Source of the DNA: Lacticigenium naphthae DSM 19658 | GTDB taxonomy: Bacteria; Bacillota; Bacilli; Lactobacillales; Carnobacteriaceae_A | DNA length: 64,000 bases | Assembly: GCF_000425865.1 (NCBI RefSeq) | Contig: NZ_AUEG01000001.1 | Location: forward strand, 62,001 to 126,000 | Reading direction: 5' to 3' | In this document: piece by piece, positions 1 to 64,000 of the stretch | How the letters are laid out: the number at the start of each line of letters is the position of its first letter | Numbering within the stretch: position 1 is the first letter of the stretch | Program-made: the position numbers and the translations under genes | Notes under the pieces: generated by a model | Seen by the model: the letters and a program-made list of their open reading frames with translations, nothing else | Databases searched by the model: none | Told to the model about the DNA's origin: nothing

Positions 1-495
1 GTAATCAGGGTGTCCAATTACTTCATAAGAATAGAGTAAATCTTCAGTTGTTACAGCTTCCCCATCAGACCATGTAACACCATCTTTTAATGTAATAGTT
101 GCCATATTATTTTCTTGATCTAAATCTAATGTGGCAGCACCTGAATCATCAATCTGGAAGTTTTCATCAGCTCCAAAAATTTCTTCGATTGTGAATTGGA
201 ACAAGTCTGCATCATATGCATCTTCATATAATTCATAACTGAATAATCCTTGGAATGGAGTGTCAGTAACTAATGCAACGTTTAATGTTCCACCATCTAT
301 TACTTCTCCATCATTTACTACTGCAGATTCGAAATCAACGACGCCTTCTGCTACTTCACCGTTAGAAGTATCTGAAGTATCGCCTGAGCCCGAAGAATCA
401 GTTGTGTCGGTAGTATCCCCACTACCACCACATGCTGCTAATACAAAAGCAATAGCTGCCGTGCTAGTTAACAAACTATATTTTTTCTTCAACAT
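1..495 (-). CDS. oppA: Oligopeptide ABC transporter substrate-binding lipoprotein (N-terminal 165 codons, cut by window edge)
   Basis: This is the extracellular peptide-binding lipoprotein of an Opp-type importer. Reading from the ATG at 495, a Lys-rich start (MLKKKYSLL) is followed by a hydrophobic stretch and the lipobox LAAC near residue 22, so the mature protein is expected to be lipid-anchored at that Cys. A low-complexity Gly/Ser/Thr/Asp linker follows, as is usual for Gram-positive lipoproteins. The later part (for example LKDGVTWSDGEAVTTEDL) is the standard signature of solute-binding protein family 5 (SBP_bac_5). A purine-rich RBS (GGGGAGAGA) precedes the ATG. The gene is the last of the opp operon, 17 bases after oppC, and runs off the left edge. 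The family is certain; the peptide preference (Opp or Dpp) cannot be told from this part. Confidence 0.9.
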   Translation of the reverse strand, partial: MLKKKYSLLTSTAAIAFVLAACGGSGDTTDTTDSSGSGDTSDTSNGEVAEGVVDFESAVVNDGEVIDGGTLNVALVTDTPFQGLFSYELYEDAYDADLFQFTIEEIFGADENFQIDDSGAATLDLDQENNMATITLKDGVTWSDGEAVTTEDLLYSYEVIGHPDY

Positions 496-512
496 ATCTC
501 TCTCCCCTTTTC

Positions 513-1430
513 TTAACCTAATCTTTGTTTAGCGTCAGCCGCACGTTTCAATGCTTGACCGACATAGTTTATACTCAACATCAGCGTTAAAATCAACAAC
601 GATGCTGGTAACCAAACCCACGTTTTATTCTCCAAAATATCTGGAGAAGATGCATAACTGACTAATGTTCCCAAACTAGGTGTGGAAGATGGTAATCCAA
701 AACCTAAGTATGTTAAGCCAGTCTCAATACCAATGTTTGCCGCAAAGTTCAATGTAACGTTAACAATAATTAATGAACTAAGATTCGGCATGATTTCACG
801 AAACATAATATATAGAGAAGGTGTTCCCATTGTCTTGGAAGCACTGATATAATCTCTTCTTCCTTCAGACAAAGCTTTACTTCTTATCAGGCGAGCTTGG
901 CCGACCCAATAAAATGCGCTCATAATTAAAATGAAGGACCAGACATCATAGTTTTTTACAATAGTAACAAACACTATAATTAACATCGTTGTCGGAAGCA
1001 ACATAATAAAATCTACAATACGCATGAGAATATTATCGATCACTCCACCATAAAAACCTGCAGTGATCCCTACAAGGACACCCAATATACTTGTAAGTAT
1101 AGTAACGGCGATCCCGATAAGAATTGAGTTACGCGCTCCAACAATTAGTTGGCCTAATATATCTCTTCCGCCTGAATCAGTTCCAAGCAGAAAATCTGCA
1201 CTAGGAGGTGCGTATTGGTCCATCAAACTAACCCGCATGACTTTATCTAAGTCAATCGCTAATGAACCCACAAAAATTCCTACTATCAATAAAACTAATA
1301 TAACGAATGCTCCAAGAGCAACTCGATCTCTTAAAAATTCTCTTGCAATAACTCGAAATCCCATCGGTGGTGTACTAATGGGGATATCTCCAGTCATTAC
1401 TTCAGCATCTGTGTTTTTATTTCCTGACAT
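513..1430 (-). CDS. oppC: Oligopeptide ABC transporter permease OppC
   Basis: One of the two membrane permeases of the peptide importer. The 305-residue protein has a cytoplasmic N-terminal segment, a first membrane helix near residues 38-60, and then the BPD_transp_1 region with about five more helices. The cytoplasmic EAA loop (SEGRRDYISASKTMGTP) around residues 187-205 is where the ATPases dock. The segment LLGTDSGGRDILGQL before the second helix is typical of OppC/DppC. It lies 31 bases downstream of oppB and directly upstream of oppA. Length and motifs fit the family well. Subtyping as Opp instead of Dpp or App rests on the oppDFBCA order and is less certain. Confidence 0.93.
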   Translation of the reverse strand: MSGNKNTDAEVMTGDIPISTPPMGFRVIAREFLRDRVALGAFVILVLLIVGIFVGSLAIDLDKVMRVSLMDQYAPPSADFLLGTDSGGRDILGQLIVGARNSILIGIAVTILTSILGVLVGITAGFYGGVIDNILMRIVDFIMLLPTTMLIIVFVTIVKNYDVWSFILIMSAFYWVGQARLIRSKALSEGRRDYISASKTMGTPSLYIMFREIMPNLSSLIIVNVTLNFAANIGIETGLTYLGFGLPSSTPSLGTLVSYASSPDILENKTWVWLPASLLILTLMLSINYVGQALKRAADAKQRLG

Positions 1431-1461
1431 TCTTTTTCATTCCTTTCCGCTGTATGTTTCA

Positions 1462-2391
1462 TTAGTCGATTCGGATACGTGGATCCACAATACTCATAAT
1501 AATATCAGACAATAATGTCCCAAATAATGTAGCCACACCGAACAGCAGAACGAGCGCAGTAATTACACTGTAATCGCGACTATTAATTGAACTTACAAAT
1601 AATTGTCCCATTCCTGGGAAAGCAAAAATTTGTTCAATAAATACAGATCCACCAATTAAGAAGGTAATTTGATAACCTAAAGTAGATGCAATTGGTAATG
1701 CAGAGTTTCTGAAAATATGGCGATTATAGACGACTGTTTCTGGTACTCCTTTAGAGCGTGCCGTTTTAACGTAATCTTGTGTTTTTGCATCAATGACTTC
1801 ACTTCTTAAATACTGAATAATACTCGTTGTTCCTAGAAAGGCAGCTGTAATACCTGGCAAGACTAGATGGTATGCTCTATTTAAGAAGTAATCCATCGAA
1901 CCGCTCGCATACGTTACGTCAACTGATCCGCTTGTAGGGAACCAATTTAATGTATAACCGAACAACCAAAGCATTAACAAGGCTAAAACGAATGTCGGAA
2001 TAGCAAAACTGACATAATTGTAAACAACGACTGCTTTATCAAAAAACGAATCATTATATCTACCAGCAAACATTCCTAAAGGTAATGCGATCAGATACGT
2101 GAGTACCAATGACAAGGCAGACAGAAGTATTGTGTTTTGTGCACGCATACCTATAATAGTCATAACATCTTGTAAGGCATTTCCTAACCAACGAAAATAT
2201 TGTACAGGGACTGGATCATTCAATCCAGCTCTTTCTCGAAGCATTTCGATAACCATAGGATCGGTTTCCGGTGTGATCAATCCTGTAAATGGGTCTCCAG
2301 GCATCAGTTTAGCAACACCAAAAACTAATATACTTAAAATGAAAATTTGCGGAATCATTAATAAAATTCTTCGTACAACTGTTTTCCACAT
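1462..2391 (-). CDS. oppB: Oligopeptide ABC transporter permease OppB
   Basis: The partner permease of OppC, 309 residues. It starts with the classic single N-terminal helix (RRILLMIPQIFILSILVFGV) and the OppB/DppB motif MPGDPF. A periplasm-facing loop and five further helices follow. The EAA loop TARSKGVPETVVYNRHIFRN lies around residues 208-228. The ATG overlaps the oppF stop by one base (TAATG), which suggests translational coupling. Together with OppC it forms the translocation pore, with OppD and OppF as the ATPases. Confidence 0.93.
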   Translation of the reverse strand: MWKTVVRRILLMIPQIFILSILVFGVAKLMPGDPFTGLITPETDPMVIEMLRERAGLNDPVPVQYFRWLGNALQDVMTIIGMRAQNTILLSALSLVLTYLIALPLGMFAGRYNDSFFDKAVVVYNYVSFAIPTFVLALLMLWLFGYTLNWFPTSGSVDVTYASGSMDYFLNRAYHLVLPGITAAFLGTTSIIQYLRSEVIDAKTQDYVKTARSKGVPETVVYNRHIFRNSALPIASTLGYQITFLIGGSVFIEQIFAFPGMGQLFVSSINSRDYSVITALVLLFGVATLFGTLLSDIIMSIVDPRIRID

Positions 2392-3350
2392 TAGAGGTTC
2401 CCTCCTATACCATTTGGATTTAAGGCTACATAATGGTTTTCATTTAGAGGGCTTAAATCATATACCCGACCATCTTTGTCATAATATTCTTTTTCCTGAT
2501 CCGTGTATTCTTTTTCAACTCTCAAACGCTCAATTTTATGTGCTTTTCGAGTCGTCGGATCCATATCTGGAATAGCAGATAACAAACGCTTAGTATAGAT
2601 ATGTTGTGGATTATTATATATTTCTGTTTTAGAGCCCTGTTCTACGAATCTACCTTTATGCATAATAGCTATATCATCAGACATGTGTTGTACTACGCCC
2701 AAATCATGAGAAATAAATAGGTAGCTCAACTCATATTCCTTCTGGATGCGTCTCATGAAGTTAAGCACCTGAGCTTGAACAGATAAGTCCAAAGCAGATG
2801 TTGGTTCATCTGCAATGATCAGCTTAGGATTACTTGCAACGGCTCGTGCGACCCCGATACGTTGTCTTTGTCCACCGGAGAATTCATGAGGATATTTATA
2901 CATCGCCTCTTCATTCATCCCAACAATTTCTAAAAGTTCAATTACTCTTTTAGATGTTTCATCAGGTGATAATTTAAAGTAATTATCCATTGGTTCTGAA
3001 ATAACATCTTTAATTCTCTTTTTAGGATTCAAAGAAGATGCAGAATCCTGAAAAATCATTTGAACATCTCGATTATAGTCTTTATATTCTTTTTTTCTAC
3101 TTCTTGCCCGGTTAGTAACATCTATTCCATTGTAGAGTATTTTACCCGAAGTAATTTCTTCTAAACCAATAATAGATTTACCGATAGTTGTCTTACCAGA
3201 ACCTGATTCTCCAACTAATCCATATGTTTTTCCTTTTTCGATTTTCAAATCAATTCCATCAACCGCTTTAACATGATCCTGAATTGTATTGAAAATCCCC
3301 CCTCTGATAGGGTAATGAATTTTTAAGTTTTTTACTTCAATAAATCCCAT
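2391..3350 (-). CDS. oppF: Oligopeptide ABC transporter ATP-binding protein OppF
   Basis: The second ATPase of the peptide importer, 319 residues. It carries Walker A GESGSGKTT (about residue 47), the ABC signature SGGQRQR, Walker B LIIADEPTSALD and the H-loop SHDLG. A C-terminal oligopeptide-transporter extension follows, with the family-typical start of the tail (YTKRLLSAIP). It lies two bases after oppD and overlaps oppB by one base, so the genes are tightly coupled. The C terminus is longer and more charged than in minimal ABC proteins, which is normal for OppF. Confidence 0.94.
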   Translation of the reverse strand: MGFIEVKNLKIHYPIRGGIFNTIQDHVKAVDGIDLKIEKGKTYGLVGESGSGKTTIGKSIIGLEEITSGKILYNGIDVTNRARSRKKEYKDYNRDVQMIFQDSASSLNPKKRIKDVISEPMDNYFKLSPDETSKRVIELLEIVGMNEEAMYKYPHEFSGGQRQRIGVARAVASNPKLIIADEPTSALDLSVQAQVLNFMRRIQKEYELSYLFISHDLGVVQHMSDDIAIMHKGRFVEQGSKTEIYNNPQHIYTKRLLSAIPDMDPTTRKAHKIERLRVEKEYTDQEKEYYDKDGRVYDLSPLNENHYVALNPNGIGGNL

Positions 3351-3352
3351 TA

Positions 3353-4357
3353 TTACTCATCCTCTCCCTCAAAGTGAAAATGTTTCCAGCATGTGCATCT
3401 CACTTTATGACCTGGAGAAATTTCATGCAGAACAGGATTCTCTTCGTGGGCTTCAGCCGGTATCCACGGAATGCGTGGAGCAAAACGGTCACCTGTCCTT
3501 GGTAAATTTTGTAAAGATGGAACGGTTCCTTGGATAACATGCAGTTCATCATCGTCATCTTCTAGTTCATGTGGAATTGAATTCAACAACGAACGCGTAT
3601 AGGGATGTTTCGGATTAGCAAACAATTCTTCAACCGGTGCTTCTTCTACAATTTGTCCAGCATACATAACGGCTACCCGGTCTGCAGTTGCTGCAACAAC
3701 TCCTAAGTCATGCGTAATTAAAATAATACCTGATCCTGTTTCATCCTGTATATCATTCATCAAATCTAAAATTTGAGCTTGAATAGTAACATCTAAAGCA
3801 GTAGTCGGTTCATCGGCAATAATGATTGGTGGTTTATTTGCTAAAGCAATAGCTATAACCACACGTTGTCTCATCCCACCTGATAATTCATGCGGATATT
3901 GTTTCATTACCCGTTCAGGTTTTGGAATACCTACTTGATTCAATAATTCGAGTACACGTGCAGTTCGTTGTTGGCTATTCATACTTGAGTGATAAACAAG
4001 TGTTTCTGCAATTTGATCATGTATTGTCATCAATGGATTCAAAGAACCTAGTGGATCTTGGAAAATCATACCAATATCATTTCCACGAATTCCATTGTAT
4101 AAATTTTCATTTAATTCTAACAAATTTATGTCATTATAAATTACTTCACCTTTGATTTGTGTGTTTTTTGCATCATGGAGTCCCATGATCGAAGTAGCAA
4201 GTGTGCTCTTTCCACAACCAGATTCCCCAACAATTGCTAGTATTTCATTTTTTTCTAAAGTTAATGATACATCATCAACAGCGTTATAATAATCGTCAGT
4301 AATACGAAACCCTGTTTCTAAATGATTGATTTCTAATAATGGACGTTCAATAGCCAC
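3353..4357 (-). CDS. oppD: Oligopeptide ABC transporter ATP-binding protein OppD
   Basis: The first gene of the opp operon, encoding a 334-residue ATPase. It shows Walker A GESGCGKSTL, signature LSGGMRQR, Walker B IIIADEPTTALD and H-loop THDLG. The C-terminal extension contains the conserved KHPYTRSLLNSIP segment and closes with a Cys-containing tail (KVRCTCWKH); in characterised OppD/DppD proteins this region often carries an iron-sulfur-type Cys cluster, but only two cysteines are visible here. The start codon is GTG at 4357 with a strong RBS (TAGGAGGT) a few bases upstream. A promoter lies about 80 bases upstream. Confidence 0.94.
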   Translation of the reverse strand: MAIERPLLEINHLETGFRITDDYYNAVDDVSLTLEKNEILAIVGESGCGKSTLATSIMGLHDAKNTQIKGEVIYNDINLLELNENLYNGIRGNDIGMIFQDPLGSLNPLMTIHDQIAETLVYHSSMNSQQRTARVLELLNQVGIPKPERVMKQYPHELSGGMRQRVVIAIALANKPPIIIADEPTTALDVTIQAQILDLMNDIQDETGSGIILITHDLGVVAATADRVAVMYAGQIVEEAPVEELFANPKHPYTRSLLNSIPHELEDDDDELHVIQGTVPSLQNLPRTGDRFAPRIPWIPAEAHEENPVLHEISPGHKVRCTCWKHFHFEGEDE

Positions 4358-4435
4358 TAAAAATACCTCCTAAACTATTCTCAACTTTATGAGAGAATTA
4401 TTAAACGTTTATAAACATTTAATAATATATTCTGA

Positions 4436-4464
4436 ATTATACACATTTTTTCAATACTAATCAA
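4436..4464 (-). promoter_or_regulatory. Predicted SigA promoter of the opp operon
   Basis: On the minus strand, -35 TTGATT (4464-4459), a 17-base spacer and a perfect -10 TATAAT (4441-4436) lie about 80 bases upstream of the oppD GTG. No other comparable promoter is visible between acpP and oppD. No CodY box was confirmed by eye. Confidence 0.65.
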
Positions 4465-4550
4465 CACAAATTTTAATCAGGCTATCATTATTCTTATACT
4501 ACGCTCATTTACATTTAACAAATGTCATAAAAGAAAAAACAAACGTTTAC

Positions 4551-4796
4551 TTATTCTTCTTGCTTTTCAATATAATCAACTGCTTTACCCACAGTAGTTA
4601 TTTCTTCAGCATCCTCGTCGGATATTTCTGTTCCAAAAGTATCTTCCATTTCCATGACCAATTCTACTATGTCTAGTGAATCTGCGCCCAGATCTTCTTT
4701 AAATGTAGTCTCACGGGTTACTTTATCCTCGTCAACTCCTAGTCTTTCTACAATTATACCCTTTACTTTTAAAAATATTTCTTCGTTTTTACTCAT
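4551..4796 (-). CDS. acpP: Acyl carrier protein
   Basis: An 81-residue acidic protein that carries the growing acyl chain in type II fatty acid synthesis. The phosphopantetheine attachment site is Ser40 in the canonical motif GADSLD, followed by the acidic recognition helix (VELVMEMED). An RBS (GGAGG) precedes the ATG. It follows plsX with a gap of about 110 bases, so it may share that transcript. PlsX makes acyl-phosphate from acyl-ACP, so the pair fits. It is not in a full fab cluster here; it could serve as the housekeeping ACP or as a second copy alongside one in a fab cluster elsewhere. Confidence 0.95.
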
Positions 4797-4904
4797 TTAT
4801 CTATACCTCCGATGTTTTTTATGCGTTACAGTTAATTGTACCTAAAGAAAAATGAAATTTCCATGATTAATTGGTGACTTTACTCATTTAATAAATTTAA
4901 ACAC

Positions 4905-5927
4905 TCAATTTTTATTACTATCTCCATTGTTAGATGTTTCAAAAAAGTTTACCACACCATTTACTACTTGTGAAGATAGCATCTCTTCAATTTGTTTAAT
5001 TGTATAATAGACCGCTTCACTGTTTGCCGATCCGTGAGTTTTTACGACTGGAGCTTTCAACCCAAATAAAACAGCCCCACCGTATTTAGAGTAGTCCATA
5101 ACATTTTTGACATTTTTTAGTCCATCTTTTAATAGAAGTCCGCCCAATTTTGATTTTGTATCTTTCTGAATACTTTCTTTAATTAAAGAAAGTAATGAAA
5201 TTGCAGTCCCCTCAATGGTTTTTAGTACAGCGTTCCCTGTAAATCCATCTGTGACTACAACATCTACTTCTCCATTTAATATTGTCCGAGCTTCTATATT
5301 CCCTTTGAAAGTAATTTCTTTATTTTCTTTCAACAATGAAAAAGCTTGTTTAGCTAACTCATTGCCCTTGTTTTCTTCTGTTCCATTGTTCAATAGCCCC
5401 ACCGTCGGTTTATTTCTTTTTAGTACATGTTTTGCATAATAGGTACCTAAAGTAGCATATTGATTTAAATTGATTGGTTTGCTGTCCGCATTGGCCCCAA
5501 CATCTAACATGAGAAAAGAATCTTTGTGTTCAGACAAGGAAGGCATGATCGTCATTAATCCTGGTCGATCTATTCCTTTGATTCTTCCTACTATCAACAT
5601 GCCCGCCGCAAGTAATGCCCCGGTATTCCCCGCAGAAAAGATAGCATCAGCTTCTCCATCTTTCACTGCTTGTGCAGCTAGAACCATTGAAGCTTTCTTT
5701 TTTCTGCGTACTGACCTTACTGGATTATCATCACTTTCGATTTTTTCATTTGTGTGAATTATTCTAATATTTTCTTTATTCGAATCATCTAAGTATTTTT
5801 CTATTTTTTCCTTGTCACCATATAAAAGAAATGTGACATGTTCAAATTGTTTAGATGCTTTATTCACACCTTCTACGATTGCTTGGGGAGCATGATCTCC
5901 CCCCATAGCGTCTATTGCTATTTTCAT
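4905..5927 (-). CDS. plsX: Phosphate acyltransferase PlsX
   Basis: A 340-residue enzyme that converts acyl-ACP and phosphate to acyl-phosphate, the donor for PlsY in phospholipid synthesis. The N terminus [14 protein letters not shown] is diagnostic for PlsX. The internal motifs [10 protein letters not shown] and [10 protein letters not shown] also match the family, and length is normal. RBS GAGGAGG precedes the ATG. It lies 21 bases downstream of recG. In Bacillus the fapR regulator sits between recG and plsX; here it is absent, as expected for lactic acid bacteria, where FabT usually controls lipid genes. Confidence 0.96.
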
Positions 5928-5947
5928 CTTTTTTCCTCCTCGTACTG

Positions 5948-7999
5948 TTAATCTAAAACGATTGAATCATCCATAGATATTTGACTATGTTTTTTTAGCT
6001 CAACAAATGAATCCTCTTGCTGGAATTCTTTTGAACGAATAAGTTTGATCGCTTCTTCTCTGGCAACTTGTAAAATATTAAAATCTTCCACCAAATCTCC
6101 AATTTTAAATTGTGGGACACCCGATTGCTGCTTTCCAAAAATATCTCCTTGACCTCGGAGTTCTAAATCTTTTTCACTCAGTAGGAAACCATCATTCGTT
6201 TCTGTCATAATTTGCATGCGGATCTTACCATTCTCTGTTTTGGGATTCGCTAGCAAAATACAGGTTGATTCTTTTTTTCCTCTTCCCACTCTTCCACGTA
6301 ACTGGTGCAATTGAGCGAGGCCAAATCGATCAGCATCATTGATGATCATCAATGTTGCATTTGGAACATCCACTCCTACCTCTATTACGGTAGTAGAAAC
6401 GAGGATTTGAATCTTATTTTGTTTAAAAGCCCGCATAATTTCTTCTTTATCTTTTGAAGGTAGTTTTCCATGCAGAAGACCTATTTCATACTCCTTGCCA
6501 AACTTATTGCGGTAACTTTCGTACGTTTCCACAGCATTTTGTAGGTCCATATTTTCTGATTCATCAATCAATGGATTAATTACATAAACCTGTGAGTTAT
6601 TTTTTAATTGTTTCTTAGTAAAAGTATCGACTTGTTCTACCTGACTATTTTTTAACCAATAAGTCTTTACAGGTTTTCTCCCACTAGGCATTTCATCTAG
6701 AGTTGAAATGTCCATATCACCAAAAGCGCTAATGGCTAATGTTCGTGGTATCGGCGTTGCCGTCATGAATAACACATCAGGGTGAACACCTTTTTCTCTT
6801 AATACTTTTCGTTGATTTACTCCAAAACGATGCTGTTCATCTGTTATGACTAAACCCAAAGAATGGTATTCGACATCTTTTTGAATCAAAGCATGAGTAC
6901 CGATCAGCACATCTATCTTTCCGGTTTTTAAATCGGTTAATATTCGCTTACGATCTTTAGCTTTAGTAGAGCCTGTTAATAATTCAATAGTTAGATCATT
7001 AGATTGAAACAATTCACTTAAATTTTTCATATGCTGCTCAGCTAAAATTTCTGTGGGAGCCATAAAAGCAGACTGGTAACCCGCAGTCCAAGTCGAAAAC
7101 AATGCGGTCGCTGCCACTACAGTTTTCCCACTACCTACATCTCCCTGAAGTAAACGATACATTTGTTGAGGCAATTTCAAATCTTTTGCAATTTCATTGA
7201 TTACCCTTTTTTGAGCCCCTGTGAGTTCAAAAGGTAACGTACTTAAAAATTCTTTGATTTTAGGCAAATCATATTCTTTTTTAATTCCATGATTCACTCT
7301 TTTGTTTTTTTCTTTCCATTCTTGCATTTTTAATTGATATACAAAAAACTCTTGAAAAATGAGAGAGCGCCTCGCAATCAAACTCTCCTTCTCAGAATTC
7401 GGAAAATGGATTATCTGAATAGAACGTGCGTTTGAAAGAAGTTTAAATTTCGTCACGAGAAAATCTGGCATGATCTCAGGAATTAAAGAATAGTAGTCTT
7501 TTAATGCACTATCAATTAACTTGACTAACGTTTTTTGTTTTATCCGCTTAGTAGTATGGTAAACAGGTTCATAATCTTTTTTTTCAATATCACTTGATAA
7601 TAATTTAATTCCTTGTAAAGAACGCTTCTGACTATCCCATCGTCCGAAAACCCGGATGGTTTCACCTGTATTTATTTGATTTTTCAAAAAATGTTGATTA
7701 AAGAATGTTATAGGGATAACCACTTTATCAGAAACTATTCGAAAAGATAATCGATTTTTTTTTGGTGCATAGTAGCTGACCACCGGAGAAGCAACCACCT
7801 CTCCAATGAGCACGATTTTTTCTTTATCTTCTACTTCAGTTATATCTTTTACAGTTAAATCTTCATACCGAAAGGGGAAATGTCTAAGTAAATCGTAAAT
7901 TGTAAAAATCTCTAACTCAGCCAATGCTTCTAAGCGTTTTTCTCCAACATTTGGTAGGTTTTTAACTGAATTATATATGGTTTTAGTTTGATTATTCAT
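5948..7999 (-). CDS. recG: ATP-dependent DNA helicase RecG
   Basis: A 683-residue superfamily 2 helicase that remodels stalled forks and branched DNA. The N-terminal part (to about residue 240) holds the OB-fold wedge domain. The helicase core follows, with Walker A GDVGSGKT, the DEQH box (ITDEQHRFG), motif TATPIPRT and the C-terminal motifs QLRGRVGRG and LRGQGDIFG. Length is standard. It follows fakA after a hairpin, and sits just upstream of plsX, an arrangement shared with many Firmicutes. Confidence 0.97.
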
Positions 8000-8096
8000 G
8001 GCACTCTATTCACATTCCTTCTCAAATCTTTATTTCATTTTTGATGATCATAAACTAATTACCCTATCGATACCTATTTCAACTTAATATAAGAAG

Positions 8097-8149
8097 AAGT
8101 AGACTCTGAGCAAAAGGTGAATACGACACCCTTGTTCAACAGTCTACTT
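8097..8149 (-). terminator. Inverted repeat, probable terminator after fakA
   Basis: A perfect 9-bp stem (AAGTAGACT at 8097-8105 with AGTCTACTT at 8141-8149), with partly complementary inner arms, lies 14 bases past the fakA stop. The sequence after it on the minus strand is T-rich but not a clean U-tract, so termination may be incomplete and recG could be partly co-transcribed. Confidence 0.5.
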
Positions 8150-8162
8150 TCTATTTTATCAA

Positions 8163-9827
8163 TTATTCAACTGAGAAGAGGTACGGGTACACCGGTTGAT
8201 TACCTTCATGGATTTCAATTTCAAGATCTTCATGATTTTTTTCAATCTGATTGGCTAATCTTTCTGCTTCTTCTTGAGAACCATCATCTCCTATGAGGAT
8301 AGTCAAAATTTCACTATCTTCTTCTAACATCATTCCGACTGTTGCAAGAGCCGCCTCAAACAAATTAGCCTCCGCTAATTTAATTGATCCGTTAATAATA
8401 CCCATGTAATCATCTTTTTTGATTTTTATACCGTCTATTTCAGTATCACGGATAGCGTATGTGACTTGACCGGTAATCACTTGTTCAATTTCACTGATCA
8501 TTGCATCTTTATTAGATTCTAATTCATTGGTCGGATTGTATCCTAACATAGCTGTTAGTCCTTCAGGAATTGTTTTAGTAGGAACAACTACCGTAGGCGT
8601 TTCAGAAACAATAGCTGCTTGTTCTGCAGCCATTAAAATATTCTTATTGTTTGGCAATAAAATATAATGTTTGGCTGGGACGGATTTCATAGCTTTAAGG
8701 AAGTCTTCAGTACTTGGGTTCATCGTTTGACCACCCGAGATAACGTAATCAACGCCGACACTTTCAAACAGTTTTTTAATTCCTTCTCCAGAACTGACTG
8801 CAATTACACCATACTCTTTTAATTCTTTCACTTGTTTCTCCCCATCATTATCCATTAGGGAAGAATGTTGTTCACGCATGTTGTCTACTTTGATTTTCAT
8901 CAATGAGCCAAACTTTTGACCATAGTTCATGACCTCGCCAGGACGTTCTGTATGAACATGAACTTTGACGATCTCATCATCAGCAACGACTAATAACGAA
9001 TCACCTAATCCATCTAAATAATTGCGGAATTCTTCATAATCAAATTGGCTATCAACTGTTTCTCCTTCGTTCAATCGAACCATGATTTCAGTACAATATC
9101 CATAAGTAATATCTTCTGTATTAATATGGCTTGATACGTTCCTATGATGTTCAGCACGAACCATTTCATCTAAATTTTTCTCAGAAGCAAGATCTTCTAA
9201 TGAAAAATCTTCTCCGCTTAACACAGACAAAAAACCTTCGTAAATATACAGAAGACCTTGCCCACCACTATCTACTACCCCCACTTCTTTTAGAATGGGT
9301 AATAAGTCAGGTGTTTTTTCTAATGCTTTATGTGCACTTTTTACAACAGTTTTCATTACTTCAACAATATCATCTGTTTCTTTAGATTTTCTTTCACCCG
9401 CTTTAGCAGATTCTCTAGCAACAGTCAAAATGGTTCCTTCGACAGGTTTCATAACTGCTTTATAAGCAGTTTCAACTCCATATCGAAAAGCTGATGCGAA
9501 CTCTTCAGCAGTTAACTCTTCTTTTCCTTTTAAAGATTGACTAAAACCTCTAAATAATTGGGAAAGAATAACGCCTGAGTTCCCACGAGCTCCCATTAAT
9601 AGTCCTTTGGCTAAAGACTGAGCCAGTTCCCCTATTTTTTCAGATGATGAATCCTTGACTGCTTGGGCGCCACTTGAAAAAGACAAGTTCATATTGGTCC
9701 CTGTATCACCATCCGGTACTGGAAATACATTTAACGAATTAACATAATCTACATTTTTTTCTAATCTTTGTTGTCCTACGGCAACCATTGCACGAAAGTT
9801 TTGTGCATCGAGTTTTTTAAGTTCCAA
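8163..9827 (-). CDS. fakA: Fatty acid kinase catalytic subunit FakA (DAK2 domain, YloV family)
   Basis: FakA phosphorylates fatty acids held by FakB proteins, feeding exogenous fatty acids into phospholipids through PlsX/PlsY chemistry. The 554-residue protein has an N-terminal DhaL/DAK2 kinase domain (residues 1-200) with the nucleotide and metal motif VFPVPDGDTGTNM and the motif MGARGNSGVILSQ. The middle and C-terminal DegV-like regions (DUF1949/FakA C-terminal) complete it. It follows an Asp23-family gene, the conserved yloU-yloV pair of Firmicutes. A small hairpin (CTTAGTTT with AAACTAAG near 9865) lies between the two genes. No fakB is in this window. Confidence 0.93.
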   Translation of the reverse strand: MELKKLDAQNFRAMVAVGQQRLEKNVDYVNSLNVFPVPDGDTGTNMNLSFSSGAQAVKDSSSEKIGELAQSLAKGLLMGARGNSGVILSQLFRGFSQSLKGKEELTAEEFASAFRYGVETAYKAVMKPVEGTILTVARESAKAGERKSKETDDIVEVMKTVVKSAHKALEKTPDLLPILKEVGVVDSGGQGLLYIYEGFLSVLSGEDFSLEDLASEKNLDEMVRAEHHRNVSSHINTEDITYGYCTEIMVRLNEGETVDSQFDYEEFRNYLDGLGDSLLVVADDEIVKVHVHTERPGEVMNYGQKFGSLMKIKVDNMREQHSSLMDNDGEKQVKELKEYGVIAVSSGEGIKKLFESVGVDYVISGGQTMNPSTEDFLKAMKSVPAKHYILLPNNKNILMAAEQAAIVSETPTVVVPTKTIPEGLTAMLGYNPTNELESNKDAMISEIEQVITGQVTYAIRDTEIDGIKIKKDDYMGIINGSIKLAEANLFEAALATVGMMLEEDSEILTILIGDDGSQEEAERLANQIEKNHEDLEIEIHEGNQPVYPYLFSVE

Positions 9828-9866
9828 TCACTGTTCCTCCTCCATTACTTACTTAGTTTAAGTAAA

Positions 9867-10232
9867 CTAAGCATCTTGCATCACTTTCACACCATGAACA
9901 AAAACATTCACAGAATTTGCTTTAACACCCAACGTTGTATCTAATTGGTATCTCACACGCTCTTGAACATTTTTGCTAACTTCCGAAATTTTCGTACCAT
10001 AGCTTACTACAACAAATACATCGACAGCCACAGCTTCCTCTTCTTGACGCACAACCACGCCGCGTGCATAGTTTTCTTTTTTCAATATTTCATTAAGATT
10101 ATCGCGTATTTGATTTTTACTGGCCATTCCTACCACCCCGAAAATCTCTGTAGTGGCTCCACCAACAACCGTTGCAATAACTTCATTTGAAATTTCAATA
10201 TTCCCATATTTTGTTTGCATGCTGATTCCCAT
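9867..10232 (-). CDS. Asp23/Gls24 family protein (YloU)
   Basis: A 121-residue member of the Asp23/Gls24 envelope stress family. The family-typical start (GNIEISNEVIATVVGGAT) and the alternating hydrophobic beta pattern (VAVDVFVVVSYG) are visible. There is no signal peptide or membrane helix; family members associate with the membrane through partners. RBS GGAGG lies nine bases upstream of the ATG at 10232. It is the first gene of a short operon with fakA. The link between this family and the fatty acid kinase is conserved in Firmicutes, but its role is not established. Confidence 0.88.
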   Translation of the reverse strand: MGISMQTKYGNIEISNEVIATVVGGATTEIFGVVGMASKNQIRDNLNEILKKENYARGVVVRQEEEAVAVDVFVVVSYGTKISEVSKNVQERVRYQLDTTLGVKANSVNVFVHGVKVMQDA

Positions 10233-10283
10233 AAATCTTTTCCTCCTTCTGACAAACTAGTCAAAAATACTCCACTATATTTT

Positions 10284-10313
10284 ATCATAGCAGTCTTGAG
10301 AATGAAAGAACAA
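10284..10313 (-). promoter_or_regulatory. Predicted promoter of the asp23-fakA operon
   Basis: On the minus strand, -35 TTGTTC (10313-10308), an 18-base spacer ending in TGC (extended -10), and -10 TATGAT (10289-10284) lie about 50 bases upstream of the start codon. It diverges from the rpmB promoter. Confidence 0.55.
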
Positions 10314-10352
10314 ACAATATTGGAAAATCAGGAGCAGTTCAGTTTTTTGCTG

Positions 10353-10370
10353 TCAAGTAAAATTACTTGA
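10353..10370. promoter_or_regulatory. Perfect 18-bp palindrome between divergent promoters
   Basis: TCAAGTAA and TTACTTGA form a perfect inverted repeat with a two-base centre. It lies 10 bases upstream of the rpmB -35 and 40 bases upstream of the asp23 -35 on the other strand. The position suits an operator for either gene. It does not match the FabT, CodY or LexA consensus well, so the factor is unknown. Confidence 0.35.
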
Positions 10371-10379
10371 ATAAATATA

Positions 10380-10408
10380 TTGCAAATTTTCCTGTTATAT
10401 GATAAATT
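10380..10408 (+). promoter_or_regulatory. Predicted promoter of rpmB
   Basis: -35 TTGCAA (10380-10385), 17-base spacer ending in TGA (extended -10 element), and -10 TAAATT (10403-10408), about 60 bases upstream of the rpmB ATG. Confidence 0.55.
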
Positions 10409-10466
10409 AGTCAAGTATGAAAAATGTTTCTATTTAATTAGAAGCTTGCTTAAAGGAGGATTATCA

Positions 10467-10655
10467 ATGGCTAAAGAATGTTATGTAACAGGACGCAAAG
10501 CTAGAAGTGGAAATAATGTTTCCCATGCCCACAACAAATCTAAACGCACATTTGGAGCTAATTTACAGAAAGTTCGTATTTTAGTAGATGGCACACCTAA
10601 AAGAGTTTGGGTATCAGCTCGCGCATTAAAATCCGGTAAAGTTGAACGCGTTTAA
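10467..10655 (+). CDS. rpmB: 50S ribosomal protein L28
   Basis: A 62-residue basic large-subunit protein. The start [12 protein letters not shown] and the segment [15 protein letters not shown] are typical for L28. The ATG at 10467 is chosen because it has a strong RBS (AAAGGAGG) seven bases upstream and gives the family length; a longer in-frame reading from 10380 would add 29 residues with no family support. Only one Cys is present, so this is the zinc-independent (C-minus) form. It is transcribed alone, divergently from asp23-fakA, with its own promoter and a strong terminator. Confidence 0.97.
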
Positions 10656-10687
10656 ACGTTTGCCTTTAATTGTTAACTGGGAAAAAA

Positions 10688-10720
10688 AGAGGTAGAGACA
10701 ACTGTCTCTACCTCTTTTTT
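10688..10720 (+). terminator. Rho-independent terminator of rpmB
   Basis: A perfect 13-bp stem, AGAGGTAGAGACA with TGTCTCTACCTCT, and a two-base loop, followed by a T-run. It lies 33 bases past the rpmB stop. Confidence 0.9.
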
Positions 10721-10741
10721 ATTTAAAAATTTATTTGTAAT

Positions 10742-10899
10742 GAGAGTGGGATAAAAACGTTCAGACCCGAATAGAGCTCCGCATGCTCTATCCGTAAGCC
10801 ACTAAAGTGTCAACGGATACAGCAACTGGAGCGGATACTCAAAAGATAGTCGTAGACTATCGAAGAGTGTTCGTGAAGTGGCTGTCGGGTCTGTTTTTT
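10742..10899. other. Highly structured intergenic element, repeat-like, possible ncRNA
   Basis: No gene fits here. Nested inverted repeats are visible. CAGACCCGA (10762-10770) pairs with TCGGGTCTG (10885-10893) as the outer stem, followed by a T6 run. AGCCACT (10797-10803) pairs with AGTGGCT (10877-10883). ATAGAGC (10771-10777) pairs with GCTCTAT (10785-10791), and GATAGT (10845-10850) with ACTATC (10856-10861). An alternative helix, TATCCGT (10789-10795) with ACGGATA (10813-10819), excludes two of these. The element begins with GAGAGTGGGATAAAA, similar to the GGCTGGGAC terminator arm that follows it. It resembles intergenic repeats of lactic acid bacteria, but no second copy was found in this window. 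Confidence 0.5.
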
Positions 10900-10937
10900 G
10901 GAGCACGTTTTAGAAAGGAACGTTTGGAAAATGATTA

Positions 10938-10963
10938 GAGGCTGGGACTTTTGTCCCAGCCTC
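10938..10963 (-). terminator. Terminator of the thiN end of the long operon
   Basis: Perfect 11-bp stem GAGGCTGGGAC with GTCCCAGCCTC and a TTTT loop, seven bases past the thiN stop on the minus strand. The U-tract on that side is weak (TAATCATTTT). The same hairpin would also fold on the plus strand. Confidence 0.75.
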
Positions 10964-10969
10964 ATCCTA

Positions 10970-11620
10970 TTAAGCATCTTTACTTTGCACGACCATTATC
11001 AATCCTTTATTATAGGAAAAATAAGCTTCCTTTTCAACAAACTCATTGCTTACTAATGCAGGAGAGTACGCATAAGAAGTCGCATCTAAATTATATTTAA
11101 AATCTTTTAATACTAATTTTTCAATTGCACTTAATCCGATAAACGAAATGTATTTTTTATCTATTTCTTTTTTTATGAAATATTTTCCAGGCAAATAAAA
11201 AGAAATAGTATTTGTTTTATCCCTAAAAGTAATGCGGCTTGCAAACTGTTTAAACCGTGGTTGGTTGACCATTAACAAATTACTTAACAAATGATCGATA
11301 CGACCACCTGTTGCACCAAATATATCTATTTTGGTTGCTTCCAGTTCATTCAAAGCATACAAAAGACTGATTTCTGTATCCGTGTCATCTTTTTCTGCTT
11401 CAAAAGCAATTACTTTTCGAGCTTCTTTTGTAATCTTTTCCATATTAGTTGCCGACACAGAATCAAAATCACCGATAGCTACATCAACGGGTATTTGCTT
11501 ATTTAGTAAATAAACAGCTCCACCATCTACACCCAACCATTTATCGTAATCATTTTGAAAATCTTTTTCAAAATCGATCAACTCAATAGGCCCACCTAAC
11601 ATGATCCCTATCTTTGTCAA
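10970..11620 (-). CDS. thiN: Thiamine pyrophosphokinase
   Basis: Transfers pyrophosphate from ATP to thiamine, making TPP directly. The 216-residue protein has the family motifs GVDGGAVYLL and AIGDFDSV in the catalytic domain, EKDDTDTEISLLYAL, the glycine-rich GATGGRIDHLLSNL, and a C-terminal thiamine-binding beta domain. It overlaps rpe by four bases (ATGA), so translation is coupled. The product is needed by the pyruvate dehydrogenase encoded at the far end of the window, and the thiamine importer thiT lies near 40 kb. Confidence 0.95.
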   Translation of the reverse strand: MTKIGIMLGGPIELIDFEKDFQNDYDKWLGVDGGAVYLLNKQIPVDVAIGDFDSVSATNMEKITKEARKVIAFEAEKDDTDTEISLLYALNELEATKIDIFGATGGRIDHLLSNLLMVNQPRFKQFASRITFRDKTNTISFYLPGKYFIKKEIDKKYISFIGLSAIEKLVLKDFKYNLDATSYAYSPALVSNEFVEKEAYFSYNKGLIMVVQSKDA

Positions 11621-12270
11621 TTGAAATCCACCTGTTTCAAAGATTCTATTTGTTGATGTCGATCCCCTTCATTGAATACATAGGACCCTGATACGAAAAT
11701 ATCTGCACCCGCTTTACGACATAGATAAGCTGTTTCCGGAACAATACCCCCATCAACTTCAATTTTAAAAGAATAATTGTTCATATCTCTTAATTCATCT
11801 AACTGTCTAATTTTGTGTAATGTTTGCTTTACAAAAGACTGCCCTCCAAAACCAGGATTGACCGTCATAACTAATACAAAATCGACCTCTGCCAGAATAG
11901 GTTTTATGGCCTCAACGGACGTCCCTGGGTTTATTGTTACTCCAGCCAAAACATTTTTTTGTTTTATTTGTTGAATAGCTTTATGGATATGGTTCGTAGC
12001 CTCTACATGTATAGAAACACTATCTGCTCCTGCATCGCAAAAGGCATCAATGTAATTTTCTGGGTTATCTATCATGAGATGAACATCCAAAGGTAACTGA
12101 GTATGTGGACGTAATGCCTTTACTATATTTGGTCCAAAAGTAATATTGGGTACAAAATGGCCATCCATCACATCCACATGTAACCAGTCAGCCCCCGCTG
12201 CTTCTAAACTTTGAACTTCTTCTTTTAAAATAGAGAAATCCGCGCTTAATAAAGATGGTGCAATAATCAT
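11617..12270 (-). CDS. rpe: Ribulose-phosphate 3-epimerase
   Basis: A 217-residue TIM-barrel enzyme of the pentose phosphate pathway that interconverts ribulose 5-phosphate and xylulose 5-phosphate. The start (IAPSLLSADFSILKEEV), the motif WLHVDVMDGHFVPN, the metal-binding HLMI, and the phosphate-binding MTVNPGFGGQ and VDGGI are all visible. Length is normal. It sits between rsgA and thiN in the conserved Firmicutes order. Confidence 0.97.
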   Translation of the reverse strand: MIIAPSLLSADFSILKEEVQSLEAAGADWLHVDVMDGHFVPNITFGPNIVKALRPHTQLPLDVHLMIDNPENYIDAFCDAGADSVSIHVEATNHIHKAIQQIKQKNVLAGVTINPGTSVEAIKPILAEVDFVLVMTVNPGFGGQSFVKQTLHKIRQLDELRDMNNYSFKIEVDGGIVPETAYLCRKAGADIFVSGSYVFNEGDRHQQIESLKQVDFN

Positions 12271-12289
12271 ATTCTTCCTCCTTTAAATT

Positions 12290-13174
12290 TTAATAGTGTG
12301 GTTTTCTGTTTTCAATTTCTTCTAAAAACATCAAATAATTTTCATACCGCTGTTTGCTTACGCCACCTACATCAACTTGCCTCTTCACTTCACACTTCGG
12401 TTCATTTTTATGCATACATCCACTAAACTTGCATTGGTCAGCATATTTCACGAATTCTGGAAACAAAAAAGGAAGATGATATTTTTCGATGTCATCGAGA
12501 TTCAATGAACTAAATCCCGGAGTATCAGCGATTAACCCTCCATACATTTCTACTAATTCAACATGCCGTGTGGTATGTTTCCCCCGTCCTAATGCGGAAG
12601 ATACTTCTCCTGTTTTTAATTTCAAGTCTGGTAACATTCGGTTCAACAAAGTAGATTTCCCTACTCCAGTCTGGCCCATAAATACAGTGACATTATTTTT
12701 GAATAACTCACTAAATTCGTTGCTTATATTATATTCTTCCAGAGAAGATTGCATAAATACTTGGTAGCCAATTTCCTCATATAAAGCTTTAGCCTGTAAT
12801 ATGGTCGCTAGTTCTTTTTCATTACATATATCTAGCTTCGTAAAATAAATGATTGACTGGATGTGTTTACTTTCCAACACAATTAAATAACGATCCAGTA
12901 GTCGATGAGAAAATGCCGGTTCTTTTGCAGATACAACGATCACTGCCAAATCGACGTTAGCGATCGGAGGTCTTTCCAATTGGTTTTTTCGGGGATCGAT
13001 CGCTTGAATGACCCCCTCTTTTATGTTTGTACTTTCAAAATCTACAAAGTCTCCAACAAGAGGGGATTCATTTGTTTTTCGGAATAAACCTCTCCCCCTT
13101 GTTTGGAAAATTTCCCCCTCGGAATATACGTAATAGAAACCACTTAGTGCTTTACGAATCTGCCCTTTTTTCAA
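12290..13174 (-). CDS. rsgA: Ribosome small subunit-dependent GTPase RsgA
   Basis: A 294-residue circularly permuted GTPase that checks late 30S assembly. An N-terminal OB-fold (residues 1-65) precedes the GTPase motifs in permuted order: G4-like FTKLD, then G1 GQTGVGKST and G3 DTPGF. The C-terminal zinc knuckle CKFSGCMHKNEPKC is intact. It overlaps prkC by four bases. The order stp-prkC-rsgA-rpe-thiN is conserved across Firmicutes. Confidence 0.97.
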   Translation of the reverse strand: MKKGQIRKALSGFYYVYSEGEIFQTRGRGLFRKTNESPLVGDFVDFESTNIKEGVIQAIDPRKNQLERPPIANVDLAVIVVSAKEPAFSHRLLDRYLIVLESKHIQSIIYFTKLDICNEKELATILQAKALYEEIGYQVFMQSSLEEYNISNEFSELFKNNVTVFMGQTGVGKSTLLNRMLPDLKLKTGEVSSALGRGKHTTRHVELVEMYGGLIADTPGFSSLNLDDIEKYHLPFLFPEFVKYADQCKFSGCMHKNEPKCEVKRQVDVGGVSKQRYENYLMFLEEIENRKPHY

Positions 13175-15123
13175 TCTGTATCCTCACTTTCTTGGCCATC
13201 TACTCGAATTGTGTTATTTTCTTCGATAATTTCTCCATCTCTTTCTATACGATAAGCACCGACTGAATCAGGAGATAACAAGAACGTTAAAGTTATTTCA
13301 CGATCTTCAGTAATTTCAAACTGCTGATGAATTTCATCTAGTGATCGTTCATTGTCTTCCAAGTAAATTATTACTTGATTGGTTGCGTCTGCTTCTTCAC
13401 TTTCTGGATCGACATACGTGATGTTTACTGTTCGCGTCACCGTTTGTACTTCAATTTCTTCAGGTCCCAAAGAAATTTCTACAGAAATTCTTGAATTAGC
13501 ATACAGAGTTTCGCCTGCTTCCGGCGATTGAGTAATAACTTGCCCTTCCGGTATATCTTCTGATGAGCGATAAGTCACGGCTACATTAATATTATTGTCT
13601 TCAGCATAGTCCATTACACTATTTTCTGAATAACCTGATAAATCAATTAATTCAAATCGAGGACGACCACTACTGACAACAAATTCTATCGTTGTCTCTA
13701 AAGGAACGACTTCAGCACCTTCATCAATTGATTGTGAGATAATATTTCCTTCTTCGATTGACTCATGAAAAGCCTTTGTACTTTCTACAGTGAATCCTAG
13801 TTCAGTTAGTTCTGCACGCGTTCGTTCATAGTTTTCATTACTATAATCCGCTACCGGCATTGTTTCTTTGCCAGTGCTGATATAAAGAGTAACTTCAGAA
13901 TTTTCTTTCACAATACTTCCTATACGAGGATTCGTTCGCGTAACAGTATCTTCATCAAACTCATCGCTCGCTTCAAATAAAGTTTCTTTTATCACTAAAC
14001 TTTGTTCAGTCAACGCCTCTTCAGCTTCTGTTTCTGTCATTCCTGCAACATCAGGAATAGATACATCATTAGGTAAGGACACAATATATATGATTCCCAC
14101 TATAAGAGGAAGCAATAATAAAAATAACCATGGCCATTTTTTCTTTTTCGTATCTTTTTTCTGAATATTTCCTTCAGCTTTTGTCGATGATTCAATAGGA
14201 GTGTCAGACACCTGATCCACTTTTTTAGGAGGGACGATCGGGTTCAATACTTTGGTTTCTCCATTATCATCGATCACGGGCACAAATTTTTCTTCATGAC
14301 TTCTTTCAGGAAACAAACTGGTCGCTAAATCAACCCGCATTTCTTCTGCACTTTTATAGCGATGCTCTTTTTCTTTCGCAGTAGCCTTTAACACTACATT
14401 TTCTAAAGGCTGTGGTATACGTGTATCCACATTTCTCAAAGAAGGGAGCTCCTCTTGAAAATGTTTTAAGGCCACAGAAACTGCAGATTCTCCATTAAAT
14501 GGAACTTCTCCAATCAACATTTCATATAGGATAATACCCAGAGAATAAATATCTGATTGTTTAGTCGCCATTGAGCCACGCGCTTGCTCAGGGGAAATAT
14601 AATGGACTGAACCCAAGAGCGAATTCGTTTGTGTAATTGAGTTTTGAGAAAGAGCAATAGCAATGCCAAAATCAGTTATTTTTACATTTCCTTCATGATC
14701 CATTAAAATATTTTGCGGTTTCAAGTCACGGTGTATTATTCCTTGTTCATGAGCGTAATTAACAGCTGACAACACTTGATCCATTATTGCTAAAACATTT
14801 TTATAAGAGATTGGATGATTTTCATGAATATATTTTTTCAAATCCATCCCCTCTACATATTCCATTACTATGTAGGGATTTTCTTCTTCACCAACGTCAT
14901 ATATAGAAACAATATTTGGATGATACAACTCTGTAGTTGAAAGTGCCTCTCTTTTGAATCTACGTATACTAGTCTCATCATTTCTAAAGTCATAACGCAT
15001 AACTTTTACAGCTACATCTCGCTCTAAAATCAAATCTTTTGCTAAAAAAACATTCGCCATTCCTCCACTGCCGATGTTTTTTATAATTTTATAACGTTTG
15101 TTGATGCGTTCACCTATTTCCAT
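13171..15123 (-). CDS. prkC: Ser/Thr protein kinase with PASTA domains (PrkC/Stk type)
   Basis: A 650-residue membrane kinase that senses cell-wall fragments and controls envelope growth. The N-terminal kinase domain (residues 1-270) has the Gly loop GSGGMANV, catalytic HRDLKPQN, DFGIA and the APE-like SPEQA. A basic juxtamembrane segment leads to one membrane helix (WLFLLLLPLIVGIIYIV, about residue 345). Outside are three PASTA repeats (starting near IPDVAGM, MPVADYS and ELIDLSG). A further domain of about 90 residues, rich in acidic and beta residues, follows, as in other lactic acid bacterial kinases. It lies 18 bases after the cognate phosphatase gene. Confidence 0.95.
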   Translation of the reverse strand: MEIGERINKRYKIIKNIGSGGMANVFLAKDLILERDVAVKVMRYDFRNDETSIRRFKREALSTTELYHPNIVSIYDVGEEENPYIVMEYVEGMDLKKYIHENHPISYKNVLAIMDQVLSAVNYAHEQGIIHRDLKPQNILMDHEGNVKITDFGIAIALSQNSITQTNSLLGSVHYISPEQARGSMATKQSDIYSLGIILYEMLIGEVPFNGESAVSVALKHFQEELPSLRNVDTRIPQPLENVVLKATAKEKEHRYKSAEEMRVDLATSLFPERSHEEKFVPVIDDNGETKVLNPIVPPKKVDQVSDTPIESSTKAEGNIQKKDTKKKKWPWLFLLLLPLIVGIIYIVSLPNDVSIPDVAGMTETEAEEALTEQSLVIKETLFEASDEFDEDTVTRTNPRIGSIVKENSEVTLYISTGKETMPVADYSNENYERTRAELTELGFTVESTKAFHESIEEGNIISQSIDEGAEVVPLETTIEFVVSSGRPRFELIDLSGYSENSVMDYAEDNNINVAVTYRSSEDIPEGQVITQSPEAGETLYANSRISVEISLGPEEIEVQTVTRTVNITYVDPESEEADATNQVIIYLEDNERSLDEIHQQFEITEDREITLTFLLSPDSVGAYRIERDGEIIEENNTIRVDGQESEDTD

Positions 15124-15141
15124 ATGAACTCTTTTCCTTTC

Positions 15142-15870
15142 TTATGCTTTTTCAGCATACACGATACTAATATTATCCGTCCCACCATTCTCTAAAGCAC
15201 CATCTAGCAATGTATCAACTTTCTCTTCTTTATCTATATCTTTGCGTAGAATTGAATGAATAGTTTCATCAGACAACTGATTGGTTAAGCCGTCAGAACA
15301 GAGCAAGACACTTAGGAAATCAGTGTAGGGAATAGAAAAGTAATCCATTTCTACTTTGGATGCGATTCCCAATGACCGCGTGATCACATTTCGATTAGGA
15401 TGTTTTTTTGCTTCATTCATCGTTATCTGTCCTTTTTTCATTAATTCATTCACATAAGAATGATCCTCTGTTATCTGGATCAGTTGATCATTCGTTAAAA
15501 TATAACCGCGACTATCCCCCAAATTTCCAAACAAAACGACTGTTTCCAAAAAAACAGCTACAACGATTGTTGATCCCATACCTTGAAAATCTTCAAAGCG
15601 CAAAGACTTTTTATGAATTTCTTTATTAACTACATTAACCTCTTGTGTCATCCATTGTTTTATTTCTTCAATAGACAAAAGATTATTTTTACTCCAAGCA
15701 TGACCCAAGTGCGTAGCTGCCATTTCACTAGCCACATCACCAGCGTTATGCCCGCCCATGCCATCACACAGAACAGCAAGAACTTGATCGTTTTTGTTCT
15801 TATATAAGCCAATATAGTCTTGGTTTGTTTTTCTCACTTTTCCTAAATGTGTTCGCATAGAAAACTGCAT
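15142..15870 (-). CDS. stp: PP2C-family Ser/Thr phosphatase (Stp/PrpC)
   Basis: A 242-residue PPM phosphatase that reverses PrkC phosphorylation. Metal-binding motifs are visible: the N-terminal region MRTHLGKVRKTNQD, CDGMGGHNAGD, LGDSRGY, CSDGLT and GGTDNISIV. The ATG at 15870 is chosen because GGTGG lies five bases upstream; an in-frame ATG four codons further out (15882) lacks a well-placed RBS. It lies just upstream of prkC and downstream of rsmB. Confidence 0.94.
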   Translation of the reverse strand: MQFSMRTHLGKVRKTNQDYIGLYKNKNDQVLAVLCDGMGGHNAGDVASEMAATHLGHAWSKNNLLSIEEIKQWMTQEVNVVNKEIHKKSLRFEDFQGMGSTIVVAVFLETVVLFGNLGDSRGYILTNDQLIQITEDHSYVNELMKKGQITMNEAKKHPNRNVITRSLGIASKVEMDYFSIPYTDFLSVLLCSDGLTNQLSDETIHSILRKDIDKEEKVDTLLDGALENGGTDNISIVYAEKA

Positions 15871-15892
15871 GCATACCACCATCTCTTTCTTA

Positions 15893-17269
15893 CTATTCCT
15901 GAATTCTCTTTTTTCTCAATGTACAAATAAAGAAGCCATCTGTACCATATTGATGAGGTAATAACGAGATGCTACCCTCTTCATCATGTGTATCCATGGA
16001 CTCATTTAATTTTACAGGAATCTGTTCAAAGTTCCCATGATAATCTAAGAATTCTTCAATAACTTCTTTATTTTCTTCTTTAGTAATTGTACATGTACTA
16101 TATACTAATTTTCCACCAGGTTTTAATAAGGAAGAAACAGAATCTAATATCTCTAACTGTAAAAACTTTAATGCAATAATATCTTCAGGAGTTTTAGTAT
16201 ACTTGATCTCTGGTTTTCTTCTCATTAGACCAAGACCTGAACAGGGTGCGTCAACTAAAATCCTGTCAAAAGTTCCTTCAGAAAATTTTTCTGATAATTT
16301 TCTTGCATCATATTTCTCAACATCAATCAATTTTTCAACTTGTTGTCGCTTTGCATTTTGTTTAACCAAACTTACCTTGTGATCATATAAATCAAATGCC
16401 TTCACGATACCTCCGCCTTTTAAAGCTAGTTCTGAGGCGATGTGTGTTGTTTTTCCTCCAGGTGCAGCACAGGCATCCAATATTGTGAACCCTTCTTCTA
16501 TATCCAAAGCAGGAGCTACAAGCATACTCGATTCATCTTGAATAGTTATTTTACCTTCTCGAAATAAGGAAGTATCTACAACATGTCCACTTTTAACTTT
16601 TAACCCTAGTTGGGATACTTGGCTTCGCTCAACCTGAATCCCCTCTTCATCAAGTCCTTTTATAGCCTCTTCGATAGATATCAAGTGTGTATTCACACGA
16701 ATAGAAGTATGGCTTTCTTCAAGGAAAGCATCCAATATTGCTAGCTGTTCACTTTCATCATATTGATTTCCTATTTTTTTTACTAACCATAGAGGCATGC
16801 TATATTGAACCGATAACCGCTCTTCTTTATCGGAAATATCATCTAATGAACGTAGTGGATTCCTTAAAAAATTACGTAACACACCATTTACGAGTCCACT
16901 GATTCCTTTATGGCCTCTTTCTTTAGCGATGTTTACTGCCTCATTCAATACTGCACGGTCAGGTATTCTATCAAGATAAACTAATTGATACACAGAAAGC
17001 CTCAATAACTGGATAACCCAATTTTGTATTTTGTTTTTTTTCTTCAAATAAGGATCCAAATAATAATCTATGGTCATCTTATGTTGTGTGACTCCATAAA
17101 CCAACTGTGTCAGTAAGTTGATTTCTTGCTTAGAAAGATCCTGTTTTTTTATCACTCGATTGAGTTCTAAATTAGAATAAGCCTGTTCCGCTTCCATGTT
17201 CTCCAATATTTCGGTTGCCAAATAGCGACTGCTCGTTTTTATTTTATTATTCTTTTTTGAATTATCCAA
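15893..17269 (-). CDS. rsmB: 16S rRNA (cytosine-967-C5)-methyltransferase RsmB
   Basis: A 458-residue SAM-dependent rRNA methyltransferase. The N-terminal NusB-like RNA-binding domain (residues 15-150) is followed by a Rossmann methyltransferase domain with the SAM motif LDACAAPGGKT and both catalytic Cys motifs, DAPCSGLG and YSTCT. It overlaps the end of fmt by eight bases. Both genes act in translation and are adjacent in most Firmicutes. Confidence 0.96.
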   Translation of the reverse strand: MDNSKKNNKIKTSSRYLATEILENMEAEQAYSNLELNRVIKKQDLSKQEINLLTQLVYGVTQHKMTIDYYLDPYLKKKNKIQNWVIQLLRLSVYQLVYLDRIPDRAVLNEAVNIAKERGHKGISGLVNGVLRNFLRNPLRSLDDISDKEERLSVQYSMPLWLVKKIGNQYDESEQLAILDAFLEESHTSIRVNTHLISIEEAIKGLDEEGIQVERSQVSQLGLKVKSGHVVDTSLFREGKITIQDESSMLVAPALDIEEGFTILDACAAPGGKTTHIASELALKGGGIVKAFDLYDHKVSLVKQNAKRQQVEKLIDVEKYDARKLSEKFSEGTFDRILVDAPCSGLGLMRRKPEIKYTKTPEDIIALKFLQLEILDSVSSLLKPGGKLVYSTCTITKEENKEVIEEFLDYHGNFEQIPVKLNESMDTHDEEGSISLLPHQYGTDGFFICTLRKKRIQE

Positions 17270-18206
17270 TATAATCTCCTACTTCCAACTCTTTTCCTGC
17301 ACCTGTTAGGAACCGTCTGACATTCATTCTTCCTTTTCCAGAAGTTTGTAGACTCAGTATGTCTACACATGTTTTCCCTCCACAGGCTACTCGAAGAGTA
17401 TTTTTATCTACTTGTATTATTTCTCCGGGTTGACCTTCGCACTCCTCATCGACAACCTTAACGTCCCATATTTTTAGCCGTTTCCCATTTAGAAATGTAT
17501 ATGCTCCGGGAAATGGACGTAAGCCTCTCACGAGGAAATCGACTGTTTTCGCTTCGTTATTCCAATTGATTTGTTCTTGACTAGAAGTAATATTTGGAGA
17601 ATACGTTACCTCTTCTTCGTTTTGTTCTCTTTCTTTTATTCTATCTTCGAATAATTGTGGAAGAGTTTCCAACAATAAACCTCTTCCTAAACTACTTAAT
17701 TTACTAAACATACTACCCACGTCATCATTGTGTTCAATCGGGATACTCTTTTGACTTAAAATGGCACCAGCATCCATTTTCTTGACCATACGCATGATCG
17801 TGACCCCGGTTTCATCTTCACCAGACATCAAAGCATAATGAACAGGCGCTCCTCCACGATATTTAGGAAGCAAGGACGCATGGACATTAATTGCGCCATA
17901 TCTTGGTACAGTCAATAATTTATTAGGCAAAAATTGACCATAGGCAGCTGTGATAATTAAATCTGCTGAAAGACTGATTAATTTCTCTAGTTCTTTCGAA
18001 CCACTTAATTTTTCTGGTTGAAATATTGGAATATTGTATTTTAATGCAGCTACTTTAACCGGTGGAGGGGTAACTATTTTTTTCCTTCCAACTTTTCTAT
18101 CAGGTTGAGTAACCACCGCGATGACTTCATAATTCTCATCTAAGACGAGTGCTTCTAAAATGGGAACCGAGAATTCCGGTGTACCCATAAAAATAATTTT
18201 TTTCAT
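17262..18206 (-). CDS. fmt: Methionyl-tRNA formyltransferase
   Basis: A 314-residue enzyme that formylates initiator Met-tRNA using 10-formyl-THF. The start MGTPEFSVPILEAL, the catalytic region NVHASLLPKYRGGAPVHYAL (Asn-His and downstream Asp in KMDAGAIL) and a C-terminal OB-like tRNA-binding domain are visible. RBS AAAGGAAA precedes the ATG. It follows priA by 18 bases and overlaps rsmB. Confidence 0.97.
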   Translation of the reverse strand: MKKIIFMGTPEFSVPILEALVLDENYEVIAVVTQPDRKVGRKKIVTPPPVKVAALKYNIPIFQPEKLSGSKELEKLISLSADLIITAAYGQFLPNKLLTVPRYGAINVHASLLPKYRGGAPVHYALMSGEDETGVTIMRMVKKMDAGAILSQKSIPIEHNDDVGSMFSKLSSLGRGLLLETLPQLFEDRIKEREQNEEEVTYSPNITSSQEQINWNNEAKTVDFLVRGLRPFPGAYTFLNGKRLKIWDVKVVDEECEGQPGEIIQVDKNTLRVACGGKTCVDILSLQTSGKGRMNVRRFLTGAGKELEVGDYIG

Positions 18207-18224
18207 AACAGATTTCCTTTCTAA

Positions 18225-20648
18225 TTAAATAAAATTGGTTGGTTCTGGATCAATTCCAATGCTCCATCCTTTTTGTAAATCTTTTTGAGTTAACAATAAT
18301 AGTTCATGTAACTTTTCATATAAGGCTGGTTCATGTTTGTATTTTATGAGTACTTGATAATGGTATTTATTTTTTGTGCGTGCGATAGATTTAGGCGTTG
18401 GTCCCAGGACAATGGCTTGGTTGCTGATTGCTGGACGGATAAATTCAATAATTTCATTCATTTTTTTTGCAGCCTTCAATTCATTTTCATGACTCACACT
18501 AACACGTAATATGAAATAATACGGTGGATATTGACTTGATCTTCTTAAATTCATTTCTTTTTTATAAAATAAGTCATAGCGATGAGTTTGAGCTAGTTGA
18601 ATAGAATAATGTTCTGGATTAAAACTTTGAACAATGACTTTCCCTTCTAGTTCGGCTCTTCCAGAACGGCCACTTACTTGAGTTAAAAGCTGAAAAGTTT
18701 TTTCGCTTGACCGGAAATCTGGCAAACTCAAAGCGGTATCTGCATTTAACACTCCCACCAATGTCACGTCCGGAAAATCCAATCCTTTTGCAATCATTTG
18801 TGTACCCAGTAAAATATTAGCTTTTTTAGAACCAAACTTTTTGAGTAATTTTTCGTGTGCTCCTTTTTTTCTTGTAGTGTCGACATCCATACGGATAATC
18901 TTTGCTTCAGGTATAAGTGCCTGCAGTTCTTCTTCAATTTTTTGTGTACCAGTACCGTAATAGCGAATACTTGCACTTTGACATTGCGGGCAACGGTTAG
19001 GAATGTTTTCCTCATGGCCACAGTAATGACATTTCATAGTTTTTGTGTCCATATGCAAAGTTAATGAGATATCACAATTTGGACAAGGCAAAACAAACCC
19101 ACACTCTCTACACATCACAAAAGAAGAGTAACCTCTTCGATTAAGTAACAAGACACATTGTTCATTTCGATCAATTCTATTTTTAATTTCCTTTTTGAGC
19201 AATTCCGAAAAACTACTACGATTTCCTTTTTTTACTTCTTCTCGCATGTCAACCAAAGTTACTTCTGGTAATGGCTTTTTATTGGCTCTTTTTTTTAATT
19301 CTATGAGCTTATAAACATTTTTACTAGCACGCGCACGTGATTCCAAAGAAGGTGTTGCGCTCCCTAAGATTACTGGGCAATTATGGTGATTTCCTCTCCA
19401 AACAGCTATATCTCTAGCATGATAACGCGGATTTTCATCTTGTTTATAGGAATTTTCATGTTCTTCATCAATTATAATGAGCCCAATATTTTTTAAAGGC
19501 GCAAAAATAGAAGATCGCGCACCAACGACAACTTTTGCTTCTTCTCTATATATTTTTCGCCATTCATCATATTTTTCGCCGTTTGATAAGCCACTATGTA
19601 AAACAGCAACTTCTTCTCCAAATCGACTTTTAAATTGATTGACCATTTGCGGTGTCAATGCTATTTCAGGGACTAGCATCAATGCACTTTTATTATCCTT
19701 GAGGACTTCGGCTATAGACTGAAGATAGATTTCAGTTTTCCCACTTCCGGTGATACCCTTTAAGAGAAATACGGTTTTCTCTCTTTGCTCAATCGATTTC
19801 ATAATATCTTCGTATGCGGATAACTGTTCCTCATTTAATGGGAGTGGATTTGTTTTTAAAAAAGTACTATTTTCAAAGGGATCTCTGTAAATTTCTTCTT
19901 TTTTTTGAAGTAGCCATCCCCTTTTTTCTGCTTCTCTTACGGTGGCCGCACTTATTTTTTTTTCTTTCACTAAACCATTTTTATCTATACCCTCGGCTTT
20001 CAATGATTGAAGTATATCTAATAGCAATTTTTGTTTGGTAGCTTGCGCTGTTAATCCAATTTTTATTTCTTCATATTCTTCGTATTTAAGTTGAGGATAT
20101 ATTATTGTTTTTTTCTTTGTTGTTGAACGATCAGAGACATTATAAATAATTTCTATTTTATCTAACTTCTTCAATTTCATTATTTCAGAAACTTTATCTT
20201 GCTCTACAACTATTTCCCATGGTATTTCATGTTTTCCTTTAAATAGAGAGAAGAGTAATTCTTCCTCTATTTCATCTATGATTCGAACAGTTTTTTGATA
20301 GGAAGCACGTAAAACTGAAGGCAACATGGTTTGATAACAACTGATTTGAAAACTGAATGTTTTATATGCCATATCTGTCCCCAATTGAATCAGTTCTTCA
20401 CTTAGCACTTCGTCTACATCCATCAAATCATCAATTTCTTTTAAATTTCCATCAAATTCGGAATAATCAGTTAAATCAATAACAAAACCCTGAACCTTTC
20501 TTGTTCCTTTTCCGAAAGGCACGATTACACGCATTCCTTTTTTTACAGCATCTTCAAACTTTAAAGGCACTTTATAATCAAAAGGTCTATTGGTTTGCAT
20601 AGTTGGAACATCAACTATTATTTTTGCGATTTGTGTCACTTTCCTCAT
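18225..20648 (-). CDS. priA: Primosomal protein N' (PriA helicase)
   Basis: An 807-residue 3'-to-5' helicase that restarts stalled forks. The N-terminal 3'-DNA-binding domain (DVPTMQTNRPFDYKVP) is followed by the helicase core with Walker A GITGSGKTE, DEEH box (IIDEEHENSY) and GSATPS. The Cys-rich zinc domain (CRECGF, CPNC, CHYCGH, CPQC) interrupts the second RecA fold, as in all PriA proteins. The C terminus QVSGRSGRAEL completes the helicase motifs. It overlaps coaBC by 38 bases, with an RBS-like AGGAAAAAGAGG before the ATG. Confidence 0.96.
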   Translation of the reverse strand: MRKVTQIAKIIVDVPTMQTNRPFDYKVPLKFEDAVKKGMRVIVPFGKGTRKVQGFVIDLTDYSEFDGNLKEIDDLMDVDEVLSEELIQLGTDMAYKTFSFQISCYQTMLPSVLRASYQKTVRIIDEIEEELLFSLFKGKHEIPWEIVVEQDKVSEIMKLKKLDKIEIIYNVSDRSTTKKKTIIYPQLKYEEYEEIKIGLTAQATKQKLLLDILQSLKAEGIDKNGLVKEKKISAATVREAEKRGWLLQKKEEIYRDPFENSTFLKTNPLPLNEEQLSAYEDIMKSIEQREKTVFLLKGITGSGKTEIYLQSIAEVLKDNKSALMLVPEIALTPQMVNQFKSRFGEEVAVLHSGLSNGEKYDEWRKIYREEAKVVVGARSSIFAPLKNIGLIIIDEEHENSYKQDENPRYHARDIAVWRGNHHNCPVILGSATPSLESRARASKNVYKLIELKKRANKKPLPEVTLVDMREEVKKGNRSSFSELLKKEIKNRIDRNEQCVLLLNRRGYSSFVMCRECGFVLPCPNCDISLTLHMDTKTMKCHYCGHEENIPNRCPQCQSASIRYYGTGTQKIEEELQALIPEAKIIRMDVDTTRKKGAHEKLLKKFGSKKANILLGTQMIAKGLDFPDVTLVGVLNADTALSLPDFRSSEKTFQLLTQVSGRSGRAELEGKVIVQSFNPEHYSIQLAQTHRYDLFYKKEMNLRRSSQYPPYYFILRVSVSHENELKAAKKMNEIIEFIRPAISNQAIVLGPTPKSIARTKNKYHYQVLIKYKHEPALYEKLHELLLLTQKDLQKGWSIGIDPEPTNFI

Positions 20649-21855
20649 CCTCTTTTTCCTGAATCATACTTATAATCTTATCAACTATCTTTTCAGCAAT
20701 GACTTCTTTTTTATTTAAAGATAATTGAAGAGGTTCTCTTTTTAGAGTAAAGAGTGTTACTTCATTAGTATCAACATTAAACCCTCTATCTTTTTGACTC
20801 ACATCATTCGCAATAATTAAGTCACAATTCTTTTCTATTAATTTTTTTTGTGCATTTTCTTTTAAATCATTTGTTTCTGCAGCAAATCCAACTAATAGTT
20901 GTTTTTTCTTTTTACTGCCCATTGTCTTCAAAATATCTACTGTTTTCACCAATTCTAATTGCACTAATTGATTGTCTTTTTTTATTTTTTTGTTTTGTTC
21001 GTATTTTGGAGAATAATCCGATACAGCTGCTGCCATAATCAAGCTATCCGCTGTTGCGAAATACTTATCCACTTCTTTAAACATTTCATGTGCTGAAGAT
21101 ACTGTTACCTTCTTTATTCCAGCTGCAACGTTCAATGAGCTAGTGGTTATCAGTAATACCTCCGCACCTTTATCGCGTAGTACTTTTGCTAGAGCATGAC
21201 CCATTTTTCCCGAGGAATCATTTGAAATATACCGAACAGGATCGATTCTTTCTTTTGTGCCTCCAGCCGTAACGATGACCTTTTTTCCTTTTAATGGAAG
21301 ATTGATTTCATGTTTTAAAATAAACTGTTCAAATTCACCCATTATACGAAAAAGTTCTGGATAGCGTCCCTTGCCTTCGTATCCTTCTGCTAAAAAACCT
21401 ATATCCGGTTCCATTAAAGTATATCCAAATTGACTGATTTTCATCCGATTATTTTTTGAGGCGGGATTCATATACATGTTCGAATTCATTGCAGGAATAA
21501 TAAATACGGGACAATGAATGGCTAACAAAGTCGTAGTAACAAAATCGTCGGCTATTCCATTCGCAATTTTTGCTAACACATTAGCCGTTGCGGGAGAAAT
21601 GATTGCATAGTCTGCCCAATCAGCTAAGTGTATGTGACTAACATGTTCACTATCCTCTTCTTCAAATGTATCAAGAAAAACTTTGTTTTGACTCAGCACT
21701 TGGAATGTTAATGGAGCAACAAATTTGGTCGCATTCTCTGTCATTGCGACTTTGACTTGTGCGCCCTGTTTAATCAATTCTCGCACAAGAGCAACTGTCT
21801 TGTATACGGCTATACCCCCTGCTACAAATACGATGATTTTTTTATCTTTTAACAT
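20611..21855 (-). CDS. coaBC: Bifunctional phosphopantothenoylcysteine decarboxylase/synthetase
   Basis: A 414-residue fusion catalysing two steps of coenzyme A synthesis. The N-terminal flavoprotein CoaC domain (residues 1-185) has FVAGGIAVYK, the conserved catalytic region SHIHLADWAD and the PAMNSNMYMNP motif. The CoaB domain follows, with the nucleotide-binding start KKVIVTAGGTKERIDPVR, AAAVSDY and the lysine region KIKKD. It begins after the rpoZ terminator, so some promoter activity is expected in 21856-21965; AAGACA and TAAAAT with 17-base spacing are visible there but weak. Confidence 0.96.
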   Translation of the reverse strand: MLKDKKIIVFVAGGIAVYKTVALVRELIKQGAQVKVAMTENATKFVAPLTFQVLSQNKVFLDTFEEEDSEHVSHIHLADWADYAIISPATANVLAKIANGIADDFVTTTLLAIHCPVFIIPAMNSNMYMNPASKNNRMKISQFGYTLMEPDIGFLAEGYEGKGRYPELFRIMGEFEQFILKHEINLPLKGKKVIVTAGGTKERIDPVRYISNDSSGKMGHALAKVLRDKGAEVLLITTSSLNVAAGIKKVTVSSAHEMFKEVDKYFATADSLIMAAAVSDYSPKYEQNKKIKKDNQLVQLELVKTVDILKTMGSKKKKQLLVGFAAETNDLKENAQKKLIEKNCDLIIANDVSQKDRGFNVDTNEVTLFTLKREPLQLSLNKKEVIAEKIVDKIISMIQEKEDEESDTNRKNNS

Positions 21856-21969
21856 GACTTCACCTTCTCTTTTCTTGTATCTCTATTTTACTAGAAATCA
21901 AAGCGTCTGTCTTAACTTATTTGGTCTGTCTTTTATATAAAGATTGCTCATTTTTTATATAAAAGAAAA

Positions 21970-22032
21970 AAACGCCATTGAACAAAAGAAAGCTAGAAAA
22001 ATAATCAGCTTACTTCATCATCCAATTGACGT
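21970..22032 (-). terminator. Probable terminator after rpoZ
   Basis: On the minus strand AACGTCAATTG and CAATGGCGTT pair with one bulge and one G-U pair, and an inner AAGCT/AGCTT helix forms in the loop. A T7-C-T4 tract follows directly. It starts about 12 bases past the rpoZ stop. Confidence 0.65.
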
Positions 22033-22044
22033 TATCTTTATTTA

Positions 22045-22251
22045 TTATTTCTTTTCACTGTAATCGATAACTAAATCCCCGGCTTCGATTTCTTCTAAAG
22101 CCTGACCTACTTCTTTGACAGATTGATATTCTGTTAACAAAGGCATTGCTCCATTTTGCAATTCGTGAGCTCTTTTACTAGCCAATATTACCAAAGAATA
22201 TTTTGAATTAACCTTTTCCAATAGATTATCTTGTGAAGGGTATAATAACAT
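22045..22251 (-). CDS. rpoZ: DNA-directed RNA polymerase omega subunit
   Basis: A 68-residue polymerase subunit that supports beta-prime folding. The start [20 protein letters not shown] and the core motif [13 protein letters not shown] are typical for Firmicutes omega. The ATG follows directly on the gmk stop, so translation is coupled. The gmk-rpoZ-coaBC-priA order is conserved. Confidence 0.95.
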
Positions 22252-22869
22252 TTATTCCATCTCCTCTATAAATTTAGCATACGTTTTAATATTCCGCGAT
22301 ACCTTCAAATGTTCACTCTCAATAATGTGCCTAATTTTTTCAGCAGCATTTTCTACAGTATCGTTTTCTACAACATAATCATAGAAACGAATCAGCTTCA
22401 TCTCTTCTTTAGCTTTCTTCATTCGTTTTTCGATAATTTCCTTTTCATCTGTTCCACGATTTACAATTCGTGATTTTAATTCATCTAAATTCGGTGGGGC
22501 TAAAAATATAAATATTCCTTCAGGCATTTTTTCTCGTACTTTTAATGCCCCTTGAACTTCAATCTCTAAAAAAACATCTTTCCCTTTATCCAATGTTTCA
22601 TTCACGTATTGAAGAGGTGTTCCATAATAATTACCAACGTATTCCGCATATTCTAGTAAGCCATCTTTTTCAATAAGATTCTCGAATTCTTCTCGTGTTC
22701 TGAAAAAATAATCTTTTCCTTCCATTTCGCCCTTTCTCTTATCGCGAGTGGTCATGGAAATTGAGTATTCAAATTCGTTATCTTTAGTGTCGAAAAGCTC
22801 TTTTCTAACTGTCCCTTTTCCAACACCCGAGGGACCCGATAAAACAATGAGTAATCCGCGTTCGGTCAT
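22252..22869 (-). CDS. gmk: Guanylate kinase
   Basis: A 205-residue kinase that phosphorylates GMP to GDP. P-loop [10 protein letters not shown] (about residue 11), the GMP-binding segment [13 protein letters not shown] and YFFRTREEF, and the lid region [13 protein letters not shown] are all present. Length is normal. It heads the conserved gmk-rpoZ pair. Confidence 0.97.
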
Positions 22870-22953
22870 TTTATTTCCCTTTCTGTCGATACATTTTCAT
22901 AAAAAACTTGCTAATTAATAGTGTACCATATTTTTGCGAGAATATACTATTTT

Positions 22954-24261
22954 TCAGCCAGAAAATAAATAATCTAAATAAAATGCTAAAATCACAATTG
23001 TTGGTTTGAGCACAATTAACCATTCTATTCTGTTGAGCCAATCCTTCTCCTTTCCACAAAATAAAGCCTGATAAACTTTTTTGATCATTTCAATATCAGC
23101 TGGTAATAAAAGCTTTTGTTTCGTTTTGTTCTTCCAGTCCGCAAGAAAAATTTCTTGTAAATATTGATCTTTTGATTTATTTATTTCGTTGTTTTCAATT
23201 CTTTCTTTCAATTCTTTTTTAAATGATTGAAATGAAAAAACTCTATCCGGATAAATATAATTTGATTTTCCGATTAATTCGAGTAAAGCTAAGGGCAATG
23301 TTTCACCCTTTACACGTAGCCCCCACTCCTCTTTCAGTTTTTTTATTACATGTATTTGTAAAGACTCCTCTATAAAAATTGGATGTTGATAGGCAGCGTG
23401 GGACGAGGATAATCGTTTTGCAAGAAATTGATAGAATCTATCTTGCTCATCTTGCCAATCCTGTTGATTAAACGTATACCATCTTCCCATGTAGTCATTT
23501 GTTAAAACCTTTTTAGTTTCTAAATAACCTAATTGACTGTTCAAATGCATTCTTTCGCGATTAAAGACCAATAACCCACCTAAGTCCCAAGGAGTTTGAA
23601 TCATTATTATTTTTTTATTTAAAGTTGGGTTCACTGATTTTGACAATCCGGGTCCTTGTACGTCCACAACAATAAATTGATTTCCACCTAACTTAACAGC
23701 AAAATCAATAGGTATATTATCTTTGATTCCACCATCAATATAATATTTTCCTTGAATTTTCACTTTTTCCATGGCTGGAAAAAAAGAAGCGCTCGCGAGC
23801 AAATAATTAGCTAACTGCCCATTGGGGATGTCTTCCAATGTATAGTATTCTGTCTGCAATGTTTTAAAATTTGTAACAGTGATCCCTAATTTTATTGAAC
23901 TTTGTCGAATAGCATTCTCGTTTTCAATTGATCTGCGTATTAATTTTAGTAAAGGCTCTGTAGAAATCCCTTGTTTTAAAATTGATTCTTTAAATAATTC
24001 TCTTGCAACTTGTGTCTTATTTTCAGTGTTTTGCATTTCGATTGCTAGAATATTGTTTAATTCAATTTCTCTCCACAGATCTTCAGCAATTTCTCGTTTT
24101 CCTTGAGCATACATTACAGCATTCAATGCTCCAACAGAAGATCCAGTTACAATATCCACATTAACCTTCAGTTCTTCTAACGCTTTCCAAACGCCCAATT
24201 GAAAAGAACCTTTTGCTCCCCCGCCCCCAAAGACTAAAGCCGTCTTTTTACAAGGATCCAT
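22954..24261 (-). CDS. Patatin-like phospholipase with C-terminal hydrophobic extension
   Basis: A 435-residue putative lipid acyl hydrolase. The patatin domain (residues 8-200) shows the oxyanion loop GGGGAKGSF (from residue 12), the nucleophile elbow GSSVG with catalytic Ser42, and the catalytic Asp in YIDGGIKDNIP. There is no signal peptide, so it is expected in the cytoplasm or at the inner membrane face. The last 220 residues match no domain recognisable by eye and end in a hydrophobic segment (WLIVLKPTIVILAFYLDYLF) that may anchor it to the membrane. Substrate is unknown. It lies between the V-ATPase terminator and gmk. Confidence 0.85.
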   Translation of the reverse strand: MDPCKKTALVFGGGGAKGSFQLGVWKALEELKVNVDIVTGSSVGALNAVMYAQGKREIAEDLWREIELNNILAIEMQNTENKTQVARELFKESILKQGISTEPLLKLIRRSIENENAIRQSSIKLGITVTNFKTLQTEYYTLEDIPNGQLANYLLASASFFPAMEKVKIQGKYYIDGGIKDNIPIDFAVKLGGNQFIVVDVQGPGLSKSVNPTLNKKIIMIQTPWDLGGLLVFNRERMHLNSQLGYLETKKVLTNDYMGRWYTFNQQDWQDEQDRFYQFLAKRLSSSHAAYQHPIFIEESLQIHVIKKLKEEWGLRVKGETLPLALLELIGKSNYIYPDRVFSFQSFKKELKERIENNEINKSKDQYLQEIFLADWKNKTKQKLLLPADIEMIKKVYQALFCGKEKDWLNRIEWLIVLKPTIVILAFYLDYLFSG

Positions 24262-24464
24262 GTCATCACCTTCTTTTTTATCTCCTTATACACTTCATTT
24301 TATGTTTTACAATGCATTATAATTAACCTCGAAATTTTATAGTAACTTGATTTTAGTATACCCCACTTCATTATTTTATTAAAATAATCAGAAAAAATGG
24401 AGAACCTCATCTGATTGATATGAAATTTAAAATTGACAAAATATAGACATAAATACTCAAAAAA

Positions 24465-24491
24465 AGAGCCTAGACAAATTGTCTAAGCTCT
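24465..24491 (-). terminator. Terminator of the V-ATPase operon
   Basis: AGAGC-C-TAGACA and TGTCTA-A-GCTCT form a stem with one mismatch and a short AT loop, followed on the minus strand by a T6 tract. It lies 23 bases past the ntpD stop. Confidence 0.85.
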
Positions 24492-24513
24492 ATCGTTAAT
24501 GTTCTTAAAAAAT

Positions 24514-25140
24514 CTAGCCCATATCTTTGACTTTCATCAAGCGAGTAATTGCTGCACGTTCAGATTCATCTAATTTCATTTGAATGAAGTAAACCGTTTC
24601 TTTCAATTGAGGTATTGTCCGATATTCAAGTGCATTTACTCTTCGTCTAGTTTTTTCAATTTCATCAGCCATTAACTGACAAGTTTTTTCTATTTCAGAT
24701 AACTCAAGTAAATCTGGCATTACGTCTGTCAATTCAGCTAATGAAGTGTCCAATTCACTATTTGAGTTCAAATAGCCATATTGCAAATTCTTAGGATCTG
24801 TATTTTCATCATACCGGAAATTCATGGTCGGTACACGCACGCTCATAATATTCCTTTGACCCATATCCAATTTGACTTCATGCTCAGGAACAGCCATTAA
24901 TTCCTCAATAAAACTTTCATGTAGCAATGATTTAGCCATCATAAAAGATTGCATTGCATCAGTTAATTTTTTTTCAACTTCAGTTCTTAGTTCGTTATTC
25001 TTTCGAATTAAAGAAATGAATTGACGCATTAATTCATCTTGTTTATCTTTAAGCAATTTATGACCACGAGTAGCTAGTTGTAGACGATCTTTCAAGTTTG
25101 CCAGTTCCATACGAGTCGGATTGACATTTAATTTAGCCAT
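24514..25140 (-). CDS. ntpD: V-type ATPase subunit D
   Basis: A 208-residue central-stalk (rotor axle) subunit. The start [20 protein letters not shown] and the long alpha-helical, coiled-coil composition are typical for V/A-type subunit D. The C-terminal helix ([17 protein letters not shown]) is the conserved family signature. It is the last gene of the ATPase operon, five bases after ntpB. Confidence 0.95.
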
Positions 25141-25145
25141 CTAAC

Positions 25146-26522
25146 TCACTCTCCTTTAGGCAAGTACTTTTTAAGCATATCATCTTTAATACGTTTCAAT
25201 TCTGATTTAGGTAAAATAGAAAGTAATTTCCATCCTAATTCAAGTGTATCTTCAATTGAACGATTAGTGTAGTTTCCTTGATTGACATATTCTGCTTCAA
25301 ATTTATCTGTAAATTGTACATATTTCTTGTCCGCCTCAGAGAGAGCAGCCTCTCCTAATACAACGGCTAATTCTTTTGCTTCACGACCTTGAGCATAGGC
25401 AGCAAATATTTGGTTCATTGTCGCTGCATGGTCTTCACGCGTTTTACCTTCTCCGATACCTTTATCTTTCAAACGAGAAAGAGATGGGAGAATATTAATT
25501 GGAGGTTGAATTCCACTGTTATACAAATCACGTGACAAAATGATTTGACCCTCAGTAATATAACCTGTTAAATCAGGGATTGGGTGCGTAATATCATCCT
25601 CTGGCATCGTTAATATAGGAATCTGTGTAATAGAACCTTTAGATCCTTCTAAACGTCCAGCACGTTCGTATAAGGTTGCCAAGTTAGTATACAAGTACCC
25701 TGGATATCCACGACGACCTGGCACTTCACGACGAGCAGCAGAAATTTCACGAAGAGCTTCTGCATAGTTTGTCATATCTGTCATAATGACCAAAACATGC
25801 ATATCTTTTTCAAACGCTAAATATTCAGCAGCTGTTAAAGCCATTCTTGGAGTAGCGATCCGTTCAATCGCTGGATCATCAGCTAAGTTGACGAAGATAA
25901 CAGAACGATCGATAGCACCTGTTTTCTTGAAATCATTTAGGAAAAATTCAGCTTCTTCAAACGTGATCCCAATGGCAGCAAACACTACAGCAAAGCCTTC
26001 GCCAGAGTTTTTAACGTTAGCTTGACGTGCAATTTGCGCGGCTAACTCTTTATGTGGTAAACCTGACCCAGAAAAAACTGGAAGTTTTTGTCCACGTACA
26101 AGAGTGTTTAAATGATCGATCGTGGATATACCGGTTTGAATAAATTCATCGGGATAATCACGTGCAATAGGATTGATTGCCTGACCATTGATATCTAGAG
26201 TTTTTTCTGGAATCAATTCTGGTCCTCCGTCGCTTACACGACCCATTCCATCAAAAGTCCTTCCAATCATATCTTCGGATACATCTAAAGAAAGTGGGCG
26301 TCCTAAGAAGCGCACCTTTGTATCCTCTAAGTTTATTCCACTAGATCCTTCGAAGATTTGGACCATAGCTTTGTCTCCATCAATTTCGAGAACTTGTCCA
26401 CGACGGCGTTCACCAGTTTGTAATTCAATATCAACCAGCTCGTCAAATTTTACGCCTTCTACGCCTTCAACAGCCATCAGCGGTCCAACAACTTCACTAA
26501 CTGTACGGTATTCTTTAAGCAT
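25146..26522 (-). CDS. ntpB: V-type ATPase subunit B (non-catalytic)
   Basis: The non-catalytic nucleotide-site subunit of the V1 hexamer, about 458 residues. The start [19 protein letters not shown] matches V-type B subunits, so the ATG at 26522 is preferred over a longer reading from 26546. Typical segments are [36 protein letters not shown] (replacing a true P-loop) and [19 protein letters not shown]. It overlaps ntpA by eight bases. Confidence 0.95.
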
Positions 26523-28299
26523 CTGAGTCCATACCTCCTTTTTCAATAATTTCTTGAACAGTGTCGGTGATAGCTTGACGTAATTCTTTGTATTTAGAAA
26601 TTTCCTCTTCAGGAATATATTTCATACGTCCAATTCTTTCACGCACATCAGCAGTTCCATCAATTAGTTCATCATAATAGGAACCCAATTCTAATCCACG
26701 AGCTGCTTTATCTTCAAAATGCAATAGTGTGCTGATCATTTCCAACTGCTTGTTTTGAGAAGTATACGTATCAACATCATCAAAGGCATTTTGCTGCAAG
26801 AAGTCTTCACGAATCATACGAGAAACAATCATTCTCAAACGGTCACGTTCAGATAACGATTCAATACCGACTAAACGCACGATTTCTTCTAATTCAGATT
26901 CAGTTTGTAACAATGCTTTCGTTCTAGTTACTATTGTTGGCCAATCAACATTCAATTTTTCACCAATAAACTTATTCATTTCATTTGAATAAAGTGAATA
27001 AGAATTCAACCAATTAATAGCTGGGAAATGTCTTCTTTGAGATAAAGAACTGTCTAAACTCCAGAAAACTTTCGCTACACGTAACGTGTTTTGAGTAACT
27101 GGTTCTGAAGTGTCTCCCCCTGGAGGAGAAACCGCACCAATAGCTGTTATGCTTCCTTCTCTTCCTTCGTCTCCCAAAGCAATTACTTTCCCTGCTCGTT
27201 CATAATACTCAGCGATTCGGCTACCTAAATAGGCTGGGTAACCTTCGTCCCCTGGCATTTCTTCAAGACGACCTGACATTTCACGTAATGCTTCCGCCCA
27301 ACGTGAAGTAGAGTCTGCCATGATTGCAACGCTATAACCCATATCGCGGAAATATTCAGCAATTGTGATCCCTGTGTAAATTGAAGCTTCACGAGCCGCA
27401 ACAGGCATATTCGAAGTGTTTGCTATTAATACTGTCCGTTCCATAATAGATTGTCCAGTATTTGGATCAATTAACTCTGGAAACTCATTGATAACATCGG
27501 TCATTTCGTTACCACGTTCTCCACAACCGACATAAACAACAATATCCACATCTGCCCATTTAGCAATTTGGTGCTGAACAACTGTCTTACCAGCACCAAA
27601 TGGCCCTGGCACTGCCGCTGCTCCACCTTTTGCTACAGGGAAAAGCGTATCAATAACACGTTGTCCAGTAACTAGCGGTTCTACAGGATTGATTTTTGTT
27701 GCAATTGGACGTCCTTTACGAACAGGCCACTTCTGTAACATTGTGTAATCTTTGATTCCATCCTCAGTCTTCACAGTGTATATAGTATCTTCTATTTTAA
27801 ATGTTCCACTTTGGATGGATTCAATTGTTCCATTTACTCCATTAGGTATCATTATTTTATGTTGGATAACAGAAGTCTCCGGAACGGTACCGACTATATC
27901 TCCAGGTCCTACTTTCGTTCCCGGTTCAATCGTAGCTGTAAATTCCCATTCATCTTCTCGACTCAATGGATCAATTTGCATTCCACGTTCAAGGAAATTG
28001 CTCTTTGTCATTTCCCTAAATTTATCTAAGGGACGTTGAATTCCATCAAACATCTGAGAAATCATACCTGGAGCTAATTCTACGGATAAAGCTTCTCCTG
28101 TAGAAACAACCGGTTCACCCGGTCCTACCATAGATGTTTCTTCATATACCTGAATAGATGCAACATCTCCGCGCATCTCAATAATTTCACCAATTAATCC
28201 AATCTCACCTACACGGCAAATATCTTGAATATTGGCAGTTTCCATGCCTTCAGCCGTAACTAACGGGCCTGAAACACTTACAATTTTTCCTTTACTCAA
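26515..28299 (-). CDS. ntpA: V-type ATPase subunit A (catalytic)
   Basis: The 594-residue catalytic subunit. The beta-barrel N terminus ([18 protein letters not shown]) and the A-subunit-specific non-homologous region (about residues 110-190) precede the V-type P-loop GPFGAGKTV. Other motifs are [30 protein letters not shown] and [11 protein letters not shown]. Length matches E. hirae NtpA. It follows ntpG by 12 bases and overlaps ntpB. Confidence 0.97.
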
Positions 28300-28311
28300 A
28301 CTGGTAACCTC

Positions 28312-28623
28312 CTATAAAATATTTTGACCCACAGCTTTTTCGACATTTTCTTGGACTCGTTTTTTTCCAATTCCGAGCGATCCAGCATGATTTGGGATCA
28401 AAATGACGGCAGGTGTTATTTTTTCGTCATAACGCCGTATTGTATCAGGGATTTGTTCTGCGAGTTGCTCGGTCAAAAAAATGATTCCATAATCTTCATC
28501 AGCTAAACGGTCGACTGCTTTTCTTGCTTGAATACCTTCATCCGCAAAATAGACGTCAAAACCAAGCATCTTAAAAGGTAAAACGGAATCTTTGTCTCCG
28601 ATGACTCCTATTTTACGTGCCAT
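28312..28623 (-). CDS. ntpG: V-type ATPase subunit F (NtpG)
   Basis: A 103-residue rotor subunit that binds subunit D. The Rossmann-like start [19 protein letters not shown] and [14 protein letters not shown] are typical of V/A-type subunit F, named NtpG in E. hirae. It overlaps ntpC by 11 bases. Confidence 0.94.
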
Positions 28624-29617
28624 AGTTTAACCGCATCCTCTCTCTAATTTGTTCTGCAGGCAACCCATTTTCTTTTCCTGCTAGAACGAGACGTATATTT
28701 TTCACTTCTATTTCTTTTGCATAAAGGTAACCTAACGTAGGTAGAGGTCCAAAAGCTTGTAATCTGGCATCTTGCATTTTTTTCATATATGCATCATCTG
28801 TTTCTAAATCGACTTTCACTGGATCAAGTTCTTTAGTTTCAGAATCGATTGACCGTTCAATGATCGACCGATATTTGGTTTCGCTGAGTATTTTTCCCGC
28901 GGTGACCAAATCCTCTTTACCAAGCTCAACTAATTCTTTTTTTGGAATAGAGCCAGAACTAGACAAGATAGTTGTCAAAAAATTCTGGGTACGCTGTTGT
29001 TTGATCGCACGAGATACTGTTGATAAATTATTTAAATCAATATAATATTCGACGATTTCCATTACTTTAGGATGTCCGATTTTTTGTGCCAAAATCTTCA
29101 AATGCGTAAAGTAACGACGATCTAAAATAATGTCGACAGCTTGAACGTTATGGTACTCGTCAAGTTCCTGTTTTACCTCCTGAATACTGTCAATGTATTC
29201 AGGATCTAGAACATCTGATTTACCCGAATGAATTGCTTGACGCAATTCCGCAACAGGATATCGTCCAATAGGGATGAGTAAAGAAGAAAAATCATTCCCA
29301 GTATATTCTTCTTTAAATAAGACTTTTAAATTATGATAACTATAGCGAAGTGAGGAAATCTCCACTAACTCTGGTTGAGGTACAAAGCTGAATAAATCCT
29401 CATAAGCCATATGAAATTCATTCATCAATAATTCGTCATATTTTTTTGTTTCTTTAACAAAATCAACATCATTTCTATATGGTGTATCTTTGAGTATATT
29501 TACAGCCTCTTCAAAGTTAGAAGCTGAAAGCATTCTTTCATAATGTCCGCGTGTTAGGAGGTTATTTTCATAAACACGTATACGCACATTTGCGGAAGCA
29601 TAAGCAGTATCTTGCAT
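28613..29617 (-). CDS. ntpC: V-type ATPase subunit C/d (NtpC)
   Basis: A 334-residue subunit of the AC39/d family that couples the rotor axle to the membrane c ring. The start [16 protein letters not shown] and the later segment [20 protein letters not shown] are hallmarks of the family. It is fully soluble and helical. It lies between ntpE (15 bases upstream) and ntpG (overlapping). Confidence 0.93.
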
Positions 29618-29631
29618 TTACGTCCCTCCTC

Positions 29632-30213
29632 TCATTGGAATAAATTTTTCGTAATAGCTGGAATCAAATCATTTCTAGAGGTTTCAATTAAATCTTCGAA
29701 TAAGAAATTATATTCAATTCCTTTCTTGCGTAATACGAATCCAGATTGCCCTTTAATTTCGTCAGATGATAAAGTCAAATTTAAATGAGTCGGACTCATG
29801 CGATCTAATTTTTCTTGAGTAAAATGATTTAGCGATTCCTCACCAGGAACCACTTCAATTTCATTCGCTTCATCGAAACGATCAAGTACATTTTTTAAGA
29901 AAAGGTCAAAAGTTTCAGGATCCAACTGTTTAAATTTAGTTTTTGCATCATCAAAAACAGCAGTCAATATTTTTTGTTTACCCGATAACACATCATTGCG
30001 TTGTTTAACGTGAAGTGTGTTATTAGCAATTTCATATTCATGAAGCAAGTTCGCATCAATTTCTTTCTTTTTAACCTCTTTTTGTGTTTCAGCTTTTTTA
30101 CTTTCATTTAGAAAGAACTCTTTTGCTTCTTCTTTCGAAGTATTAATTCTTTCTTGAACAGCTGCCTTTTCTTTCTCAACTACTCGTTCAGTAAGCAATT
30201 TTAAATCAGCCAT
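29632..30213 (-). CDS. ntpE: V-type ATPase subunit E
   Basis: A 193-residue peripheral stator subunit. The N-terminal half is a highly charged coiled coil (KEEAKEFFLNESKKAETQKE) and the C-terminal half a compact domain (SGFVLRKKGIEYNFLFEDLI), as in other E subunits. It pairs with the NtpF-type G subunit encoded first in the operon. Sequence is divergent, so the call leans on the operon position as well as on architecture. Confidence 0.9.
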   Translation of the reverse strand: MADLKLLTERVVEKEKAAVQERINTSKEEAKEFFLNESKKAETQKEVKKKEIDANLLHEYEIANNTLHVKQRNDVLSGKQKILTAVFDDAKTKFKQLDPETFDLFLKNVLDRFDEANEIEVVPGEESLNHFTQEKLDRMSPTHLNLTLSSDEIKGQSGFVLRKKGIEYNFLFEDLIETSRNDLIPAITKNLFQ

Positions 30214-30255
30214 TTTCTCCCTCCATTCACGTTAATTTTGTTTATCGTAAGAAAA

Positions 30256-30747
<492 letters not shown>

Positions 30748-30760
30748 TTAGTATGATTCT

Positions 30761-32716
30761 TTAGTTTTTATTATCTATAAATATATATTTTTCTAATGTT
30801 CTCAGCGGATTTAATTTTTTCCCGCCACCTTCATAAAACTTCCCGAAAAATTCTACATATTGTAGACGTGCAGTATGCACGTAAGCACTCAAGAAGGTTA
30901 AAAAGATGTTTAAAGAATGTAACGCGACGATCAAGACTATCCCAACAGAAAATTTAGCTGCCGTTGGCAAGAAACCAACAATCATATTAAAGGCAAGTGC
31001 AATACTTGCACTTGATACTGCTAGAGCCATTAGTCGAGTATAACTTACTATGTCTCCAACATAACCAGTTATTCCGTAGATGTTATATGCACCTAAAGCA
31101 AAACCCAATCCCTTTTTCTTACTTGCCAATGTCGAAACGAATAATATTCCAACGACATTTAACACAGCAACGATTATTCCGATGGTGCTTAATAATGAAT
31201 TATCTAATACCATTGAACCAAGTACCCATAGCAGAACACCTAAAAGTATCATCGCCCAAGAGTACCCATCAATATAAGCTGCTGCTTTTTGTCCTTGCTT
31301 ACCTTTAACGATTCCCATCGTAATTAATCCTGTAAACATTTGAACAAATCCAAGTGCCACAGAGATGATTAATATAGGGATAACATCCTCTTGAACAGAT
31401 AAGATTACAAATGGAAGTTCTCGGCCAAAAAAGCTACCGAATAAAACACCAAATGCCATTACACTATAGGAAAGAACATGGAAAAACTTGAGGTTTTTCC
31501 GCATACTACCTTCAATATTTACTCCTTTTAGAGCGAAGAGCGTTGCAGCGAATAATAACAATCCATAACCTAAATCCGCACTCATCATACCAAAGAAAAT
31601 CATATAAAACGGCATCATCAACGGGGTTGGATCAATTTCATCATATTTCGGTAAACTATACATTTCTGTAACTGTTTCAAAAGGAGTGACCACTGCATTA
31701 TTTTTCAATACAATTGGTACCTTTTTGTACTCATTCAATTCAACGTCTTCATCTAAAACAGCCACATTCTCTTTTCCTACAACTTTATCTATAGAATCAA
31801 TTAATTGAGGAATTCTTTCTTCTTCAAGCCACCCATATAAAAGGAACAAGCTTTCCGAATTCATCAATAGCTGTTTCGCCGATTCTCTTTGAGAATAATT
31901 GTAATAATATTCTTCAGCTAATTCTAACTCTTTCATTGCCTCTTTAAAACCGGCAATTTCACTTGTTAAAAATTGCTTTTGGTGAATAATATCGTCTTGA
32001 ACTTTTAAATTCTTTTCTAATTCAACTTGAGGTAAATCATTAAATAAATACTCTATTGGATTAAATTGGAAATTTTGCAAGACTTGTTCAATTTCTTTTT
32101 GCTGCTCTTTATCTCCAATAATTAAATAAGCAGAATCATCTTTACGAGAATAAATCTCCTCATAATACGCAGAACCTACGTTTTTCAATTCTTGCTTAAA
32201 TTCATATGCATCTTCTGAATGAATTGTACCCAATTGAACAGTCATCAAGTGTATCTCACCAATTGTATTCGGATTGAACTCTAGAGTTGACCATTTTCTT
32301 AAGAAAGCTTCATCTTCTCTTAAAACTTTACGCTTATCCGAAAGACGGATCATTTCTTTTTCTTTCTCCAAAACTGTTTCGAGCAATTGATCAATGTTTT
32401 TTGATTCAATACGTTCCTCAAGATCAGCAAGAGACATTCTTTCTCTCTGCGTTTTTAATTTTTCTACCAAACCAGGTCCCTCTATATAATCATTCAAATA
32501 ATCAATAGCATGTTGAATATCCTTTAATTTCGAATCAAATTTAGAAGTTTGGTTATTGGTGTCTTCAAAAGAGAATTGTTCATATAATTCATCTTCATTA
32601 GAATCTGAAAGAGGAATAATTTCCAAGCTTTGCATTTCTTGCACGGCTTTCAGTAAAGGATCTTTATTGGACTGTTCCGCTAAAAGCGTCATTTTCTTCA
32701 TCTTGGCTATTGCCAT
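30761..32716 (-). CDS. ntpI: V-type ATPase subunit I/a
   Basis: The 651-residue membrane stator subunit that forms the ion half-channels with the K ring. The N-terminal half (to about residue 340) is soluble and coiled-coil rich, and starts with AIAKMKKMTLLAEQ. The C-terminal half has seven to eight membrane helices, with the conserved MPFYMIFFGMMSADLGYGLL and YVGDIVSYTRLMALAVSS, where the Arg is the essential ion-channel residue. It overlaps the end of ntpF by 53 bases. Confidence 0.95.
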   Translation of the reverse strand: MAIAKMKKMTLLAEQSNKDPLLKAVQEMQSLEIIPLSDSNEDELYEQFSFEDTNNQTSKFDSKLKDIQHAIDYLNDYIEGPGLVEKLKTQRERMSLADLEERIESKNIDQLLETVLEKEKEMIRLSDKRKVLREDEAFLRKWSTLEFNPNTIGEIHLMTVQLGTIHSEDAYEFKQELKNVGSAYYEEIYSRKDDSAYLIIGDKEQQKEIEQVLQNFQFNPIEYLFNDLPQVELEKNLKVQDDIIHQKQFLTSEIAGFKEAMKELELAEEYYYNYSQRESAKQLLMNSESLFLLYGWLEEERIPQLIDSIDKVVGKENVAVLDEDVELNEYKKVPIVLKNNAVVTPFETVTEMYSLPKYDEIDPTPLMMPFYMIFFGMMSADLGYGLLLFAATLFALKGVNIEGSMRKNLKFFHVLSYSVMAFGVLFGSFFGRELPFVILSVQEDVIPILIISVALGFVQMFTGLITMGIVKGKQGQKAAAYIDGYSWAMILLGVLLWVLGSMVLDNSLLSTIGIIVAVLNVVGILFVSTLASKKKGLGFALGAYNIYGITGYVGDIVSYTRLMALAVSSASIALAFNMIVGFLPTAAKFSVGIVLIVALHSLNIFLTFLSAYVHTARLQYVEFFGKFYEGGGKKLNPLRTLEKYIFIDNKN

Positions 32717-33029
32717 AGCGACGCAATACCTCCTTCACAATAAAATTAGCTACATCGTCTTTTTTATCTTGATAGACGTTAGCAAACCGCTCGGATTCAA
32801 TTGAAACCGTACGATTCACTTCTTCACGTTTCTCTTGAAGCTTTTTATCGTACTGCTCTTTTTGCATCCGTTTGTATTCATCTAGCTGTTTGTTCATTTC
32901 TTGATGAATCTCATCGATTTGTTCTTGTGTTTCTTTTTGGATCTTCTTTATTTCTTTTTCTCCATCTTTGCGTAGCTGAATAGCACGCGCCTCAGCTTCT
33001 TTCACGTAATCAATTGCTTCGCGGTTCAT
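32664..33029 (-). CDS. ntpF: V-type ATPase subunit G/H (NtpF), first gene of the operon
   Basis: A roughly 121-residue, almost wholly coiled-coil stator subunit (VKEAEARAIQLRKDGEKEIK) that pairs with subunit E. The start at 33029 is preferred because AAAGGAGGG lies seven bases upstream; an ATG two codons earlier would be too close to it. The order F-I-K-E-C-G-A-B-D is that of the E. hirae ntp operon. The gene is preceded by a leader with a terminator-like hairpin and a strong promoter. Confidence 0.88.
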   Translation of the reverse strand: MNREAIDYVKEAEARAIQLRKDGEKEIKKIQKETQEQIDEIHQEMNKQLDEYKRMQKEQYDKKLQEKREEVNRTVSIESERFANVYQDKKDDVANFIVKEVLRRYGNSQDEENDAFSGTVQ

Positions 33030-33048
33030 GAACATCCCTCCTTTCAAT

Positions 33049-33139
33049 AAAAAAAGGACGTAGCTAACAAGCCTCTTCTCACCCCAGAAGAAGGAAAACC
33101 TTGAAAGCTTACGCCCAACCGTAATATTATTTGTTTAGC
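33049..33139 (-). promoter_or_regulatory. 5' leader of the V-ATPase operon: attenuator with alternative antiterminator
   Basis: In minus-strand sense a long hairpin lies between promoter and ntpF. Its lower stem is GGCGTAAGC (33115-33107) with GCTACGTCC (33064-33056), and its middle stem is CAAG with CTTG. Its upper stem is CCTTCTTCT with AGAAGAGG (one bulge), capped by GGGGTG. T7 follows immediately (33055-33049), only 6 bases before the SD. At the RNA 5' end, GCTAAACAA (33139-33131) can instead pair with TTGTTAGC (33070-33063), which would break the terminator. This is the layout of an attenuator or riboswitch; the ligand is unknown. Confidence 0.7.
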
Positions 33140-33147
33140 ACTATACA

Positions 33148-33177
33148 ATAATAGCACACAATTTGAAAAAATGTCAA
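33148..33177 (-). promoter_or_regulatory. Predicted promoter of the V-ATPase operon
   Basis: Perfect -35 TTGACA (33177-33172), an 18-base spacer ending in TGC (extended -10), and -10 TATTAT (33153-33148). The expected start site near 33141 places the whole leader hairpin in the transcript. Confidence 0.75.
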
Positions 33178-33179
33178 TC

Positions 33180-33620
33180 TACTGGACTCTTCTCAGGCAA
33201 CCTTCAGACTTGTCTTATTCCAAAAAAAAAAAGGATATAATTGAACCAAACAATTTGTGTGATACGATGATCTTTCTTTTTGAGTGTTATAGATTTTCTC
33301 AATCTCCAACTTACTTTCGAATTTACTTCAAAAGCATTTTTCATCTCTCAGTATTCAATTGAAAATCGCTGTTATATATTTTTACTTCAATTTCACAAAA
33401 AACTATTTGCATACTAGCTCCTTTCCCTATTATCTATCGCTTTCTTCTTATCGCTTTAATTGTAAAACTAATTATGTCCATTTTATTGCAACTATATACA
33501 CACAGTGAAGTGCAACAGAGAGTGATCATCCGTTGCGTTGTCCCATTGTTCATTGTTTTATATATCCATTCACTTACTTTGCCGCGTTTTAAAAAAACAA
33601 AAGAAAGAAAGAAAAAAATA
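33180..33620. other. Gene-poor stretch between divergent V-ATPase and SOS-gene promoters
   Basis: About 440 AT-rich bases with homopolymer A and T runs (for example A11 near 33224). Short open frames exist on both strands, but none has a usable RBS with a recognisable product. No tRNA, riboswitch or repeat was seen. Confidence 0.6.
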
Positions 33621-33623
33621 AGT

Positions 33624-33675
33624 TGCTTTTTTGAACGTGTGTTCGTATAATAGAAATAGACAAACATACGTTCGA
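33624..33675 (+). promoter_or_regulatory. SOS-type promoter with two LexA/DinR boxes
   Basis: -35 TTGCTT (33624-33629), a 17-base spacer and perfect -10 TATAAT (33647-33652). TGAACGTGTGTTCG (33633-33646) fills the spacer, and CAAACATACGTTCG (33662-33675) lies over the start region. Each differs by one base from the Gram-positive LexA (DinR) consensus CGAACRNRYGTTYG. Repression by LexA is inferred. Confidence 0.85.
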
Positions 33676-33690
33676 AAGGTGGAACTTCAC

Positions 33691-34008
33691 ATGGAACTCT
33701 TACTCGAAGAAAAAAATTATTTAAAAGAACAGATAAAAAAGACACCTTCTTTCATTCGCAGATGGACTATCTTTGAAAGTCGTTTACCCCAAATGCCTGA
33801 AAAACAAATTAGTTATTTTTTGAATCAGGCTACTCAAAAAAATAAAGCTATTGTTATTCAAATGAATGAATTAGACGAAAATGATTCCCCCCGCGAATGC
33901 GTGGGAATTCCTCAAAACTTTCGGAATAAAGAACAAATCATTATTAAACAAATGAATACACTATTTTTATGTAAATTTAATTCTATTCGTCATATTCGCC
34001 TTGTTTAA
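33691..34008 (+). CDS. Small SOS-controlled protein, YolD-like
   Basis: A 105-residue soluble protein. The ATG at 33691 has RBS AAAGGTGG seven bases upstream; a longer reading from 33631 would start inside the promoter and is rejected. The pattern fits YolD-like proteins: a basic segment with an aromatic motif (FIRRWTIFESRLP), a helix (EKQISYFLNQATQKNK), a beta strand (AIVIQMNEL), and a closing FNSIRHIRL like the usual end of that family. YolD-like genes normally sit beside a UmuC-type polymerase; none is here. The SOS promoter is much clearer than the family assignment. Confidence 0.65.
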   Translation: MELLLEEKNYLKEQIKKTPSFIRRWTIFESRLPQMPEKQISYFLNQATQKNKAIVIQMNELDENDSPRECVGIPQNFRNKEQIIIKQMNTLFLCKFNSIRHIRLV

Positions 34009-34025
34009 GCTTATTTCGTTATTTA

Positions 34026-34078
34026 AAAAGACACCTATTCCTTCCTAATTAATGATTAGGAAGGAATAGGTGTCTTTT
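34026..34078. terminator. Bidirectional terminator between the SOS gene and cls
   Basis: A perfect 24-bp inverted repeat (34026-34049 with 34055-34078) and a five-base loop, with A/T runs at both ends. It lies 17 bases past the SOS gene and 86 bases past the cls stop on the other strand, so it can end both transcripts. Confidence 0.9.
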
Positions 34079-34163
34079 GTTGTTTATTGAAACATGAAAT
34101 ATTGACCTAAAAAATTTAGTCTATTTCTATAGAGTGATAAGTCATACCAAGAATCTCAAAAAA

Positions 34164-35615
34164 TCATAATACAGGAGATAATAACCGACTAGCTTTTTGT
34201 TTAAATGATTCCCATAGTGAAAAATTATCAATCATGTCTACAGTAAGTAGATAACTGTTCTCTCTATCTTCAAAAAATAATTTTTCTAATTTTTTAGTTA
34301 GTTTACGATCATAAATAAAAGTGTTTACTTCAAAATTCAGTTTAAAGCTTCTAATATCAAAATTGGCTGTTCCTACTGATGAAATTTCCCCATCGATCAT
34401 AATAGTTTTGGAATGTAAGAATCCGTTGTCATAAATATATACTTCTCCACCCTTTTTAACTAATTCAGCTGCATAATATAAAGTAGCGCGATAAATAAAA
34501 GGATGATCGGGTTTGTTGGGAATCATCAATTTCACATCGATTCCTGATAATAAAGCGACTTCAAGTGTTTCAATCACCGATTCATCCGGTACAAAATAAG
34601 GTGTTTGAATATAAACGGTGTTCTTTGCCATACTGATCATTTTGAGAAAACCTTTTTTGATTGCCTGTAACTCAGAGTCCGGACCACTAGATACGATTTG
34701 TAGATCTGTAGAACCTTTTAGTGGGGCTACTGGAAAATAATTCAGATCATAATTCATTTTATGTTTTTTGACCGAGGCATTCCAATCCATTAAAAATCGT
34801 GTTTGCAATTGTAAAACTCCATTGCCTTCAATACGTAGATGAGTATCCCGCCAGTAGCCCATTTTCTCATATTCCCCTAGATAGTCATCTCCCACATTAA
34901 ATCCACCAGTATAACCAATTTTACCATCAATTATAACTATCTTACGATGGTTGCGGTAGTTTAATCGTAAATTTAATAAGAGAAAAGGAGAACCAAAAAA
35001 AGGTTCAGCCTTTCCACCTAATTGAGTAAGTCTATCAAAAAAATCATTTCCAAGAACCTTTGCACCTAAAGGATCATATAGGATTTTAACTTTCACGCCC
35101 TGTTCAGCACGTTTTTCTAATGCATGTAATAATTTTCTACCTATTTTGTCTGCTCGGAAAATATAATAGGTTAAGTGTACGTGATCCTGGGCAGTATCTA
35201 TATCTTTTATTAATTGTTCAAACTTTAACTTCCCATCGTCTAAAATATCCACTTGATTCCCTTTAGTTAAAACAGCAGCACTCGATTCGAGAAATAAATT
35301 GACCATTTCCATTGTTTTATCTACATAACGACTTTCTGGTAAATCAAAATTATCCTCATCGATTAATTTTTTTTGGGCTTCAACCAGTTGAGGAACACCA
35401 ATTGCTTCCTGTGATTGAATATCAAATATTTGATTTTTAGAAATTTTCCTTCCTAAAAACAAATAAATAATAAATCCCAATACTGGAATTAAAACAAGAA
35501 CTAACAACCAAGCCCAAGTGGCAGCTATATCTCTTTTTTCACGAAACACCGTAAAAATAGCTAACACTATATTTGCAAATAAAATAAATGAAACAATAAG
35601 TTGAAAAAGATCCAT
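34164..35615 (-). CDS. cls: Cardiolipin synthase
   Basis: A 483-residue membrane enzyme that joins two phosphatidylglycerols to cardiolipin. Two N-terminal membrane helices (about residues 4-24 and 33-54) precede a short cytoplasmic linker and two phospholipase D domains. Both HKD motifs are intact: HRKIVIIDGKIGYTGG in the first half and HSKTIMIDGEISSVGTAN in the second. Length is standard for bacterial ClsA-type enzymes. It is transcribed alone, between its own upstream spacer and the shared terminator. Confidence 0.95.
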   Translation of the reverse strand: MDLFQLIVSFILFANIVLAIFTVFREKRDIAATWAWLLVLVLIPVLGFIIYLFLGRKISKNQIFDIQSQEAIGVPQLVEAQKKLIDEDNFDLPESRYVDKTMEMVNLFLESSAAVLTKGNQVDILDDGKLKFEQLIKDIDTAQDHVHLTYYIFRADKIGRKLLHALEKRAEQGVKVKILYDPLGAKVLGNDFFDRLTQLGGKAEPFFGSPFLLLNLRLNYRNHRKIVIIDGKIGYTGGFNVGDDYLGEYEKMGYWRDTHLRIEGNGVLQLQTRFLMDWNASVKKHKMNYDLNYFPVAPLKGSTDLQIVSSGPDSELQAIKKGFLKMISMAKNTVYIQTPYFVPDESVIETLEVALLSGIDVKLMIPNKPDHPFIYRATLYYAAELVKKGGEVYIYDNGFLHSKTIMIDGEISSVGTANFDIRSFKLNFEVNTFIYDRKLTKKLEKLFFEDRENSYLLTVDMIDNFSLWESFKQKASRLLSPVL

Positions 35616-35746
35616 AGTAAATTCCCCTCAGGTAAACTTTATTTAATTGTACTAAACATATATAGAAAATGCTAAATAAAGCCCTTTAATAAATATTCAA
35701 AAAAAGTAGCTGGAATCAAATAATCTTTGAGTAGCAAAAAAAAAAA

Positions 35747-35783
35747 GGCAGATCACTCATCTAAATTCAATGACCGGTCCGCC
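35747..35783 (-). terminator. Terminator of the pcp operon
   Basis: On the minus strand GGCGGACCGGTCA pairs with TGAGTGATCTGCC (two mismatches, G-U pairs), followed at once by T10. It lies about 90 bases past the pcp stop. The rest of 35616-35872 shows no gene. Confidence 0.7.
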
Positions 35784-35872
35784 CTCTCTCATTTTAAAAG
35801 TATGATAAGCTTTACCGAAGAAAACACATACTTCTTAACAGTTTTTTTCTCCTAGACTTTTTATTAATTGGA

Positions 35873-36520
35873 TCAATGAATAGCTCCTCCAACTTCTTTT
35901 AAATCACCTTTTCCATCAAGCTTTATAATTGCCTCGATTGCTTTTTCTAATCCTTTAGTAATATCATTCAAATTCATACTAGGTTGATTGTTTTTATCTA
36001 CCACTTGTTCCGGTATAAAGGGTACATGTATGAACCCTCCTTGAACATTTTGAAACTTTGTATCTATTAAATAAAGCAGTTGATACAAAATATGGTTGCA
36101 CACAAATGTTCCAGCAGTATTTGATACTGAAGAAGGAATCCCTGCTTCTTTTATCTCGGATACCATAGCTTTGACCGGTACAGATGAAAAGTAAGCAGTT
36201 TTTCCATCTGGGCGTATGACTTCATCGATTGGCTGATTTTTTTCGTTATCTGGAATACGCGCATCGTCTACATTTATTGCAACTCTTTCAGGAGTGACTC
36301 CATATCTTCCGCCCGCTTGTCCAATACACAAGACTACATCGGGGTCAATTTTTTCCATCTCACTTTGTAAAACTTCAGATGATTTATGAAACACAGTCGG
36401 AATTTCCAGTTTGTAAACAGTTGCTCCTAAAATTGTGTCAGGAAGTTTCTTCACCGCTTCCAAAGCAGGATTAATAGCCTCGCCACCAAATGGATCAAAA
36501 CCAGTTACTAATATTTTCAT
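35873..36520 (-). CDS. pcp: Pyroglutamyl-peptidase I
   Basis: A 215-residue cytosolic Cys peptidase that removes N-terminal pyroglutamate. The start [20 protein letters not shown] is diagnostic. The catalytic Cys lies in [14 protein letters not shown], the Glu near [18 protein letters not shown], and the His in [12 protein letters not shown]. It is the last gene of a three-gene operon after two membrane proteins of the DUF979/DUF969 type, which suggests a joint role in taking up and using 5-oxoproline or pyroglutamyl peptides. Confidence 0.95.
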
Positions 36521-36545
36521 TAAACTCTCTCCTCATTAAATATAA

Positions 36546-37469
36546 TTAAAATGCCCAGAAATACATCAAACCGACATGAACAATAATCATTACTATTGCA
36601 TATGGAAATTGTTCTTTAATGACCCCATTAGGATTTTTCATTTCTAACAAAGCAACAGGTAAAGCATTGAAATTGGCAGCCATGGGCGTTAACAGTGTAC
36701 CACAGTATCCTGCCGTCATTGCTAAAGCACCTGCAATTACCGGGTCAGCACCTTGAGAAATTACAAAAGGAATTCCAATACCCGCTGTAATTACTGTGAA
36801 AGCGGCAAAAGCATTCCCCATTATTATTGTAAATACAATCATACCTATTACATATGCTAAAACACCCGCAAGTTGATTTCCTTGAGGAATGACGGTGGAA
36901 ATCATGTCCGCTATCACATCACCAACACCAGCAGCAGTAAATATCACACCTAGCGCCGCTAACAATTGAGGTAAGATACCAACTGTTCCTACTTGTCTTA
37001 CCATTCGATCTCCCTCAGTGATAGCTTCTTTTGGTTTAGCTTTTGTTATCCAAATAGCAATTATTAATGAAGAAACAGCACCTAATCCGATCCCCACTTG
37101 TCCACTGAGTGGAGTGAATTGTGCAATCAAAATTGCTATTAATGCTAATGATACCACTGGAATAAATATTTTGTTTCCAATTCTATCGCTTCTTTTTTTG
37201 GCTTCTATTTCAGAAGTTTCTGAAATAGCTCCAATTTTAACTTGTTTAAAAAAAGTTAATATTCCCATTAATATAATTAATAAACCATTGATTACAGGTG
37301 GTATAACGTTTCCTAGAGCGAATGTTGCTGCTAGAAGCAACCAGAACATACCAGTTCCCCAGCGTGCAGGATGATTTTTGTCTAATACTGCCTTTATTCC
37401 GGTATATCCCATTAGTAATCCCGTAAGAATGAAAAATAATTCAAGTAGATTTGCTGACAACTGCTCCAT
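36546..37469 (-). CDS. DUF979-family membrane protein, putative 5-oxoproline transporter subunit
   Basis: A 307-residue protein with about nine to ten hydrophobic helices and no signal peptide. Sequence and position match DUF979, which in many Firmicutes sits between DUF969 and pcp; this pair is annotated as a two-subunit 5-oxoproline transporter on genome context. The repeated pattern MGNAFAAFTVITAGIGIPFVI resembles other two-part permeases with re-entrant segments. Its ATG overlaps the DUF969 gene stop by one base. The transport function is inferred from gene association only. Confidence 0.8.
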   Translation of the reverse strand: MEQLSANLLELFFILTGLLMGYTGIKAVLDKNHPARWGTGMFWLLLAATFALGNVIPPVINGLLIILMGILTFFKQVKIGAISETSEIEAKKRSDRIGNKIFIPVVSLALIAILIAQFTPLSGQVGIGLGAVSSLIIAIWITKAKPKEAITEGDRMVRQVGTVGILPQLLAALGVIFTAAGVGDVIADMISTVIPQGNQLAGVLAYVIGMIVFTIIMGNAFAAFTVITAGIGIPFVISQGADPVIAGALAMTAGYCGTLLTPMAANFNALPVALLEMKNPNGVIKEQFPYAIVMIIVHVGLMYFWAF

Positions 37470-38173
37470 TATTTGGCCTCCCTTTGACTATTTAGTTCAA
37501 CTGCTGCCCCATATTTCTTTTTTAAAGAACGATCAAACCAAACATTCGAAATCAAAACCATTATTAAGGCTATAAGAGCTACTGGTAGTGAAGCCTGAGC
37601 TACATCGACTGCAGAAATTTCATAACCCAATGATTCCATAGTACCCGTAATCAAAAGAACCCCAGAGGCTGCAATAAATGTATTTTGAGCATAGAAGTTT
37701 CCTAGGTTCTCCATAGCAGCAGACCGAGCTTTAATTTTTTCTTTTGCTTTTTCAGATTCCAAGTTGTATTTTGTGGCCGCAGATGCTTGAGCCATGGGTT
37801 CAACTAAAGGCCGTACAAATTGAGTGTGACCTTGTATTCGAATCGAAAAGAAACCAGCTAACTCTCTAATAAACATGTACAGAGACAAAAACCTCCCAGG
37901 GGTTAATCCTTTTATGTCCTCAATTATTTTAGTAGCTTGTTGACGCAGTCCATATTTCTCTGTTAATCCTATCATGGGTAAAGTAAGAAAGAATAATGTT
38001 ACTAGACGATTCGAAACAAATGCTTCACCTAATAATTGCAAAAATTCAATTATTGAAATCCCTGATACTAGTGCTGTAACTAAACCAGCTAATAAAACTA
38101 CTGCTATCGTATCAATTTTAAAAACGAATCCAATTACAATAATAACAATACCGATTAAACGTAAATATTCCAT
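37469..38173 (-). CDS. DUF969-family membrane protein, putative 5-oxoproline transporter subunit
   Basis: A 234-residue protein with about six hydrophobic helices. The segment LPMIGLTEKYGLRQQA and the loop FSIRIQGHTQFVRPLVEPMA match DUF969. It is the first gene of the operon DUF969-DUF979-pcp. RBS AGGAGAG precedes the ATG at 38173. A promoter is visible 40 bases upstream, and the IS element ends 115 bases before the start codon, outside the promoter. Confidence 0.8.
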   Translation of the reverse strand: MEYLRLIGIVIIVIGFVFKIDTIAVVLLAGLVTALVSGISIIEFLQLLGEAFVSNRLVTLFFLTLPMIGLTEKYGLRQQATKIIEDIKGLTPGRFLSLYMFIRELAGFFSIRIQGHTQFVRPLVEPMAQASAATKYNLESEKAKEKIKARSAAMENLGNFYAQNTFIAASGVLLITGTMESLGYEISAVDVAQASLPVALIALIMVLISNVWFDRSLKKKYGAAVELNSQREAK

Positions 38174-38213
38174 ATAGATCTCTCCTTTTATAATATTAAT
38201 GACCCTATATTTG

Positions 38214-38243
38214 AGTATAAAGTAGAAAACACTTCCAATACAA
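38214..38243 (-). promoter_or_regulatory. Predicted promoter of the DUF969-DUF979-pcp operon
   Basis: -35 TTGTAT (38243-38238), 18-base spacer, -10 TATACT (38219-38214). The IS left end is 53 bases upstream of the -35, so the insertion spares the core promoter but could remove upstream control sites. Confidence 0.5.
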
Positions 38244-38288
38244 TAGATTTATTAAAATTAAATGAACAAACTCATCGATTTGCCATTT

Positions 38289-38296
38289 AATAAAAA
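38289..38296. repeat. Left copy of 8-bp target site duplication
   Basis: AATAAAAA, identical to 39692-39699 on the other side of the element. Eight bases is the duplication length of the IS1595 family. Confidence 0.85.
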
Positions 38297-38323
38297 CGCT
38301 GTTTTCGTATAGATTGTTGCTTT
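38297..38323 (+). repeat. Left terminal inverted repeat of the IS1595-type element
   Basis: CGCTGTTTTCGTATAGATTG and the next seven bases match the reverse complement of 39665-39691 at 25 of 27 positions. Confidence 0.88.
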
Positions 38324-38324
38324 C

Positions 38325-38354
38325 TTGACTATACTGTATAAAGGTTGGTATAAT
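38325..38354 (+). promoter_or_regulatory. Predicted promoter of the transposase gene
   Basis: -35 TTGACT (38325-38330), 18-base spacer ending in TGG (extended -10), and perfect -10 TATAAT (38349-38354), just inside the left inverted repeat. Confidence 0.7.
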
Positions 38355-38377
38355 GCCGTTTGAGAAGGCGTTTAGGT

Positions 38378-39283
38378 ATGTGGAAGAGTGTGTATGCAGA
38401 CTTTACCGATTTAACTGAAACGGAGCAAATAGAACTATTTAATGCAATGAAACAAGATTTATTTCCAGATGAACCAGACAAAATCACAAAATTGCTTGAT
38501 AAGATACGTGAAACCCGTTTTTCTTCGGGATTGGCGTGTGTTCATTGCGGAAGTACATCTTTAAAACGAAACGGAAAGTATCGAACACGTCAGCGTTATC
38601 TTTGTAAAGATTGCAATAAAAATTTCAACGATTTAACAAATACACCCTTTTCAGGCTCTCGTTACACCGAAAAGTGGGTTTCGTATATGGAAATGATGGT
38701 TGAAGGTTATACACTTCCCAAAATCGCTAAACGGCTTAAAATACACATATCTACTGCTTTTTATTGGAGACATAAGATATTAAATGCACTAAGTTCGCTT
38801 GGATACAATCAATTACAAGGAATTGTTGAGAGTGATGAAACTTTCTTCCACGAGTCTTTAAAGGGGAAAGAAGTTGCACATCGTAAAGCTGGAACGGGGC
38901 GTGTTAAAGCAGAAGAAATTGATGCGGTTATAGGGGAATTTATTCACCCTACTGCTTTGTTATGCACTGATACAGCAACCAACTATAAAAAGTTTGCAAA
39001 AATAAAGGGATTACAACACGAAACTATAAATGCTCGTCAAAAACAATTGGTCAAGAAGGGGATTTATCACGTTCAGAACGTGAATAACTTTCATAATCGT
39101 TTAAAGACTTGGATTAGACGTTTTCAAGGCGTTGCTACTAAGTATTTAGATAATTATCTATATTGGTTCCGTTGGCTTGAAATAGACAAACATTTAGCGT
39201 TTGAAAAACAAGTAGAGCAAATGCTTATTTCAGCGTGTCAAAAATCCAATTATAGGACTGTACAAATGCTCAGAACTGCATAA
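38378..39283 (+). CDS. IS1595-family (ISXO2-like) transposase with internal in-frame deletion
   Basis: A 301-residue DDE-type transposase. The ATG at 38378 has AGAAGG upstream; an 18-base longer TTG reading exists. The N terminus has a zinc ribbon (CVHCGS and CKDCNK), then a helix-turn-helix-like region (MVEGYTLPKIAKRLKIHIST). The catalytic domain follows with the first Asp in ESDETFF, the second in LCTDTATNY, and the family segment YHVQNVNNFHNRLK. Between HRKA and GTGRVK (near base 38888) about 36 residues usual for the family, including the KRGxS and QVCV stretch, are missing without a frameshift. It is probably inactive alone. Confidence 0.85.
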   Translation: MWKSVYADFTDLTETEQIELFNAMKQDLFPDEPDKITKLLDKIRETRFSSGLACVHCGSTSLKRNGKYRTRQRYLCKDCNKNFNDLTNTPFSGSRYTEKWVSYMEMMVEGYTLPKIAKRLKIHISTAFYWRHKILNALSSLGYNQLQGIVESDETFFHESLKGKEVAHRKAGTGRVKAEEIDAVIGEFIHPTALLCTDTATNYKKFAKIKGLQHETINARQKQLVKKGIYHVQNVNNFHNRLKTWIRRFQGVATKYLDNYLYWFRWLEIDKHLAFEKQVEQMLISACQKSNYRTVQMLRTA

Positions 39284-39287
39284 GAAA

Positions 39288-39310
39288 AGACCTCATTTTA
39301 TTAGAGGTCT
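39288..39310. terminator. Hairpin between transposase and passenger gene
   Basis: AGACCTC and GAGGTCT form a 7-bp stem with a nine-base AT loop. The minus-strand side is followed by TTTTCTT, so it best serves the passenger gene; the plus-strand side has only a weak T-run. Confidence 0.6.
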
Positions 39311-39326
39311 ATGTGATTTCGATGTT

Positions 39327-39554
39327 TTATTGAGAATTCACGGCTTTCTTATAAGCTACACGTATTATAAAGTAACAAACTAATATGGTAATCAGTGATA
39401 CAATCGTTGTCGAAACCGCATTAGGTTCTCCAAAGACTTTAAACCATACATTGGCTAATGAAATATCTAAACCTAACCAACGTAGAACTCCAAGAATGAA
39501 AATACCACCAACTATACCCAAAGTAATCACTAATGTAAATTTTGTTTTACTCAT
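39327..39554 (-). CDS. Small two-helix membrane protein, IS passenger
   Basis: A 75-residue protein of unknown function. Start ATG at 39554 has AAGGGG eight bases upstream; a GTG three codons earlier is possible. Two hydrophobic segments are clear: about residues 6-28 (FTLVITLGIVGGIFILGVL) and 46-68 (VSTTIVSLITILVCYFII). The loop between them (DISLANVWFKVFGEPNA) faces one side, and the C-terminal tail is basic. I do not recognise the family. It lies wholly between the IS inverted repeats and converges on the transposase, so it appears to travel with the element. Confidence 0.65.
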   Translation of the reverse strand: MSKTKFTLVITLGIVGGIFILGVLRWLGLDISLANVWFKVFGEPNAVSTTIVSLITILVCYFIIRVAYKKAVNSQ

Positions 39555-39664
39555 ATTTTTCACCCCTTCAAATTAAATTAGCGAGACTTATTGTATTTAT
39601 TATATATTATAGCAGAAAATTCTAATATTTAAGACAAACTATTAGTTTTTATGAAAACAACTAT

Positions 39665-39691
39665 AAAACAACAATCTTTACGAAAACAGCG
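39665..39691 (-). repeat. Right terminal inverted repeat of the IS1595-type element
   Basis: On the minus strand it begins CGCTGTTTTCGTAAAGATTG and matches the left end (38297-38323) at 25 of 27 positions. Confidence 0.88.
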
Positions 39692-39699
39692 AATAAAAA
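39692..39699. repeat. Right copy of 8-bp target site duplication
   Basis: AATAAAAA, identical to 38289-38296. On the minus strand it reads TTTTTATT and supplies most of the thiT terminator U-tract. Confidence 0.85.
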
Positions 39700-39724
39700 A
39701 GAGCTGAATGATTAAATTCAACTC
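39695..39724 (-). terminator. Terminator of thiT, abutting the IS right end
   Basis: GAGTTGAAT (39724-39716) pairs with ATTCAGCTC (39709-39701), with one G-U pair, followed by T6-ATT (39700-39692). The U-tract is partly made of the target duplication, so the insertion hit the end of this terminator and preserved it. Confidence 0.75.
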
Positions 39725-39807
39725 TCAATACCTCTTATTCGTTTTTTAATAATAATTGGATATATTTTTGCAATTCATATTCTCATCCTGTTTGCACAGA
39801 AACTTTA

Positions 39808-40365
39808 TTATATCCCTATCCCAAAAATGGAACGGTTTGTTTTATAAATTAGCAGCAAAACTGTTGCTGTTGCTATGAATGTTGCCAATCCACTTACTCC
39901 ATTCATTACAAAAGAATACCATACTGGGCTCATGCCTTCTGGTGCGTAATTCCCCCAAAAAATTATTCCTGCGATAAAATGCCAGAAAAACCTAGCCAAA
40001 ACACCCACAAAAGAAGCTAAAGTGATAATAATTAGATGGTTCACTGTTCTTCCTGAATTACTTTTCAGTTGTCGATTAGAAAATAATCCAGCGAATCCGG
40101 CAAAGGCAAAAGCAATAACGTATTCAATAAATCCTTGCCAAAATGTTAAAATCACTGCATTTCCTATTAAAAAATGTAAAATCCCCCAAAGAAAACCTGC
40201 AAATACTCCTGGGACAAATCCTCTTCTTAAAGAGTATAAAGTGAGTGGAATCATACCTAATGAAATAGTAATTGAAGGTCCAATATTCGTGGGCAGTAAT
40301 GATAATCCAATGGCTAAAGCTGCAATAATAGTTCCTTCAATCCAAACAGTTAATTTATTTTTCAT
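39808..40365 (-). CDS. thiT: Thiamine transporter ThiT (ECF S component)
   Basis: A 185-residue, six-helix membrane protein that binds thiamine and works with a shared energy-coupling factor module. The conserved thiamine-binding region is present (RFFWHFIAGIIFWG, then YSFVMNG). The ATG at 40365 is chosen for its RBS (GGAGGAG); the upstream in-frame extension lies in the riboswitch expression platform and is not coding. The gene is controlled by the TPP riboswitch just upstream. No ECF ATPase genes are in the window. Confidence 0.94.
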   Translation of the reverse strand: MKNKLTVWIEGTIIAALAIGLSLLPTNIGPSITISLGMIPLTLYSLRRGFVPGVFAGFLWGILHFLIGNAVILTFWQGFIEYVIAFAFAGFAGLFSNRQLKSNSGRTVNHLIIITLASFVGVLARFFWHFIAGIIFWGNYAPEGMSPVWYSFVMNGVSGLATFIATATVLLLIYKTNRSIFGIGI

Positions 40366-40371
40366 AAAAAA

Positions 40372-40415
40372 AACTCCTCCTTTGATAGTCTCTAAACTGA
40401 ACACAAAGGGGGAGT
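40372..40415 (-). promoter_or_regulatory. SD-sequestering hairpin of the thiT riboswitch
   Basis: In RNA sense ACTCCCCCTTTG (40415-40404) can pair with CAAAGGAGGAGT (40383-40372), 11 of 12 positions, masking the thiT Shine-Dalgarno sequence. No terminator-like U-tract lies between aptamer and gene, so control is predicted to be translational. Confidence 0.65.
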
Positions 40416-40445
40416 AAAATAGCAAAACTAGTTTATTCCATCTTG

Positions 40446-40533
40446 CTGCGACATTCCTACGTTTGTATTAACAAACAGGTTCGAAGGGTTAGAATAGGTA
40501 TTCAATCTCAGCCAATAGGCACCCCTTGTGCAG
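40446..40533 (-). ncRNA. TPP riboswitch (THI element)
   Basis: The aptamer is complete on the minus strand. P1 is formed by CTGCACA with TGTCGCAG, and the conserved core GGGGTGCC is followed by CTGAGA, ACCCTT-GAACCTG and GTAGGAA. The variable P3 arm is TTTGT-TAAT-ACAAA. It begins 23 bases past the rnjB stop and ends about 80 bases before the thiT start codon. TPP binding is expected to switch thiT off. Confidence 0.95.
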
Positions 40534-40555
40534 TTTTGATTATTAAATTAATTTG

Positions 40556-42238
40556 TTAACGTCTTCTTTTTTTATTTGCACTAACTTCCATTATGACAGG
40601 TAAAATAATTGGACGTCTGCGAGTTTTCTGAAATAGATGTTTACCTAAAGCATCCCTAATATCTTGCTTCAAAGAACCCCAGTCGAATTTTTTGTTTTGC
40701 AAATTATCTTCAACTACATCTTTTACAATTCCAGAAGTTTCTTCTATAAGTTCCACACTTTCTTTAACGTATACAAATCCTCGTGTAACGATTTGTGGAC
40801 CAGAAGCAATTTTTTTATTTTTTCTATCGATTGTAACAACAGCTACAAAAATGCCGTCTTCTGATAACAACCGTCTGTCACGTAAGACTATATTTCCAAT
40901 ATCTCCTATTCCCACACCATCGATTAAAGTATTCCCTGCTATCACTTGACCAGTAGCATGCATGCGGTCTTTATCATACGCAAGGACATCTCCATTCCCG
41001 AGTATAAAAATATTTTTAAAAGGAATGCCTACCTGATTTGCTAATTCAGCGTGTGCAGCCATCGTTCGATATTCTCCTTGAACGGGAACAAAGTAGGTAG
41101 GTTTCAATAAATTGATCATCAATTGTAAATCATTTGGAGTAGCATGCCCGGATGCTTTAAGATTATCGGTTATCTGTTTCACCGTTCCGCCTACTCTGTA
41201 GATCAAGTTTTCTGCCTCTGCTACAATTACTTCCATAGCTGTAGAGGGACTCGTGGCAATATATACTAAGTCCCCTTCTTTAACATTTACTTGTGAATGA
41301 GATCCTGTAGCCATTTTCATGAGTGCTTTGATCGGTTCACCAGGAGCCCCAGTTTCTAGAACAACGATTTGATCATCAGAAAATTTATTTATTTGTTCTA
41401 TTGGAACAATCAGACTTTCATCCGGCAAAATCAATTTTTCCAGGCGAAGTGCAGTTCCAACAATTTCTTCTACGTTTTTCCCAGAAATAAAGATTTTTTT
41501 GTTTGATTTCACTGCAGCATCAAAAACCTGTTGGATTCTCAAGATATTACTGCCTACCGCAGCTACAATAATTCTGCTATTCGCATTTTGAAAAGTTTCT
41601 AGTACTTCTTCAGCTACTTTTAAATCTGAAACGTTCTCTATTGTACTCTCTGCTTCAGCGGAATCGCTAAGCAAAGCCAAGACTCCCTCTTTTCCAATTT
41701 CAGCTATTTGAGATAAGTCTGTTCGGTACATAGCTTTAGCACTTTGGTCAAATTTGAAATTCCCAGTATAAACTATAGTGCCTTCACCGGTTTTTATGGC
41801 TATTCCCATTGAATCTGGAATTGTATGTGTCGTATTAAAAAACTTCACAATAGTATCATTAAAGTCAATTTCTGTATGCTCATCAATGATATGATAATCA
41901 TCAAATTCGATACCCATTCCGGTTTGTTTGGCAAATAATTTAGCCAATGCTACTGTCAATTCTGATCCAAAAACAGGAACGTCAAATTTTTCCAAGAAAT
42001 ACGGTAAAGCTCCTATTGCATCTTCATGACCATGAGTTAAAAAGACTCCAGCAATCTTCGAACGATTTTCTTCTAAATAACTAAAATCAGGAATGACTGC
42101 ATCAATTCCAAATAATTCTTCTTCTGGATACATTAATCCACAATCTAAAACAAATAAATCATCATTAGACTCGACAACGTATAAATTTTTTCCATTCTCT
42201 CTTACCCCACCCAAGGGAATAATTTTTATTTTTTCCAT
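40556..42238 (-). CDS. rnjB: Ribonuclease J2
   Basis: A 560-residue beta-CASP metallo-beta-lactamase RNase that partners RNase J1 in mRNA decay and rRNA processing. The start at 42238 (MEKIKIIPLGGVRENGKNLY) has RBS AGAGGTGA; the 16-codon longer reading lacks one. The metal motif reads HGHEDAIG, so the second His of the usual HxHxDH is replaced by Ala, and SDSAEAEST replaces the J1-type SDSTN. These changes mark J2, whose nuclease activity is usually weak. The beta-CASP and C-terminal RMMBL regions follow. It sits near pnp and rpsO, as in related lactic acid bacteria. Confidence 0.92.
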   Translation of the reverse strand: MEKIKIIPLGGVRENGKNLYVVESNDDLFVLDCGLMYPEEELFGIDAVIPDFSYLEENRSKIAGVFLTHGHEDAIGALPYFLEKFDVPVFGSELTVALAKLFAKQTGMGIEFDDYHIIDEHTEIDFNDTIVKFFNTTHTIPDSMGIAIKTGEGTIVYTGNFKFDQSAKAMYRTDLSQIAEIGKEGVLALLSDSAEAESTIENVSDLKVAEEVLETFQNANSRIIVAAVGSNILRIQQVFDAAVKSNKKIFISGKNVEEIVGTALRLEKLILPDESLIVPIEQINKFSDDQIVVLETGAPGEPIKALMKMATGSHSQVNVKEGDLVYIATSPSTAMEVIVAEAENLIYRVGGTVKQITDNLKASGHATPNDLQLMINLLKPTYFVPVQGEYRTMAAHAELANQVGIPFKNIFILGNGDVLAYDKDRMHATGQVIAGNTLIDGVGIGDIGNIVLRDRRLLSEDGIFVAVVTIDRKNKKIASGPQIVTRGFVYVKESVELIEETSGIVKDVVEDNLQNKKFDWGSLKQDIRDALGKHLFQKTRRRPIILPVIMEVSANKKRRR

Positions 42239-42400
42239 TCTTTCACCTCTAAATTTTTTTATTATATTTTTAATATAAATTATCACTCTTACGTAATTTA
42301 ATCATACGTACTCATTATTTATTGTAGCACAAAATATGAATAAATCATACTCACTGCATGTCATTAAAGAAGTTCATCTTTTTTTTGAGAGCTAGATTTA

Positions 42401-42422
42401 GTATAGTTGAACTGTACTATAC
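42401..42422. promoter_or_regulatory. Inverted repeat before birA, possible operator
   Basis: GTATAGT and ACTATAC form 7-bp arms with eight bases between, ending one base before the birA RBS region. TATAGT or TACTAT could also be a -10 element, but no matching -35 is clear. The role is uncertain. Confidence 0.3.
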
Positions 42423-42436
42423 GAGGAGGTACTTTA

Positions 42437-43417
42437 ATGAATGAGCTTATTGACCAAGTTTTTTTTGAAGAATGCGCCAATTATTACCCTAAATCTATTG
42501 AAAAAAATTCTCTTCAACAAAAATTATCTATTTCATCCGACCAGCTTACTGATTTAATTCAGAAGTACAAAAAACATGAATTTCCACTAGAGGAGACAGC
42601 AAAAACTCTCAAATTCACTTTACCCATGCTTTCAATCAATCAGTTATCCCAGCAGCTTAAAGAAAAAACTATTGGAAGTACACTCAAGTTTTTCCCAGTA
42701 ATAGACTCTACAAATCAATGGATAAAAAACCAGCCTACTCATGCCTTAAAAAATGGCCAAGTTGTATTTGCTCATAAACAACTTGCTGGATATGGTCGAA
42801 ATGCTAAATCCTGGTCTACTCCCGCAGGGAAATCAGTTGCTTTGACGATTGTATTAAAACCTACTGTTCCAATTCTAAGACCTTACTTATTAACTCAACT
42901 AACGGCAGCAGCTCTTTATAATAGTCTGAAATCTTACGTACACTGCTCAATTAAATGGCCAAACGACCTCTTAGTCAATCAAAAGAAAATAGCTGGGATT
43001 TTAACGGAGTCAGTATATATTCAAAAAGATCCCAGTTATATTCAAATCGGTATTGGGTTAAATACAAACTTGCTGAATGCTGATTTACCTAGTTGTTTGC
43101 TGGGACTTGCAACTTCATTAAGAGAAGAAACAGGAATAATTGTTGACCCCAATGATATAATTACTGACTTTTTATTGCAATTTGAAAATCTATATAATAA
43201 TTTTATTACTACTGATGATGCAGAAGAATTCTTATCCATCTGTCGAAAAAACTCAACTATATTGGGGGAAACTATCACTGTTCATCAACAAAATATCATT
43301 AGAGAAGGTACCGCAATCGATATTAACAAAGATGGATTTCTAAAAGTATTCTATTCTGATACACAGCAATCAGAACTACTGACCGCAGGAGAAATATCTA
43401 TTCGCCCAGTATACTAA
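42437..43417 (+). CDS. birA: Biotin-[acetyl-CoA-carboxylase] ligase
   Basis: A 326-residue enzyme that activates biotin as biotinyl-AMP and attaches it to carrier proteins. The ATG at 42437 follows a strong RBS (GAGGAGG); a ten-codon longer reading is less likely. An N-terminal region of about 80 residues (SLQQKLSISSDQLTDLIQKY) resembles a degenerate winged helix, so DNA binding is possible. The catalytic domain has IDSTNQW, AGYGRNAKSWSTPAGKS (the biotinyl-AMP loop), KWPNDLLV and KIAGILTE. It is transcribed alone and ends at a strong shared terminator. Confidence 0.92.
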   Translation: MNELIDQVFFEECANYYPKSIEKNSLQQKLSISSDQLTDLIQKYKKHEFPLEETAKTLKFTLPMLSINQLSQQLKEKTIGSTLKFFPVIDSTNQWIKNQPTHALKNGQVVFAHKQLAGYGRNAKSWSTPAGKSVALTIVLKPTVPILRPYLLTQLTAAALYNSLKSYVHCSIKWPNDLLVNQKKIAGILTESVYIQKDPSYIQIGIGLNTNLLNADLPSCLLGLATSLREETGIIVDPNDIITDFLLQFENLYNNFITTDDAEEFLSICRKNSTILGETITVHQQNIIREGTAIDINKDGFLKVFYSDTQQSELLTAGEISIRPVY

Positions 43418-43437
43418 TTTTTTTCAAAAAAAAAAAC

Positions 43438-43472
43438 CGATCTCTGTTAAGTGAGTAACCTAACAGAGATCG
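43438..43472. terminator. Bidirectional terminator between birA and pnp
   Basis: A perfect 12-bp stem, CGATCTCTGTTA with TAACAGAGATCG, is flanked by an A-run on the left and T7 on the right. It serves birA on the plus strand and pnp on the minus strand (six bases past its stop). Confidence 0.9.
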
Positions 43473-43478
43473 CTTTTT

Positions 43479-45596
43479 TTATTCTTTTGATTCTTCTCTT
43501 TCTTTCATGACAGCTTTATGTGATAAATTTACTCTGCCTTGACGATCTACTTCTGTAACTTTTACTTCAATCTTATCTCCAACAGAAATTACACTTTCGA
43601 CATCACTTATATATTTATCGGACAATTCAGAGACATGAACCAGTCCATCTTTGCCTTTAATTATTTCAACAAAAGCGCCAAATTTTTCTATACGTTTTAC
43701 TGTACCATTATAAATTTTACCAACTTCGACTTCTTCTGTTAATTCTCCAATCATATCGATTGCATGTTGAATTGCTTTTGGATCTTGACCATATATATTT
43801 ACATTTCCTTCTTCATCAATATCAATTTTCACACCAGTTTCATCAATAATCCCATTGATTGTTTCTCCGCCTTTACCAATGACTACTTTTATTTGAGCTG
43901 GTTTTATTTTAATTGATTCAATTTTCGGTGCGTATTCACTTAGCTCTTTTTTTGGTTCTGAGATTGTTGCTTCTAAATTATCTAAAATTTCCATGCGTGC
44001 TTTTCTTGCTTGGGTCAAAGCTTCTGAAAGAATTTGAGTTGTGATACCTTGGATTTTAATATCCATTTGTAAAGCTGTGATGCCTTTACGAGTTCCTGCA
44101 ACTTTAAAATCCATATCTCCTAGATGATCTTCTAAGCCTTGAATATCCGTAAGCACTGTATAATTGTCATTTTCCATAACTAATCCCATAGCAATTCCAC
44201 CGACTGGGGCTTTGATGGGAACACCTGCATCCATTAGTGCTAATGTTCCTGCACAAATACTTGCTTGGGAAGAAGAACCGTTAGATTCTAATACTTCAGC
44301 AACTAAGCGAATAGTGTAAGGAAAATCACTTTCATCAGGAAGAACTGCAGAAAGCGCACGTTCTCCTAAAGCTCCATGTCCAATTTCACGTCTGCCTGGT
44401 CCAAAGCGTCTGCTTGTTTCTCCAACAGAATACTGAGGGAAATTGTAATGATGCATGAATTGTTTACTGTCATTAGTTCCTAACCCATCAATAAGTTGAT
44501 GTTCTTTTAAAGGAGCTAAAGTAGCAACTGACAGAGCCTGGGTTTGACCACGTGTAAATAATCCAGAACCATGAACTCTTGGTAGTAAAGAGATTTCAGA
44601 ATCTAAAGGACGGATTTCATTGATTTTACGTCCATCAGGTCTTACTTTTTCTTCAGTGATCAGACGACGTACTTCATCTTTTTCCATACCGTCTACAATC
44701 TTTTTAACGTCTTTTATAATTGATTGAATATTCTCATCATCATGGTATTTTTCTTGATATGCATTCACAATTTCTTCTTTTAATGCACTTGTTTTTTCAG
44801 AACGGGCCATTTTTTCTTCAATCTGAATAGCTTTTTTCATTTCTTCAGTATATTCAGCATGGATTTCTTTAACCAACTCTTCAGACGGTAATACTAAGTC
44901 AATAGTCATTTTTTCTTTTCCAACTACTTCTGTAATTTCTTCTTGGAAATGAACTAATTCTTTGATCGCTTCATGCCCGAAAAGTAAGGCTTCTAGCATT
45001 TCATCTTCTGGAACTTCAAGTGCGCCACTTTCAACCATGTTGATTGCTTCTCCAGAACCAGCAACAGTTAGTTGAATATCAGATTTTAGTTCTTGTGCTT
45101 CAGTAGGATTCAATACATATTGTCCATCCACACGTCCCACATTGACTCCTGCAATCGGACCATGGAAAGGTATGTCCGAAACACATAAAGCGATTGAAGA
45201 TCCAAACATTGCTGTAATTTCTGGTGAACAGTCTTGATCTACCGAAAGAACTGTATTTGTAATTTGAACTTCATTTCTAAAGCCTTCATCAAACATTGGA
45301 CGAATAGGACGGTCAATTAAACGCGCTGTCAATGTAGCATTTTCAGAGGGGCGTCCTTCACGCTTGATGAATCCTCCAGGTATTTTACCAACTGCATACA
45401 TTTTCTCTTCATAATTAACTGTTAATGGGAAAAAGTCTGCTGTTCCAGCTGATTTACTGGCAACTACAGCCGTCAAAACGGCTGTATCACCATATCGTAC
45501 TAAAACTGCACCATTCGCTTGCTTTGCAAGTTGTCCAATTTCCACGGTAAGTGTTCTGCCTGCAATTTCTTTACTAAATATTTTTTTATTTGTCAT
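43479..45596 (-). CDS. pnp: Polyribonucleotide nucleotidyltransferase (PNPase)
   Basis: A 705-residue phosphorolytic 3'-5' exonuclease of mRNA decay. Two RNase PH domains (the second contains [24 protein letters not shown]) flank a helical linker. The KH domain ([13 protein letters not shown]) and S1 domain ([15 protein letters not shown]) end the protein. The ATG at 45596 has RBS AAAGGAG and gives the family start [19 protein letters not shown]; the longer reading is unlikely. It follows rpsO, the conserved order in bacteria, after a terminator and a long inverted repeat. Confidence 0.97.
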
Positions 45597-45642
45597 ATAC
45601 TGTATCTCCTTTATCTGTACGATTGATTTGCTGCACACTCGA

Positions 45643-45698
45643 CTACTAAACAAATGTCAATTTATAAGAACGTTTATAAAATCACATTTGTATAGTAG
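45643..45698 (-). promoter_or_regulatory. Long inverted repeat upstream of pnp
   Basis: CTACTATACAAATGT and ACATTTGTTTAGTAG (minus strand) form 15-bp arms with one mismatch around a 26-base loop that has its own TTATAA/TTATAA pair. A weak promoter, TTGTTG-16-TATACA (45716-45689), overlaps one arm. In RNA read through from rpsO it would be a long hairpin, as in the processed pnp leaders of other bacteria; as DNA it could be an operator. Confidence 0.5.
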
Positions 45699-45735
45699 AT
45701 CTTTAGCGGGCAACAAACCTTTTTCCACAAAAAAC

Positions 45736-45763
45736 AAAGCGAGATTCATGCGAACCTCGCTTT
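45736..45763 (-). terminator. Terminator of rpsO
   Basis: AAAGCGAG and CTCGCTTT form an 8-bp stem, followed on the minus strand by TGTTTTTTG. It lies 16 bases past the rpsO stop. Confidence 0.75.
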
Positions 45764-45778
45764 AAAGAATTTATCGAA

Positions 45779-46048
45779 TTAACGACGTAATCCTAGACGT
45801 TGAATCAATTCACGGTAACGAGTGATATCTTTGTTACGTAGATATGCAAGCAAGTTACGACGGTGACCGATTTTTTTCATTAATCCACGATAAGAATGGA
45901 AATCTTTTTTATGAACACGTGCATGTTCATTTAATGCATTGATTTCTTCTGTTAGTACAGCAATTTGTACTTCAGGAGAACCTGTGTCTCCTTCTTTACG
46001 TGCATAATCTTTAATTACTTCATTTTTGCGTTCTTTACTAATTGCCAT
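45779..46048 (-). CDS. rpsO: 30S ribosomal protein S15
   Basis: An 89-residue primary 16S rRNA-binding protein. The start [12 protein letters not shown], the motif [17 protein letters not shown] and the basic core [17 protein letters not shown] are diagnostic. Length is exact for the family. RBS AAAGAGGTG precedes the ATG. It has its own promoter and a structured leader of about 95 bases, consistent with S15 autoregulation. Confidence 0.98.
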
Positions 46049-46104
46049 GTTTCTAGCACCTCTTTCCTATTTTTTTGTCCTTTAACCGAGAAAAACGTTG
46101 GTGA

Positions 46105-46141
46105 TGCGTCGATCCAAGTAAAAGGATGTGGTTTTTACGCA
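46105..46141 (-). promoter_or_regulatory. Structured rpsO leader, candidate S15 autoregulatory site
   Basis: In the rpsO leader TGCGT pairs with ACGCA, enclosing a second hairpin (ATCC with GGAT). Firmicutes rpsO genes often have S15-binding leaders, but motif identity was not confirmed by eye. Confidence 0.4.
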
Positions 46142-46148
46142 CATATAA

Positions 46149-46177
46149 AATTTACAGTAAATACAGCTAAAAAGCAA
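46149..46177 (-). promoter_or_regulatory. Predicted promoter of rpsO
   Basis: -35 TTGCTT (46177-46172), 17-base spacer, -10 TAAATT (46154-46149), placed just after the uvrB stop codon. Confidence 0.5.
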
Positions 46178-46207
46178 GGGTTTTAATCATGATCTCCCAT
46201 TCTTTTT

Positions 46208-48196
46208 TTATTTCAAGGAATACCGGGATCTTAACTCTAACACAATATCTCTTAAGCTAGCAGCTTTTTCAAAGTCTAATTCTTTAGCTGCTTGCTTCAT
46301 TTCCAGTTCCATAGTTTCAATCACTTCTCTTCTTTCATCTCTTGAAAGGGAAGCCAATTTTTCAGATGTGGATTCTCCCTTTCCATCAACTAATGTCGAA
46401 ATTTTGATTAAATCACGAACTTTTTTCTTGATTGTTGTAGGTGTGATTCCATGAACAGAATTATATTTTTCTTGGATCGCTCTTCTACGATTTGTTTCAT
46501 CGATAGCAAATTGCATAGAATCAGTAATTCTATCTGCATACATTATTACTCTACCGTTTTCATTTCTAGCCGCTCTCCCAATCGTTTGTATAAGCGCGCG
46601 ATTGCTCCGTAAAAACCCTTCTTTGTCAGCATCCAAGATGGCTACCAAGGACACTTCTGGAACATCTAATCCTTCTCTCAAAAGATTGATACCAATCAAT
46701 ACATCAAATTCGCCCAACCGCAAGTCCCGAATGATTTCTGTCCGTTCTAGAGTTTTAATATCACTATGCAAATATTTAACCTTGATACCTGCTTCTTTTA
46801 GATAATCGGTCAAATCTTCCGACATTTTTTTCGTTAACGTCGTAATGAAAACTCGTTCGTTCCGCTCGGTTCGTAGTGCAATTTCTTCAATTAAATCATC
46901 AATTTGTCCTTTGATCGGTCTAACCTCAATTTGAGGGTCTAATAGGCCCGTTGGCCGGATGATCTGTTCAATAACTGTGTTTGTTCTTTCTAATTCATAA
47001 GGTCCAGGTGTAGCAGAAATATACAAAATCTGGTTAACGTGTTTCTCGAATTCTTCAATTCTCAATGGCCGATTATCTAGTGCGCTTGGTAAACGAAATC
47101 CATGATCGATCAATTGTTGTTTTCGTGCTTTATCACCATTGTACATCCCTCTAATCTGAGGCATCGTCATGTGAGACTCATCAATAACGAATAAAGAATC
47201 ATCCGGAAAAAAGTCTAATAGCGTATATGGAGATTCCCCAGGCTTTCTTCCATCCATATGGCGGGAATAGTTTTCTATACCTGGACAATAGCCCATTTCC
47301 ATGAGCATTTCAATGTCATAGTTTGTGCGTTGCTCCAATCTCTGAGCTTCTAGTAATTTATTTTCCGAACGCAATTTTTCTAATTGCTCTACTAATTCTT
47401 TTTTTATCGATGCTATTGCTGAACGTGTTTGTTCATCATTAGCTACAAAGTGAGTAGCAGGAAAAATTGCAGCATGTTCTAAATCTGCTTTTACTTCCCC
47501 AGTTAACACATCGACCTCTCGGATTCGATCAATTTCATCTCCGAATAACTCCACTCGGATAGCTTCACTTTCTCTAGAAGCTAAGAAAATCTCAACTATA
47601 TCTCCCCTAACTCTAAAGCGTCCACGTTGAAAATCAATATCATTTCTCTCAAACTGCATATCGACTAATCTTCTGAGTAAGTCATCGCGCTTTATTTCAG
47701 TTCCAGCTCTTAGAGATAAAACATGATCTCTATAATCCAGCGGGTTTACTAAACCATAAATACATGAGACTGATGCAACAACAATGACATCTCTTCTTTC
47801 CAGAAGGGAACTTGTTGCGGAGTGTCTTAATTTGTCTATTTCATCATTAACACTTGCTTCTTTTTCTATAAATGTATCGGTTGATGGAACATACGCTTCC
47901 GGTTGGTAATAATCATAATAACTCACGAAATATTCAACTGCATTTTCTGGGAAAAATTCTTTGAATTCACTATACAACTGTCCAGCTAATGTTTTATTGT
48001 GTGCAATAACTAATGTAGGTCGATTGACTTCTTGTATTACATTTGAAACTGTAAAAGTTTTCCCCGTCCCGGTAGCGCCTAAAAGGACCTGTTCTTTTAG
48101 ATTTTCACGGAGACCTCTTATTAAACTTTCTATTGCAGCTGGTTGATCTCCACTGGGTTGATAATGTGATTGCAATTTAAATTGATCCAATTCCAT
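46208..48196 (-). CDS. uvrB: UvrABC system protein B
   Basis: A 662-residue damage-verification helicase of nucleotide excision repair. Walker A GATGTGKT lies near residue 40, then the beta-hairpin region [20 protein letters not shown] box (VIDESHMT) and motif [11 protein letters not shown]. The C-terminal UVR domain that contacts UvrC ([20 protein letters not shown]) is complete. No LexA box is visible upstream, and uvrA, its usual neighbour, is not present; rpsT and rpsO flank it. Confidence 0.97.
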
Positions 48197-48287
48197 ATAT
48201 ATAACTCCTCTCTCTATATGTTGACATTAATATAGATTTTTCAATCTTCTTTTCCATTTTACTGAAGTATGGCAAGATAAGAAAGGA

Positions 48288-48321
48288 AAAAGCCCATACC
48301 TTTTAAAAGGTATAGGCTTTT
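48288..48321 (-). terminator. Terminator of rpsT
   Basis: AAAGCC-C-ATACCTTTT pairs with AAAAGGTAT-A-GGCTTT with one mismatch and almost no loop, with A and T runs at the ends. It lies 14 bases past the rpsT stop. Confidence 0.85.
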
Positions 48322-48334
48322 TTTACTAAGTTAA

Positions 48335-48589
48335 TTACTTAGATAATTTTGAGCTTAAGCGCGATTTGTCACGACTAGCTTTATTTTTATGGATTAATCC
48401 TTTTGAAGCAGCCATGTCAATAGCTTTTTTTGCTTTTCTATATAACTCATTTGCGTTATCGTCATTTGCTTCAGCAGCTTTCAAAAATTTCTTTTTAGCT
48501 GTGCGCATTGCACTAACATGCGTGACATGTTGAGCAGCAGTTTTTTCAGATTGACGGTTGCGTTTCACTGCAGATTCAATATTTGGCAT
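48335..48589 (-). CDS. rpsT: 30S ribosomal protein S20
   Basis: An 84-residue basic helical 16S rRNA-binding protein. The start [16 protein letters not shown] and the end [19 protein letters not shown] are typical. The ATG at 48589 is preferred from family alignment, with GGGGTG six bases upstream; an upstream in-frame extension of ten residues is unlikely. The leader contains the inverted repeat AACCAAT/ATTGGTT (48614-48637), which could fold in the mRNA. It has its own promoter and terminator. Confidence 0.97.
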
Positions 48590-48613
48590 TCCATACACCC
48601 CACTTTCAAGTCT

Positions 48614-48637
48614 AACCAATACATCTATTCATTGGTT
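48614..48637 (-). promoter_or_regulatory. Hairpin in the rpsT leader
   Basis: AACCAAT and ATTGGTT pair with a ten-base loop between the promoter and the RBS of rpsT. It could serve autoregulation by S20; there is no U-tract, so it is not a terminator. Confidence 0.35.
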
Positions 48638-48653
48638 CATTTCAACATTGTTA

Positions 48654-48682
48654 ATTATACAGAATGACGAAGGATTTTGCAA
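48654..48682 (-). promoter_or_regulatory. Predicted promoter of rpsT
   Basis: -35 TTGCAA (48682-48677), 17-base spacer, perfect -10 TATAAT (48659-48654). It lies directly behind the holA stop. Confidence 0.75.
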
Positions 48683-48685
48683 TCC

Positions 48686-49756
48686 TTAGCTGTAAAGTTT
48701 TTTTACTTGATAGGAAGAATCTTGTTTCGATACCGCACAGAAACTCAAAATGAACAGTTCAAATTGCATCTGAACATTCCCCTGTCCAGTTTTAATTCTG
48801 TAATCTGCTTCGATCAAACCATTGTATGCTTGCGATAATGTGGTTTGTTCAAACTTTTTTTCTTGTTGTAAGGCTAATTTCACACGATAAGGATGAACTT
48901 TGATCAATTTTGCAATATCCGCCTGCTGATACCCTTTTGTTCGTAAAATTTTCACTTGTAAAAGAAGTCTAAATTGAGACAGCATTAAGGCAATGATCTT
49001 AATCGGTTCTTCTTTTTGCAAGAGTAATTCCTGATATAGTTCTAATGCTTCTCCCGTATTCTTTTTAAGAATGTAGTCATTCAATTCAAAAATATTTTGT
49101 TCTAAGGATTTTGATACAAGATTTTCTACAGAAGTGAGAGTAATATGCTTGGTATCCATATGGTATATTTTTAATTTTTCGAGTTCATTCATGATGTGTG
49201 TAAGATGTAAATCAGTTAAAGCCAACAATTTTTCAAATGCTTCAGGCTGAATAGAATAACCAGAGGAACGAATTTCTTCTTTTATAAAAGATTTTGTTTC
49301 GTACTCTTTCATCGGCTGGGTATCGATTAATATCGCCACTTTTTTAAGTAGCTTAGTTATTTTTTTCCGTTGATCTAATTTAGAATAAGGTGCGATAAAA
49401 ACAAGTACTGAAAATTCAGACGGGTTTTTCAAATAGTTTTCTAATCTAGTAAAATCATGTTCTATTTTTGCTTTATTCTTTTCTCCAGTTAAAAAAAAGG
49501 GATTCTCAATGAAAACAACTTTTTTCTCTCCAAAAAATGGAAAAGACTCGGCTTCTTCTAAAGCGCTCCCTAGAGGATGTTCTTCCATGTCATATTTCGC
49601 AAAGTTAAATTCATTCACTTCATTATTTAGGAAGCTATCAATCATATTCTCTTTTACGCGATTTACCAAATAGGATTCTTTTCCTAATATTAGATAAATA
49701 GGCTTGGGTTTATTTTGTTTTAATGAGATCAACACTTCTCCAATAGACATAATCAT
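48686..49756 (-). CDS. holA: DNA polymerase III delta subunit
   Basis: A 356-residue clamp-loader subunit that opens the beta clamp. The start (GEVLISLKQNKPKPIYLILGKESYL) is typical, then an AAA+-like fold without a working P-loop, and a C-terminal helical collar (NGLIEADYRIKTGQGNVQMQ). It starts at ATGATTATG; the first ATG (49756) and the third codon (49750) are both possible. It lies after comEC and before rpsT, the conserved Firmicutes order. Confidence 0.94.
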   Translation of the reverse strand: MIMSIGEVLISLKQNKPKPIYLILGKESYLVNRVKENMIDSFLNNEVNEFNFAKYDMEEHPLGSALEEAESFPFFGEKKVVFIENPFFLTGEKNKAKIEHDFTRLENYLKNPSEFSVLVFIAPYSKLDQRKKITKLLKKVAILIDTQPMKEYETKSFIKEEIRSSGYSIQPEAFEKLLALTDLHLTHIMNELEKLKIYHMDTKHITLTSVENLVSKSLEQNIFELNDYILKKNTGEALELYQELLLQKEEPIKIIALMLSQFRLLLQVKILRTKGYQQADIAKLIKVHPYRVKLALQQEKKFEQTTLSQAYNGLIEADYRIKTGQGNVQMQFELFILSFCAVSKQDSSYQVKKLYS

Positions 49757-49775
49757 CCAACTTTCTTTTCATCCA

Positions 49776-52112
49776 TCATTTTACAGTTTGAATTTTATTT
49801 TTACTCTTTATAAAAGAGTAGGTGAATCGAATAGCTCCAGATTCGTTTGTTTGGTACACTTTTACATTTTGGTTAAATAATATATTCAATACATCCTGAT
49901 GAGGATGTCCATATCGATTGTTATCGCCGACTGAAATCCAAGCGTATTCTGGATCGATCCAATTTACAAATTCTTTGCTGCTTGACGTATTACTACCATG
50001 ATGAGCAACTTTCAATATATCTACAGGTATTTGAGAATAACTCGATTGAAGAATGCTTTCTTCTATTTGAGAAATGTCTCCTGTAAATAACCAATCTTTC
50101 TTTCCAATTGTACCATATAAAATCAAAGAATCACTGTTGTTACCCGTACCTACACTCCTAGGACCCAAAATGGTCAAGGGGATATGTTTAGAAATATTCG
50201 ATAAAACTTCTTCTGGATAAACTTCAGAGATGATAGGTTGTTGGGTTGAGAAATTCTTTTTTATAGCTAAAAATTTTTCGTTATTTAGAGTTCCGCTTGT
50301 ACCTATTATCTCTTTTATTGTTATTTCTTTAGCCAAGTCGGAAAGAGCTTGGATATGATCAGCATCACTGTGAGTTAAAATCACCTTATCTATAGAAGAA
50401 ACACCTACACTTTTTAATGTAGGAATTAAAATTGATTTTCCGATAGAATATGGCTCTTTTCTATTTTGCCATTCTTCTTCAGGAAAATCGATAGTACCAC
50501 CCGTATCAATTAGAATAATTTCTCTTGAATACGGCGCTCTTAAAAGAATTGATTCGCCTTGACCGACATCAATCATCATTATTTCACCATAGAATGGATG
50601 CTTTTGAGCAAACATTAGTAAAAATAAGATGGATACAACAAAACAAGTTCTCTTTTTCTTGTACTCTCCCTTTTCTAATAATATATACAAATAAAGGCTA
50701 ATAACAATTAACAGTACCATTATTATAGGGGGGAATCGCCCAGAATTAAACGTTAAAAAAGGTATTTTACTCAAGGATTCAGCAATTTTTTCCATACCAT
50801 ATATCAATAGCAAAGAAATTGCTTGAAATACCTGACTAACTATTGGTAACGGTATAATTATTGTTACAACTAAGGTTAATAATAGGACCGGAATGATAAA
50901 CAGTGAGAAAAAAGGAATAAATACCAAATTAACGATTACTGCAGCCCAAGAAAATTCAAAAAAATGGTAACTAAGTATCGGAATAGCTGCCCAAAACAAT
51001 ACTACGGAAGTAACAAAATGAGTAGAAATAGAATAATTTTTTCGTAAAAACTTGGCCTCTTCCATTATTATGAGAAAAAAACTCAACGCAAAGCTAAGTT
51101 GGAATCCTACTTTCCATACATTATATGGATTTAGTATTATTACAAATACTAATGCAATGGACCATTTGTCCATTTGACTAAGCTTTATAGGAAGAAATAA
51201 ACACAAAATTTGGATAATAGTTTGAGTGATCGATCGTAATACACTCATTCCCCAATCAGTTATAGTTCCAAACATTGGAAGTATAACTAATAAAAAAACA
51301 CCACTTTCTTTCTTAGTTAATCCCATTTTCAATAATAAATGTTCACAGTTGTTTATTATTAAGGATACATGTAATCCAGAAATAGAGAGCAAATGCACAA
51401 TTCCCAAATAGCGAAAATAATCATAAGTTTCTTGAGAAAATCCATCTCTGTCTGCGAGAAATAGTAATTGTATATAATTATTTAAAGGATAGGTAAAATG
51501 ATTATCTATAAAAGAAATTGCTTTTTCTCTTAAATATGAAAAATATATCGGGAACATTCGAAATAAATTTCCGCCCTCAGAATGACTATCTTGAATAGAC
51601 TGTGCTTCAAGAACCCAATATATATTTTCGGATAATAAAAAATTGCGGTAATTGAATTGATTAAAATTAGATGGTTCACTAGGATATTTCAACTCGCCTG
51701 AAAATTCTATAAGGTCAAGAGTCATTGAGTTTTCCCACTCTGTTTTCTCATCGCTAGTTTCCAGTTTTTTACGTATTATTACTTTTTCACTCTTGTTATC
51801 TGGACGTAACAGTTCAGCTTCAAAACGTACTAAATCTCCATCGACTTTAACAGTATCTTGATAAATATATCCTTCAAAAACCGTTTCATCCTTATTGATG
51901 TTTGAAGTTTCATGGTGAACAGTAAAATAAGCTAGTCCCCCGTAACTAAAAATGAACAGGAGAGAAACTAGCATGACTAACTTTTCTCTAAGAACTAGCA
52001 CCCTGAAAATCCACAAAGCCAAAAGTAAAAGGCTCCAATATGACGCGTTACTTACAAAAACTAATGTACTGATTAAAGCGGAAAAAGCGACAAATACTAG
52101 ACGATCATACAA
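49776..52112 (-). CDS. comEC: DNA internalisation channel protein ComEC/Rec2
   Basis: A 778-residue membrane protein that carries single-stranded DNA across the membrane during transformation. An N-terminal group of hydrophobic helices and an OB-like external domain (residues 80-170) precede the Competence domain with its many helices (HLLSISGLHVSLI). The C-terminal metallo-beta-lactamase domain has the intact motif LTHSDADH and the later HHGSNTSS and GHPHQDVL. No frameshift or stop was seen, so the channel looks functional. It lies 14 bases after comEB. Confidence 0.95.
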   Translation of the reverse strand: MYDRLVFVAFSALISTLVFVSNASYWSLLLLALWIFRVLVLREKLVMLVSLLFIFSYGGLAYFTVHHETSNINKDETVFEGYIYQDTVKVDGDLVRFEAELLRPDNKSEKVIIRKKLETSDEKTEWENSMTLDLIEFSGELKYPSEPSNFNQFNYRNFLLSENIYWVLEAQSIQDSHSEGGNLFRMFPIYFSYLREKAISFIDNHFTYPLNNYIQLLFLADRDGFSQETYDYFRYLGIVHLLSISGLHVSLIINNCEHLLLKMGLTKKESGVFLLVILPMFGTITDWGMSVLRSITQTIIQILCLFLPIKLSQMDKWSIALVFVIILNPYNVWKVGFQLSFALSFFLIIMEEAKFLRKNYSISTHFVTSVVLFWAAIPILSYHFFEFSWAAVIVNLVFIPFFSLFIIPVLLLTLVVTIIIPLPIVSQVFQAISLLLIYGMEKIAESLSKIPFLTFNSGRFPPIIMVLLIVISLYLYILLEKGEYKKKRTCFVVSILFLLMFAQKHPFYGEIMMIDVGQGESILLRAPYSREIILIDTGGTIDFPEEEWQNRKEPYSIGKSILIPTLKSVGVSSIDKVILTHSDADHIQALSDLAKEITIKEIIGTSGTLNNEKFLAIKKNFSTQQPIISEVYPEEVLSNISKHIPLTILGPRSVGTGNNSDSLILYGTIGKKDWLFTGDISQIEESILQSSYSQIPVDILKVAHHGSNTSSSKEFVNWIDPEYAWISVGDNNRYGHPHQDVLNILFNQNVKVYQTNESGAIRFTYSFIKSKNKIQTVK

Positions 52113-52126
52113 ATAACGTATAAATT

Positions 52127-52630
52127 TTATTCATCTAGGTCATTGATTATTATTTGATCGTTTGAATCTATTTCGAATTGAAGAGTTTGAAAAAAATCTT
52201 TTGGAATTGCAACCTTTGATACATCCACATTACTTTGCTTTAATAGATTTATTGCATATTCATTGTTATGATAGTCATTCAAATAATAAATATGTTTAAT
52301 TCCAGCTTGAATAATCATTTTTGTGCATTGCAAACAAGGAAAATGAGTGACATAAATTTCAGCATCTTGAGTAGGAACTCCAAATTTTGCGCATTGGAGA
52401 ATAGCATTCATTTCTGCATGAATCGTGCGCACACAGTGGCCGTCTATTACGTAACATCCATCATCTATGCAATGTACATCTCCACTTACGGATCCATTAT
52501 ATCCTCCGGAAATAACTCGCTTGTCTCTGACTATAGTTGCTCCTACAGTCAAGCGAGTACATGTGCTCCTTTGAGCTAACAGTAAGCTTTGTGCCATGAA
52601 ATATTGATCCCACGGTATTCTTTTTTCCAT
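52127..52630 (-). CDS. comEB: dCMP deaminase family protein ComEB
   Basis: A 167-residue zinc deaminase making dUMP from dCMP. The active-site motif is HAEMNAILQC with PCLQCTKMI; the start IPWDQYFMAQSLLLAQRSTC is typical. It sits between comEA and comEC as in other Firmicutes, where it is not needed for DNA uptake itself. Confidence 0.95.
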   Translation of the reverse strand: MEKRIPWDQYFMAQSLLLAQRSTCTRLTVGATIVRDKRVISGGYNGSVSGDVHCIDDGCYVIDGHCVRTIHAEMNAILQCAKFGVPTQDAEIYVTHFPCLQCTKMIIQAGIKHIYYLNDYHNNEYAINLLKQSNVDVSKVAIPKDFFQTLQFEIDSNDQIIINDLDE

Positions 52631-52699
52631 TATAAACTCCCTTTAAAACATTTTTCATTAAGTATACAAAAGCAAAGTCAAAGGTGCAAACCCATTTTT

Positions 52700-53299
52700 T
52701 TACAAACTTATCATTTCTTTAATAGCTTCAAATGTTTTATCGCCAATTCCCGTTACATTCATTATTTCCTCTATTGTCTTGAAGCTCCCAACTTCCTCTC
52801 TATACTGAATGATTTGGTTTGCTTTTTTCTCTCCGATACCAGGCAGAGCCGTTAACTCTGTAGCAGTAGCTCTATTTAAACTAATTTTTTGATCGCTTGC
52901 TTCTCCCTCAAAGATGGTGTTCTCATTTATTTCTTCTTGATTTGGAATGTAAAGTAGCATTTGATCTGTTAATAGTTGCGCCAAATTTATTGTTTCTGTG
53001 TTTGCCTCTTCAGTTACGCCTCCTGCCTTTTCAATTGCTTGGTATATTCTTGTTCCGTCCTCAAAAGAATAAATCCCAGGACTCTTCACTGCCCCTTTTA
53101 CATCAATAATCAATTCTGTAGGTTCGCTTTCTATTTCAGTGGATTCTAATTTTTGTTCTGTAATTAGTTGCACTTCACCAATTTTATTTTCTTCACCCTC
53201 AAAGATATTAGAAAGAAAGAAAATCATTATGACGAAAAAAATACCGATTACCCCAGTCTTAATTAGAGTGCTATATGAATTTATCCATAATTTTATCAA
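52700..53299 (-). CDS. comEA: DNA receptor for competence ComEA
   Basis: A roughly 199-residue membrane-anchored DNA-binding protein of transformation. One N-terminal helix (TGVIGIFFVIMIFFL, residues 14-30) is followed by a SLBB domain (IDVKGAVKSPGIYSFEDG), a linker and a C-terminal pair of helix-hairpin-helix motifs (LNRATATELTALPGIGEKKA, then IMNVTGIGDKTFEAI). The start is unclear. The best in-frame candidate is TTG at 53299 without a clear RBS, while AAAGGAGA and an ATG at 53325 lie upstream in another frame. It is the first gene of the comE operon. Confidence 0.88.
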   Translation of the reverse strand: MIKLWINSYSTLIKTGVIGIFFVIMIFFLSNIFEGEENKIGEVQLITEQKLESTEIESEPTELIIDVKGAVKSPGIYSFEDGTRIYQAIEKAGGVTEEANTETINLAQLLTDQMLLYIPNQEEINENTIFEGEASDQKISLNRATATELTALPGIGEKKANQIIQYREEVGSFKTIEEIMNVTGIGDKTFEAIKEMISL

Positions 53300-53416
53300 A
53301 CTTAAAATTTTCTCAATCTTAGCATTGATCTATCTCACTCTCCTTTTTCACACAATCATATATACGAAACAATAAACAAAAAAATTTTGTCATGTTGGAT
53401 CTATGAATAAAAAAAA

Positions 53417-53438
53417 GAGTCGGATAGATTCCCGACTC
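53417..53438 (-). terminator. Terminator of coaD
   Basis: GAGTCGG and CCGACTC form a 7-bp stem with an eight-base loop, followed on the minus strand by T8. It lies 10 bases past the coaD stop and before the comEA promoter region. Confidence 0.85.
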
Positions 53439-53447
53439 ACTTGCTTC

Positions 53448-53927
53448 TTATTCAAACTTTTTTTTGATTGCTGTATTAATAATCGAAGGAAGAAAAGGTT
53501 CGACTGTCCCATTAAGTTTAGCTACTTCTTTAATCAATGAAGAACTGATATGCCGATATTTTTCATCAGCAAACAAAATAACCGTTTCTAAATTTTCATT
53601 TTGCACTTTATTCATTAAAGCAATTTCATATTCGTATTCATAATCTTTAACAGTCCGAACTCCTCTTAATAAAACGGTCGTGTCTAGTTCATTTGCCAGA
53701 TCGGCAGTAAGTTTTCCTGAATGTTCAAGAACAGAAATTTTTGAATAGTCTTTTACAACCTCTTTTATTAATCCTACTTTCTCTTTTGCAGAAAACAGAC
53801 CTTTTTTTGATGTGTTCGTAGCCACAACTATTATTACTTCTTCAAATAATCGAGTACCTCTAACAGCAATATCTAAATGACCCTTTGAAAAAGGATCAAA
53901 ACTACCCGCATACAGTGCTTTTGCCAT
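53448..53927 (-). CDS. coaD: Pantetheine-phosphate adenylyltransferase
   Basis: A 159-residue enzyme of coenzyme A synthesis, transferring AMP to phosphopantetheine. The nucleotidyltransferase motif YAGSFDPFSKGHLDI and the later ISSSLIKEVAKLNG are diagnostic. Its ATG overlaps the rsmD stop by one base; the rsmD-coaD pair is conserved. The window also holds coaBC. Confidence 0.97.
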   Translation of the reverse strand: MAKALYAGSFDPFSKGHLDIAVRGTRLFEEVIIVVATNTSKKGLFSAKEKVGLIKEVVKDYSKISVLEHSGKLTADLANELDTTVLLRGVRTVKDYEYEYEIALMNKVQNENLETVILFADEKYRHISSSLIKEVAKLNGTVEPFLPSIINTAIKKKFE

Positions 53928-54499
53928 TAGTAGTTTCCCTCACCTTCCAGCATATACTCATAAAAATAACAGGTTGTATTTCCATAGTTCACCTTTTTTA
54001 ACAAGGATACCTGATTAATATTTTTATCTAAACTTGTGTGTTTATCTACTTCGCAGACAATAATCGCATTTTTTTCTAGTAAATCGAGCTTTTGTAGATC
54101 CTGAATATCTTGCAGAATTCTTTGCTTTGCATATGGAGGATCCAAAAATATAATCTTGAATTTTATTTTTGATTGGGATAATTTCTCAAGTGCTAAAGCA
54201 GAAGTCGTTTTAATTATTTCGAATTTGTCTTCGTTTTTTGTTAACGCTACATTTGTCTGTATTGTTTGGATAGCTTGTCTAGATCGATCTATTAAATAAG
54301 CTTTTTCTGCTCCTCTGGACACCGCTTCGATACCCAGGGCTCCACTTCCAGAGTACAAATCTAAACAATCACCACCCTCAAAATATGGACCGATAATATT
54401 GAATATCGATTCTTTGATTTTATCTGTAGTTGGTCGTGTGTTTTGGCCAGGTACAGACTTTAACTTTCGACCTTTAAATTCGCCAGCTATTATGCGCAT
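53927..54499 (-). CDS. rsmD: 16S rRNA (guanine-966-N2)-methyltransferase RsmD
   Basis: A 190-residue SAM methyltransferase. The start MRIIAGEFKGRKLKSVPG, the segment TRPTTDKIKESIFN, the SAM motif LDLYSGSGALGIEA and the catalytic FLDPPYA are diagnostic. The ATG at 54499 fits RBS AAGGA better than the GTG six codons upstream. It is coupled to coaD. Confidence 0.95.
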   Translation of the reverse strand: MRIIAGEFKGRKLKSVPGQNTRPTTDKIKESIFNIIGPYFEGGDCLDLYSGSGALGIEAVSRGAEKAYLIDRSRQAIQTIQTNVALTKNEDKFEIIKTTSALALEKLSQSKIKFKIIFLDPPYAKQRILQDIQDLQKLDLLEKNAIIVCEVDKHTSLDKNINQVSLLKKVNYGNTTCYFYEYMLEGEGNY

Positions 54500-54537
54500 T
54501 TCAACATTTTCCTTCACTTAATATTTTATTTATTTGA

Positions 54538-54855
54538 TTACAATAAAGATAAATCATCCATAGGATTTGAATGCTTTTCATCTTCTTTTTTTTCTTTACG
54601 AAGTGAGTCTAGGACCCCATCATATGTTACCTTGATTGCACCTCGATAGGATGGTTCAACTCGTCTCACGAAATGGAATTTAGTTATTTTTTTTATAGTT
54701 TCTTCCAATTTATCTTGATCAACATATAATACGACATAATTCATTTTTTTAGATATATAGTGTATTAAGCCGTATCTTTTTAATTTATTTATAAATTTCG
54801 GTGTATAAATCCAAATAATTAACCCTTGCCGGTTTTTTTCATTTTCCTCGCTCAT
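54538..54855 (-). CDS. ylbG: YlbG family protein (DUF2129)
   Basis: A 105-residue soluble protein of unknown function found next to rsmD-coaD in most Firmicutes. The family core is clear (GLIIWIYTPKFINKLKRYG, MNYVVLYVDQD, FVRRVEPSYRG). The ATG at 54855 has RBS AAAGGAAG; a 37-codon longer reading runs back into the ftsW terminator and is rejected. The C-terminal tail is charged and variable. Confidence 0.9.
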   Translation of the reverse strand: MSEENEKNRQGLIIWIYTPKFINKLKRYGLIHYISKKMNYVVLYVDQDKLEETIKKITKFHFVRRVEPSYRGAIKVTYDGVLDSLRKEKKEDEKHSNPMDDLSLL

Positions 54856-54937
54856 GTATATCAACTTCCTTTCGTCTTTAACAGTATACCAAAATTTCAA
54901 CATATCAGAAAGACTCATACTACTTTGCTCAAAAAAA

Positions 54938-54962
54938 GGGGAAAGCGCAAGCCTCTCTCCCC
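54938..54962 (-). terminator. Terminator of ftsW
   Basis: GGGGAGAG pairs with CTTTCCCC (one G-U), loop CGC-rich, followed by T7 on the minus strand. It lies 16 bases past the ftsW stop. Confidence 0.8.
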
Positions 54963-54977
54963 TCATTTTTCAAAAAA

Positions 54978-56138
54978 TTATTTTAACGGATGATTATTTT
55001 GCTGCCGTATATATTTTTCTTGTGCAGAAACATTTAATACTGCACCAATTCCAATCGAAATAGTCAGTACGCTTGATCCACCATAACTAATGAACGGGAA
55101 AGTTACCCCGGTTACTGGCATTAGACCCAATACACCTCCAAGATTAATAGAGGTTTGGATCAATAATAAACTAGCTACCCCTATGCTTACTAACGAATTA
55201 AATGGGCTCTTAGCCCTTATACCAACTAGAAAAATTCGGAGAATTAAAAATGCTAATAAAAGAATCAACGCACCAATACCAACCAGTCCGAGCTCTTCTC
55301 CAACGATTGATACAATAAAATCAGTATACGGTTCTGGTAAATACCCCGTTTTCTGAACCGATTCTCCGATTCCAACTCCAAAAAGCCCTCCACGGCTCAG
55401 CGCATAATAAGAGTTTATTAACTGTAGTCCTGTACTTTCAGATAAGGAAAATGGATCCCAAAAAGCTAAAAACCGATTGTATTGGTAAGTATGTGGAAAC
55501 ATCTTTTCGCCAAAATGAATTACTGCAGCAAAAAAAGCAGAAATTCCAGATATTCCTAACCCTATAAAAAAGAAACTTATCTTTGTAGATACTCCACTAC
55601 TAATAATCATGACAAAAGCGACTAAAAGCACTATTAGAGCTCCCCCCACATCTGGTTGGATAACTATTAAAAAGATAATAGAAACTACGAGACTAAGAGG
55701 TTTCACTATGAATTTACGGAAGTTATTCACGATTAGCGACTGTTTTTTTGAGAAAACACTAGCAAAATACCATATCACAATAATTTTAGTAAACTCTGCT
55801 GGTTGTAACCCTATCGGTCCCAAATCGATCCAGCCTTTAGCCCCATTTATTTCTTCACCGAAAAAAATCAAATAAATCAATAATGCCATAATTCCAAATA
55901 CGGCGAGCATAATTATTTTTGTTGATTTTAAAATTTTTGTAGGCAAGAAAAACATAAATGAGGTTACAAAGAAACTAATACCAACAAAAATACTCTGACG
56001 AATCATATAATGCATAGGATTATCAAACTCACTCAATGCTAGATAAATACTTGCACTATAGACCATCAAGACACCTGTTACACTCAAAATAATGAAAGGT
56101 ATTAAAATATAATAGTCAATAAATTTTGTTTTTTTCAT
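54978..56138 (-). CDS. ftsW: Peptidoglycan glycosyltransferase FtsW
   Basis: A 386-residue SEDS-family polymerase of septal peptidoglycan with ten membrane helices. The start (YYILIPFIILSVTGVLMVYSAS), the motif GPIGLQPAEFTKI, the large external loop LSRGGLFGVGIGESVQKTGYLPEPYTDFI with the catalytic-type Asp, and the C-terminal PVTGVTFPFISYGGSS are classic. FtsW and RodA are hard to separate by eye; position next to ylaN and typA supports FtsW. Confidence 0.93.
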   Translation of the reverse strand: MKKTKFIDYYILIPFIILSVTGVLMVYSASIYLALSEFDNPMHYMIRQSIFVGISFFVTSFMFFLPTKILKSTKIIMLAVFGIMALLIYLIFFGEEINGAKGWIDLGPIGLQPAEFTKIIVIWYFASVFSKKQSLIVNNFRKFIVKPLSLVVSIIFLIVIQPDVGGALIVLLVAFVMIISSGVSTKISFFFIGLGISGISAFFAAVIHFGEKMFPHTYQYNRFLAFWDPFSLSESTGLQLINSYYALSRGGLFGVGIGESVQKTGYLPEPYTDFIVSIVGEELGLVGIGALILLLAFLILRIFLVGIRAKSPFNSLVSIGVASLLLIQTSINLGGVLGLMPVTGVTFPFISYGGSSVLTISIGIGAVLNVSAQEKYIRQQNNHPLK

Positions 56139-56173
56139 ATAATGAGGGTGCTTCCCTTCCCCCTCTCTCTATT

Positions 56174-56452
56174 TCACTTCTTTTTTTTTTCTTCAAATAC
56201 GTCATCATAAACTTCACTTACATATTTTTCTAAATCACTCAACATGCGTTGCCCTTTTTGTTCTGAGATTATTTCCATGTGAATGGCAAATTCTATCTTT
56301 TTTGAAAATCCAAACATGTGAGTATCAACCACTTCTTCGAAGGCTGGACAATCTAAACACAAATAATTTTTTTGTTGGTGAATTAATTTATAAATTTTTT
56401 GAGAATCAGCAAGAAGCAAATCTACAGCTTTCTCTTTAAAATGAATATCCAT
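56174..56452 (-). CDS. ylaN: YlaN family protein (DUF1507)
   Basis: A small soluble helical protein, 92 residues from the ATG at 56452. It aligns with B. subtilis YlaN over CPAFEEVVDTHMFGFSKKIEFA. In Staphylococcus and Bacillus, YlaN is linked to iron homeostasis, including interaction with Fur; that role is not visible in this sequence. ATGs at 56458 and 56467 are also possible, but the spacing from GGGG favours 56452. It lies between typA and ftsW. Confidence 0.88.
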   Translation of the reverse strand: MDIHFKEKAVDLLLADSQKIYKLIHQQKNYLCLDCPAFEEVVDTHMFGFSKKIEFAIHMEIISEQKGQRMLSDLEKYVSEVYDDVFEEKKKK

Positions 56453-56633
56453 GACCATAAACCCCATTTCTTAAACTAGCTATAATTATATCACAGAAAG
56501 TGAAGGCAATTACCAAATTCCTCACACTTCATCATACTTTCGTGATTATATTACTATTCTTCAAATGAGATTTTTCCGATTATATATTTGTTTACTATTT
56601 TCCTTACTATCGATTAACATCATCAAAAAAATA

Positions 56634-56673
56634 GGACTAGCAAACTAAATGATTTCATTTAGTTTACTAGTCC
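56634..56673 (-). terminator. Terminator of typA
   Basis: GGACTAG-TAAACTAAATGA pairs with TCATTTAGTTT-G-CTAGTCC almost perfectly, with a very short loop and a T-rich tail on the minus strand. It lies about 35 bases past the typA stop. Confidence 0.85.
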
Positions 56674-56708
56674 CATTCTAATTTTATTTAATAAAATTTA
56701 TGATTCTG

Positions 56709-58544
56709 TTAAGCTTTTTTTCTTTTTTTAGCTACTTTTTCTCTTTCACTCTTATTCAAAATCTTCTTCCGTAAACGAATAGATTCTGGAGTTACTTCAC
56801 AGTACTCATCCTCAGCAAGAAATTCTAAAGATTCTTCCAATGTTAATTTTTTAGGTGCTTTAATTACATTTGTTTGATCTTTGTTAGCAGACCGTACATT
56901 TGTTTTTTGCTTTTCTTTTGCAATATTTACTGTGATATCATTATCTCTTGAATTTTGTCCGACAATCATACCTTCGTAAATTTCAGTTCCTGGTTCAATA
57001 AATATTGTACCACGATCTTCAACGCCCATAATTCCGTAAGTTGTAGCAACGCCTGTTTCAGTAGAAACCAGCGCACCATTTCTACGTTCTCCAATTTTTC
57101 CGCTTAAAACAGGTAGATATTGGTCGAATGTATGGTTCATAATTCCATAACCACGAGTCATAGACATGAAGTCATTCGTAAACCCAATCAACCCACGAGC
57201 AGGTGCTAAGAATATCAAGCGAACTTGACCATTTCCTGTATGGATCATATCTTGCATTTCACCTTTACGCTGACTGAGATTTTCAATGATTGAGCCCATA
57301 TATTCTTCTGGGGTGTCAATTTGAACACGTTCAAATGGTTCGCAATCTTTTCCGTTGAATTTTTTAATAATAACTTCCGGTCTGGAAACTTGTAGTTCGA
57401 ATCCTTCACGGCGCATATTTTCAACTAAAATAGATAGATGTAATTCACCTCGGCCTGAAACGATCCATGCATCTGGAGATTCAGTGTTGTCAATACGAAG
57501 AGATACGTCTGTATGCAATTGAGTCATCAATCTTTCTTCTAACTTACGAGCTGTAACCCATTTCCCTTCACGTCCAGCAAATGGAGAATTATTAACTAAA
57601 AATGTCATTTGGAGCGTTGGTTCATCGATATGCAAAATTGGTAATGGATCAATGTGATTTGATGGCGTTACTGTTTCACCAACAAAGATATCTTCCATAC
57701 CGGAAACTGCAATCAAATCTCCTGCTTTAGCTTCTTGAATTTCTTCTCTATCCAAGCCAAAGAATCCCAAAATTTTAGTAACACGAAAGTCTTTAGTTGT
57801 TCCATCTAATTTACTTAGTGTAACAGAATCGCCTACTTTGATTGTGCCTCTGAAGACTCTACCTATTCCAATTCTTCCGACATAATCATTATAGTCTAAT
57901 AATGAGACTTGGAATTGTAAAGGTTCGTCACTGTTATCAATTGGAGCTGGAATTGCTTCCATGATCGTTTCAAAAATAGGATCCATAGTTGGTTCTTGAT
58001 TACTTGGATCTTCAGAAAAACTACTAGTTCCATTTAATGCTGACGCATACAAAACTGGAAATTCTAATTGTTGTTCATTTGCGCCTAATTCGATAAATAA
58101 GTCTAACACTTCATCTACAACTTCTGCAGGACGTGCAGTGTCTTTATCGATTTTATTAATAACGACTATTGGAGTTAGTTTTTGTTCAAGTGCTTTTTTC
58201 AAAACGAAACGGGTTTGCGGCATAGTACCCTCGTATGAATCCACAACAAGAACTACCCCATCAACCATTTTCATGATTCGTTCAACTTCGCCACCGAAGT
58301 CTGCGTGTCCAGGTGTGTCCAAAATATTGATACGATTTTCTTTATATTGTACTGCAGTATTTTTTGCTAAAATTGTAATACCGCGTTCTTTTTCAATAGC
58401 GTTTGAGTCCATTGCACGTTCACCAAGATTGCTATGACTACCTAGGGTGTCAGATTGTTTTAATAATTCGTCAACTAATGTTGTTTTACCATGGTCAACG
58501 TGGGCAATAATCGCAATATTACGTATATTATTTCTTTTTTTCAT
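56709..58544 (-). CDS. typA: Ribosome-associated GTPase TypA/BipA
   Basis: A 611-residue translational GTPase of the EF-G/LepA class used in ribosome assembly and stress. G1 AHVDHGKTTL, G2 region ERGITI, G3 DTPGHADFGGEVER and G4 NKIDK are intact. Domain II, an EF-G-like domain (DTPEEYMGSIIENLSQRKGEM) and the TypA-specific C-terminal domain follow. It has a strong promoter and a leader of about 115 bases. Confidence 0.97.
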   Translation of the reverse strand: MKKRNNIRNIAIIAHVDHGKTTLVDELLKQSDTLGSHSNLGERAMDSNAIEKERGITILAKNTAVQYKENRINILDTPGHADFGGEVERIMKMVDGVVLVVDSYEGTMPQTRFVLKKALEQKLTPIVVINKIDKDTARPAEVVDEVLDLFIELGANEQQLEFPVLYASALNGTSSFSEDPSNQEPTMDPIFETIMEAIPAPIDNSDEPLQFQVSLLDYNDYVGRIGIGRVFRGTIKVGDSVTLSKLDGTTKDFRVTKILGFFGLDREEIQEAKAGDLIAVSGMEDIFVGETVTPSNHIDPLPILHIDEPTLQMTFLVNNSPFAGREGKWVTARKLEERLMTQLHTDVSLRIDNTESPDAWIVSGRGELHLSILVENMRREGFELQVSRPEVIIKKFNGKDCEPFERVQIDTPEEYMGSIIENLSQRKGEMQDMIHTGNGQVRLIFLAPARGLIGFTNDFMSMTRGYGIMNHTFDQYLPVLSGKIGERRNGALVSTETGVATTYGIMGVEDRGTIFIEPGTEIYEGMIVGQNSRDNDITVNIAKEKQKTNVRSANKDQTNVIKAPKKLTLEESLEFLAEDEYCEVTPESIRLRKKILNKSEREKVAKKRKKA

Positions 58545-58668
58545 TTGATTTATTCCTCCAAAACTTGTCCACTCATTTTCATGAGTTTATATAAAAAAAG
58601 CACCTACTCTTAAATATAACTGGTTAAGAATAAATACAGTGATTACTCAATTTATCTTCAACTTTTAT

Positions 58669-58696
58669 ATTATATCAGTTTCTAGCACTATTGCAA
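58669..58696 (-). promoter_or_regulatory. Predicted promoter of typA
   Basis: -35 TTGCAA (58696-58691), 16-base spacer ending in TGA (extended -10), perfect -10 TATAAT (58674-58669). It overlaps the last codons of the upstream phosphatase gene. Confidence 0.75.
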
Positions 58697-59482
58697 CCTT
58701 TTCTTTTCTAAATAGCCTAAAAAATCTTTGATAGATTGCGGAGTGCCACATGCAAATGATTGTTTATTCAACAAATCAATTGCCATTCCATCAAAATTCC
58801 GTGTCACTAAACCTGTTTCAGCAATGAGTATTAAGGCTGGTGCGAAATCCCACGGCTCTAGTGAAGAAGCTAAATAGAGTGCCGTTCTGCCCTGTAAAAC
58901 CTCCATCATTTCCAAGCCAGCGGAGCCGATCATACGCACACCGAGAGATTCGTTTCCTAAATTACGGTGAGTCTCAAATTCTTTCCGAAAAATTATTTGT
59001 GAGTTTAGAGCTAACAAGCCATTTCTCATAGAAATATTCTTCGGTTGGCTGATTTTTTCTCCGTTGACCCATGCTCCTCTACCTTTAGTTGCTTCATACA
59101 ACTTGTTGTTGTATACATCGTAAATCATTCCTATTTGACCTACTCCATCTTCATATACGGCTATCATTACAGCATAATTTTTTTGTTGCATAATAAAATT
59201 CGTTGTCCCATCGATCGGATCCAAGTACCAGATATTACCGTCCAATTTTGTTACGGTATTTCCAAAACCTTCTTCACTAAAGATGAGTTCGTCAGGGAAA
59301 TAAGTTCGGATTTTTTCAACAAAGTATTTTTCTATCTCTTTATCAATATTTGTAACTAAATCTGTTCGGTTACTTTTCTGTTGAACAGATAAATCATTTT
59401 TTAATAAAATTTGTATTTTATCTCCAGCTTCTAGAACCCACTTTTTTATCAACAGCGTTCTTTCTTCGAGATTCATTGCCAT
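58688..59482 (-). CDS. Inositol monophosphatase family protein
   Basis: A 264-residue Mg-dependent phosphatase. The metal motifs are complete: FSEEGFG, YLDPIDGTTNFI and the C-terminal LEPWDFAPALILIAETG. Likely substrates in the family are inositol phosphate, 3'-phosphoadenosine phosphate or fructose bisphosphate; which applies cannot be told. It lies between the pdh terminator and typA, on the same strand, with no clear promoter identified in 59483-59660. Confidence 0.92.
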   Translation of the reverse strand: MAMNLEERTLLIKKWVLEAGDKIQILLKNDLSVQQKSNRTDLVTNIDKEIEKYFVEKIRTYFPDELIFSEEGFGNTVTKLDGNIWYLDPIDGTTNFIMQQKNYAVMIAVYEDGVGQIGMIYDVYNNKLYEATKGRGAWVNGEKISQPKNISMRNGLLALNSQIIFRKEFETHRNLGNESLGVRMIGSAGLEMMEVLQGRTALYLASSLEPWDFAPALILIAETGLVTRNFDGMAIDLLNKQSFACGTPQSIKDFLGYLEKKRLQ

Positions 59483-59662
59483 ATATGTTCACCCCTCATC
59501 TCTCTATTTTATATAAAAAGAACTATTTTAACAAAATATAGCTATTTGGTCTTGTGGAGAAAAGGACTATTTAATACTCCTACTTATTAATTTTTAGAGT
59601 ATCTTCTTTTTCTATGTATAAGTACTTTTTGCAATTTCTTACATATTATTTTTCATAAAATT

Positions 59663-59699
59663 TGATCCCCCCTTCTTACTTACATAAAAGGGGGGATCA
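59663..59699 (-). terminator. Terminator of the pdh operon
   Basis: TGATCCCCCCTT pairs with AAGGGGGGATCA, a perfect 12-bp GC-rich stem with a 13-base loop, then AATTTT. It lies eight bases past the pdhD stop. Confidence 0.85.
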
Positions 59700-59706
59700 T
59701 TTTAAA

Positions 59707-61113
59707 TTACATATGAATTGGCATACCCAGGGCAGCTTCTGCAGCATCCATTACTGATTCACCTAGTGATGGATGTCCGTGGATCGTCAATGCGATATCT
59801 TCCGCATTCATTCCACTTTCAACAGCTAAACCTAGTTCAGCAATAATGTCACTTGCATTTATTCCGGCTACTTGTGCTCCAACGATCACATTGTCTTCTT
59901 TAGTTGTAACTAAACGCACAAAACCTTCAGTTGCATTTAGAGACAATGCCCGACCATTTCCACCAAGTGGGAATTTAGTCGCTTTTACATTTAACCCTTT
60001 GTCCTTAGCTTCTTTTTCAGTATAACCTACTGAAGCAATTTCAGGATTCGTAAATGCTACTGCTGGAAGTGCACGATAATCAACGGCAACTTTTTTACCG
60101 GAGATAGCTTCAGCAGCAACTTTTGCTTCATAACTAGCTTTATGAGCTAAAGCTGGTCCAGGAACTATATCTCCAACTGCGAAAATACTATCTACATTTG
60201 TGCGACCTTGTTCATCGACCTCAATAAGTCCTCTTTCGCCGACTTCAACACCAGCTTGTTCAAGACCCATTTCATCTGTATTTGGACGACGGCCAACGGT
60301 AACCAACACATATTCAACATCTAGAGATTTCTCTTCTCCATTAGCTTCATATTTTACAGTTACACCATTATCCGTAGTTTGAGCTTCTTTAGCCATAGCT
60401 TCTGTAACAATATTTACGCCTTTAGCTTTAAAGTTTTTCTCAACTAATTTGACCATATCTTTATCAAAACCATTTAAAATTGAAGGTAGTCCTTCTAAAA
60501 TAGTGACTTCTGTACCTAAATTAGCATACGCTCCAGCTAATTCACTCCCAATATATCCTCCACCAACAATCGCCATTGTTTTAGGAATTTCTTTGAGTGC
60601 TAACGCTCCTGTTGAATCAAGAACACGTTCACCAAATTTAAACCCTTTGATTTGAATTGGACGACTTCCTGTAGCAACAATTGCATTGTTAAATGAGTAC
60701 GTTTGCGCACTCGTTTCAGTCATCACACGTAAAGTATTTCCATCTACGAAGAAAGCTTCTCCTCTAAGAATTTCTACTTTATTTTTCTTTAAAAGCATTT
60801 CTACTCCACCAGTAAGTTTATCAACAACTTGTTCTTTTTTCCATTTTTGAGTAGTTTCAAAGTTGATAGAAACATTTTCTGTTGAGACACCAAAAACGGA
60901 TGAATCCAAAGCTTCTTGATAACGGTGACCTGCAGAAATCAATGCCTTTGATGGAATACATCCAACATTCAGGCAAACTCCTCCGATATATTCTTTTTCA
61001 ATGATCGCAACTTTTTGTCCCATTTGGGCAGCACGGATGGCAGCTACATAGCCGCCAGGTCCAGCACCGATAACAACTGTGTCTAATTCAATTGCGAAAT
61101 CTCCTACAACCAT
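59707..61113 (-). CDS. pdhD: Dihydrolipoyl dehydrogenase (E3)
   Basis: A 468-residue FAD disulfide oxidoreductase that reoxidises the lipoyl arm of E2 with NAD+. FAD motif [17 protein letters not shown], redox-active pair CLNVGC, NAD motif [17 protein letters not shown] motif [16 protein letters not shown] and the catalytic His in [10 protein letters not shown] are all present. It is the last gene of the pdh operon, 12 bases after pdhC. Confidence 0.97.
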
Positions 61114-61125
61114 CTAATATTCACC

Positions 61126-62769
61126 TTAACCTTCCATTAATAATAACTCTGGATCATTTAATAATCTCTTCAGTTCGTTCATAGCTTTTTGACCTGTAGC
61201 CCCATCAATCACACGGTGGTCAAACACTAATGACAATTCTAACATAGGTGCTGCAACAACTTCGCCATCTTCGTTTACGATAGCTTTTTGTGCAATACGA
61301 CCTACACCTAAAATAGCAACTTCTGGATAGTTAATAATTGGGGTAAACCAACCACCACCAACAGAACCGATGTTACTAATCGAAATAGATCCATCAGACA
61401 TTTCATCTGATTTCAATTTACCTTCGTGAGCTTTGGCAGCCAGTTCATTGATCTCATCAGCAATTTTGAACATGCCTTTTTTATCTGCATCTTGAACCAC
61501 TGGTACATATAATCCACGTTCAGTATCAGCTGCGATACCAATGTTGTAATAGTTTTTGTAAACTATTTCATTAGTAGTATCATCAATTGATGAATTTAGA
61601 GCAGGGAATTTACGCATAACCGCAACAATCGCTTTTACAACGTAAGGAAGGAATGTTAATTTAGTTCCTTGATCTGCAGCAACTACTTTAAATTTCTTGC
61701 GGTGTGCCATTAATTTAGTAACATCTACATCATCAAACAGCGCAACAGATGGAATAGTCAAATTACTGTTTACCATCGCATTGCCAATTGCTTTTCTAGT
61801 AAGAGACATTTTTTCACGCGTTTCTTGATCAGAACGTGAAGATTTGAATGGTTTAGCAGCTGCTGAAACAGAAGCTTTAGAAGGAGTTGTACTCTCTTCT
61901 TTTTTCCCGCTTGGAGAGCTTTTTGTTTCTTCTTTTGCTGAAACTGCAGGAGTTTCAGTAGCACTACTTTTACCATGTTTTAAGAAATTGTCTATGTCTT
62001 CTTTAATAACGCGTCCACCTTTACCAGTTGCTTCGACAACTGAAATATCAACGTCTTTTTCACGCGCATATTGACGTACAGACGGCATAGATAACACCTG
62101 TTTATTGGGATCTGAAGCTTTTACAACGCTTGAGTTAGCACTTTCACTTGCAGCATCCTCAGTCATTTTGCTTTCTGCTTGAGGTGAAGCAGGAGATTGT
62201 ACATCTGCAGGAGCTGCAGTTGCAATATGCATTAATACGTCTCCTACATTGACCACTGTACCTTCTTCTTCAAGAATTTCCTTAACAGTTCCAGCTACAG
62301 GAGAAGCGATTTCAGTAACTGATTTATCATTTTGGATTTCTGCTAAAGAATCTTCTTCTTCAACAGTGTCTCCTTCTGATACTAACCATTTTACAATTTC
62401 ACCTTCTGCCATTCCTTCACCAACGTCAGGCATTTTAAATTCAAATAGAGATCCTTCTGAAGAAGTTTTTGCTGTTTCAGATTGAGGGCTCTCTTGAGTT
62501 TGAGTTTCTTCAGTTTCAGATGAAGAATCTCCTTCTGCATCAATTTCTAAGATAGGATCACCTACATTAACTACGGTCCCAGCTTCTTCTAAAATTTTTC
62601 TAATTGTTCCATCAACTGGGGAAGCAATTTCCGTAACAGATTTGTCGTTTTGAATTTCTGCAACAGAATCTCCTTCTGCAACAGTATCTCCTTCTGAAAT
62701 TAACCAGCTGACGATTTCGCCTTCTGCCATTCCTTCGCCAACATCTGGCATTTTAAATGTATAAGCCAT
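61126..62769 (-). CDS. pdhC: Dihydrolipoamide acetyltransferase (E2) with two lipoyl domains
   Basis: A 547-residue core subunit of pyruvate dehydrogenase. Two lipoyl domains (about residues 2-75 and 110-185) each carry the lipoylated Lys in QNDKSVTEI and are strikingly alike. Acidic and Ala/Ser/Pro-rich linkers separate them. A peripheral-subunit-binding domain ([18 protein letters not shown]) and the catalytic domain with the active-site [11 protein letters not shown] follow. It is separated from pdhB by 114 bases that hold a hairpin. Confidence 0.96.
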
Positions 62770-62828
62770 ATTATAAGTCTCTTCCCTTCTTTGTCCTTTT
62801 TAACTTACCTGAAAACTATGGAGAATAA

Positions 62829-62857
62829 GCAAATGCAATTTTAACAATCGCATTTGC
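62829..62857 (-). other. Intercistronic hairpin between pdhB and pdhC
   Basis: GCAAATGC and GCATTTGC pair, with further AT pairs inside, 27 bases past the pdhB stop. There is no U-tract, so it is more likely an mRNA-stabilising or processing element than a terminator. Confidence 0.45.
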
Positions 62858-62883
62858 CATTTTTAGACCTTTACTATTTTCTA

Positions 62884-63861
62884 TTAAAAGTTATAAGCTT
62901 CTTTTACTTTACCAATGATATCTTTAGCATTTGGTAACCAGTCATTTTCAACTGTTCCAAATGGATACACTGTATCAGGAGCTGCTACGAAACCAATAGG
63001 AGCTTTTAATGATAAGATTGCACGTTGTGAAATCTCAGAAATGACCGTTGCACCGACACCAGCTTGGCGTTGTGCTTCTTGAACCATTACTGCTCTGCCT
63101 GTTTTTTCTACAGAATTTATGATCGTTTCAATATCTAACGGTGAAACAGTTCTCAAATCGATCACTTCTGCTGAAATGTTTTCTGCTTCTAATTGTTCAG
63201 CTGCTTTAAGAGCTTCGCGAACCATGTATCCGTAAGTCACAATAGTTACATCTTTACCTTCGCGAGCAATTGCTGCCTTACCTAAAGGAATTGTATACTG
63301 TTCTTCTGGTACTTCGTCACGGAACGAGCGATACAGTTTCATATGCTCTAAAAATACAACAGGATCTTCATCACGAATAGCGGATGTCAATAGTCCTTTA
63401 GCATCGTACGGATTGGATGGAATCACGACTTTCAAACCAGGTGATTGAGCCATTAATCCTTCTAAATTATCTGCGTGCATTTCCGGAGTGTGTACTCCTC
63501 CACCAAACGGTGAACGAACTACAACTGGTAAGTTTACTTTTCCACCCATACGGTAGCGTGTACGTGCCATTTGTCCAACAATTGAATCCATTACTTCAAA
63601 TACAAATCCGAAGAATTGAATTTCTGCAATTGGACGGAATCCTTGCATAGCTAATCCGAACGCCATACCACCAATACCAGATTCAGCAAGTGGAGTATCA
63701 TTGACGCGATCTTCACCATATTTATCAAAAAGTCCTTGAGTTGCACGGAAAACTCCGCCATTTTTACCAACGTCTTCACCAAATATCATCACTTTTTCAT
63801 CTTTAGCCATTTCTTGATCTAAAGCTTCTGTGATAGCTTGTATCATTGTGAGATTCGCCAT
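62884..63861 (-). CDS. pdhB: Pyruvate dehydrogenase E1 beta subunit
   Basis: A 325-residue subunit of the TPP-dependent E1. The start ([29 protein letters not shown]), [38 protein letters not shown] and the C-terminal [15 protein letters not shown] are diagnostic. Its RBS (GGAGAG) overlaps the end of pdhA and the ATG lies three bases after the pdhA stop. It requires TPP, tying it to thiT and thiN. Confidence 0.97.
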
Positions 63862-63863
63862 GA

Positions 63864-64000
63864 TTATTTACTCTCCTTTGCTTCGTATTTAGCAATTTGC
63901 TCCTGAATGTTTTGTCCAGGTTCATTGAACATTGATTTTAGGAAGTTTGAAATTTTTTGTTTTGGAGCTTGATCTGCTTCTTTAGCAGCTTCTTTTATTT
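63864..64000 (-). CDS. pdhA: Pyruvate dehydrogenase E1 alpha subunit (C-terminal 45 residues, cut by window edge)
   Basis: The reading frame from the right edge ends at TAA (63866-63864). The visible tail contains [20 protein letters not shown], which fits the C terminus of E1 alpha. Position directly before pdhB, with the pdhB RBS inside its last codons, supports the call. The thiamine-binding core lies outside the window. Confidence 0.85.

Follow-up and report, generated by a model that had tools for sequence, protein, structure and literature searches.

The minus strand of the window, by which we mean the whole 64,000-nucleotide stretch analyzed here, carries a V-type ATPase operon that is preceded by a short leader. 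A preliminary description of this leader raised the question whether it is an attenuator that senses Na+ for a Na+ pump and, if so, which structures compete in it and with which polarity. The operon consists of the following genes, given in the direction of transcription:

32664..33029, minus strand, first gene, ntpF-like stalk subunit (operon position; tblastn relatives before ntpI)
30761..32716, minus strand, V-type ATPase subunit I (NCBIfam, 553 bits, under the curated equivalog cut-off)
30256..30747, minus strand, V-type ATPase subunit K, the proteolipid (NCBIfam; alignment with E. hirae NtpK)
29632..30213, minus strand, V-type ATPase subunit E (NCBIfam, weak)
28613..29617, minus strand, V-type ATPase subunit C (NCBIfam)
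28312..28623, minus strand, V-type ATPase subunit F (NCBIfam), presumably NtpG in the ntp naming
26515..28299, minus strand, V-type ATPase subunit A (NCBIfam)
25146..26546, minus strand, V-type ATPase subunit B (open reading frame by eye; relatives in other V-ATPase operons)
24514..25140, minus strand, V-type ATPase subunit D (open reading frame by eye; relatives in other V-ATPase operons)

No NCBIfam match was obtained for the ntpF-like first gene, and several of the NCBIfam matches in the operon score less than the cut-off curated for an individual equivalog model. The D subunit gene is followed by a patatin-like open reading frame (assigned by eye), in contrast to the Enterococcus hirae ntp operon, in which ntpJ presumably occupies this position. 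Aligned with E. hirae NtpK (2bl2), the proteolipid scores 228 bits. Chain positions L61, T64, Q65, Q110, and E139, which we take to be the Na+ ligands of NtpK, are all kept, so that the ligand residues are the same in both operons, and the operon looks like one for a Na+-type V-ATPase. A second V-ATPase operon was found in the same genome (L127, G000:C5:48000-63000, positions 4300-12879). Its NtpA is 48% identical, and its proteolipid, which is of similar length (152 amino acids), shows neither a TQ nor an ETY motif on inspection by eye, suggesting that the second V-ATPase is probably not of the Na+ type.

The strong promoter that had been proposed ahead of ntpF was recovered. The upstream elements are:

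33172..33177, minus strand, -35 hexamer TTGACA (promoter scan; TTGACA in 17/20 family leaders)
33148..33153, minus strand, extended -10 TGcTATTAT (promoter scan; TG extension in 20/20 family leaders)
33121..33141, minus strand, 5' leader segment, contains GCTAAACAA (pairing of GCTAAACAA with TTGTTAGC not conserved)

The two hexamers (33177-33172 and 33153-33148) are separated by a spacer of 18 nt, match the consensus at 11 of 12 positions, and leave 27 nt between the -10 and the aptamer described below. The family counts come from a scan, run as such with no chance control, that takes the best-scoring promoter of each of the 20 leaders; these promoters lie 27-39 nt before the aptamer. Transcription would start at about 33141 and, with a strong promoter upstream, the leader hairpin should be part of the RNA.

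When the whole window was scanned against Rfam 15, three matches above gathering were found, among them one at 33073-33120 on the minus strand to RF03071, the aptamer of the Na+-I (DUF1646) riboswitch (50.8 bits, gathering 40.5, E 1.5e-7). The alignment spans the full model (1-55) and passes the threshold of the covariance model, which agrees with the earlier guess at both family and ligand. A genome-wide search gave no second RF03071 match. The parts of the aptamer are:

33073..33120, minus strand, Na+-I aptamer (RF03071, 50.8 bits)
33118-33113 with 33108-33106 and 33103-33101, minus strand, aptamer P1 (RF03071 match)
33112-33109, minus strand, P1 loop (RF03071 match)
33092-33086 with 33079-33073, minus strand, P2 (RF03071 match)
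33085-33080, minus strand, conserved P2 loop (RF03071 match)

According to the RF03071 alignment, the conserved blocks GGUUGGGC, GCUUUCAAG, and GGGGUG are present in the leader, and both the consensus P1 base (GGUUGG...UUUCAAG) and the consensus P2 loop (GGGUG) are found in it. The GGGGUG-type loop, which had been thought to suit an aptamer, is thus the P2 loop of a known one. The sites altered in the M1 and M2 constructs, according to the accessible part of the published work, are present as well, namely AA (P1 base) and GG (P2 loop). Deviations from the Rfam consensus are a shorter P1 tip, which is without two capital positions, and a G in place of the capital A after CAAG. The aptamer sits upstream of a Na+-related gene, the V-ATPase operon with the five E. 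hirae ligand residues in its proteolipid. Judged from the sequence, the leader is real, but it belongs to a known riboswitch class.

A search of 32900-33250 against Rfam up to E 10 returned, besides RF03071, only two lncRNA models far under their cut-offs, and no other Rfam ion riboswitch. An aptamer for a different ligand was rejected on the basis of the Rfam-wide scan. The lack of a Na+-II/nhaA-I match in the same region up to E 10 counts only if Rfam has a separate Na+-II model. The RF03071 fold itself might still sense a different ion (Li+ or some other monovalent), as in the nhaA-I/Na+-II group: a change of ligand is treated as possible for some members of the class in the available part of White et al. 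(2022; PMC9337991), and nhaA-I variants do change ligand according to the sections of PMC9646797 at hand. Since the P1 base and P2 loop blocks are both present, no other ion riboswitch matches up to E 10, and the operon resembles that of a Na+-type V-ATPase, we regard such a switch in ligand as exceedingly unlikely here.

Three further observations concern the window outside the ntp operon. A TPP riboswitch (RF00059, 59.2 bits) was found at 40436-40536 on the minus strand, directly upstream of an open reading frame for a membrane protein (39808-40425) that is probably a thiamine transporter. The Listeria antisense RNA rliD (RF01494, 56.8 bits) was matched at 45419-45717 on the plus strand, opposite the 5' end of the open reading frame at 43479-45653 (minus strand), which we take to be pnpA, probably. 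At 38360-39283 on the plus strand lies a transposase-like open reading frame with zinc-ribbon cysteines, as seen by eye.

The aptamer is followed by a terminator with these parts:

33100..33116, minus strand, terminator 5' arm, overlapping P1, the P1 loop, and the conserved CAAG (folding; family alignment)
33056..33072, minus strand, terminator 3' arm, GCTTGTTAGCTACGTCC (folding; covariation)
33049..33055, minus strand, U7 tract of the intrinsic terminator (sequence)

Folded from position 33141 through the U tract, the RNA gave -27.3 kcal/mol and reproduced the three-part hairpin described earlier, with U7 at 33055-33049 and the Shine-Dalgarno sequence after it. The aptamer segment GGGCGUA.AGC..CAAG (P1 5' strand, loop, 3' strand, and CAAG) pairs with CUUG..AGCUACGUCC to form the outer terminator stem, and P2 stays intact as the tip. 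By this computation, the expression platform is exclusive with the aptamer and has an ON layout, as the terminator overlaps P1. Of the proposed pair of mutually exclusive structures, the exclusivity therefore stood, and the alternative to the terminator is aptamer P1, not a helix with the 5' end of the RNA. A simple terminator scan, restricted to loops of 3-8 nt, reported no terminator. A fold z-score of -2.9 versus shuffles refers to the plus strand, which is opposite to the leader's own minus strand; the structure of the minus strand appears to go beyond chance by its Rfam match and its conserved pairs.

Without Na+, the aptamer helices alone reach -9.3 kcal/mol, compared to -27.3 kcal/mol for the terminator, so without bound Na+ the terminator would win given time, and the choice should fall during transcription. 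This difference in stability would also suit a plain attenuator without regulation, or a leaky constitutive terminator. However, in 80 of the 105 order leaders the terminator reaches with its 5' arm into the conserved aptamer, an arrangement that an unregulated terminator does not need, and we give this explanation next to no credence.

Conservation of the terminator was analyzed in an alignment of 19 of the 20 family leaders, from which the divergent L014 was omitted. Its pairs are formed in 97.8% of the cells versus 96.9% after shuffling (1 of 500 shuffles as high), and its covariation score is 0.138 versus 0.113 (0 of 500 as high), indicating covariation of this helix above shuffles in homologous leaders; one of the 19 rows supplied the reference structure, which is for that reason favored over slid versions. 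The family leader is strongly conserved, and double changes in this alignment occur in one pair and two cells, located in P2. Across a wider set, bases of the P1 loop pair with the terminator foot at 141 of 196 positions, compared to 115 ± 4.4 with the feet swapped (0 of 2000 as high), a count that rests on 49 distinct foot pairs and on the four bases of the P1 loop, which are unpaired in the Rfam model at this place. Of the 98 loci, 60 entered this sample; the remaining 38 comprise 8 from outside the order and 30 with another P1 start or no register. Because kinship of the leaders inflates this count, distinct pairs were used to lessen the inflation. RNAalifold on 31 leaders detected changes on both sides in 1 of 14 pairs, in an alignment in which aptamer and terminator are mixed; this result did not serve as proof.

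The preliminary description had placed the antiterminator elsewhere, in an attenuator, with or without an aptamer, in which the 5' end of the RNA (GCTAAACAA) pairs with TTGTTAGC. This complementarity does exist (10 pairs, -7.4 kcal/mol as a duplex), and the helix tolerates the folded aptamer, excludes the terminator, and could aid antitermination in one species. Yet when the 5' segment was shuffled 500 times with its dinucleotide composition kept, 18% of the shuffled sequences paired with TTGTTAGC equally well. Among the 19 family leaders the ten pairs are formed in 49.5% of the cells versus 49.1% after shuffling, with a covariation score equal to the shuffled mean and so no covariation above chance; slid versions of the helix are paired in 34-47%, with partly higher covariation scores. 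Within the RNA, the helix accounts for -3.1 kcal/mol alone and -14.2 kcal/mol together with the aptamer, against -27.3 kcal/mol for the terminator. The pairing was taken as a chance pairing on the basis of the shuffle test and the family leaders, and a role as antiterminator, which was not sustained, is in our estimation very unlikely.

When the fold was extended to the start codon, the minimum shifted to -32.9 kcal/mol, and the terminator foot and the U tract now pair with the Shine-Dalgarno sequence:

33030..33060, minus strand, predicted read-through hairpin in which the Shine-Dalgarno sequence (AGGAGG, 33042-33037) is paired to terminator foot and U tract, 13 bp (folding; function doubtful)

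Such a hairpin might add a second, translational layer, in which the foot and the U tract sequester the Shine-Dalgarno sequence in the read-through RNA. The unpaired probability of the Shine-Dalgarno sequence (fold from the terminator foot to the start codon) is 0.01 for the window and does not exceed 0.36 in any of the 31 leaders folded, and in 23 of the 31 it is lower than in controls in which the 3' arm was shuffled but the U tract left as it is. However, the shuffled mean is 0.25 versus 0.18 observed, and 11 of 100 3'-arm shuffles of the window give a value as low, so that much of the pairing reflects a U tract beside a purine-rich Shine-Dalgarno sequence; sequestration would also run against the Na+ ON logic. 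This shuffle control lowered our estimate for a translational layer, which we had considered unlikely from the start, to improbable.

The distribution of the aptamer was determined with RF03071 at E of at most 0.001. Matches were found in 34 of 60 relatives (29 above the cut-off), in 20 of 27 family genomes (all 20 above it), in 156 of 395 genomes of the order (121 above it), and in 17 of 398 genomes drawn across the phylum (15 above it); the leader comparisons draw on some, but not all, of the matches in the order. NtpA at least 64% identical is encoded by 37 of the 60 relatives, and 27 of these have the aptamer, in every case on the strand of ntpA and 4.77-5.16 kb upstream of it, as judged by comparing two genome scans by hand. 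The other 10 of the 37 gave no aptamer match under stricter filters, and the family members among them were negative in a second scan too. Two operons of this kind, in genomes G007 (L128) and G001 (L129), have no RF03071 match genome-wide and lack TTGGGC upstream on the operon's own strand. The proteolipids of both keep the TQ, Q, and ETY ligand motifs, indicating that the pump can do without the switch. Conversely, seven of the 60 relatives have the aptamer without an NtpA at least 64% identical, so the riboswitch serves other genes too. Closely similar leaders in named genomes (nine stretches) belong to species of Alkalibacterium and Marinilactibacillus, which are known from alkaline and marine habitats. 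NCBI assigns both genera to the Carnobacteriaceae, Lactobacillales.

One genome, G586, has three RF03071 aptamers in tandem on one strand (L115, L122, L126 / L130; contig 61, 45636-45991), the third of which is under the cut-off. At least two of them have their own P2-overlapping terminator, and the open reading frame downstream is one that we take to encode a diaminopimelate dehydrogenase. Tandem sensors in G586 may make the response steeper.

To compare expression platforms, one rule was applied to leaders inside and outside the order, namely the strongest stem closing right before a U tract, with a floor of -6 kcal/mol in the final version. The 105 leaders of the order comprise 89 plus 16 that had been missed by a regular expression, which found 98 of 126 loci; the other 12 missed loci are outside the order and were already counted. 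L120 is a second copy of L100 and was left out of the counts. With at least 5 T in 8, the terminator starts in P1 in 80 of the 105 order leaders, in P2 in none, and downstream in 19, with no terminator in 6, whereas for 20 leaders elsewhere in the phylum the figures are 0, 15, 1, and 4. With at least 6 T in 8, the corresponding numbers are 71, 0, 20, and 14 for the order, and 0 P1, 13 P2, and 7 without terminator for the others. An earlier one-rule run gave 60 P1, 0 P2, 20 downstream (L041 and L056 being misassigned), and 9 without terminator among 89 order leaders, and 0 P1, 14 P2 (L125 being P2 itself), and 6 without terminator among the 20 others. A first version placed 17 order leaders in P2 because it took the earliest T run. 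When the 20 leaders outside the order were read separately, 15 started in P2, 3 downstream, 1 in P1, and 1 had no terminator; the sole P1-start leader, L119, lies over P2 by eye. As the leaders are kin, these platform counts are not independent.

Eight order leaders were read in detail (L048, L053, L060, L062, L063, L068, L082, and L084). In these, the 3' arm that pairs with P1 has a second possible partner, the 5' arm of a separate terminator located downstream; the alternative pairing amounts to -9.1 to -13.1 kcal/mol, values that carry no shuffled control. Such a relay is predicted to be an ON design again. We consider it likely that the order has rewired the Na+-I riboswitch so that the terminator competes with P1 and has P2 at its tip, whereas P2 is the competing helix in the genomes sampled from other parts of the phylum, and that some members of the order can relay the freed 3' arm to a downstream terminator; different lineages would then use opposite halves of one conserved aptamer for the readout. 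The order-wide difference between P1 and P2 is the single point that is modestly new. DUF1646 is said to have been first described by Weinberg and colleagues in 2017. A literature search, conducted mostly at title level and with Weinberg et al. (2017) outside the comparison, gave no title or abstract that treats the expression platform of ntp leaders.

The available text of White et al. (2022; PMC9337991) describes the Na+-I riboswitch as an ON switch on V-type ATPase genes of enterococci and clostridia, in which Na+ triggers read-through, with a selectivity for Na+ and KD values of about 2.2 and 15 mM for two members; Na+ regulation of the E. hirae ntp operon is cited there. The same text presents E. 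faecalis EF1492, of the same riboswitch class and the same kind of operon as in the window, and its V-ATPase examples are enterococcal and clostridial, whereas the relatives of the window's leader are from Alkalibacterium and Marinilactibacillus. The ntp operon of E. faecalis (EF1492 to EF1500) is about 6-fold up in 6.5% NaCl, as stated in the part of PMC3995695 consulted. The C. acetobutylicum kefB Na+-I riboswitch, as presented in the same portion of PMC9337991, resembles the window's leader in its P1-linker-P2 plan, its conserved P1 base and P2 loop, its terminator exclusive with the aptamer, and its predicted ON polarity. It differs in that its terminator costs P2, whereas the terminator in the window costs P1 and keeps P2; the P1-competing terminator thus seems to depart from the published example and to be the rule of the order. 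Na+-II/nhaA-I RNAs, described as related in the accessible part of PMC9646797, are alkali-ion-sensing aptamers of similar plan, but have no match in the window's region. For Streptococcus pyogenes, the available text of PMC3675131 reports that ntp genes rise in a small-RNA mutant; nothing on the window's leader stands in this text or in that of PMC7724050.

Taken together, we are highly confident that the leader is a Na+-I riboswitch that acts as a transcriptional ON switch, so that the pump genes are most likely transcribed only on Na+ build-up. Three lines of evidence favor the proposal of a Na+-sensing attenuator of a Na+ V-ATPase: the RF03071 match, the gene context, and the class biochemistry in the accessible part of the published work. 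The polarity had been left unsettled; as the terminator needs P1 to be undone, Na+ binding should switch the operon ON, which follows from homology and from the anatomy of terminator and P1. RNA polymerase would transcribe the aptamer (33120-33073) first. At high cytoplasmic Na+, we infer from the class that the ion joins the P1 base and the P2 loop in the window's copy and holds P1. The 3' arm (33072-33056), made later, could then not invade, no terminator would form, and ntpF-I-K-E-C-G-A-B-D would be transcribed by read-through, allowing the cell to export Na+. At low Na+, the 3' arm would pair with the P1 strand, the loop, and CAAG, leaving P2 intact at the tip, and the polymerase would halt at U7. 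On the side of the ON switch are the observed aptamer match, the conserved promoter, the conserved and covarying terminator that overlaps P1, and the proteolipid that keeps the E. hirae ligand residues; against it count the deviations from the Rfam consensus, the 10 of 37 relatives that are without the aptamer, the predicted paired Shine-Dalgarno sequence, and the few double changes.

Since the riboswitch class and its link to V-ATPases are already in print, the surprise is small, and the leader adds an ordinary but clean case to that class, on a kind of target described before. With it, the ntp operon of a lactic acid branch near Alkalibacterium and Marinilactibacillus gains a named sensor and a polarity, and the split between P1 and P2 offers a natural comparison of one ion aptamer wired to termination in two ways.
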